Positions 1 to 35,486 of a stretch of DNA of 35,486 nt are shown here, in pieces; positions within the stretch are counted from its first letter, which is position 1; every line of letters starts with the position of its first letter. The DNA lies in NCBI RefSeq assembly GCF_014144865.1, contig NZ_JAALDM010000032.1:1-35486 (forward strand), written 5' to 3'. The notes under the pieces are model-generated. The model was not told where the DNA came from, did not search any database, and saw only the letters and a list, made by a program, of their open reading frames with translations. Origin of the DNA: Dietzia aerolata. Lineage in GTDB: Bacteria; Actinomycetota; Actinomycetes; Mycobacteriales; Mycobacteriaceae. The position numbers were made by a program, and so were the translations under genes.

Positions 1-1064
1 CCCTCCGCCTTGGAGTCGTGGGAGCCCCGCACGAGCCCCATGAACTCTGACATCTGGTTGCGGTGGAAGTGCGGGGGCCGATAGGTGTCCTCGGCCACCA
101 CCCACCGGTCACCGAAGACCGCGAAGTCCATGTTCGGCTGGCCCGGCCGTGGGCCGGGTGAGGTGAGCACGGTGAACACGGACGGGTCCGGGTGGTCCCA
201 CAGGGCGGTGTTGAGTGGGCAGAAATCGTCGAGGTCGAAGACGTACGCGGCGTGGTTGCCGTGCCAGGCCACGATGTCGAGCGGGGAGTGGTCCAGCTCG
301 ACGGACCACCAGCGGCCGCCGAAGCGCTGCCACAGTTCCACCGGCTCCTCGCGGTCCTCGTACCAGGCCACCGGGTAGCGGAAGTGGCGGGCGTCGGCCA
401 GACCGTTCGCGCCGATCGGTCCCAGCTCCGGCAGGGTGAGCGTGGCGCCGTAGTTCTCCAGCACATATCCGGCCGCGTGGCTGCCGATCAGCTCGACGCG
501 GAACCGCACGCCCCGGTTCACCACGGCGAACTCGCCGGGGGAGACGGTCAGGCGGCCGAACTCGGTGAGCACCAGCAGTGGTCCGGTCTGGGGCACGATG
601 AGCAGTTCGCCGTCCGCGTCCACCATGTAGCGGTCCGTCATGGAGGCGGACGCCGTGTACCAGTGGATCCCCACCCCCGTGCGCTGGGCGACGTCCCCGC
701 AGGTGGCGAACGTGCGGATGCCGTCGAGGAAATCGACTCCGGCGGCGGGCACCGGTGGCGGGTTCCACCGCAGCCGGTTGGGGGAGGTGATCCCGCCGGC
801 CAGCGGCGCGGATTCCCATCCGATCCGCTCGGGGCGCTCGCGGAACGCGGTGTGCGCCACCGACGGCCGGATCCGGTAGCTCCAGCTCCGCCGGTTGACC
901 TCCCGCGGTTCGGTGAACGCGCTGCCGGAGTGCTGCTCGGCGTACAGGCCCAGCGGGGCGTGCTGTGGGGAGTTCTGGCGTTTCGGTAGCGCCCCGGCCT
1001 CCGCCTCGGTCTGGTGGTGGCCGGCGAACCCGTGCTGGTAGTCCAGCTGCGGGACCGCGGTCAC
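1..1064 (-). CDS. hmgA: Homogentisate 1,2-dioxygenase (HmgA family), C-terminus cut by window edge
   Basis: Fe(II) ring-cleavage dioxygenase that opens homogentisate to maleylacetoacetate in tyrosine/phenylalanine breakdown; cytoplasmic. About 354 codons are present and the rest lies beyond position 1. Family landmarks run through the reading frame: GALPKRQNSPQ and LYAEQ near the N-terminus, YRIRPS, DGELLIVPQ, GVRFRVEL, YVLENYGA, LGPIGANGLA, DHSPLDIVAWHGN, DHPDPSVFTVLTSP and HRNQMSEFMG. In the last motif the His and the Glu six residues later match the human iron ligands His335 and Glu341; the third ligand (His371) would be outside the window. The GTG start (1062-1064) overlaps the stop of the upstream gene as GTGA, so translation is probably coupled. 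The N-terminus (GFAGHHQTEA where GFGNEHASEA is usual) diverges, so it could be a paralog acting on a related hydroquinone. Family assignment is firm; exact substrate is not. Confidence 0.9.
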   Translation of the reverse strand, partial: MTAVPQLDYQHGFAGHHQTEAEAGALPKRQNSPQHAPLGLYAEQHSGSAFTEPREVNRRSWSYRIRPSVAHTAFRERPERIGWESAPLAGGITSPNRLRWNPPPVPAAGVDFLDGIRTFATCGDVAQRTGVGIHWYTASASMTDRYMVDADGELLIVPQTGPLLVLTEFGRLTVSPGEFAVVNRGVRFRVELIGSHAAGYVLENYGATLTLPELGPIGANGLADARHFRYPVAWYEDREEPVELWQRFGGRWWSVELDHSPLDIVAWHGNHAAYVFDLDDFCPLNTALWDHPDPSVFTVLTSPGPRPGQPNMDFAVFGDRWVVAEDTYRPPHFHRNQMSEFMGLVRGSHDSKAE

Positions 1065-2131
1065 GAGAGGGCCACCATCTCGTGGAGGGTCTGGCCGGTG
1101 TGCTTCTCCTCCTGACCGTCGAGGGTCAGGGTGAGCTCGAAATCCGAGCGGAACCGGAAGTACCCGGGGTGGCCCACGAGCTTCTTGACCAGCTTGTTCA
1201 GCGGCGGGCGGCCCGCCACCGGGATGTCGGAGAGCAGGTCGTGGGCGTGGACGATCTCCTTCGGGGTGAGGGTGAGGTCGATCTTGCCGGGCACCTGCAG
1301 TCGCAGGAAGGACGGGTAGGACCGGTCGGCGATCGGGTTGAACACCGTGGGGCCCTCGGTGATCTCCACCTCGCCCTCGGACAGCAGGACCTCGCGGCCG
1401 CGGGCCACCATGATCGGCTGAGACCAGTGCGAGCCGTAGCGTTCGGTGGTCTCGACCATCGCGTAGATCAGCGAGAGTTCGTCGGTGTAGAGGCGCCCCC
1501 AGTACCACTTGGAGATGATGCGCTTCATGTCGCCGACGCCCCAGTTGTGGTCGTGGTAGCCGCGCCCCGACACCTGGTCGGTGGTGCCGTCGACGGTGAC
1601 GGTGCCCTCGACCCGGGCGCGCGGCGCCCCGACGCACCAGGCGAAGTACTCGCGCTGGGTGTACTTGGTCTGGCCCCTGCCGGGCATCCACGGCGGCACC
1701 TCGGCGTGGAAGGTCAGGTCCACGCCGATCCCGTCCTGCTGGGCCTTGACCCGGTAGACGGGCAGCCCGTCGACCACGTCGACCAGCACCGCGCTGTGGT
1801 GGGCGATCTGCACGTCGACCTTCTCGGTGGAGACGGTCATCTCGGCATCGGTGTGGTGGCGGTTGGACTCCCGGCGCTTCCCGTCAGGGGTGTAGAGGTG
1901 GATCTCCACGCCCGGCTTGCGGCGGACCAGTTCGCGGCTCTGCAGCATCACCACGACGATCCGGCCGTCGTCGAGGTGGGCGTCGAAGTACCAGTGCTCG
2001 AAGGCCTGCTTGTCCTTGTCGAGGTGGGCGGCGTTGTCGGCGAGGGTGACCTCGGTGATCTCGCCGTCGCGGCGGCCGGGGCCGTTCCACGCTTCGACGA
2101 TGTTCAGGGACGGTCCTTGCAGCAGGGTCAT
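1061..2131 (-). CDS. CrtC/AttH-type lipocalin-like protein (carotenoid 1,2-hydratase superfamily)
   Basis: 356 residues, ATG start preceded by a purine-rich GAGAAAGAG. The best landmark is YHDHNWG at residues 192-198, preceded by SGRG, a signature of the hydroxyneurosporene synthase/AttH lipocalin-like family; an EHWYFDAHLDDG-type N-terminal motif sits at about 45-56. No signal peptide or membrane segment is evident. Known family members include CrtC, which adds water across a terminal isoprene double bond, but most actinobacterial members have no assigned reaction. It lies 86 nt downstream of the DUF2236 oxygenase gene and overlaps the hmgA start by 4 nt, so it belongs to this five-gene run. 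A hydratase or isomerase-like step on an oxygenated intermediate is my inference. The specific reaction cannot be read from the sequence. Confidence 0.72.
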   Translation of the reverse strand: MTLLQGPSLNIVEAWNGPGRRDGEITEVTLADNAAHLDKDKQAFEHWYFDAHLDDGRIVVVMLQSRELVRRKPGVEIHLYTPDGKRRESNRHHTDAEMTVSTEKVDVQIAHHSAVLVDVVDGLPVYRVKAQQDGIGVDLTFHAEVPPWMPGRGQTKYTQREYFAWCVGAPRARVEGTVTVDGTTDQVSGRGYHDHNWGVGDMKRIISKWYWGRLYTDELSLIYAMVETTERYGSHWSQPIMVARGREVLLSEGEVEITEGPTVFNPIADRSYPSFLRLQVPGKIDLTLTPKEIVHAHDLLSDIPVAGRPPLNKLVKKLVGHPGYFRFRSDFELTLTLDGQEEKHTGQTLHEMVALS

Positions 2132-2217
2132 CGGTATCTCTTTCTCGGGGCTGGCTGGGGTTCGGGTGGTCTGTTCGGTCGACGATCCAGCGGGTCTGCG
2201 GCGCTGGGCTCAGTGGG

Positions 2218-3540
2218 TCATCGCCGCAGGGCGCCGGAGGCGTCGAAGGCGGCCTCGCGCCCGGCCATCTGGGCCTTGTACCAGTTCTCGCGGTGCCAGC
2301 ACATGACGCGTTCGTGCAGGCGGCCGAGGGGCGGGACCCGGCGGGCCACCTCGACTGCGGAGATGAGCGGGAACCGAACCACGGGGATGAGCGCCCACGG
2401 GAGGGCGGCGGGCATCCGGTAGTTCCGGCGGGTGCCGGGGGCCATGAACAACGCCGAGTAGACACTGTTGATGCGGAAGTTGTAGTGCTCGCGCAGTCGC
2501 TGCAGGCCGGTGTGGCCGTCGCGCGGGGCGAAGGCCTTCGGGTAGGACTCGATGAGTTCCCGGCCGTGCTCACCGGAGTCATGGGAGCGCGACAGGATGG
2601 TCATCAGCAGCATGCGGACGCTGTCGCCGATCGTCTCCGGGTACCACTTCATGCGAACCCCGAGCAGGTGGCCCATGTACTTCTGGAAGTGGATCAGGGC
2701 GCGGATCTCGCGGGGGCTGGTCTGGTAGCCGAGCACCCAGAGCGCGAGTCCCGGGGTGACCGATCCTGCGATGAGCGTGAGGACCATGTAGGTCTGACTG
2801 ATGGGCAGTCCCCACTTCTCGATGTCCCATTCGCCGTGGGAGGCGACGCGGGAGCGGACGGAGACGTGCATGACCCGCACCTTCATCGCGGTGGCGCGGC
2901 CCTGTGAGCCGGGGCGCAGCAGTGCGCCGGGCTCGGAGACGTCGATCCAGAACCGGCAGGTCTCCAGGAAGCGGCGCAGGGCGTTGTCGCCGGCGTAACC
3001 ACCTGCCAGGGACAGCGGGGTCGCGACAGCGGACTCGGTGTAGATCTCCAGGGTCTCGGCGCCGGCGAAGCTGAAGAGCATGGTGCCCCAGCGGCGCCAG
3101 ATCGCTGCGCCCTCCTCGATGAGCGCGGGGTCGACCCAGTCGGGCACCGTCTCGAACTCGGCGAACAACTCCCGCATCGAGTCGGGGACGTGTCCGAGCG
3201 AGTCGATCCCGTCGGTCAGGGCCTGGTCCAGCATCCGCCGGGTCTCCTTGGGTCCCGTCTCACCGTGGTAGACCTCGTCCACGAACCGCTCGGCCACGGG
3301 GTCGCCGGAGAACAGGTCCTCACACACGGCGGCGGCCTGCTCGTCGGTGGGCAGCAGGTCGAAGCCGGTCACCCTGAGCACCGCGGAGCGCAGCTTCTGG
3401 AACGTCGGGTTCTCGCGCCCCTCCCAGTAGGCGAAGCGGGTCGGGCAGCGCACCCCCTCGGGTACGGCCGGGCGGTCGGCACGGATGCCCACCGTCCCGT
3501 CCACGTCGATGGTCACTGAGTCGGGGTTGGTGCGGGTCAT
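2218..3540 (-). CDS. DUF2236 / MpaB-Lcp-like haem oxygenase
   Basis: 440 residues; the ATG at 3538-3540 overlaps the upstream stop as ATGA, so I chose it over far-upstream starts that run through the neighbour. The protein belongs to the oxygenase MpaB / latex-clearing-protein superfamily (DUF2236), b-type haem enzymes of which Lcp cleaves polyisoprene double bonds oxidatively. Visible residues fit: Arg190 and Thr194 (RRFLET) have the spacing of the catalytic Arg/Thr pair of Lcp K30, and His225 in KVRVMHVSVR lies about 31 residues on, like its axial haem histidine (numbering from memory). Hydrophobic helices around residues 150-180 and 250-275 fit the all-helical fold. No clear signal peptide is seen, unlike secreted Lcp, so an intracellular small isoprenoid or lipid substrate is more likely than rubber (inference). 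Confidence 0.8.
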   Translation of the reverse strand: MTRTNPDSVTIDVDGTVGIRADRPAVPEGVRCPTRFAYWEGRENPTFQKLRSAVLRVTGFDLLPTDEQAAAVCEDLFSGDPVAERFVDEVYHGETGPKETRRMLDQALTDGIDSLGHVPDSMRELFAEFETVPDWVDPALIEEGAAIWRRWGTMLFSFAGAETLEIYTESAVATPLSLAGGYAGDNALRRFLETCRFWIDVSEPGALLRPGSQGRATAMKVRVMHVSVRSRVASHGEWDIEKWGLPISQTYMVLTLIAGSVTPGLALWVLGYQTSPREIRALIHFQKYMGHLLGVRMKWYPETIGDSVRMLLMTILSRSHDSGEHGRELIESYPKAFAPRDGHTGLQRLREHYNFRINSVYSALFMAPGTRRNYRMPAALPWALIPVVRFPLISAVEVARRVPPLGRLHERVMCWHRENWYKAQMAGREAAFDASGALRR

Positions 3541-4694
3541 GACTGTCCTCCCTCGTGGCGGGGTGCGTCGGTTGCGGTTGCGGGTGTGGGATCGGCGCCG
3601 AGCCGGCGGTCCATCCAGTCGAGGAGGCGGGCGATCACCTGCTCCAGTCCCTCGGGCTGGTCGACCAGGTAGTGGTTGAGGTGGCGCATCTCCACCAGTT
3701 CGACGTGCGGATCGGCGGACGCCGCCGCCATGAGCCGGGAGTCCTCGGCGAAGGCGGCCTGGTCGCCGAGCAGGCTCATCACCAGGGTCGGGTCGGTGAT
3801 GCGGGGCAGGTCGGTGAGCGCGTCGGCCGCGCTGTGCTCGGTGCTCCAGGTGCTGAGCCAGCTGCGGGCGGTGACGAACCGCGCCAGGCCGCCCGCGGCG
3901 GTGTTGGCGGCCTCGGGATCCCCGTACATCGAGCCCGCTTCGCGGTCGCTCGGGTCGAGGGTGAGGTCGACGAAGCGCGGGTCGGCGGTGGTGCGGTGGA
4001 CCACGAAGCCCCGGTCGGACCCGCCTTCGCGGTCGAGTCGCTCCAGGGCTTCCAGGGCCCGACGGTCGATCCGACGCATCCGTTCGGCCTGGGCCTCGCG
4101 GTAGCGGGCGACGAAGTCCCGGTCCAGCGGTGCGGTGCGGCCGGGGGCGTAGAGGTCGAGTTCGGGGTCGACGGACCACGGGTCATCCTCGTCGGTGACG
4201 GACGGGTCGATCCAGTGGCGTAGTACTCGTGCGCGGCCGGGGTGGGCACCGACGAGCATGACCGCGTCGGCGGCGTCGGGTCCCTCGGCGCGGGACTGGT
4301 GGAAGGTGGCCAGTGAGCCGCCGCCGGAGAAGCCGAGCAGAACCACCTCGTCGAAGCCGAGTTCCTCGCGCATCCACCGGATCCCGGTGCCGAGGTCGGA
4401 GGCGGCGCGTTCCATCTGCAGCGCCGGTTCGTTGTTGGCGTAGCGCGTGTTGAGGCCCATCGCCGGTTGGCCGGCGCGGGCCAGGGCGGCGAGCAGGAAG
4501 TGGCTGAGGAAGTTGGAGGCGGGGTGGCACATCACCACGCCGCGTCGCCGGGACGAGCCCGGTATCTCGACGAGGTTGGCATGCAGTGTCGGGTAGTGGC
4601 GTGAGAGCCCGGAGTGCATCTCGATACGGCCGTCTGTTGCCGGCTCGTAGGGGATGCGTTGGAAGGCGTCGGTGGTCTCGGGTGCGGCGGGCAT
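3537..4694 (-). CDS. Alpha/beta hydrolase
   Basis: 385 residues. The nucleophile elbow GFSGGG puts the catalytic serine at residue 123, after the strand EVVLL. VVMCHPAS at about 53-60 is the oxyanion-loop strand, and RHLNHYL near residue 340 supplies a candidate catalytic histidine. A long insertion between roughly 160 and 270, rich in Asp, Arg and Glu, forms the lid. No signal peptide is visible, so it is cytoplasmic. It starts 1 nt after the multicopper oxidase stop (TGA-C-ATG) and its stop overlaps the oxygenase start, so it is translated as part of the same operon. It could be an esterase or a C-C bond hydrolase acting on a ring- or chain-cleavage product; the sequence does not separate these. 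Confidence 0.82.
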   Translation of the reverse strand: MPAAPETTDAFQRIPYEPATDGRIEMHSGLSRHYPTLHANLVEIPGSSRRRGVVMCHPASNFLSHFLLAALARAGQPAMGLNTRYANNEPALQMERAASDLGTGIRWMREELGFDEVVLLGFSGGGSLATFHQSRAEGPDAADAVMLVGAHPGRARVLRHWIDPSVTDEDDPWSVDPELDLYAPGRTAPLDRDFVARYREAQAERMRRIDRRALEALERLDREGGSDRGFVVHRTTADPRFVDLTLDPSDREAGSMYGDPEAANTAAGGLARFVTARSWLSTWSTEHSAADALTDLPRITDPTLVMSLLGDQAAFAEDSRLMAAASADPHVELVEMRHLNHYLVDQPEGLEQVIARLLDWMDRRLGADPTPATATDAPRHEGGQS

Positions 4695-4695
4695 G

Positions 4696-6618
4696 TCAGG
4701 TCACCGTCCTGTAGGGGAGCATCATGTCGTGGTCCTCGTGGTCGAGGATGTGGCAGTGCCACACGTATCCCTGCAGCGTGTCGCTGCGGTGGTGGGCGGC
4801 GGGCGGGGCGATGGACCCGATGTAGTCGCCACCGAACCGGTCGATGCCGGGGGCCGCCCCGTGGGGGTCCGGGCCACCGTGGTCGCCGTACGCGACGTCC
4901 GCCCCGTGACCGGCCACGTCGCCGGGGAGGGTGACCGCGGCGGGGAACGTGGCGTCGGGGTCGAATCCGAGCTCGTCGGCGGTGGGGAAGTAGATGAGGA
5001 TCCGGGTGACCGAGTTGGGATCGGCGATCACCGTGTCCTTCATCCCGGCCTCCCACGGTTCGGGCTGACGTACCGGGCCCACCACGTACGGGTCCGGGTC
5101 GGGGGTCCACTTGATCCCCGTCGGCGGCTGCGGGTGGTGGGCGGCCATGGCGAGGGTGTTGATGGCCTGCCGTCCGAGGACGCGGAAGTGCACCAGGTGG
5201 ATGTGGATCGGGTGCGGGTCCGGGGTGGCGTTGACGATGTTCCACATCTCGAGCGAGCCCTGGCGGGGCATCTCGATCTGGTCGGTGGTCCACCGCAGGT
5301 TGTTCAGGCTCATCATGGACGGCGGGATCCGCAGGTCGCTGGGCTGGCTGAGCGAGACGTTGCGCACTGCCGAGGGGCGGGCGAGCGGGGCGAGTGCCGC
5401 GGGCTGCAGTGCGCCGCCGCGAAGGGTGGCGGGGATGGGGCCGCCGTGGCCGCGGGCGGTGGTGGCGCGGAACCGCATGAGGTTGGGCAGCCGCCGGGCG
5501 CCGATCTGGGCGGCCTGGGGCGCGGCGGGTTCGGCGTTGAGCAGTTCCACGGTCTCGCCCGGTTCGAGTGTCGAGAAGTCGACGAGGACGTCCGCGCGTT
5601 CGCCGGGCGCGAGGCGGAACCTCTCGACCTTGGCCGGCGCGGGCATGAGGCCGCCCTCCATGCCGATGACCCACATGTCCAGCGGCTTGGACAGGTGCAG
5701 GATCCAGTTGGAGAACGAGGCGGCGTTGACCATGCGTAGTCGGTAGAGACCACGGGCGACCTCGGCGGTGGGCCAGATCTTGCCGTTGACCACGCCGACG
5801 TCGCCCACGGCGCCGCCCTCCCAGTGGCCCTGCGGGACGATCGGGGTGGAACGCATGGACGCCGAGCCGTCGGCGTTCATGATCTTCTCCTGCATGATCA
5901 GCGGGAGTTCGTACTCGCCGGCAGGCAGGCCCAGGGGGTTGTCGGGCAGGCCGGTGTCCCACTGGTCGCGCAGGAGGTAGCCGCCGGCCAGTCCGCCGTA
6001 GACGTTGAGCCGTGTGATCGGCATGGCGTGGTCGTGATACCAGAGGCCCGTGGCGTCCTGGCGGTTGTCGAAGTGGTGGACGTGGCCCTGTCCGGGCAGG
6101 GAGAGCTGCTCGGGGTGGCCGTCGCTGGCGGGCTCGGTGACGGCGCCGTGGAGGTGGAGTGACGTGGGGACCGTGGTCCGGACGGACTCGTCGAGGCCGT
6201 GGAGGCTCGTGTCGATGTCCGCGGCGTGTGGGTGCGCGGTGATCTCGTTGCGGAAGGTCAGGGTGGTCCGGACGCCGCTGTGCGCCTCGATGGTCGGCCC
6301 GAGGTAGCCGGCCGTGCCGTACCCGAGGGTCATCGCGGTGGGCAGGTCGCGGTGGAACCGGTGGGAGCCGGTCCGGGCCGCGAGGTCGATCGCCTCGCCG
6401 GTGAGGACCTGCGGGCGCGGCAGTTCGTCGACGTACGGCTCGAGGTCGGGGGAGTGGAACAGCAGGGGCGAATCGCCCGATGACCCGAACCCCGGTCCGC
6501 CCTCGGCGCGTGTGATCGTCGCGCCGACGATCCCCATCCCCGCGACCCCCGCCGCGGTACCGAGCAGCCGCCGTCGTGTGAGTGCCGGGCCTCGCCGACC
6601 TGCGCCGTCACCGTTCAT
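4696..6618 (-). CDS. Tat-exported multicopper oxidase (laccase / CotA / phenoxazinone-synthase-like)
   Basis: 640 residues, one-electron oxidation of phenols, aminophenols or metals with reduction of O2 to water. All four copper motifs are intact: HLH (His155, His157), HDH (His195, His197), HPIHIH (469-474) and HCHILDHEDHDM, in which Cys622, His627 and Met632 are the type 1 copper ligands. The N-terminus has a twin-arginine signal (TRRRLLG, residues 14-20, then a hydrophobic Ala/Gly stretch), so the enzyme is folded with copper and exported. It is longer than CotA-type laccases, with an extra segment around residues 555-615. A strong Shine-Dalgarno (GGAGG) lies 4 nt before the ATG. It is first in the five-gene minus-strand run, and a possible -10 lies about 35 bp upstream. 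Family call is secure; the physiological substrate is unknown. Confidence 0.93.
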   Translation of the reverse strand: MNGDGAGRRGPALTRRRLLGTAAGVAGMGIVGATITRAEGGPGFGSSGDSPLLFHSPDLEPYVDELPRPQVLTGEAIDLAARTGSHRFHRDLPTAMTLGYGTAGYLGPTIEAHSGVRTTLTFRNEITAHPHAADIDTSLHGLDESVRTTVPTSLHLHGAVTEPASDGHPEQLSLPGQGHVHHFDNRQDATGLWYHDHAMPITRLNVYGGLAGGYLLRDQWDTGLPDNPLGLPAGEYELPLIMQEKIMNADGSASMRSTPIVPQGHWEGGAVGDVGVVNGKIWPTAEVARGLYRLRMVNAASFSNWILHLSKPLDMWVIGMEGGLMPAPAKVERFRLAPGERADVLVDFSTLEPGETVELLNAEPAAPQAAQIGARRLPNLMRFRATTARGHGGPIPATLRGGALQPAALAPLARPSAVRNVSLSQPSDLRIPPSMMSLNNLRWTTDQIEMPRQGSLEMWNIVNATPDPHPIHIHLVHFRVLGRQAINTLAMAAHHPQPPTGIKWTPDPDPYVVGPVRQPEPWEAGMKDTVIADPNSVTRILIYFPTADELGFDPDATFPAAVTLPGDVAGHGADVAYGDHGGPDPHGAAPGIDRFGGDYIGSIAPPAAHHRSDTLQGYVWHCHILDHEDHDMMLPYRTVT

Positions 6619-6652
6619 TACGCCTCCAGATCTCTATGACGCGAGTCACAGT

Positions 6653-6658
6653 ACCCTA
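6653..6658 (-). promoter_or_regulatory. Possible -10 element for the multicopper oxidase operon
   Basis: Read on the minus strand this is TAGGGT, fitting the actinobacterial TANNNT -10 pattern about 35 nt upstream of the oxidase ATG. No convincing -35 is seen. The same few bases contain TACC-CTAC-GGTA (6652-6663) and a plus-strand TATGGT (6662-6667), so divergent promoters may overlap here. Weak evidence. Confidence 0.3.
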
Positions 6659-6772
6659 CGGTATGGTTTGGTGGTGATTCTCGGGGAGGTGGCCGGAGGG
6701 GGCCGGGAAAAGCCACAAGACGAGGACGACGACGACAACACGGCGCGCAGTCGCCGGAAAGTGAGTGCGGAG

Positions 6773-7822
6773 ATGACGGGAACCGGCCAGGGGCGTCCTG
6801 CATGTCCGGTGGAACGATCGGGCGCGGTGGTGCTTCTCGGCTCGGTGCTCATCGCCGTCGCGGCTGCCGTGATTTCGGTGCCGGAGGCGGCCGCACGAGG
6901 GGTCGCCCCACGAGAGGTGGCCACACGAGAGGTCGCCCTCCGGGAGGCTGCTCAACGAGAGGCCGCCCCACGAGCGCTGGGGCAAGGGGCGCCGGACTGC
7001 GACGGCCCGGGCGTGCTGCTCGTGCACGATCTCGCCGAGACCGTCGACTCCTGGGATCCCCTGGCCGCGGACCTCGAGCGGGCCGGATGGTGTCCGGTCC
7101 GGCACGTCTGGGGCAACCCCCGGCCCGGCGACGTCCCGTTGCCTGTCGGTGGTCTCACCGGTGTGGAGTCCGCCGCGATGGATCTGGCCGTGGCCCGGGC
7201 CTGGTTGCCGACCGAACCGGATCGAGCAGAGTCCGGTCCCTCCGTCGACGTTCACACTCGGGCCGGTGACGATGTCGTCGTCGTCGCCAAGGGGATGGGC
7301 GCACTCGTCGTCCAGCGGGCGCTCCAGCTCGCGACCACCGGCACCGCACCCGATTCCGAACCCGCCCCTGATTCCCGCGCCGCCACCCACCCCGGCCCTG
7401 ACTCCCGCGCCGCCGACAGGGTCAGCCACCTGATCACCCTGGGGCCGGTGTGGAACGGCACCAACGTGCTCGGGATCGCGGACATCGAGGACCTCAGTCG
7501 CGAGCTCGGGACGTTCGAGGCGATCCTGGCCTGGGAGAAGACCTGGATGGACCCGCTCTGCGAGGGCTGCCGCGAGGCCGTGCGGGGCTCGGAGCTACTC
7601 GAGACGTTGCACCGCGAGGGAATCCGTAGCCCCGGTGTCGAGTACACGGACATCGCGACCGCCACGGACCTGCTCGTCCACCCGCCGCTCGAACAGTCGC
7701 CCCCGCCAGTCGCGCTGCACGTCGTCCCGCCACCGGACGGTGGGCTTCCCGCCTGGCACGGAGAACTCGGCCGCGACCCCGCCTCGCGCGCTCTGGTCCT
7801 CGACGTGCTCGAGGCGACGTAA
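6773..7822 (+). CDS. Exported lipase-like alpha/beta hydrolase lacking the catalytic serine
   Basis: About 349 residues from the ATG at 6773. A hydrophobic segment (VVLLGSVLIAVAAAVISV, about residues 18-36) followed by Ala-rich sequence looks like a Sec signal or anchor. Then come a repetitive Arg-Glu-Ala linker (residues about 45-65) and a fold resembling secreted class 2 triacylglycerol lipases: VLLVHDLAETVDSWDPLA for the HG-loop region, CEGCREAVRGSELL for the cysteine-containing segment, DIATATDLLV for the acid region and WHGEL for the histidine. The strand that should end in G-H-S-x-G reads VVVVAKGMGAL, so Gly replaces the nucleophile Ser. It is therefore probably not an active esterase, or it uses another residue. 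The start is uncertain: GTG at 6761 or a leaderless GTG at 6674 are alternatives that would lengthen the N-terminus by 4 or 33 residues. Confidence 0.65.
   Translation: MTGTGQGRPACPVERSGAVVLLGSVLIAVAAAVISVPEAAARGVAPREVATREVALREAAQREAAPRALGQGAPDCDGPGVLLVHDLAETVDSWDPLAADLERAGWCPVRHVWGNPRPGDVPLPVGGLTGVESAAMDLAVARAWLPTEPDRAESGPSVDVHTRAGDDVVVVAKGMGALVVQRALQLATTGTAPDSEPAPDSRAATHPGPDSRAADRVSHLITLGPVWNGTNVLGIADIEDLSRELGTFEAILAWEKTWMDPLCEGCREAVRGSELLETLHREGIRSPGVEYTDIATATDLLVHPPLEQSPPPVALHVVPPPDGGLPAWHGELGRDPASRALVLDVLEAT
6895..6975 (+). repeat. Short tandem coding repeats (Arg-Glu-Val/Ala-Ala units)
   Basis: Near-repeats of about 15 bp built on cacgagaggt-gccc / acgagaggccgcc give a peptide of the type PREVATREVALREAAQREAAPR. 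A second, separate duplication at about 7363-7413 (cctga-tcccgcgccgcc twice) gives PDSRAA twice. Both lie within the lipase-like gene, in linker or loop regions. Confidence 0.7.
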
Positions 7823-7879
7823 GGTCAACAGGATGACGACTCGACACGGCCACGAGGGCGGACCAGGTGGTGTGTCCAC

Positions 7880-8470
7880 ATGACCCAGGGCACCGGATGG
7901 ACCGCCCGCCCCGCCACTGCCAGGACCGGCCGGCTCTCGGCGGACGATTGGGCCCGGGCGGGCCTGGACCTGCTGATGACGGAGGGGCGTTCGGCGGTCA
8001 AGATCAGCCGCCTGTGCGCCCATTTTGGCGTGACCAAGGGCAGTTTCTACTGGCATTTCGACGACTTCGACGCCCTCATGGCCGCGATCGCCAGGCTGTA
8101 CTTCTCCCAGGAGATGGATTCCGCACGCGGGCTGGTGACGATGGAGGAGATGCCGCCCGATCAGCGACTCGAGACCATGAGCGCGATGCTGGTCGAGTCC
8201 CGCGCCTGGGAGGGCGAGGCGGCGATCCGCGAATGGGCTCGCGCGGACGAGACGGTCGCCGAAGCGGTGGGCGAGTTGGATCGACGGATCCTGCGCGTCG
8301 TGCACGACGCCTTCGCGGAGCTGGGGTTCTCCGAACGGGAGGCGAGGATCAGGTCCGGCGTGCTCGTCTACGCCGGGATCGGGTTCGTCTACGGGCGATC
8401 CGCCCTCCCCGTGCCCAGCGTGGAGGAGATCCACGACGTCCTAGCTCTCCTGCTCAGGCGGGACGACTGA
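7880..8470 (+). CDS. TetR/AcrR family transcriptional regulator
   Basis: 196 residues. The N-terminal helix-turn-helix lies at about residues 20-63, with recognition region VKISRLCAHFGVTKGSFYWHF typical of TetR repressors. The C-terminal ligand domain is all-helical and not assignable to a ligand class. The ATG at 7880 has AGGTGG nine bases upstream, and an in-frame upstream extension shows no conservation-like features. It is 57 bp downstream of the lipase-like gene on the same strand and converges on the lipid kinase gene 38 bp away. Its target is not visible; the lipase-like gene or the divergent oxidase operon are the nearest candidates. Confidence 0.92.
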   Translation: MTQGTGWTARPATARTGRLSADDWARAGLDLLMTEGRSAVKISRLCAHFGVTKGSFYWHFDDFDALMAAIARLYFSQEMDSARGLVTMEEMPPDQRLETMSAMLVESRAWEGEAAIREWARADETVAEAVGELDRRILRVVHDAFAELGFSEREARIRSGVLVYAGIGFVYGRSALPVPSVEEIHDVLALLLRRDD

Positions 8471-8508
8471 CGCAGGTTGGATGTCTGACTCGACTGCGGC
8501 TGGCGCGG

Positions 8509-9492
8509 TCAGAGCGCGACCCGGACCATCAGGCCCCGGTTCTTGATCCGGGCATTGAATTCGGTCACCGTGCCGCAATCCTCGCCATCGATCTGGAACG
8601 ACGCCGGCTTCTCGAGGATCCGGGCGTGCATTCCCACCCCCTGGCGGAAATCCACCGGCGGATTCCGGCGATACTCCCGCTCCTCGGGCGGAGTGCCCGA
8701 ACCGCGGATCGACCGAACCCGGTGCCGAACCGTGTGCTGGGCCAGAACGGCTCCGGCCTGGGTCCACTCGAGAACGCCTTTCGCGCGCAGCGCCATGACA
8801 TCCAGCTGGCCGTCGTCGATCACCGCGGCCGGCAGGAGCACCATGCCGCCCTGGAGCATGCCGCAGTTCGCCACCAGCAGGGTCCGGGCTTTGGCGTAGG
8901 TGGACTCGCCGTCGTCGAGCGCGTACTCGACCTTGATCCGGTGCCCCCGCAGCAGCGTGTTGGCGAACGCGCCGACGTACGCCAGCCACCCCACCCGCTT
9001 CTTGAGTTGATCGTCTGTGCCGGCGATCATGTCGGCGTCCATGCCCGCCCCGAGCATCACCAGGAACACGTCGTCATGCGTGCGACCGTCGCCGTCCGTG
9101 TATCTGACCTCGCCCAGGTCGATGGACCGGGTCCGGCCGCTCATCGCGACGTACAGGGCCCGGTCGACCGCATCCAGCGGGATATCGAGGTTGCGGGCCA
9201 ACAAGTTGCCGGTTCCCAGGGGGACGACGCCCATGGGGATGGAGCTGCCGATCAGGCCCTGCGCGACGGACCGGATCGTGCCGTCCCCGCCGCAGGCGAT
9301 CACCAGCCCGACCCCTTCGGCTACGGCGTCGGCCGCCTGCCCGGTCCCCGGATCGGCCTCGGTGGTCTCGTAGAACACGGGGTCGGTCCACCCATGGCGC
9401 GAGGCTCGGCTCTCGACACGTCGACGGATCTCGTCGGCGCCTACTTTGATCGGGTTGTAGACGACAGCGACACGGGATGAGGATGGGGCCAC
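8509..9492 (-). CDS. Diacylglycerol kinase family lipid kinase (DagK/YegS-like)
   Basis: 327 residues. The catalytic domain opens with VAVVYNPIKVG, followed by the ATP-site motif ACGGDGTI at about residues 65-72 and VPLGTGNLLARNL at about 90-102, all hallmarks of the DAGK_cat fold. The C-terminal beta-rich domain includes GAGMDADMI and ends with FQIDGED-type strands, as in bacterial YegS/DgkB relatives. It phosphorylates a diacylglycerol or sphingoid-like lipid at the membrane inner face. The start is GTG; an in-frame TGA lies 15 nt upstream, so no longer start exists. No Shine-Dalgarno is seen, while CAGATT lies six bases before GTG, so the transcript may be leaderless. It is transcribed away from the ribosomal genes. 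Confidence 0.92.
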   Translation of the reverse strand: MAPSSSRVAVVYNPIKVGADEIRRRVESRASRHGWTDPVFYETTEADPGTGQAADAVAEGVGLVIACGGDGTIRSVAQGLIGSSIPMGVVPLGTGNLLARNLDIPLDAVDRALYVAMSGRTRSIDLGEVRYTDGDGRTHDDVFLVMLGAGMDADMIAGTDDQLKKRVGWLAYVGAFANTLLRGHRIKVEYALDDGESTYAKARTLLVANCGMLQGGMVLLPAAVIDDGQLDVMALRAKGVLEWTQAGAVLAQHTVRHRVRSIRGSGTPPEEREYRRNPPVDFRQGVGMHARILEKPASFQIDGEDCGTVTEFNARIKNRGLMVRVAL

Positions 9493-9546
9493 TGCACCAA
9501 TCTGTCAGAATCCGGACCGGCCCGCCATTCCCACGTGCCAGCCGAT

Positions 9547-9575
9547 TTGGTAGGCGCGGCAAGTGCCTCTATTCT
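9547..9575 (+). promoter_or_regulatory. Candidate rplJL promoter
   Basis: TTGGTA (9547-9552) and TATTCT (9570-9575) are separated by exactly 17 bp and would start transcription near 9582. That leaves a leader of about 255 nt before rplJ, where autoregulatory structure is expected. Each hexamer matches the housekeeping consensus at four of six positions. Confidence 0.55.
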
Positions 9576-9639
9576 GGTCACCGAAGTTTGAATGCCCGAC
9601 GGACCTGTGTCGCCGGGTGTCTGATCAAGTTTCACCGAA

Positions 9640-9794
9640 GACCGCAGGTCGCCGCTCCCGCCGGGGGCGGTCGAAGGGTCCGAGAGCGCTCGGACGGCCC
9701 GCGCAGGAGAACACCGGTCAGCGTTGGATACAACTGCCGCCCCTCCGGGGTGCGGCCGAGCCTCCACGCCCCGTGCCCCCTGCGCACGGGGCGT
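9640..9794 (+). promoter_or_regulatory. Structured rplJ leader, candidate L10-binding autoregulatory RNA
   Basis: Three nested features lie between the promoter and rplJ. GACCGC (9640-9645) can pair with GCGGTC (9667-9672). GTCCGAG (9678-9684) pairs with CTCGGAC (9689-9695) around a 4-nt loop. ACGCCCCGTGC (9766-9776) pairs perfectly over 11 bp with 9784-9794 around a 7-nt loop, followed by a T-rich stretch TTCTCT. The L10 leader (known from many bacteria) lets L10-L12 repress its own mRNA; the position and the GAAGACCGCAGGTCG segment fit, but the match is by eye and the last hairpin could be an attenuator. Confidence 0.55.
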
Positions 9795-9837
9795 TCGTGT
9801 TTCTCTCGGGCGAGACGAAGCAGAAAGGAGGCGAAAC

Positions 9838-10350
9838 ATGGCAAAGCCCGCCAAGGTCGAGGCCGTTGCGGAGATCAAGGAGCACTTCCAGAGCTCCACG
9901 ACCGCTGTGGTCACCGAGTACCGCGGACTCTCCGTTCCGCAGGTGACCGAACTGCGTAAGGCACTGGGTGAAGGCGCCACGTACACCGTGGCCAAGAACA
10001 CCCTGGTCAAGCGCGCGGCAGCGGAAGCCGGCGTCGAGGGTCTCGATGACCTTCTGTCCGGCCCCACCGCCATCGCGTTCGTCACCGGCGAGGTCGTGGA
10101 TGCCGCCAAGGCGCTCAAGACCTTCGCCAAGGACAACAAGGCGCTCGTCATCAAGGGCGGCATCATGGACGGCGCCCCGCTGTCCGCCACCGACCTTGAG
10201 AAGATCGCCGATCTCGAGTCCCGCGAGGTCCTGCTCGCGAAGCTGGCCGGTGCCCTCAAGGGCAACCAGACCAAGGCCGCCGGCCTGTTCAACGCGCCCG
10301 CCTCGCAGCTGGCACGTCTGTTCGGCGCCCTCCAGGACAAGAAGAACTGA
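9838..10350 (+). CDS. rplJ: 50S ribosomal protein L10
   Basis: 170 residues, the scaffold of the ribosomal stalk that binds 23S rRNA at the L11 region and holds the L7/L12 dimers through its C-terminal helix. It begins [17 protein letters not shown], with [12 protein letters not shown] and [13 protein letters not shown] characteristic of L10. The C-terminal [12 protein letters not shown] is the stalk-binding helix end. The start is ATG 9838 with an AGGAGG Shine-Dalgarno six bases before it; an upstream in-frame GTG/ATG frame exists but runs through the leader hairpins and is not credible. rplL follows after 60 nt, the normal partner. Unlike the classic arrangement, rplK and rplA are not immediately upstream. 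Confidence 0.98.
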
Positions 10351-10410
10351 CAAACCCCACACGCTTCCGGGCCGCTTGACGGCGCCGGGACACAACGAAA
10401 GGACGCCACC

Positions 10411-10800
10411 ATGGCGAAGCTCAGCAACGACGAGCTCCTCGAGGCCTTCAAGGAGATGACCCTTCTCGAGCTGTCCGAGTTCGTGAAGCTGTTCGAGGAG
10501 ACCTTCGAGGTCACCGCTGCTGCTCCGGTTGCCGTCGCGGCCGCCGGTGCCCCGGCTGCCGGCGGCGACGCCGGTGCTGCCGAGCAGGACGAGTTCGACG
10601 TCGTCCTCGAGTCGGCCGGCGACAAGAAGATCGGCGTGATCAAGGTCGTCCGCGAGATCGTCTCGGGCCTGGGCCTCAAGGAGGCCAAGGACCTCGTCGA
10701 GTCCGCTCCCAAGGCTCTGCTGGAGAAGGTCGACAAGGAGGCCGCCGAGGCCGCCAAGACCAAGCTCGAGGAGGCCGGTGCCTCCGTCTCGCTCAAGTGA
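10411..10800 (+). CDS. rplL: 50S ribosomal protein L7/L12
   Basis: 129 residues, multicopy stalk protein that recruits and activates translational GTPases. The N-terminal dimerisation domain ([20 protein letters not shown]) is followed by an Ala/Gly/Pro hinge at about residues 35-57 ([17 protein letters not shown]). The C-terminal domain [22 protein letters not shown] and [12 protein letters not shown] is nearly invariant in the family. A GAAAGGA Shine-Dalgarno precedes the ATG. It is co-transcribed with rplJ and followed by a strong hairpin. Codon use is strongly biased to C-ending codons, as expected for a highly expressed gene. Confidence 0.98.
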
Positions 10801-10820
10801 GCTGACGCACCACCGCTCGT

Positions 10821-10855
10821 CAGGGGCGGTCCGACAGTATTGTCGGGCCGCCCCT
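10821..10855 (+). terminator. Strong hairpin after rplL
   Basis: CAGGGGCGG-T-CCGACA pairs with TGTCGG-G-CCGCCCCTG over 16 bp with one G-U wobble and a GTAT loop. No T-tract follows, which is common for actinobacterial terminators. It separates rplJL from the mce operon. Confidence 0.7.
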
Positions 10856-10974
10856 GCGGCATCTCTGGAGCCGGTTCGCCCCCTTCGATGGCGCGATTTG
10901 CACCGACCCAGCCGATGCGATCTCGCTTAGTAACGGATCAGATGGGCATGTAACAAAGCACATTCGGCGAGCGG

Positions 10975-10980
10975 TAGTTT
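10975..10980 (+). promoter_or_regulatory. Possible -10 of the mce operon promoter
   Basis: TAGTTT about 47 nt before the mceG start fits TANNNT; the only -35-like hexamer, GTAACA at 10950-10955, is 19 bp away. The A+T content rises locally (10926-10982) compared with its surroundings, as expected for a promoter. Weak evidence; the rest of 10856-11026 shows nothing else. Confidence 0.35.
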
Positions 10981-11026
10981 ACAGTGACCGTGGCCACAAA
11001 CGCGGGCTGAAGTGAGGAGTGCTGAC

Positions 11027-12127
11027 GTGGGTGTCGAGGTTTCCGTCGAAGGACTGACCAAGTCTTTCGGCTCACAGAAGATCTGGGAGGACGTTACGTT
11101 CACCCTTCCCGAGGGAGAGGTCAGTGCTCTGCTCGGCCCCTCGGGTACAGGTAAGTCGGTCTTTCTCAAGTCGCTGATCGGCCTCCTGAGGCCTGAGCGC
11201 GGCAAGATCATCATCGACGGCACCGACATCCTCCAGTGCACCGCCAAGGAGCTCTACGAGGTTCGTAAGCTGTTCGGCGTCCTCTTCCAGGACGGGGCCC
11301 TGTTCGGCTCGATGGACCTCTACGACAATGTCGCGTTCCCGCTGCGGGAGCACACGCGCAAGTCGGAGTCCGAGATCCGCAACATCGTCATGGAGAAGCT
11401 CGAGCTGACCGGCCTGATGGGGGCCGAGGGCAAGCTCCCCGGCGAGATCTCCGGTGGTATGCGTAAACGCGCCGGCCTCGCGAGAGCGCTCGTGCTGGAC
11501 CCCGAGATCATCCTCGTCGACGAGCCGGACTCCGGTCTGGACCCGGTTCGTACGACCTATCTCGCGCAGCTCCTCATCGACATCAACGCGCAGATCGATG
11601 CCACAATCCTCATCGTGACGCACAACATCAACCTCGCCCGTACGGTCCCGGACAACCTGGGCATGCTCTACCGCAAGCGCCTCGTCATGTTCGGCCCCCG
11701 TGAGGTTCTGCTCACCAGCGAGGAACCGTCGGTGCGGCAGTTCCTCCGTGGTTCCAAACTCGGCCCCATCGGCATGTCGGAGGAGAAGGACGACGCCCAG
11801 ATGCGGGCGGAGCTCGAGCAGGCCGAGGCGGGGCACAACGACGGCTCCCCGGGCGAAGACGAGCTCCGCGGAGTTCCGGCCCAGATGCAGCCCACCCCGG
11901 GCGGCCCGGTGCGCCAGGGCGAACTGCGGCGCGAGAAGCGCGTCGCCGAGATGCTCGACACCTTGCCTCCGGAGGCGCAGTCCGCCATCCGCGAGGAGTG
12001 GGCCGCCCGCGGTCACGGCAACGGCTCGACCCCCGGTGCGGTCCCCGCGGGAGCGGCCGCCGGGGCCAGTGGAGACTCCGCCTCCGGTGCGGGACTCGAC
12101 GACCACTATGGTTCTGCGGAGCGCTGA
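11027..12127 (+). CDS. mceG: Mce transporter ATPase MceG (Mkl)
   Basis: 366 residues, ABC ATPase that powers Mce lipid import at the inner face of the membrane. Walker A GPSGTGKS is at 37-44, signature ISGGMRKR at 141-148, Walker B ending in VDEP at 164-167, and the switch histidine (VTHN) at 199. The sequence is very close to mycobacterial Mkl, including the SLIGLLRPERG region and GPIGMSEEKD. After about residue 250 comes a C-terminal extension of about 115 residues, mostly charged then Gly/Ala/Ser-rich; such a tail is typical of MceG. I start at GTG 11027 because GAGGAG lies seven bases before it and the protein then aligns with mycobacterial starts; GTG 11012 is the alternative. The next gene, yrbEA, is 29 nt downstream. 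Confidence 0.95.
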   Translation: MGVEVSVEGLTKSFGSQKIWEDVTFTLPEGEVSALLGPSGTGKSVFLKSLIGLLRPERGKIIIDGTDILQCTAKELYEVRKLFGVLFQDGALFGSMDLYDNVAFPLREHTRKSESEIRNIVMEKLELTGLMGAEGKLPGEISGGMRKRAGLARALVLDPEIILVDEPDSGLDPVRTTYLAQLLIDINAQIDATILIVTHNINLARTVPDNLGMLYRKRLVMFGPREVLLTSEEPSVRQFLRGSKLGPIGMSEEKDDAQMRAELEQAEAGHNDGSPGEDELRGVPAQMQPTPGGPVRQGELRREKRVAEMLDTLPPEAQSAIREEWAARGHGNGSTPGAVPAGAAAGASGDSASGAGLDDHYGSAER

Positions 12128-12156
12128 GTCACTTACAAGGACCGGGGGGAGAATAA

Positions 12157-12987
12157 ATGGCGGAGGGTGCAACCCGACAGCCAGAGGAGAAGGTCGGACT
12201 CTCCGCCGCTGATATGGGCGGGGGGATACGGACCGCGATCGGCCAGGCCGGTGCGGTGTTCCGACTGTTCCTCGAGGTGCTCAGGGGGATATTCAAGCGG
12301 CCGTTCCAGTTCCGCGAGTTCATCGAGCAGTCCTGGTTCATCGCGTCTGTAACGATCCTTCCGTCTGCGCTCGTCGCGATCCCGTTCGGAGCGGTCGTGG
12401 CCATGCAGACCGGCTCACTCGTTCAGCAGCTGGGTGCTGAGGCGTACACGGGCGCGACAGGCGTCCTGGCGGTCGTTCAGCAGGGTGCGCCACTGGTGAC
12501 CTCGCTGCTCATCGCCGGCGCCGCGGGCTCCGCGGTCGCTGCGGACCTCGGTGCCCGCAGCATCCGTGAGGAGCTCGACGCGATGCGCGTGCTCGGCATT
12601 GATCCGGTGCAGCGTCTCGTCGTGCCGCGCGTGCTCGGAATGATGCTGGTGGCGGTGCTGCTCAACGGACTCGTCTCGATCGTCGGAATCTCCGGCGGGT
12701 ACGTGTTCAACATCCTCCTGCAGGGCGGCACCCCAGGCGCCTACCTCATGTCGTTCGGTGCTCTCGCACAGCTGCCGGACTTCATCATGGCGTCGATCAA
12801 GGCTCTGGTCTTCGGGTTGATCGCCGGCGTCGTGGCCTCCTATTGCGGCATGAACCCCAAGGGTGGGCCCAAGGGCGTCGGTGACGCCGTCAACCTGGGC
12901 GTGGTCGTGACCTTCCTCCTGCTGTTCTTCGCCAACCTGATCCTCACGGCGATGTACCTGCAGATCGTTCCGCCGAAGGGGTCGTAA
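12157..12987 (+). CDS. yrbEA: Mce permease YrbEA (MlaE family)
   Basis: 276 residues, one half of the permease pair of the Mce lipid importer in the plasma membrane. An N-terminal interfacial helix around FRLFLEVLRGIFKRPFQF is followed by about five hydrophobic segments (roughly 60-85, 100-125, 160-190, 215-230, 245-270). The cytoplasmic coupling motif REELDAMRVLGIDP at about 127-140 is the MlaE signature that contacts the ATPase. Its stop codon TAA abuts the next ATG with no gap (TAAATG), so the two permease genes are translated together. A GGGGGGAG Shine-Dalgarno precedes the ATG. Confidence 0.95.
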   Translation: MAEGATRQPEEKVGLSAADMGGGIRTAIGQAGAVFRLFLEVLRGIFKRPFQFREFIEQSWFIASVTILPSALVAIPFGAVVAMQTGSLVQQLGAEAYTGATGVLAVVQQGAPLVTSLLIAGAAGSAVAADLGARSIREELDAMRVLGIDPVQRLVVPRVLGMMLVAVLLNGLVSIVGISGGYVFNILLQGGTPGAYLMSFGALAQLPDFIMASIKALVFGLIAGVVASYCGMNPKGGPKGVGDAVNLGVVVTFLLLFFANLILTAMYLQIVPPKGS

Positions 12988-13845
12988 ATGGCGATTCATA
13001 CCGATGTCGGGCCCGGCCGGGCCAGGCTGCGGGCCCTGGTCCGTGGCCCCATTTCCTCGTTCGACTCGCTGGGCGACCAACTCGCCTTCCACCTACGCGC
13101 GATCGGCTGGATTCCGCAGACCCTCGTCCACTACCGTCACGAGGTCCTCCGGCTCATCGCAGAGGTGACCTTCGGCGTCGGCGTGCTCGCCGTTCTCGGC
13201 GGCACCATCGGCGTCATCGTCATGATGAGTGGTTTCACCGGCGTCGTCGTCGGTCTGCAGGGCTACGCTGCCCTGGACCAGATCGGCAGCTCGGTCCTCA
13301 CCGGCTTCCTCTCGGCGTACGTCAACACCCGTGAGGTGGCCCCGGTCGTGGCGGCCCTCGCACTGTCGGCCACCGTCGGATGTGGATTCACCGCTCAGCT
13401 GGGCGCCATGCGGATCTCCGAGGAGATCGACGCACTGGAAGTGATGGCGATCCCGAGCGTCCCGTATCTGGTCACCACACGGATCATCGCCGGCTTCATC
13501 GCGGTTATCCCGCTCTACGTGGTCGGACTCCTGGCGTCGTATCTGGCGACCCGAGGGGTTAACACGATGGTGCAAGGTCAATCGACGGGCTCATTCGACC
13601 ACTATTTCCATCTCTTCCTGCCACCTGAAGACGTCATATATTCGTTCATCAAGGTGATCATCTTCGCGTTCGTGCTGGTGATGATCCACTGCTTCTACGG
13701 GTTCACCGCCTCCGGCGGTCCCGCGGGAGTCGGTGTCGCCGTGGGCCGCGCGGTCCGGACGACGATCGTCGTGGTGGCCATCCTCAACTTCTTCGTCGGA
13801 CTCGCCCTCTGGGGCACGACCACGACTGTGCGGGTGGCCGGATGA
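12988..13845 (+). CDS. yrbEB: Mce permease YrbEB (MlaE family)
   Basis: 285 residues, the second permease subunit. It shares the MlaE fold with YrbEA: an N-terminal amphipathic region, hydrophobic segments at about 65-95, 110-140, 165-190, 220-245 and 255-280, and the coupling motif SEEIDALEVMAIPSVPYLVTTR at about 145-166, where MAIP replaces the LGIDP of YrbEA as is usual for the B subunit. The start directly follows the YrbEA stop and its own stop overlaps the mceA start as ATGA. Confidence 0.95.
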   Translation: MAIHTDVGPGRARLRALVRGPISSFDSLGDQLAFHLRAIGWIPQTLVHYRHEVLRLIAEVTFGVGVLAVLGGTIGVIVMMSGFTGVVVGLQGYAALDQIGSSVLTGFLSAYVNTREVAPVVAALALSATVGCGFTAQLGAMRISEEIDALEVMAIPSVPYLVTTRIIAGFIAVIPLYVVGLLASYLATRGVNTMVQGQSTGSFDHYFHLFLPPEDVIYSFIKVIIFAFVLVMIHCFYGFTASGGPAGVGVAVGRAVRTTIVVVAILNFFVGLALWGTTTTVRVAG

Positions 13846-15278
13846 ACGAGATGTCCAAGACCAAGAAGCGACTGCTGGCCACGCTGTTCATCGTCATCGT
13901 GGTCGCGTTCGTCGGCGTCACCGTCGCCATCTACAACCGCGCGTTCACCACGTCCGACAGTGTCACGATGTACACCGACGAGATGGCGTTCACCCTTCCG
14001 AACGACGCCGATATCAAGGCCAGGGGAGTGCTGGTCGGTCGCGTTGCCGGTGTCCAGCCCGAGGGCGATCAGGTGCGCGTCGACATGGAGTTCGATCCCG
14101 CCTACATGGACCAGCTGCCGTCGAACATCACCGGCCGGATGCTGCCCAAGACGCTCTTCGGTGAGCGCTATGTCTCTCTCGGGTTCCCGGATCAGCCGGT
14201 CGGCACGTTGGAGGCCGGCACCACGATCGAACAGGACGAGAGGGGTAATGCCACCGAACTCGGCCGCGTTCTCGACGGGCTCCTGCCCGTGCTCGAAGCC
14301 GTGCCGCCGGAGAAGCTCGCCGGAACACTCGGTGCCATCAACCAGGCACTGGCCGGTCGCGGTGACGAGATCGGAGCGAGCCTGGTCGACATCGGGCAGG
14401 TCTTCGACGGCATTTCCCAGGAGATGCCCGCACTCGAGTCAGGACTTCAGGATTTGGCGACGTTCTCCCAGACCTACGCCGAGGCAGTCCCCGACCTGAT
14501 CCACGCGCTCGACGCACTCCGCACGACCAGTGACACGGTGATTCAGCGACGCACCGACATCGCTGACGGACTCCAGCGGATCAGTTCAGGATCCGAGGCG
14601 GCGACGAGCTTCCTCGCCAACAACCGCGACGACCTGATCGACCTGTCGATCAACTCGCGACGCTCCCTGGAGGCGCTGGCCGAGTACGTGCCGGCACTTC
14701 CCTGCACGGTCGAGCACTTCAAGACAGCACTCGGCAGGTCCGATGACATTCTCGGTGTGGGCACACCCAACCCGGGGATCCGCGTGACGATCGAGGTCAT
14801 CAACCCCAAGGGACGCTACGTTCCGAACCAGGATGAGCCCCGATTCTTCGACACCCGTGGTCCGCGGTGCTACGACCCGGTCCAGGAGCCCTATTACTTC
14901 GGTTCGGCGCCCGGCGGTGCGGTGGCCGACGGCTCGTACCAGCCGCCGACCCGCAACCCCGGTCCGGAATTCGTCGCGACCCTGCCCAACCCGCTGCTTG
15001 AGGACGGCCCCGTGCCGAGCATGCGCACTCGTGGATCTGTGCCCGAGGCCCCCGGCCGCGCCGTTCCCGAGCAGCCGAACCGGCCGTTCCCGTCAACGGT
15101 GACAGCCGGACAGGAGAACGACGCCATGGAGATGGCCTATGCCGGGTCGCCGCTCGAGACCGACACTGTCCGCACGGTCTATGGCATCGCGGCCTCACGT
15201 GACGCCGATGAGATCCCCGGCTGGGTCGGCGCCGTAGGCGCCCCCGCACTTCGCGGGACGGAGGTGGCCTTCGGATGA
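13842..15278 (+). CDS. mceA: Mce family protein MceA
   Basis: 478 residues, one of six MlaD-domain proteins thought to form a hexameric tunnel that carries lipids across the cell envelope. One N-terminal membrane helix (LLATLFIVIVVAFVGVTVAI, about 9-28) leads to the MlaD domain (about 35-115), with the DIKARGVLVGRVAGV loop and LFGERYVSLG motif typical of MceA. A long helical region (about 130-300) follows, containing PALPCTVEHFKTALG. The C-terminal 150 residues are Pro/Gly-rich and probably extended. ATGA overlap with yrbEB and with mceB shows tight coupling. Which lipid is bound cannot be told from sequence. Confidence 0.93.
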   Translation: MNEMSKTKKRLLATLFIVIVVAFVGVTVAIYNRAFTTSDSVTMYTDEMAFTLPNDADIKARGVLVGRVAGVQPEGDQVRVDMEFDPAYMDQLPSNITGRMLPKTLFGERYVSLGFPDQPVGTLEAGTTIEQDERGNATELGRVLDGLLPVLEAVPPEKLAGTLGAINQALAGRGDEIGASLVDIGQVFDGISQEMPALESGLQDLATFSQTYAEAVPDLIHALDALRTTSDTVIQRRTDIADGLQRISSGSEAATSFLANNRDDLIDLSINSRRSLEALAEYVPALPCTVEHFKTALGRSDDILGVGTPNPGIRVTIEVINPKGRYVPNQDEPRFFDTRGPRCYDPVQEPYYFGSAPGGAVADGSYQPPTRNPGPEFVATLPNPLLEDGPVPSMRTRGSVPEAPGRAVPEQPNRPFPSTVTAGQENDAMEMAYAGSPLETDTVRTVYGIAASRDADEIPGWVGAVGAPALRGTEVAFG

Positions 15279-16366
15279 ACGCGAAACTCAAGGCACTTTT
15301 CCGCGGGGGACTACTCAGCTCGTTCATCAAGCTGACCGTCTTCGTGGTGGTGACGGTCATTCTCAGCATGATCCTCGCGACCACGATCCGCGGTGGTACC
15401 CGCGACGAGGGAACTGAGTATTCCGCCATCTTCTCCGACGCCACCATGGTGGAAGAGGGTGACGATGTCCGGATCGCCGGAGTCGTGGTGGGACACGTGA
15501 CGGGCTTCGAGGTGTACGACCGGGACAAGGCCAAGGTGGACTTCACCCTGTCCGGTGAACGCACACTGCCGGAGAACGTCCACCTCACGTTGCGGTTCCG
15601 AAACATGATCGGCCAGCGGTACATGAATATCGCGCGGGTCCCGGGACCGGTCCAGCCGGAGATCCCGGAAGGATCCACGATCCCGATCGACAAGACCACA
15701 CCGGCCGTCGATCTGACCGCGCTGTTCAACGGATTCCGCCCGCTGTTCACCACGTTGCAGCCGGAAGACGTCAATCAGTTGGCGGACTCCCTGGTCAAGG
15801 TGCTCCAGGGCGAGGGTGGAACCGTCACCAGCCTGGTCCAGCAGACCGCGCAGCTGACCAACCACCTCGCTGACCGCGACCAGGTGATCGGTGAGGTCAT
15901 CGACAACCTCACCCAGGTGCTGCAGACGATCAATGAACGGGACGTCCAGTTCCAGCAACTCGTGGTGACGACCCGGCAACTGGTCGAGGGACTCGCCCAG
16001 GAACGTGACGCGGTCGGCAGTTCGATCGAGTCGATGGCCGATCTCACCTCGGCCGCGGAGAACATCGTCGTCGCGACCAGGCCGAGCGTCACGGAGTCCC
16101 TCGATCACCTCAAGAAGGTGACCGATGACTTCAATGCCAACGAGTCCAAGGTGAGCGAAGTCCTGCACAACATGCCGGTCAAGACCGACAACCTCATTCG
16201 AATGGGTTCGTTCGGGTCCTGGTTCCAGTTCTATCTGTGTGGCGCCGACATCGTCTCCGGCCCGGGCAACAACGTGCCGAACCTGCTGCCAACCGGCGGT
16301 CCCACCGTCAACCACGTCCTGTACACGAACTCCGCACCTCGGTGCCATGAAGGGGGGATCCCGTGA
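15275..16366 (+). CDS. mceB: Mce family protein MceB
   Basis: 363 residues. Membrane helix at about 13-38 (LSSFIKLTVFVVVTVILSMI), MlaD domain at about 45-125 with DVRIAGVVVGHVTG and RNMIGQRYMNIAR, then a helical arm to about residue 300 in which Leu/Val/Gln heptads suggest coiled coil. Near the C-terminus two cysteines (YLCGADIV and PRCHEGG) form a pair that could be disulfide-bonded outside the membrane. It overlaps mceA (ATGA) and mceC (GTGA). It works as one subunit of the Mce hexamer. Confidence 0.93.
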   Translation: MNAKLKALFRGGLLSSFIKLTVFVVVTVILSMILATTIRGGTRDEGTEYSAIFSDATMVEEGDDVRIAGVVVGHVTGFEVYDRDKAKVDFTLSGERTLPENVHLTLRFRNMIGQRYMNIARVPGPVQPEIPEGSTIPIDKTTPAVDLTALFNGFRPLFTTLQPEDVNQLADSLVKVLQGEGGTVTSLVQQTAQLTNHLADRDQVIGEVIDNLTQVLQTINERDVQFQQLVVTTRQLVEGLAQERDAVGSSIESMADLTSAAENIVVATRPSVTESLDHLKKVTDDFNANESKVSEVLHNMPVKTDNLIRMGSFGSWFQFYLCGADIVSGPGNNVPNLLPTGGPTVNHVLYTNSAPRCHEGGIP

Positions 16367-17385
16367 GTAAGAAAAAGGCAGGGGAACCCCGGTTCTCCAA
16401 CGCACTGATCGGTGCCGTCGGCATCGTGGTGATCCTCGCCCTGACCATCGGGTCGTTCATGCTCGACGCGATACCGATCGTGGGTGCCGGACCTAAATAC
16501 AAGGCCTACTTCTCGGAAGCGGCCGGCCTCAGCGACGGCAACGAGGTCCGTGTCGCCGGGGTGAAGGTCGGCGTGGTCACCGAAGTGGAGCTCGACGGTG
16601 ACAAGGTCGCCGTCGGGTTCCGCGCCAAGGACGTGTGGCTCGGCGACGACACCCGGGCCAGCATCCAGATCAAGTCTGTGCTCGGCCAGAAGTTCCTCGC
16701 ACTGACACCCGCGGGCAACAACGAGCTGGACCGCGATGACCCCATTCCGCTCGAGCGGACCGTGGCCCCGTACGACGTCGTGACCGCGTTCTCCTCGGCA
16801 GCCGAGACCCTCGACGAGATCGACGATGCCAAACTCGCAGAGAGCCTCGACACCCTCACCGATGCGATGGAAGCCTCGCCCGAGGAATTCCGCAGCGCCG
16901 TTGACGGGGTCAGCCGACTCTCGCAGACCATTTCCAGTCGCGACGAGGAACTGCGACAGCTTCTCGAGGCCACCCGGACGAGCTCCGAGATCCTGGCGGA
17001 ACGCAATGACGACTTCCGTCGCCTCATCACGGGAACCGGCCAGCTGCTCGGCGAGCTCAACGCACGTTCGGAGAGCCTCAAGCTCGTCCTGGCCGCCACT
17101 CGCGGACTGTCCGCTGAGCTCCGGATCCTCGTGGCCGAGAACGAGGCAGAGTTCGGACCGACACTGGACAGTCTTGATTCGACGCTGAGAATCCTCACCG
17201 ACCACGAAGAACAACTGAAGAAGTCGATCCACAATCTCGCCCCGTTCTACCGGCTGTACGCCAACATGCTGGGCACGGGCCGGTGGTTCGACTCCGTGGT
17301 TACCAACCTGCTTCCGCCTGGCGCGCCTGAGCCGCCCTTCTACCCGGGTGCCCGTACCCCCGCACGACTGAGTGGGATCAACTGA
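16363..17385 (+). CDS. mceC: Mce family protein MceC
   Basis: 340 residues from a GTG start that overlaps the mceB stop. Membrane helix at about 14-36 (ALIGAVGIVVILALTIGSFM), MlaD domain at about 45-125 (NEVRVAGVKVGVVTEV, SVLGQKFLALTP), and a helical arm of about 150 residues rich in Glu, Arg and Leu. It is the shortest of the six Mce proteins here and lacks a Pro-rich tail of any length. The stop and the mceD start overlap by one base (TGATG). Confidence 0.93.
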   Translation: MSKKKAGEPRFSNALIGAVGIVVILALTIGSFMLDAIPIVGAGPKYKAYFSEAAGLSDGNEVRVAGVKVGVVTEVELDGDKVAVGFRAKDVWLGDDTRASIQIKSVLGQKFLALTPAGNNELDRDDPIPLERTVAPYDVVTAFSSAAETLDEIDDAKLAESLDTLTDAMEASPEEFRSAVDGVSRLSQTISSRDEELRQLLEATRTSSEILAERNDDFRRLITGTGQLLGELNARSESLKLVLAATRGLSAELRILVAENEAEFGPTLDSLDSTLRILTDHEEQLKKSIHNLAPFYRLYANMLGTGRWFDSVVTNLLPPGAPEPPFYPGARTPARLSGIN

Positions 17386-18611
17386 TGCACAAGAAGCTTC
17401 CTTACTGGCTACTGGCACTGATCCTCGTCGTCGTCGTCGCCATCGTCTCGGTCATCTACGTCGCGGTGACGCGCATGGGTCGGACCACCATCACGGCGAC
17501 CTTCCCGTCGGCCGTCGGTATCTCCAAGGGCACCGACGTGCGGATCCTCGGCGTGACCGTCGGATCCGTCGACGAGGTCACCCCGATGGGCGACACCGTC
17601 GAGGTGAAGTTGCACGTCGACCGCGGGATCGAGATCCCCGCCGACGCCAAGGCCGTCCAGGTCACCCCGTCGGTCATCCCCGACCGCACGGTCCAGATCG
17701 TCCCGGCCTACTCCGGCGGTCCGAAAATGGAATCCGGCGCGCACATTCCGCTCGATCGCACCGCGACACCTGTCGAGGTCGACAAGCTGTACTCGTCGGT
17801 TCAGGAACTCACCGAGGCCCTCGGGCCGGACGGCGCCAACAAGGACGGTTCACTGGACCGTTTCCTGGCCTCGTCCGCAGACACGCTCGGAGAAAACGGT
17901 GCGGCGCTCGGACGCTCGATCGACGAGCTGTCCACGGCCGCCACCACCCTCGCCGATTCCAGTCAGGACATCAGCGAGACGGTGGTCAACCTTCAGTCCT
18001 TCGTCACCATGCTGGCGGAGAACGACGCCCAGGTCCGGAACTTCAACTCGCAGATGGCGACGTTCAACGCGACCGTGGCCGGACAGCGTGAGAACCTGCA
18101 GGGCGCGCTCGCGGAACTGAGCTACGCGCTCGCCGACGTCGCGCGGCTCGTGCGTGACAATCAGGACGTGATCAGGAGCAACGCCGATCGACTGGCCACC
18201 ATCAGCCAGATCACGGCGGACCAGCGTGAGGACATCGAGGAGATCCTCCTCACCGCACCGCTGGCGCTGGCCAACCTCATCAACGCCTACGACTCCGAGT
18301 CCGGCACCCTGTCGATGCGCGCGAACATTCTGGAGAAGCAGAATCCCGCCGGCCTCCTGTGCACGCTCATGAAGCTGGGCCGGCTGAATCCGGGCAATGA
18401 GATGTTCCACGAGCTCGACAACCTCCGTCGCGCCGACATCGAGGCATGTGAGGCACTCGCGCCGGAGCGCAATGCGCAGCTTCGGGCGGACAATCCAGAC
18501 TTGCCGATGGGAATCCTCCAGGGGGAGTTGAAGCAGTCCATCCCGGTGCCCGGAACAGTCCCGGGGATCAAGGGCTGGCCCATGACCCCGGCGTCCGAAG
18601 GGGGCCAGTGA
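17385..18611 (+). CDS. mceD: Mce family protein MceD
   Basis: 408 residues. The N-terminus MHKKLPYWLLALILVVVVAI gives one membrane helix (about 6-28), then the MlaD domain (about 35-115; TDVRILGVTVGSVDEV, SVIPDRTVQIVP) and a helical arm (about 130-300). The C-terminal segment has LLCTLMKLG and EACEALAPER, a cysteine pair typical of MceD proteins, then a short Pro-rich tail. It lies one base before mceE in the same operon. Confidence 0.93.
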   Translation: MHKKLPYWLLALILVVVVAIVSVIYVAVTRMGRTTITATFPSAVGISKGTDVRILGVTVGSVDEVTPMGDTVEVKLHVDRGIEIPADAKAVQVTPSVIPDRTVQIVPAYSGGPKMESGAHIPLDRTATPVEVDKLYSSVQELTEALGPDGANKDGSLDRFLASSADTLGENGAALGRSIDELSTAATTLADSSQDISETVVNLQSFVTMLAENDAQVRNFNSQMATFNATVAGQRENLQGALAELSYALADVARLVRDNQDVIRSNADRLATISQITADQREDIEEILLTAPLALANLINAYDSESGTLSMRANILEKQNPAGLLCTLMKLGRLNPGNEMFHELDNLRRADIEACEALAPERNAQLRADNPDLPMGILQGELKQSIPVPGTVPGIKGWPMTPASEGGQ

Positions 18612-18612
18612 G

Positions 18613-19893
18613 ATGAGTCAGCTCCGAAATTCCGACCGCGATAGCGGGGGACCCGGCGTCGTGGGACGTCTCGGCCGAACGGTGGGCGCGACCGCACTCG
18701 TGGCCGCGATGGCTGCCGGCTGTTCCATGAATCTCGAGGACTACACCCTTCCGGGCGGTGCCGATGTGGGGGACAACCCCATGAACGTCGCCATCCAATT
18801 CGATGACGTGCTGGACCTCGTCCTGCAGTCCTCGGTGAAGGTCAACGGTCTCGATGCGGGCCGGGTCACCGGCATCGCGCTCGCCGAGGACGGATGGACA
18901 GCGCAGGTCGAGGTGGTGATCAACGACGACGTCGACCTTCCGGAGAACGTGGAGGCGTCGATCCAGCAGACCAACCTGCTCGGTGAGAAGTTCGTCCAGC
19001 TCACCCCGCCGGAGGACGAGGAGCCGGTTGGCCAACTCGAGTCAGGCGACGTCATCCGAACCTCCAATACGCGCACGGCCACCGACATCGAGCAGGTTCT
19101 CGGGGCCCTGTCACTCCTGCTCAACGGCGGTGGCGTCGACCAGCTCCAGCCGATCGTCGAAGAGATGCGACTGCTGACAGAAGGCCGAGAGGAAGGCCTC
19201 ACCGAGTCCCTCCGCTCCGCCGAGGAGCTCATCGCCGGGCTCAACCGTCAGCGGGACAGCATCACCACCGCGATCGAGGGCGTGAACCTCATGTCCGCCC
19301 GGGCGAATGACCAGCGTGCCCAGATCCAGGCGGCACTCGACGAGTTGCCCGCCGGTGTGGCCGTTCTCGAAGAGCAGCGTCCGCAGTTCGTGGAGATGCT
19401 TCGTAAGGTCGACGCGCTGGGCCAGGTCGGCTCCGACATCTTGCTGGAGAGTCGTGAGGATCTGATCGCCGACCTGCGAGCACTGCGTCCGGTGCTGCAG
19501 TACCTCGCCAGGTCCACACCCGACCTGATCGAGTTGACCGGATTCGTCCCGACGTTCCCGTTCCCGGACGCGTCGATCGAGTCGACGGTCGGCAGCGCAG
19601 CCAACGTGTTCTTGTCGGTCGACGCCACGATCTCCGAAACGCTCCGCAATCTCGGCGCGAACCAGGGCAATCCGGTTCCGGTCTACCCGACCACCACCAG
19701 TGGTCCGTACAACGTCAATCCCGGAAACCCCTGGATCGGCGATAACGGGCCGGACCGGCGCACGACCATCGTGCTGCCGCTGCTCCCGGTCCCGCCGATC
19801 ATGGACCGAGCAGTCGACCCCCCAGAAGCGCCCGGTACCTCGGAGTTCTCCGAGAACTACCTGCCCGAACCAGGGGAGCCCGGATACCTGTGA
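18613..19893 (+). CDS. mceE: Mce family lipoprotein MceE
   Basis: 426 residues. The N-terminus ends in LVAAMAAGC, a lipoprotein signal with Cys at about residue 37, so this subunit is lipid-anchored like LprK/LprN-type MceE proteins rather than held by a transmembrane helix. The lipobox has Ala rather than Leu at -3, slightly atypical. The MlaD domain follows (about 55-130; LDAGRVTGIAL, TNLLGEKFVQLTP), then the helical arm and a Pro-rich tail from about residue 340. The signal sequence and the fifth position in the operon both support the MceE assignment. Confidence 0.93.
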   Translation: MSQLRNSDRDSGGPGVVGRLGRTVGATALVAAMAAGCSMNLEDYTLPGGADVGDNPMNVAIQFDDVLDLVLQSSVKVNGLDAGRVTGIALAEDGWTAQVEVVINDDVDLPENVEASIQQTNLLGEKFVQLTPPEDEEPVGQLESGDVIRTSNTRTATDIEQVLGALSLLLNGGGVDQLQPIVEEMRLLTEGREEGLTESLRSAEELIAGLNRQRDSITTAIEGVNLMSARANDQRAQIQAALDELPAGVAVLEEQRPQFVEMLRKVDALGQVGSDILLESREDLIADLRALRPVLQYLARSTPDLIELTGFVPTFPFPDASIESTVGSAANVFLSVDATISETLRNLGANQGNPVPVYPTTTSGPYNVNPGNPWIGDNGPDRRTTIVLPLLPVPPIMDRAVDPPEAPGTSEFSENYLPEPGEPGYL

Positions 19894-21134
19894 CCAAGAC
19901 ACTGAGAACCCAGCTCATCGTTTTCCTGGTGATCGCCGCGGTCGGCATCACCTACGTGGGAGCCAACTACGTCCGGTTGCCCTCGCTGTTCGGGATCGGG
20001 CAGTACAAGGTTTATCTCGACCTGCCCGACACCGGTGGAGTGTTCACCAACGCAGCCGTGAACTACCGGGGCACCCCGGTCGGCCGGATCGGGGAGCTGT
20101 CACTGACCGACGACGGCGTGCGGGTCGAGTTGGACCTGGATTCCAGTGCGCCCGACATCCCGGCCGACACCGTCGCCGTCGTAGCCAACCGCTCTGCCAT
20201 CGGTGAGCAGTACGTCGACCTGCGCCCCAACAGCCTGTCGGAGCCGTACCTCAAGGAGGGCGACGTCATCGCCGCCGGGGACGAGGCGCTCCCGGTCCGA
20301 GTCGAGGACCTGCTGCTGTCGGTGGACGAGCTCTCCCGATCGGTTCCGCTCGACGACCTCGAGGTCACCGTCGACGAGTTGGGCAAGGCGTTCGAGGGGC
20401 GGGGCCCACAGCTCCAGCGCCTGTCGGACTCGCTGATCCGGATCTCCGATTCCGGCATCCGCACGATGCCGCAGCTCCAGGCGCTCATCCGTGATGGTGC
20501 GACGGTGCTGGACACCCAGGCGGACCAGTCCGGCGAGATCATGAGCTTCTCGCGCGACCTGCGCGTCGTCACCGAGGCACTCCGCGACTCCGACTCGGAC
20601 ATCGAGCGACTCATCACCACGGCACCGGAGTTCGCGGACGAGACGCGGTACCTGATCGAGAACTCGGGTGAACCATTGACCCGAGCGGTGTCCAACCTGT
20701 CCGACACCATGATGACGGTGGATCCGCTCGCACCGTCCTTCAAGGTGCTGCTCCAGCTGTTGCCCGCCCTGGCCGCCGGCGGACTGTCCGTCGCCCCGGG
20801 GGACGGGACGATCCACTTCGGACTCGTGCTCGAGATGGACAACCCGACGCCCTGCACCATGGGGTACGAGGGCACCCAGGAGATCATCGACCAGATCAAG
20901 GCCACGGACCCCGCGTTCGATCCGCAGGAGCAGAACTTCCCGCCCAACTACGACGCGCACTGCACCGTACCGTTCGGTAGCCCCACCACCGTGCGTGGCG
21001 CCGAGCGTGTCGAATACGCCTACCCGGGCGTCGAGCAGCCCTGGGACACCAAGCCCAAGGTCGACCCGGACCGCCTCAATCTGTCGGTGGCTGCCGAGCA
21101 GCTCGCGGTACTGCAGGGATTGATTCCCCGGTGA
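19890..21134 (+). CDS. mceF: Mce family protein MceF
   Basis: 414 residues, last of the six MlaD-domain subunits. GTG start overlapping the mceE stop (GTGA). Membrane helix at about 7-28 (LIVFLVIAAVGITYVGA), MlaD domain at about 35-115 (AAVNYRGTPVGRIGEL, SAIGEQYVDLRP), helical arm to about 270, then a C-terminal domain with two Cys (TPCTMGY, AHCTVPFGSP) and PGVEQPWDTKPK. Its stop overlaps the GTG of the first Mam gene. Confidence 0.93.
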   Translation: MTKTLRTQLIVFLVIAAVGITYVGANYVRLPSLFGIGQYKVYLDLPDTGGVFTNAAVNYRGTPVGRIGELSLTDDGVRVELDLDSSAPDIPADTVAVVANRSAIGEQYVDLRPNSLSEPYLKEGDVIAAGDEALPVRVEDLLLSVDELSRSVPLDDLEVTVDELGKAFEGRGPQLQRLSDSLIRISDSGIRTMPQLQALIRDGATVLDTQADQSGEIMSFSRDLRVVTEALRDSDSDIERLITTAPEFADETRYLIENSGEPLTRAVSNLSDTMMTVDPLAPSFKVLLQLLPALAAGGLSVAPGDGTIHFGLVLEMDNPTPCTMGYEGTQEIIDQIKATDPAFDPQEQNFPPNYDAHCTVPFGSPTTVRGAERVEYAYPGVEQPWDTKPKVDPDRLNLSVAAEQLAVLQGLIPR

Positions 21135-21973
21135 CGCGGCGACCGGCCGATGATCCGGCCCGCCGCGCATCCGGTACCGTCGCCGCCATGAGTTCGGGGG
21201 AGAAAAGCGCTAAAGCAAGCGCCGATGACGCTGACACCGGCATAGGCGGTAGCGAGGACCGTAAGCACACCCTGCTGATGGTGTTCGCCGCCATCGTGTT
21301 GGTTGCGGGTCTGGTCGCTCTCGTCGTGTTCGGGCTGCAGTACCGGCAGGCGCGACAGGACCAGGACACCGCCAACCAGCGTGACGAGATCGTGCAGGTG
21401 GCCACGCAGGTCGTGGAGAACGCGTTCAGCTTCGACTACCGCAACGTCGACGAGTCGCTGCAAAAGCTGGCGGATTCGTCCACGGGCACGTTCCTCACGG
21501 AGCAGGAGCAGTGGGCCGAGGACGTGCGGACCCGCGTGACGGAGCAGAAGGCCGTCACCACGGCCAACGTCTCCTACTCCGCGGTCGAGGAGATGAATCT
21601 CGATGCGGGCGACGCGGCCGTCATCCTGGTCTTCACCGCTCACTCCGAGCGGGAGGGGCAGGAGGACATCACCGGCCGTCAGGCGATGCGGGTCGATCTG
21701 ACCCGGGTCGACGGCCAGTGGAAGGCCGACGCGGTCAACCAGGTCGGTGTGACGGTCCCGGTCGGCCAGTCCAGTGAGTCCGTGCAGGATATCGAGCTCC
21801 CGGATCCCGATGAGCTCTCCGGCGAGACCGGATCGGGGAGCCAGGGCTCCGGTGATGCCGACGATGACGCCGACGCCGAAGACACCGATGCCGGCGATGA
21901 CGCCGACGACGACACCGCCGAGGGGGAGGAGTCGACCACCGCGCCGGCCCCCACCACCTCCGGCGGACGCTGA
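21131..21973 (+). CDS. Mce-associated membrane protein (Mam), acidic tail
   Basis: 280 residues if started at the GTG that overlaps the mceF stop; ATG 21188 is an alternative but has no Shine-Dalgarno. A charged N-terminus is followed by one membrane helix at about 55-78 (LLMVFAAIVLVAGLVALVVF), then a NTF2-like external domain (about 95-210; NAFSFDYRNVDESLQKL). The last 60 residues are extremely acidic, with runs of Asp and Glu among Ala and Gly. Mam proteins stabilise Mce complexes; in Mycobacterium they follow mceF in the same way. The exact role of this one is unknown. Confidence 0.85.
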   Translation: MTRRPADDPARRASGTVAAMSSGEKSAKASADDADTGIGGSEDRKHTLLMVFAAIVLVAGLVALVVFGLQYRQARQDQDTANQRDEIVQVATQVVENAFSFDYRNVDESLQKLADSSTGTFLTEQEQWAEDVRTRVTEQKAVTTANVSYSAVEEMNLDAGDAAVILVFTAHSEREGQEDITGRQAMRVDLTRVDGQWKADAVNQVGVTVPVGQSSESVQDIELPDPDELSGETGSGSQGSGDADDDADAEDTDAGDDADDDTAEGEESTTAPAPTTSGGR

Positions 21974-21993
21974 GGAAGGGCAGGGATACCCGG

Positions 21994-22713
21994 ATGCCAC
22001 CCATCAAGAGGAACCAGAAGCCGTCCCAGACGCCCTCGACGCGCCGCCTCGCCGGCCACACGGGCCCCGTCCGCCCGGGGAGCGGCGGGTCAGCGGAGAG
22101 CGCGCCCGATCCGGTCTCCACGCCCAAGAGAAAAAGAAGGGGCGACGACGACAAGACCGGAGCCCGGCGAACCGCCACCGGGAGGTCGACGGTCGCCGGT
22201 GACGGGTCGTCTCGTCGTCGTCCCGGCAAAAAACTCGCCTACGCGATGCTGGCCGTCGGCGTGGCGGCAGGCGCGGCGGGCGGATTCCTGGCGACCGAAC
22301 CGGGCGTCGATGTGCCCAATCAGGCCTTCGTCGACCGCGCGGCGACCGACGAGGTCCTCACCGCGGCGATCTCGAACGTGCAGCGACTCGTGTCGATCGA
22401 CTACGAGACGCTCGACGAGTACCACGCGTCGCTGGGGGAGTTCCTGACCCCCAACCTCGTCGAGGAATTGGACAAGAACTGGCCGGCGCTGCGGGACTCT
22501 TACGAGCAGTCCGCGACGACCGTCGACGCGCGCGTCACCGAGGCCGGCGTGGCCTACCTCGAGGGCGATCGCGCGGAGGTGCTTCTGGTCCAAGAGGTCT
22601 CGATGGAACGCGAAGGCGCCGCCGCGGGCAGCACGACCGGCACCTACCAGGTCGGACTCGACAAGGTCAACGGCGTGTGGAAGCTGTCCCGGATCCCGGA
22701 TCTGCCCTCCTGA
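21994..22713 (+). CDS. Mce-associated membrane protein (Mam), basic N-terminus
   Basis: 239 residues. A long cytoplasmic N-terminus (about 1-78) is rich in Pro, Arg and Lys (PKRKRRGDDDK and similar) and likely disordered. One membrane helix follows at about 79-98 (LAYAMLAVGVAAGAAGGFL), then an NTF2-like domain (about 110-239) with VSIDYETLDEYHASLGEFL and a final VNGVWKLSRI. It lies 20 nt after the acidic Mam gene and ends the operon. The two Mam proteins share topology but not sequence. Confidence 0.85.
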   Translation: MPPIKRNQKPSQTPSTRRLAGHTGPVRPGSGGSAESAPDPVSTPKRKRRGDDDKTGARRTATGRSTVAGDGSSRRRPGKKLAYAMLAVGVAAGAAGGFLATEPGVDVPNQAFVDRAATDEVLTAAISNVQRLVSIDYETLDEYHASLGEFLTPNLVEELDKNWPALRDSYEQSATTVDARVTEAGVAYLEGDRAEVLLVQEVSMEREGAAAGSTTGTYQVGLDKVNGVWKLSRIPDLPS

Positions 22714-22775
22714 CCAGGTAATTTCGGCTGCGATGGTGGAGTTTCCGGGCTGCAGAAGGCTGTGGATCTGAGACT

Positions 22776-22809
22776 GTCCGCGCCAAATCCTTGACGAACG
22801 GGCGCGGAC
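22776..22809 (+). repeat. 9-bp inverted repeat after the mce operon
   Basis: GTCCGCGCC (22776-22784) pairs exactly with GGCGCGGAC (22801-22809) around 16 nt that include TTGACG. It may end the mce operon transcript or be an operator near a second rpoB promoter. The rest of 22714-22970 shows nothing else I can name. Confidence 0.5.
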
Positions 22810-22970
22810 CCGTCACCCTTTAGGGGCATCGGGCGTGAAGCGAGAAGCCTCGCCCGGGTGCGACGTCCCGACCGGGAGCCGATGAGGCGAGAGCCACGAG
22901 GGCAACCAGCGCAGAGACGGACGCCGCGCCACACATGCCGACAGCCTCCGGGGCTCTTCCCGTCGAGGGC

Positions 22971-22999
22971 TGGACACAGGCGCCCGTATCGACTAGATT
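22971..22999 (+). promoter_or_regulatory. Candidate rpoB promoter
   Basis: TGGACA (22971-22976, five of six bases of TTGACA) and TAGATT (22994-22999) are 17 bp apart. This is the best promoter match in the window and would start transcription near 23006, giving a leader of about 180 nt. Confidence 0.7.
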
Positions 23000-23044
23000 A
23001 GGTCGTTGCGCTGGCTGCTATTTGCCCTTAGTTTCGTCATTGAT

Positions 23045-23113
23045 GGCCCCGACCCGGTCTGACCGGGCATTTTCCGGGCCTAAACTTCATGGCGGACACG
23101 GGTGGATACCCGT
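23045..23113 (+). promoter_or_regulatory. Structured rpoB 5' leader
   Basis: The leader holds CCCGGT-CTG-ACCGGG (23053-23067) enclosed by GGCCC/GGGCC (23045-23049 with 23076-23080) and, further on, ACGGGT-GGAT-ACCCGT (23098-23113). A short TTTT lies inside the outer stem. It could act as an attenuator or an mRNA-stability element; no known riboswitch is recognised. Confidence 0.45.
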
Positions 23114-23185
23114 CGGCGGACCGCTCGCAGATACATCTGTGGTCACCGCCCGTGGTGATCACGTGAGGTGCTGGAAGGACCCATC

Positions 23186-26100
23186 TTGGCAGTCTCCCGC
23201 CAGACCACGTCAGTCTCCACCGTCCCCGGTGCGCCCCGGAGAGTTTCGTTCGCGAAGCTCACCGAGCCGTTGCCGGTTCCGGGGCTGCTCGACCTCCAGA
23301 CGGAGTCGTTCGAGTGGTTCATCGGGTCGGAGGAGTGGCAGAAGGAGGCCGCCTCGCGCGGCGTCACCAACCTCGAGGGGGGCCTGGAGTCCATTCTCAA
23401 GGAGATCTCCCCGATCGAGGACTTCTCCGGCTCCATGTCGCTCTCGTTCTCTGAGCCGTACTTCGAAGAGGTCAAGGCCTCGATCGAGGACTGCCGCGAG
23501 AAGGACCGCACCTACGAGGCGCCGCTCTTCGTCACCGCCGAGTTCGAGAACACCGAGACCGGCGAGATCAAGTCCCAGACCGTCTTCATGGGTGATTTCC
23601 CCATGATGACCGACAAGGGCACCTTCATCATCAACGGCACCGAGCGGGTCGTCGTCTCCCAGCTCGTCCGCTCGCCGGGCGTGTACTTCGACCGCTCGCG
23701 CGACAAGTCGACCGAGCGTGACGTTCACGCGGTCAAGGTCATCCCGTCGCGCGGTGCGTGGCTCGAGTTCGACGTGGACAAGCGCGACACGGTCGGCGTC
23801 CGCATCGACCGGAAGCGTCGCCAGTCCGTCACCGTGCTGCTCAAGGCGCTCGGCTGGACCACCACCGAGATCAAGGAGCGCTACGGCTTCTCCGAGATCA
23901 TGATGTCCACCCTCGAGAAGGACACGGTCGAGGACACCGACCAGGCCCTGCTCGAGATCTACCGCAAGCTGCGTCCGGGCGAGCCGCCGACCCGCGAGTC
24001 CGCCGAGGCCCTCCTGGAGAACCTCTTCTTCAAGGAGAAGCGCTACGACCTGGCCCGCGTGGGCCGCTACAAGGTCAACCGCAAGCTCGGTCTGCCGGAC
24101 CCGGAGGGCGACGCCACCACCACGCTCACGCGTGAGGACATCGCCGCCACCATCGAGTACCTCGTGCGGCTCCACGCCGGCGAGAGCTCGATGCAGATCG
24201 AGGGCGGCCGTGAGGTCCCCGTCGAGGTTGACGACATCGACCACTTCGGTAACCGTCGCCTCCGCACCGTCGGTGAGCTGATCCAGAACCAGGTCCGTGT
24301 CGGCCTGTCCCGCATGGAGCGCGTCGTCCGCGAGCGCATGACCACGCAGGACTCCGAGGCGATCACCCCGCAGTCGCTCATCAACATCCGGCCCATCACC
24401 GCGGCGCTGAAGGAGTTCTTCGGAACCTCCCAGATGTCGCAGTTCATGGACCAGAACAACCCGCTGTCGGGCCTGACGCACAAGCGTCGTCTCTCGGCGC
24501 TGGGCCCCGGCGGCCTGTCGCGTGAGCGCGCCGGCCTCGAGGTGCGAGACGTCCACGCGTCGCACTACGGCCGCATGTGCCCGATCGAGACCCCTGAGGG
24601 GCCGAACATCGGTCTCATCGGTTCGCTCTCGGTGTACGCCCGCGTCAACCCGTTCGGCTTCATCGAGACCCCGTACCGCCGCGTCGTCGACGGCGTCGTC
24701 ACCGACCAGGTGGACTACCTGACGGCCGACGAGGAGGACCGCTACGTCGTGGCGCAGGCCAACTCCGAGCTCTCGCCGGAGATGACCTTCGTCAACGACC
24801 GCGTCCTGGTGCGTAAGAAGCATGGTGACGTCGAGGTCGTCGAGGCCGCGGACGTCGACTACATGGACGTGTCGCCGCGCCAGATGGTCTCCGTCGCCAC
24901 CGCGATGATCCCGTTCCTCGAGCATGACGACGCCAACCGTGCCCTCATGGGTGCGAACATGCAGCGTCAGGCCGTGCCGCTGGTGCGGTCCGAGTCGCCG
25001 CTCGTCGGCACCGGCATGGAGCTGCGTGCCGCCGTCGACGCCGGTGAGGTCATCGTCAACAACCGCGCCGGCATGGTCGAGGAGGTCTCCGCGGACTTCA
25101 TCACCGTCATGGACGACGACGGTGGCCGCGAGACCTACCGCCTGTCGAAGTTCGCGCGCTCCAACCAGGGCACCTGCTCCAACCAGAAGCCGATCGTCGA
25201 CGAGGGAGACCGCGTCGAGGCCGGCCAGGTTCTTGCTGACGGACCCTGCACCGAGGACGGTGAGATGGCCCTGGGCAAGAACCTGCTCGTGGCGATCATG
25301 CCGTGGGAGGGCCACAACTACGAGGACGCGATCATCCTCTCGCAGCGCCTGGTGGAGGAGGACGTCCTGACGTCCATCCACATCGAGGAGCACGAGATCG
25401 ACGCCCGCGACACCAAGCTGGGCGCCGAGGAGATCACCCGCGACATCCCCAACGTCTCCGACGAGGTCCTCGCGGACCTGGATGACCGTGGCATCGTGCG
25501 CATCGGCGCCGAGGTCCGTGACGGCGACATCCTGGTCGGCAAGGTCACCCCGAAGGGCGAGACCGAGCTCACCCCGGAGGAGCGTCTGCTCCGCGCGATC
25601 TTCGGCGAGAAGGCGCGCGAGGTTCGCGACACCTCGCTCAAGGTGCCCCACGGTGAGTCCGGCAAGGTCATCGGTGTCCGCGTGTTCTCGCGTGACGACG
25701 AGGACGATCTGCCCCCGGGCGTCAACGAGCTGGTCCGTGTCTACGTGGCGCAGAAGCGCAAGATCCAGGACGGCGACAAGCTCGCCGGCCGCCACGGCAA
25801 CAAGGGCGTCATCGGCAAGATCCTCCCGGCGGAGGATATGCCGTTCCTGCCCGACGGCACGCCCGTGGATATCATCCTGAACACGCACGGTGTCCCGCGT
25901 CGTATGAACATCGGCCAGATCATGGAGACCCACCTCGGTTGGCTGGCCAAGGCCGGCTGGGAGGTGCCGCGTGAGGCGGACGGCTCCCTGCCCGAGTGGG
26001 CCGCCAAGCTGCCGGAGCAGATCCACCGCGTCGAGCCCGACACGAACACCGCCACCCCTGTGTTCGACGGTGCCGCGGACACGGAGATCACCGGCCTGCT

Positions 26101-26674
26101 GGGTCACACGCTGCCGAACCGTGACGGTGAACGGATGGTCCAGGGTGACGGCAAGGCGACCCTCATCGACGGTCGCTCCGGTGAGCCCTTCCCGTACCCG
26201 GTGGCGGTCGGCTACATGTACATCCTGAAGCTCCACCACCTGGTGGACGACAAGATCCACGCCCGGTCCACGGGCCCGTACTCGATGATCACCCAGCAGC
26301 CGCTCGGCGGTAAGGCCCAGTTCGGTGGCCAGCGCTTCGGTGAGATGGAGTGTTGGGCCATGCAGGCCTACGGCGCGGCGTACACGCTGCAGGAGCTGCT
26401 GACCATCAAGTCCGACGACGTCGTGGGCCGCGTGAAGGTCTACGAAGCGATCGTCAAGGGCGAGAACATCCCGGAGCCCGGTATTCCGGAGTCCTTCAAG
26501 GTCCTCCTGAAGGAGCTGCAGTCGCTGTGCCTGAACGTCGAGGTGCTCTCCAGCGACGGGCAGGCCGTCTCCCTCGGCGAGGGTGACGACGACGATCTCG
26601 ACCGCACCGCCGCGAACCTGGGGATCAACCTCTCCCGCGACGAGTCCTCCGCGGCCGACGAGCTGGCGCAGTAA
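23186..26674 (+). CDS. rpoB: DNA-directed RNA polymerase subunit beta
   Basis: 1162 residues from TTG 23186, which has GGAAGGA six bases before it; GTG 23168 in the same frame would give 1168 residues and matches some older annotations of relatives. This is the catalytic beta subunit that with beta' forms the active site. It is conserved along its whole length with mycobacterial RpoB, from [13 protein letters not shown] to [11 protein letters not shown]. The rifampicin region (about 24422-24505) has Asp, His and Ser at the main resistance positions in their wild-type form, but Met instead of Leu at E. coli position 511. Other landmarks are [28 protein letters not shown] and [18 protein letters not shown]. 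No insertions or frameshifts are seen. A 136-nt spacer precedes rpoC. Confidence 0.98.
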
Positions 26675-26685
26675 GTAGGCGGGCG

Positions 26686-26782
26686 GGGGAGGCCGAGAGG
26701 CCTTCTCCGCACCGCACCCGAAGAATTCAGTTCCACCACGGCGGGCCCCGCACACGGCCCCACCAGCCCCAGAGGGCCCGCC
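26686..26782 (+). promoter_or_regulatory. Two stem-loops between rpoB and rpoC
   Basis: GGAGGCC-GAGA-GGCCTTC (about 26688-26705) forms a hairpin with a GNRA-type loop and one G-U pair. GGCGGGCCC (26740-26748) pairs exactly with GGGCCCGCC (26774-26782) around a 25-nt loop. They lie before the rpoC Shine-Dalgarno and may be RNA-processing or partial-termination sites. Confidence 0.45.
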
Positions 26783-26810
26783 ATCATCCCACCCGGGAAA
26801 GGACGCCTAC

Positions 26811-30770
<3,960 letters not shown>

Positions 30771-30776
30771 TAGCCG

Positions 30777-30801
30777 GGTGGGCGTCCACTAGTCGCCCAC
30801 C
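30777..30801 (+). terminator. First hairpin after rpoC
   Basis: GGTGGGCG pairs with CGCCCACC over 8 bp around a 9-nt loop, starting 6 nt after the rpoC stop. It is weaker than the hairpin that follows. Confidence 0.5.
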
Positions 30802-30815
30802 TGCACTATCGCCAT

Positions 30816-30856
30816 CAACGGACCCCCGAGCACAGCCCGTGCTCGGGGGTCCGTTG
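30816..30856 (+). terminator. rpoBC terminator hairpin
   Basis: An 18-bp perfect stem (30816-30833 with 30839-30856) caps a 5-nt loop AGCCC. No T-tract follows, as often in actinobacteria. It is probably the main end of rpoBC transcription. Confidence 0.8.
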
Positions 30857-30897
30857 CGTCACCCCGGCCGCATTCCGGCCAAATAGCGAACGTGTTC

Positions 30898-30903
30898 TAG
30901 ACT
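30898..30903 (+). promoter_or_regulatory. -10 element of the glycosyltransferase operon
   Basis: TAGACT fits the actinobacterial -10 well. An ATG sits six bases further on (30910), the geometry of a leaderless start, although the main start of the gene appears to be at 30982. No clear -35 is seen. Confidence 0.5.
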
Positions 30904-30981
30904 TGACCGATGTGCCCACGGCCGCACCGCACGTCAGTGCGGGTCGACCGGGGACCGTTGACCGGAAGGAGACGATCGACT

Positions 30982-32355
30982 GTGCGGATCGCACTGCTGT
31001 CGTACAGGAGCAAGCCACACGGCGGTGGGCAGGGCGTCTACGTCCGCCATCTCAGCCGGGAGCTGGCAGCACTGGGACACACCGTCGAGGTGTTCTCCGG
31101 ACAGCCGTACCCCGAACTCGACGCCGGGCCGACACTGACGAAGATCCCGAGCCTCGACCTGTACAACGACGCCAATCCCTTCCGGACACCGCACCCGCGG
31201 GAGATCCGCAACTGGATCGACGTGCTCGAGGTCGTCACCATGTGGACCGCGGGGTTCCCGGAGCCGCGGACCTTCAGCCTCCGCGCCGCCCGCACCCTGG
31301 GGGACCGGCTCGCTGACTTCGATGTAGTTCACGACAACCAGTGCCTCGGAAGCGGCCTCCTCAAACTGGAGGAGGCCGGATTCCCGGTGGTGGCCACCGT
31401 GCACCACCCGATCACCCGCGACCGCGAGCTGGCCATGAAAGAGGCGCCGCTGCGCAAGAAGCTCACCACGTGGCGCTGGTTCGGTTTCCTGGGGATGCAG
31501 ATCAAGGTCTCCCGCAAGCTCCAGGAGATCATCACGGTCTCCTCGAACTCGGCCGACGACATCGTCACGGACTTCGGCGTAGATCCGGACCGCATCGTCA
31601 CCATCCCGCTCGGCGTCGACACCGACCGCTTCCACGAGCGGCGTGACCGGGAGCCGGGCCGGCTCGTGTGTGTGGCCAGCGCGGATCAGCCGCTCAAGGG
31701 AGTGCCGATCCTCCTCCGTGCACTGGCCAAGGTCCGCGAGGAACACCCGAACGCGCGACTGACCCTGGTCTCCAAGCTCAAGCGCAAGGGCGAGGCCGCG
31801 AAACTCCTCGATTCCCTCGGGTTGCGCGATGCGGTCGACCTGGTGAACGGGGTCGACGACGACGAACTCGCCGACCTTGTCGGAACCGCTGAAATCGCGG
31901 TCGTCCCGAGCATGTACGAGGGATTCTCGTTGCCTGCCGTGGAGGCGATGTCCAGCGGCTGCGCGCTCGTCGCGACGCGGGCGGGGGCTCTTCCCGAGGT
32001 CGTCGGCTCCGACGATTCCGCGGCGCGGCTCGTCGAGCCCGGGAACGTGGACGAGCTGGCCCGTCAGATCTGTGCTCTGCTGTCCGACCCAGAGGAACGT
32101 CGAAGGCTGTCGGAGGGTGGCCGCGCACGGGTCATGGAGCGCTACAGTTGGGCAGCCGTAGCGCGGCGGACCGTCGAGGTCTATCAGGCGGCCATCGCAC
32201 GGGTCCGTGGAGAGAAGCTCCCGGGCTTCACCGCCGGACCGGTCATCGGACCGGATCAGGCCGAGATCGACGAGCACGTCAACGCTGACGTGCCCGAGGT
32301 ACTGCCGGGGACCGGCGAGTACGACATTCGCGAGCAGGAGGACGCCGCATGCTGA
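30982..32355 (+). CDS. GT4-family glycosyltransferase
   Basis: 457 residues, GT-B fold retaining glycosyltransferase, cytoplasmic or membrane-peripheral. The N-terminal domain opens RIALLSYRSKPHGGGQGVYV, the Gly-rich loop of GT4 enzymes. The C-terminal nucleotide-sugar domain has SADQPLKGVPILLRAL and the EGFSLPAVEAM motif (E-x7-E). The start is GTG 30982, with GAAGGAGA nine bases before it; a 24-residue Arg-rich extension from ATG 30910 is possible but looks non-coding. Its last seven bases overlap the methyltransferase start. With the next two genes it forms an operon; the acceptor is unknown and could be a lipid or a polyprenyl carrier (inference). Confidence 0.9.
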   Translation: MRIALLSYRSKPHGGGQGVYVRHLSRELAALGHTVEVFSGQPYPELDAGPTLTKIPSLDLYNDANPFRTPHPREIRNWIDVLEVVTMWTAGFPEPRTFSLRAARTLGDRLADFDVVHDNQCLGSGLLKLEEAGFPVVATVHHPITRDRELAMKEAPLRKKLTTWRWFGFLGMQIKVSRKLQEIITVSSNSADDIVTDFGVDPDRIVTIPLGVDTDRFHERRDREPGRLVCVASADQPLKGVPILLRALAKVREEHPNARLTLVSKLKRKGEAAKLLDSLGLRDAVDLVNGVDDDELADLVGTAEIAVVPSMYEGFSLPAVEAMSSGCALVATRAGALPEVVGSDDSAARLVEPGNVDELARQICALLSDPEERRRLSEGGRARVMERYSWAAVARRTVEVYQAAIARVRGEKLPGFTAGPVIGPDQAEIDEHVNADVPEVLPGTGEYDIREQEDAAC

Positions 32356-33068
32356 CCGCTGATTTCGACCGTCTGGGGGTCACCCCGGGCATGCGAGCCA
32401 TCGACGTGGGTGCCGGCCTCGGGCGACACACCTTCGAGCTCTACCGGCGTGGAGCCGACGTCACCGCGTTCGACCAGAACGTAGACGAAATGCAGCAGGT
32501 CTCCGACATGCTCGGCGCGATGGAGGCCGAGGGCGAGGGCCTGCCGACGTCCAAGGGTGAGGCCGTCACCGGTGACGCCCTCGCGATGCCGTACGACGAC
32601 GCCACGTTCGACCTGGTGCTCATCTCCGAGGTGCTCGAGCACGTCCCGGAGGACACCAAGGCCATCGCCGAGCTGGTCCGCATCCTCAAGCCGGGTGGCG
32701 TCGCCGCCGTGACCGTGCCCCGTGAGTGGCCGGAGAAGCTGTGCTGGAAGCTTTCGGACGACTACCACTCCAACCCGGGCGGGCACTGCCGCATCTACAC
32801 GGCGGAGGAGCTGGGCTACAAGCTCCGCGCCGCGGGCCTGGAGGTCACCGGCACCGGTTTCGCCCACGCGCTGCACGCCCCGTACTGGTGGCTCAAGTGC
32901 GCGGTGGGCACCGAGAACGACGAGCACCCGCTGCCGAAGGCGTACCACAAGCTGCTCGTGTGGGACCTCATGAAGGGGCCGTGGGTCACGCGGACCGCCG
33001 AGAAGCTCCTCAACCCGGTGATGGGCAAGTCCATCGTCTTCTACCTGCGTAAGCCCGCGGAGGCCTGA
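32349..33068 (+). CDS. Class I SAM-dependent methyltransferase
   Basis: 239 residues, Rossmann-fold methyltransferase. Motif I DVGAGLGRH (about 19-27) binds SAM, followed by the acidic residue in FDQN, GDALAMPYDDATFDLVLISEVLEHV (about 74-98) and LKPGGVAAVTVP, the usual methyltransferase-11 order. The C-terminal half, with Trp- and Tyr-rich PYWWLKCAVG, differs from small generic methyltransferases and may bind a hydrophobic acceptor. The ATG overlaps the glycosyltransferase stop. Substrate unknown. Confidence 0.9.
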   Translation: MLTADFDRLGVTPGMRAIDVGAGLGRHTFELYRRGADVTAFDQNVDEMQQVSDMLGAMEAEGEGLPTSKGEAVTGDALAMPYDDATFDLVLISEVLEHVPEDTKAIAELVRILKPGGVAAVTVPREWPEKLCWKLSDDYHSNPGGHCRIYTAEELGYKLRAAGLEVTGTGFAHALHAPYWWLKCAVGTENDEHPLPKAYHKLLVWDLMKGPWVTRTAEKLLNPVMGKSIVFYLRKPAEA

Positions 33069-33074
33069 TCGACC

Positions 33075-34298
33075 GTGCAGCCCCAGAGCAACGGTTCCGC
33101 GCGCCCTGTGACCGTCGGCGACGTCGTGATCGGTGACGTCCGGGCTCGGCAGCGGCTCGTCCCCAGTGTCCCGGGAGTCCTGGACGAGGCCGAGGTACGG
33201 GCCACCGGCGAATGGATCGCCTCGGTCCAGAAGCCCAGCGGTGAGATCCCGTGGTTCACGGGCGGACACACGGACCCGTGGGACCACGTCGAGTCCGCGA
33301 TGGGGCTGACCGTCTCCGGCCAGTGGGAGGCGGCGCGTCGGGCGTTCGGCTTCCTGCGGGACACCCAGCGGGCCGACGGGTCGTGGCCGATCAAGTGGCA
33401 GGACGGCGAGATCGCCGACTCGGACACCGACACCAATTTCTGCGCCTACATCGCGGTGGGCCTGTGGCACCACCACCTGGTCACCGGCGCCCGCGATTTC
33501 CTGGAGTCGATGTGGCCGACTGTGCGCAGCGCCCTCGATCTGGTGCTGACCCACCAGGGCCCCCAGGGGCAGATGTGGTGGGGCTCCAGCCCGCGCGGGT
33601 TCTGCGACGAGGCACTGATCACCGGATCGTCGAGCATCCACCACGCGCTGCGCTGCGGGGTCGCGATCGCGAATGAACTCGGCCACAGCGCCCCCGAGTG
33701 GGATCTGGCCGCGGATCGACTGGGGCATGCCCTCCGCGCACATCCGGAGTTGTTCACGCCCAAGACCGAGTTCTCGATGGACTGGTTCTACCCGGTGCTG
33801 ACCGGGGTGATGGTGGGGGAGCAGGCCCAGCACCGCATCGACGAGCGGTGGGACGACTTCGTGGTGGACGGCCTCGGCATCCGGTGCGTCGACCACCGGC
33901 CGTGGGTCACCGGCGCCGAGACGTGCGAGTTCGTGCTCGCCCTCGAGGCGGCCGGCAGGCACGAGCAGGCGTTGGAGCAGTTCACCAACATGCAGCACCT
34001 GCGTGAGGCCGACGGCTCCTACTGGACCGGGCTCGTCTACGCGGACGGCAAGCGCTGGCCCGTGGAGCTGAGCACCTGGACCGGGGCCGTGGTGCTGCTG
34101 GCCGCGGACGCGCTGTCCCGCACCACACCCGGGAACGAGATCTTTCGCTACGTCTCCACGCACACGATGAAGCGGCTGAAGTCCGTGCCCGGTGATCCGG
34201 CCACCTGCTCGGCCGACACCGCGACCGAGTGCGTCCCGGACGCCTCGACGAACAGCGAGGTGGACGAGGTCCGCCCGTCAGAGTTCTCCGTGCGATAG
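33075..34298 (+). CDS. Prenyltransferase/squalene-cyclase-like alpha-barrel protein
   Basis: 407 residues from GTG 33075, with GGAGG about 12 bases upstream. AFGFLRDTQRADGSW (about residues 91-105) fits the QW motif of terpene cyclases and prenyltransferase beta subunits, and a second copy-like EADGSYW lies near residue 316. SDTDTNFCAYIAVGLW (about 116-131) is a D-x-D-containing helix start that recalls, but does not match, the DxDD acid of squalene-hopene cyclase. The rest is helical with many Trp and His. Cyclase activity is not shown; a sugar-binding alpha/alpha barrel is another possibility. It is 6 nt after the methyltransferase gene and closes the operon. Confidence 0.72.
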   Translation: MQPQSNGSARPVTVGDVVIGDVRARQRLVPSVPGVLDEAEVRATGEWIASVQKPSGEIPWFTGGHTDPWDHVESAMGLTVSGQWEAARRAFGFLRDTQRADGSWPIKWQDGEIADSDTDTNFCAYIAVGLWHHHLVTGARDFLESMWPTVRSALDLVLTHQGPQGQMWWGSSPRGFCDEALITGSSSIHHALRCGVAIANELGHSAPEWDLAADRLGHALRAHPELFTPKTEFSMDWFYPVLTGVMVGEQAQHRIDERWDDFVVDGLGIRCVDHRPWVTGAETCEFVLALEAAGRHEQALEQFTNMQHLREADGSYWTGLVYADGKRWPVELSTWTGAVVLLAADALSRTTPGNEIFRYVSTHTMKRLKSVPGDPATCSADTATECVPDASTNSEVDEVRPSEFSVR

Positions 34299-34318
34299 TC
34301 TTTCCCCATCCGCCGATG

Positions 34319-34340
34319 GACACCTGTCTGGTCAGGTGTC
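34319..34340 (+). repeat. 8-6-8 palindrome upstream of the F420 oxidoreductase
   Basis: GACACCTG and CAGGTGTC are exact inverted arms separated by 6 nt. The element is about 20 bp after a possible -10 (GATAGT, 34294-34299, overlapping the previous stop codon) and 33 bp before the next ATG, a normal place for a repressor operator; a 5' UTR hairpin is the alternative. Confidence 0.6.
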
Positions 34341-34373
34341 GGACGAAGTGGAGACAGGCACGAGGGAGAGCTA

Positions 34374-35237
34374 ATGGAATTCGGACTGACCCTGTTCACC
34401 AGCGACCGGGGCATCCGGCCGACCACGGCAGCCGTTGCCGCCGAGAAGGCGGGCTTTACCGCCTTCTACGTGCCCGAGCACACGCACATCCCGGTTCGCC
34501 GCGACGCCGCCCATCCGGGTACCGGCGGTGCCGAACTGCCCGACGAGCGCTACTGCCGCACCCTGGACCCGTGGGTCGCGCTGGGCGCGGTCGCGGCCGT
34601 CACCTCGACGATCCGCCTCGGAACGGCCGTGTCGATCCCGGTGGAGAGCGACCCCATCACGCTCGCCAAGACCATCGCCTCGGTAGACCACCTCTCCGGC
34701 GGCCGCACGGTCCTCGGCGTGGGCTACGGCTGGAACCTGGACGAGATGGCCGACCACAACGTGCCGCCGAAGCGCCGCCGGACGATGCTGCGCGAATACC
34801 TCGAAGCAATGCGGGAACTGTGGACCCACGACGAGGCCGAATTCCACGGGGAGTTCGTGGATTTTGGCCCCAGCTGGGCATGGCCCAAGACCGTCCGCAA
34901 GCCCGGCCCGCTGACCCTGGTCGGGGCGGCCGGCAACGAGAAGAACTTCAAGTGGATCTGCCGAAGCGCGGACGGCTGGATGACCACCCCGATCTCCGAG
35001 GACATCGCCGGCAGCGTCCGCATGCTCCGCGAACTGTGGGCCGAGGCCGGCCGCGAGGGCGAGCCGTACATCGTCGTCCTCGACGGCAAGCCGGTTCCCG
35101 AGAAGATCGATATGTACCGCGAGCTCGGAGTACACGAACTCGTCTATGGCACCCCGGACAAGTCCGAGGAGGAGGTGCTCGCGTACATCGAGCGTCTCGC
35201 CGGCAAGCTGGGACTCGACGCCAGCGCCAGCGCCTGA
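34374..35237 (+). CDS. LLM class F420-dependent oxidoreductase
   Basis: 287 residues, luciferase-like TIM barrel that probably uses coenzyme F420 for hydride transfer. It begins EFGLTLFTSDRG and contains YVPEHTHIPV, TSTIRLGTAVSIP, HLSGGRTVLGVGYGWNLDEM and PGPLTLVGAAGNEKN, the usual sequence of the LLM family (TIGR03619-like in overall look, from memory). GGGAGAG precedes the ATG. It has its own putative promoter and a palindrome in front, so it may be separately controlled. The substrate cannot be told. Confidence 0.88.
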   Translation: MEFGLTLFTSDRGIRPTTAAVAAEKAGFTAFYVPEHTHIPVRRDAAHPGTGGAELPDERYCRTLDPWVALGAVAAVTSTIRLGTAVSIPVESDPITLAKTIASVDHLSGGRTVLGVGYGWNLDEMADHNVPPKRRRTMLREYLEAMRELWTHDEAEFHGEFVDFGPSWAWPKTVRKPGPLTLVGAAGNEKNFKWICRSADGWMTTPISEDIAGSVRMLRELWAEAGREGEPYIVVLDGKPVPEKIDMYRELGVHELVYGTPDKSEEEVLAYIERLAGKLGLDASASA

Positions 35238-35246
35238 CACGGAGGC

Positions 35247-35274
35247 GGCCCGTCCGCGAGTTGCGAACGGGGCC
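35247..35274 (+). terminator. Possible terminator hairpin after the F420 oxidoreductase
   Basis: GGCCCGT can pair with ACGGGGCC with a bulged G, and CGC/GCG extend the stem inside. The loop is GAGTT. The structure is imperfect and has no T-tract. Confidence 0.4.
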
Positions 35275-35430
35275 GGCGGCGCGGGGTACGGGGCGCGAGA
35301 CACGGCCCGCGGCTGGCGCGGCTTTCGACCGGGTCGGCACATCCCGGCAGCGAGAATGGCGGACCGTGTCTACGCACGGCCTCGCACTGAGCCGCACCCC
35401 GGAAGGGGCGGGCAACGGTAGCGTCGGGAT

Positions 35431-35486
35431 ATGGACACATCTGGATCGGGCAACCCCGTCGTCGTCGTCACCGGGGCCGGAGGCGG
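35431..35486 (+). CDS. Short-chain dehydrogenase/reductase, N-terminus only
   Basis: Only 18 codons are inside the window. They read MDTSGSGNPVVVVTGAGGG, the first beta strand and TGxxxGxG nucleotide-binding loop of the SDR family. TAGCGT (35419-35424) ends six bases before the ATG and no Shine-Dalgarno is seen, which suggests a leaderless mRNA. No stop codon is in the window. Confidence 0.65.
   Translation, partial: MDTSGSGNPVVVVTGAGG

Follow-up and report, generated by a model that had tools for sequence, protein, structure and literature searches.

Organization of the operon at the contig edge

Which substrate, if any, could unite a laccase, an alpha/beta hydrolase, a haem oxygenase, a CrtC-like protein, and a homogentisate dioxygenase encoded in a single run? 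The run occupies one end of a 35,486-nucleotide stretch of the Dietzia aerolata genome (contig NZ_JAALDM010000032.1 of assembly GCF_014144865.1), referred to here as the window, in which the following features were identified:

1..1064, minus strand: homogentisate 1,2-dioxygenase (HGD), contig-edge partial, GTG start at 1064, His350 clade
1061..2131, minus strand: CrtC/AttH-like lipocalin-type protein, PF07143
2218..3540, minus strand: DUF2236/MPAB_Lcp_cat haem oxygenase, PF09995, Lcp fold, His225
3537..4694, minus strand: alpha/beta hydrolase (ABH), invariant Ser123, Asp311, and His341, occurring with HGD
4696..6618, minus strand: CotA-type multicopper oxidase (MCO, laccase), Tat-exported, with copper motifs and the Tat motif TRRRLLG
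6652..6663, no strand: palindromic operator core TACCCTACGGTA, 34 bp upstream of the laccase start codon
6689..7822, plus strand: hyp377, predicted secreted protein, no Pfam match
7880..8470, plus strand: TetR-family regulator, presumed operator binder

All five enzyme families named in an earlier note on this DNA were recovered by Pfam, NCBIfam, or structure matches, and all five genes lie on the minus strand. The note's description of the run as nearly gapless holds for three junctions (+1, −4, and −4 bp) and fails for the fourth, an 86 bp gap between the DUF2236 and CrtC-like genes. Contig C249, part of a fragmented MAG, ends at base 1 of the window. In Dietzia, Rhodococcus, Nocardia, and Gordonia, the related loci add a phenylacetaldehyde-dehydrogenase-like aldehyde dehydrogenase (ALDH), a CaiB CoA-transferase, an Mce importer, and a TetR regulator. 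The true unit extends beyond what the window shows and includes the ALDH, CaiB, a cognate Mce operon, the TetR gene, and a common operator; judged from sequence, a conserved actinobacterial gene set under joint regulation has the five genes at one end. The assembly to which the window belongs, an 88%-complete MAG, did not yield the ALDH, CaiB, and cognate MceA genes, which may have been missed by it or be truly absent. The reading that we favor, with a probability of roughly one half, is that the set would form a regulon, controlled by TetR, that serves to import and degrade a hydrophobic prenylated (hydro)quinone or chromanol of the vitamin E or plastoquinol type.

Side-chain oxygenase and accessory enzymes

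The DUF2236 protein matched PF09995 with 58.7 bits (cut-off 23) and 5o1l in a profile comparison (E 1.5e-12), and its structure model matched Lcp with a Z of 26.0 (rmsd 3.8, 338 aligned). It shares with the Lcp/MpaB family (PF09995; Lcp, MpaB, and t-anethole oxygenase) the fold and the proximal haem histidine, arginine, and threonine, with His225, R190, and T194 invariant in 69/69 proteins and corresponding to Lcp H198, R164, and T168. In contrast to Lcp and MpaB, it has no evident signal peptide, carries an invariant Glu193 (69/69) at the position of Lcp K167, and is encoded together with HGD and Mce genes in a catabolic operon. The position of Lcp E148 is Thr174 in most of these proteins, and the Lys167/Glu148 pair that marks Lcp rubber oxygenases is not retained. 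Relatives in plasmid records were sought at E 1e-40, and none were found. In mycophenolic acid biosynthesis, MpaB acts on a meroterpenoid and breaks a C=C of its prenyl chain (PMC11934065, PMC12724181). The DUF2236 protein is a candidate for C=C cleavage of a prenyl side chain. The CrtC-like protein, a weak family match (PF07143, 37.1 bits versus 22.5; NCBIfam equivalog, 27.6 versus 400), is a candidate hydratase or dehydratase acting on an isoprene unit.

Among named families, the cluster ALDH comes closest to the phenylacetaldehyde dehydrogenase StyD of Rhodococcus styrene catabolism, with which it would share the conversion of an arylacetaldehyde to an arylacetate; in contrast to StyD proper, it stayed below the cut-off of 800 bits with a score of 605, and no styrene monooxygenase genes were seen nearby. 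In the ABH, the catalytic Ser123, Asp311, and His341 are invariant; its structure model (pLDDT 71) does not separate esterases from C–C hydrolases and fits esterases equally well. We propose it as a candidate C–C hydrolase that would take over from fumarylacetoacetase (FAH) once the ring has been opened. No dedicated quinone reductase was fixed in the cluster.

These enzymes also bear on the alternative that survives best, an unlikely one in our judgment, in which the same regulon would handle another phenolic lipid or an aryl-alkene, such as an alkyl- or alkenyl-hydroquinone, a phenylpropanoid, or a lignin-related oil, with DUF2236 acting on an aryl side-chain alkene in the manner of t-anethole oxygenase. 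That enzyme was indeed the second structural match of the DUF2236 model (Z 18.3), a StyD-like ALDH would suit any arylacetaldehyde, and the ABH would suit an esterase role; however, the presence of CrtC-type proteins and Mce importers favors a long isoprenoid lipid, and cleavage of the t-anethole type, beside the ring, would yield a benzaldehyde and no feed for HGD.

Co-occurrence of the genes and a common operator

The earlier note had suggested looking for co-occurrence of the families in actinobacterial genomes. Among 65 loci found with DUF2236 alone as the query, HGD, ABH, and ALDH recurred together with DUF2236 and CrtC in 13, and HGD was never present without both ABH and ALDH (13 loci; Fisher P about 1e-12). 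In the DUF2236 tree, all 6 independent pairs agreed for HGD–ABH, and all 6 for HGD–ALDH (P 0.031). The three genes are not all adjacent, with ABH upstream of DUF2236 and HGD–ALDH downstream, and they are still gained or lost together. Most Nocardia and some Dietzia (L003, L004) have only TetR-DUF2236-CrtC, with or without the laccase. The set therefore consists of two modules: a core that is widespread, and a block for ring opening (HGD/ABH/ALDH) that has been added to or lost from it. Since many Nocardia carry TetR-DUF2236-CrtC without the ring-opening block, DUF2236 has a role for which HGD is dispensable.

A palindrome with the extended consensus ACCATACCNTANGGTATGGT, the window copy of which precedes the laccase, is found again in different genera ahead of catabolic and Mce operons. 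Its core was found 24 times in 21 kb upstream of cluster genes versus 4 times in 211 kb of other intergenic DNA, an enrichment of about 60-fold, while control palindromes were flat in the same comparison. The Dietzia genome G017 and Rhodococcus L213 also have the core ahead of their Mce operon, and L032/G071 has it at each of its two operons. A genome-wide search allowing one mismatch performed overall no better than a reversed control, and the regulon is accordingly defined at these loci only. A TetR relative was present in 40 of the 65 DUF2236 loci, and we infer that it binds the operator. In several full-cluster loci, hyp377 is situated between the operator and the TetR gene; its true start in the window may be near 7013. 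Chance proximity of the genes was ruled out by the co-occurrence, the tree-paired gain and loss, and the operator.

A second alternative, which we regard as improbable, is that two loosely joined modules share an operon without a common substrate, TetR-MCO-DUF2236-CrtC serving the turnover or detoxification of quinones, menaquinone, or carotenoids, and HGD-ABH-ALDH being a separate aromatic pathway. It would account for the core-only loci of most Nocardia and of Dietzia L003 and L004, and for five further lineages in which ABH adjoins HGD-like genes without DUF2236. However, one operator precedes the whole set, HGD, ABH, and ALDH move together despite flanking DUF2236-CrtC on both sides, and in L052 and L054 the DUF2236 and HGD genes share a 4 bp overlap. 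The earlier note had held that either clusters lacking most members in relatives or separate regulation of the genes would break the idea of one pathway; this applies in part, as core-only clusters do occur in most Nocardia and some Dietzia.

A homogentisate dioxygenase detached from tyrosine catabolism

The window HGD, a partial copy at the contig edge with 354 of about 435 residues, scored 488.5 bits against TIGR01015, and the full-length orthologue of the complete Dietzia genome G017 scored 578.9 bits (cut-off 510.75). The iron ligands His335, Glu341, and His371 and the catalytic His292 (human numbering) are kept in the full-length cluster HGDs, position 371 lying beyond the window edge. 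The cluster HGDs form one clade (support 100/99), to which a histidine at position 350 is restricted; it was found in all 17 cluster copies, and the residue is a tyrosine in the human, Pseudomonas, and FAH-linked long copies. We take Tyr350 to be the canonical HGD residue of the active-site loop. The cluster HGDs neighbor ABH and never FAH, the two types of neighbor being mutually exclusive. HPPD and FAH gave no match over the cut-off in genomes G000, G017, and G026. Cluster-bearing Rhodococcus and Nocardia possess a separate HGD-like gene that adjoins FAH, and in Gordonia L046 a different HGD-like gene occupies the place of HGD.

The set thus resembles the homogentisate pathway (HPPD-HmgA-HmgB/FAH) in its dioxygenase family, its iron ligands, and the homogentisate-type acid, the central intermediate there and the proposed one here, and differs from it in the absence of an HPPD or FAH partner for the Dietzia HGD, in the change of Tyr350 to His, and in the alpha/beta hydrolase standing where FAH would be expected. 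That the cluster HGD is an ordinary tyrosine–homogentisate gene lying by chance in an unrelated operon was rejected: the G017 score and the retained iron ligands agree with it, but the complete G017 genome yields neither HPPD nor FAH over the cut-off, Rhodococcus and Nocardia own a separate FAH-adjacent gene, and His350 is confined to the cluster clade.

Laccase and lipid importer

The laccase contains the copper-ligand motifs HxH, WxHDH, HxxHxH, and HCHxxxHxxxxM (alignment to 9bd5/1gsk, E 7e-77) and is the first gene of an Mce operon in seven relatives. MCO-YrbEA-YrbEB-Mce operons adjoin the catabolic operon in L210/L032, L211, L212, L215, L216, L217, and L218, the MCO and YrbEA genes overlapping by 4 bp, an operonic arrangement, in L212, L215, L216, L217, and L032; the linkage of HGD with Mce was significant (P 2e-6). 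The cognate Mce operon was found in Dietzia G017. The Mce operon of the window itself (12157–21134), first read as the cognate importer, is the generic Dietzia locus, also present in L005 and L006, both of which lack the HGD block.

A close precedent for such an arrangement is the Mce4 steroid catabolon of Rhodococcus and Mycobacterium, which is regulated by the TetR-family protein KstR. It pairs an Mce lipid importer, there one for steroid uptake (PMC6498646), with oxygenase-based ring opening of the imported lipid, as would the present set. In contrast to Mce4/KstR, the importer operon here is a different one with a laccase as its first gene, and the gene set includes an Lcp-type oxygenase, a CrtC-like protein, and HGD rather than steroid-ring enzymes; no steroid-ring catabolic genes were recognized beside the Mce operon in the flanks examined.

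Proposed pathway and its significance

Taking gene content, co-inheritance, the shared operator, Mce linkage, folds, and catalytic residues together, the import-and-degrade regulon can be drawn as a putative route. The exported laccase would oxidize the phenolic head outside the membrane, and the Mce transporter would bring the lipid in. CrtC would then hydrate or dehydrate an isoprene unit, setting the alkene, and DUF2236 would cleave the first prenyl C=C, converting Ar-CH2-CH=C(CH3)R to an arylacetaldehyde and a methyl ketone; the saturated phytyl chain of tocopherol would need dehydration first. The ALDH would yield homogentisate or a substituted homogentisate, the ring of which would be opened by the His350-type HGD. 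Finally, the ABH would hydrolyze a C–C bond of the product, replacing FAH, and CaiB and an HMG-CoA-lyase-like enzyme would perform the CoA steps. The route would be roughly the reverse of plastoquinone and tocopherol biosynthesis from homogentisate.

The earlier proposal of a single pathway is strengthened by the shared operator, the joint gain and loss of HGD, ABH, and ALDH, the Mce linkage, and the detachment of HGD from tyrosine catabolism, and is weakened by the many core-only Nocardia. Its prenylated-hydroquinone substrate, which we infer, fits every family, and the ALDH would complete the way to a homogentisate-type acid. More tentatively, at somewhat less than an even chance, this may be a dedicated bacterial pathway for consuming prenylated quinols and chromanols (plastoquinol, tocopherols, tocotrienols, geranylhydroquinones), leading from the laccase and Mce importer through the Lcp-type oxygenase, an arylacetaldehyde, and a homogentisate-type acid to a specialized His350 HGD and the ABH. 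In the open-access literature searched, we found no description of this gene set, in agreement with the earlier note, or of bacterial prenylquinol or tocopherol catabolism.

Plants and algae contain prenylated quinols and tocopherols, both lipids, in abundance. If the proposal is correct, Mce4 would be joined by a second catabolic importer of the Mce type whose substrate can be assigned, a DUF2236 oxygenase would gain a place in catabolism, and ring opening of the homogentisate type would proceed independently of both tyrosine catabolism and fumarylacetoacetase. The candidate regulator/operator pair would then offer a quick way to test the substrate.

Gene content of the cluster

The window corresponds to contig C249 in a fragmented Dietzia MAG (339 contigs, 88% complete), so its base 1 is a contig end; no phenylacetaldehyde-dehydrogenase-like gene (ALDH), CoA-transferase (CaiB) or cognate Mce importer was found within this assembly. 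The five genes that the earlier note had placed at 1-6618 are all real and stand in its order on the minus strand, with successive junctions of +1, -4, +86 and -4 bp.

Genes of the cluster in the window
6618-4696, minus strand, CotA-type laccase (MCO)
4694-3537, minus strand, alpha/beta hydrolase (ABH)
3540-2218, minus strand, Lcp/MpaB-type oxygenase (DUF2236)
2131-1061, minus strand, CrtC-like protein
from 1064, running off the contig edge, minus strand, homogentisate dioxygenase (HGD; 354 of about 435 residues present)

The intact Dietzia version was found in the complete genome G017 (L084/L085), in the order TetR, predicted secreted protein hyp377, MCO, ABH, DUF2236, CrtC, HGD, ALDH, CaiB, HMG-CoA-lyase-like gene and Mce operon. 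Relatives were collected with DUF2236 as the sole query, and the content of the resulting 65 loci, in which genes were called by a simple codon-based method and then clustered, was graded: a TetR-DUF2236-CrtC core, with or without MCO, was common, and 13 loci carried HGD, ABH and ALDH together. No locus carried HGD without both ABH and ALDH (Fisher P about 1e-12, related loci not being independent), and on the DUF2236 tree HGD changed jointly with ABH in 6/6 independent pairs (P 0.031), and likewise with ALDH (6/6, P 0.031). Since ABH lies upstream and HGD-ALDH downstream of DUF2236, one adjacent insertion does not explain their joint presence. In Nocardia vaccinii (L017, 12359-12868), an HGD remnant (residues 7-178) lies 3' of CrtC and ABH and ALDH are gone, a pattern that, as read from the sequence, shows decay of the ring-opening block, and the HGD position of the cluster in Gordonia L046 is taken by a short, distantly related HGD-like gene. 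A DUF2236-CrtC-TetR-MCO cluster with the operator described below also occurs on a contig titled Bifidobacterium breve MAG (L056), probably a binning or naming error, the cluster being otherwise seen in mycolate actinobacteria.

HGD and tyrosine catabolism

Each HGD-cluster genome examined had one HGD over the TIGR01015 cut-off, the cluster copy; the truncated window HGD scored 488 bits. Rhodococcus and Nocardia carry an additional short HGD-like gene adjoining fumarylacetoacetase (FAH), in agreement with the annotated hmgA-hmgB arrangement of R. ruber (PMC6498646). Neither HPPD nor FAH exceeded its cut-off in the window's own genome, in genome G026 or in the complete chromosome of G017, where a weak generic FAA-hydrolase-like match remains. 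The cluster HGDs (n=17) form a single clade (support 100/99), retain the iron ligands and all carry His in place of human Tyr350/Pseudomonas Tyr346, a residue that contacts the substrate; long HGDs linked to FAH retain this Tyr. Judged from these comparisons, the cluster HGD is detached from tyrosine catabolism.

In five further lineages lacking DUF2236, ABH homologues directly adjoin distinct HGD-like genes, and none of the HGDs seen had both ABH and FAH as neighbours, which suggests that ABH substitutes for FAH as C-C hydrolase. One of these pairs, in a same-family genome (L174, 4905-11670), belongs to a cluster of TetR, an acyl-CoA-dehydrogenase-type protein, an F420H2-dependent quinone reductase, a short HGD-like gene, ABH, CaiB (70% identity to the Dietzia CaiB) and an HMG-CoA-lyase-like gene, which resembles a distinct pathway for opening hydroquinone rings. 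A further HGD-ABH pair without FAH was seen in two genomes from a different family (L167, 6291-9675; L168, 6742-10045), where the HGD-like gene is again short and forms one run with ABH and an acyl-CoA dehydrogenase gene.

Regulation and import

A palindrome with the core TACCN4GGTA (extended form ACCATACCNTANGGTATGGT) lies 34 bp upstream of MCO in the window. Excluding the window, 24 copies of its core were counted across the 21 kb of intergenic DNA that precede TetR, MCO, DUF2236, ABH and neighbours, versus 4 copies across 211 kb of intergenic DNA elsewhere, between which five control palindromes were flat; a genome-wide scan allowing one mismatch was uninformative. We infer that the adjacent TetR binds this operator. 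Further copies precede the Mce operon in both G017 and Rhodococcus L213, and each of the two operons in L032/G071.

Outside Dietzia, a Mce operon flanked 9/13 HGD loci versus 2/48 others (P 2e-6), flanks ending early in several loci; tree-independent pairs gave the same trend, which was not significant. The order in Rhodococcus, Nocardia, G026 and Gordonia, with local variation, is TetR (divergent), operator, MCO, YrbEA, YrbEB, MceA-F, two small opposite genes, ABH, DUF2236, CrtC, HGD and ALDH. MCO and YrbEA overlap by 4 bp in L212, L215, L216, L217 and L032, and the laccase therefore belongs to the import operon in those loci. Behind the Mce operon of L210 (G071), the stretch 9456-14167 holds a second MCO together with CaiB and an HMG-CoA-lyase-like gene, and a further operator copy (9973) precedes the small Mce-associated genes. 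Within 9724-30770 the window itself holds a complete Mce operon (12157-21134) and a gene for a MlaF/MceG-like ATPase, flanked by rplJ-rplL and rpoB-rpoC; other Dietzia (L003, L005, L006, G017) have the Mce genes in this position next to the cluster too.

The earlier proposal of one pathway is strengthened by the joint HGD/ABH/ALDH pattern and the shared operator, and it widens to a regulon that includes import. Many Nocardia retain the core alone; DUF2236 therefore has a role that is independent of HGD.

Proposed pathway

The predicted DUF2236 structure (pLDDT 89) matched Lcp K30 with Z 26.0 (rmsd 3.8, 338 residues) and t-anethole oxygenase with Z 18.3. The haem histidine H225, R190 and T194 were unchanged in 69/69 sequences, and an invariant Glu occupies the Lcp Lys167 position; Lcp is secreted, whereas DUF2236 here has no evident signal peptide. 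A bacterial MpaB-family protein reportedly contains b-type haem and cleaves C=C bonds in nitrile rubber (PMC12724181), and a precedent exists in fungal MpaB, which cuts a prenyl C=C bond in a meroterpenoid (PMC11934065). Among named families, ALDH scored best against StyD, the phenylacetaldehyde dehydrogenase of Rhodococcus, with 605 bits, short of the 800-bit cut-off. The CrtC-like protein exceeded the Pfam domain cut-off and fell far under the hydratase equivalog; ABH has an invariant Ser-Asp-His set, its fold saying nothing on which reaction it catalyses. No quinone reductase was fixed in the cluster among the loci compared, an NMO-family gene near some Rhodococcus clusters being a candidate only.

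Acting in Lcp/MpaB fashion on a prenylated hydroquinone, DUF2236 would cleave the first isoprene double bond in its side chain, yielding Ar-CH2-CHO and a methyl ketone; ALDH would convert the arylacetaldehyde to a homogentisate-type acid, the substrate type that HGD needs, and ABH would act in FAH's stead. For tocopherols, more tentatively, the laccase might oxidise them to the tocopherylquinone, whose tertiary alcohol a CrtC-type dehydration might then turn into the needed alkene. Such a route would join otherwise unrelated-looking families, with prenylated hydroquinones a plausible substrate class. All parts come from known families, and a Mce-linked, TetR-controlled catabolic regulon is of a known kind; the pathway itself is apparently undescribed.
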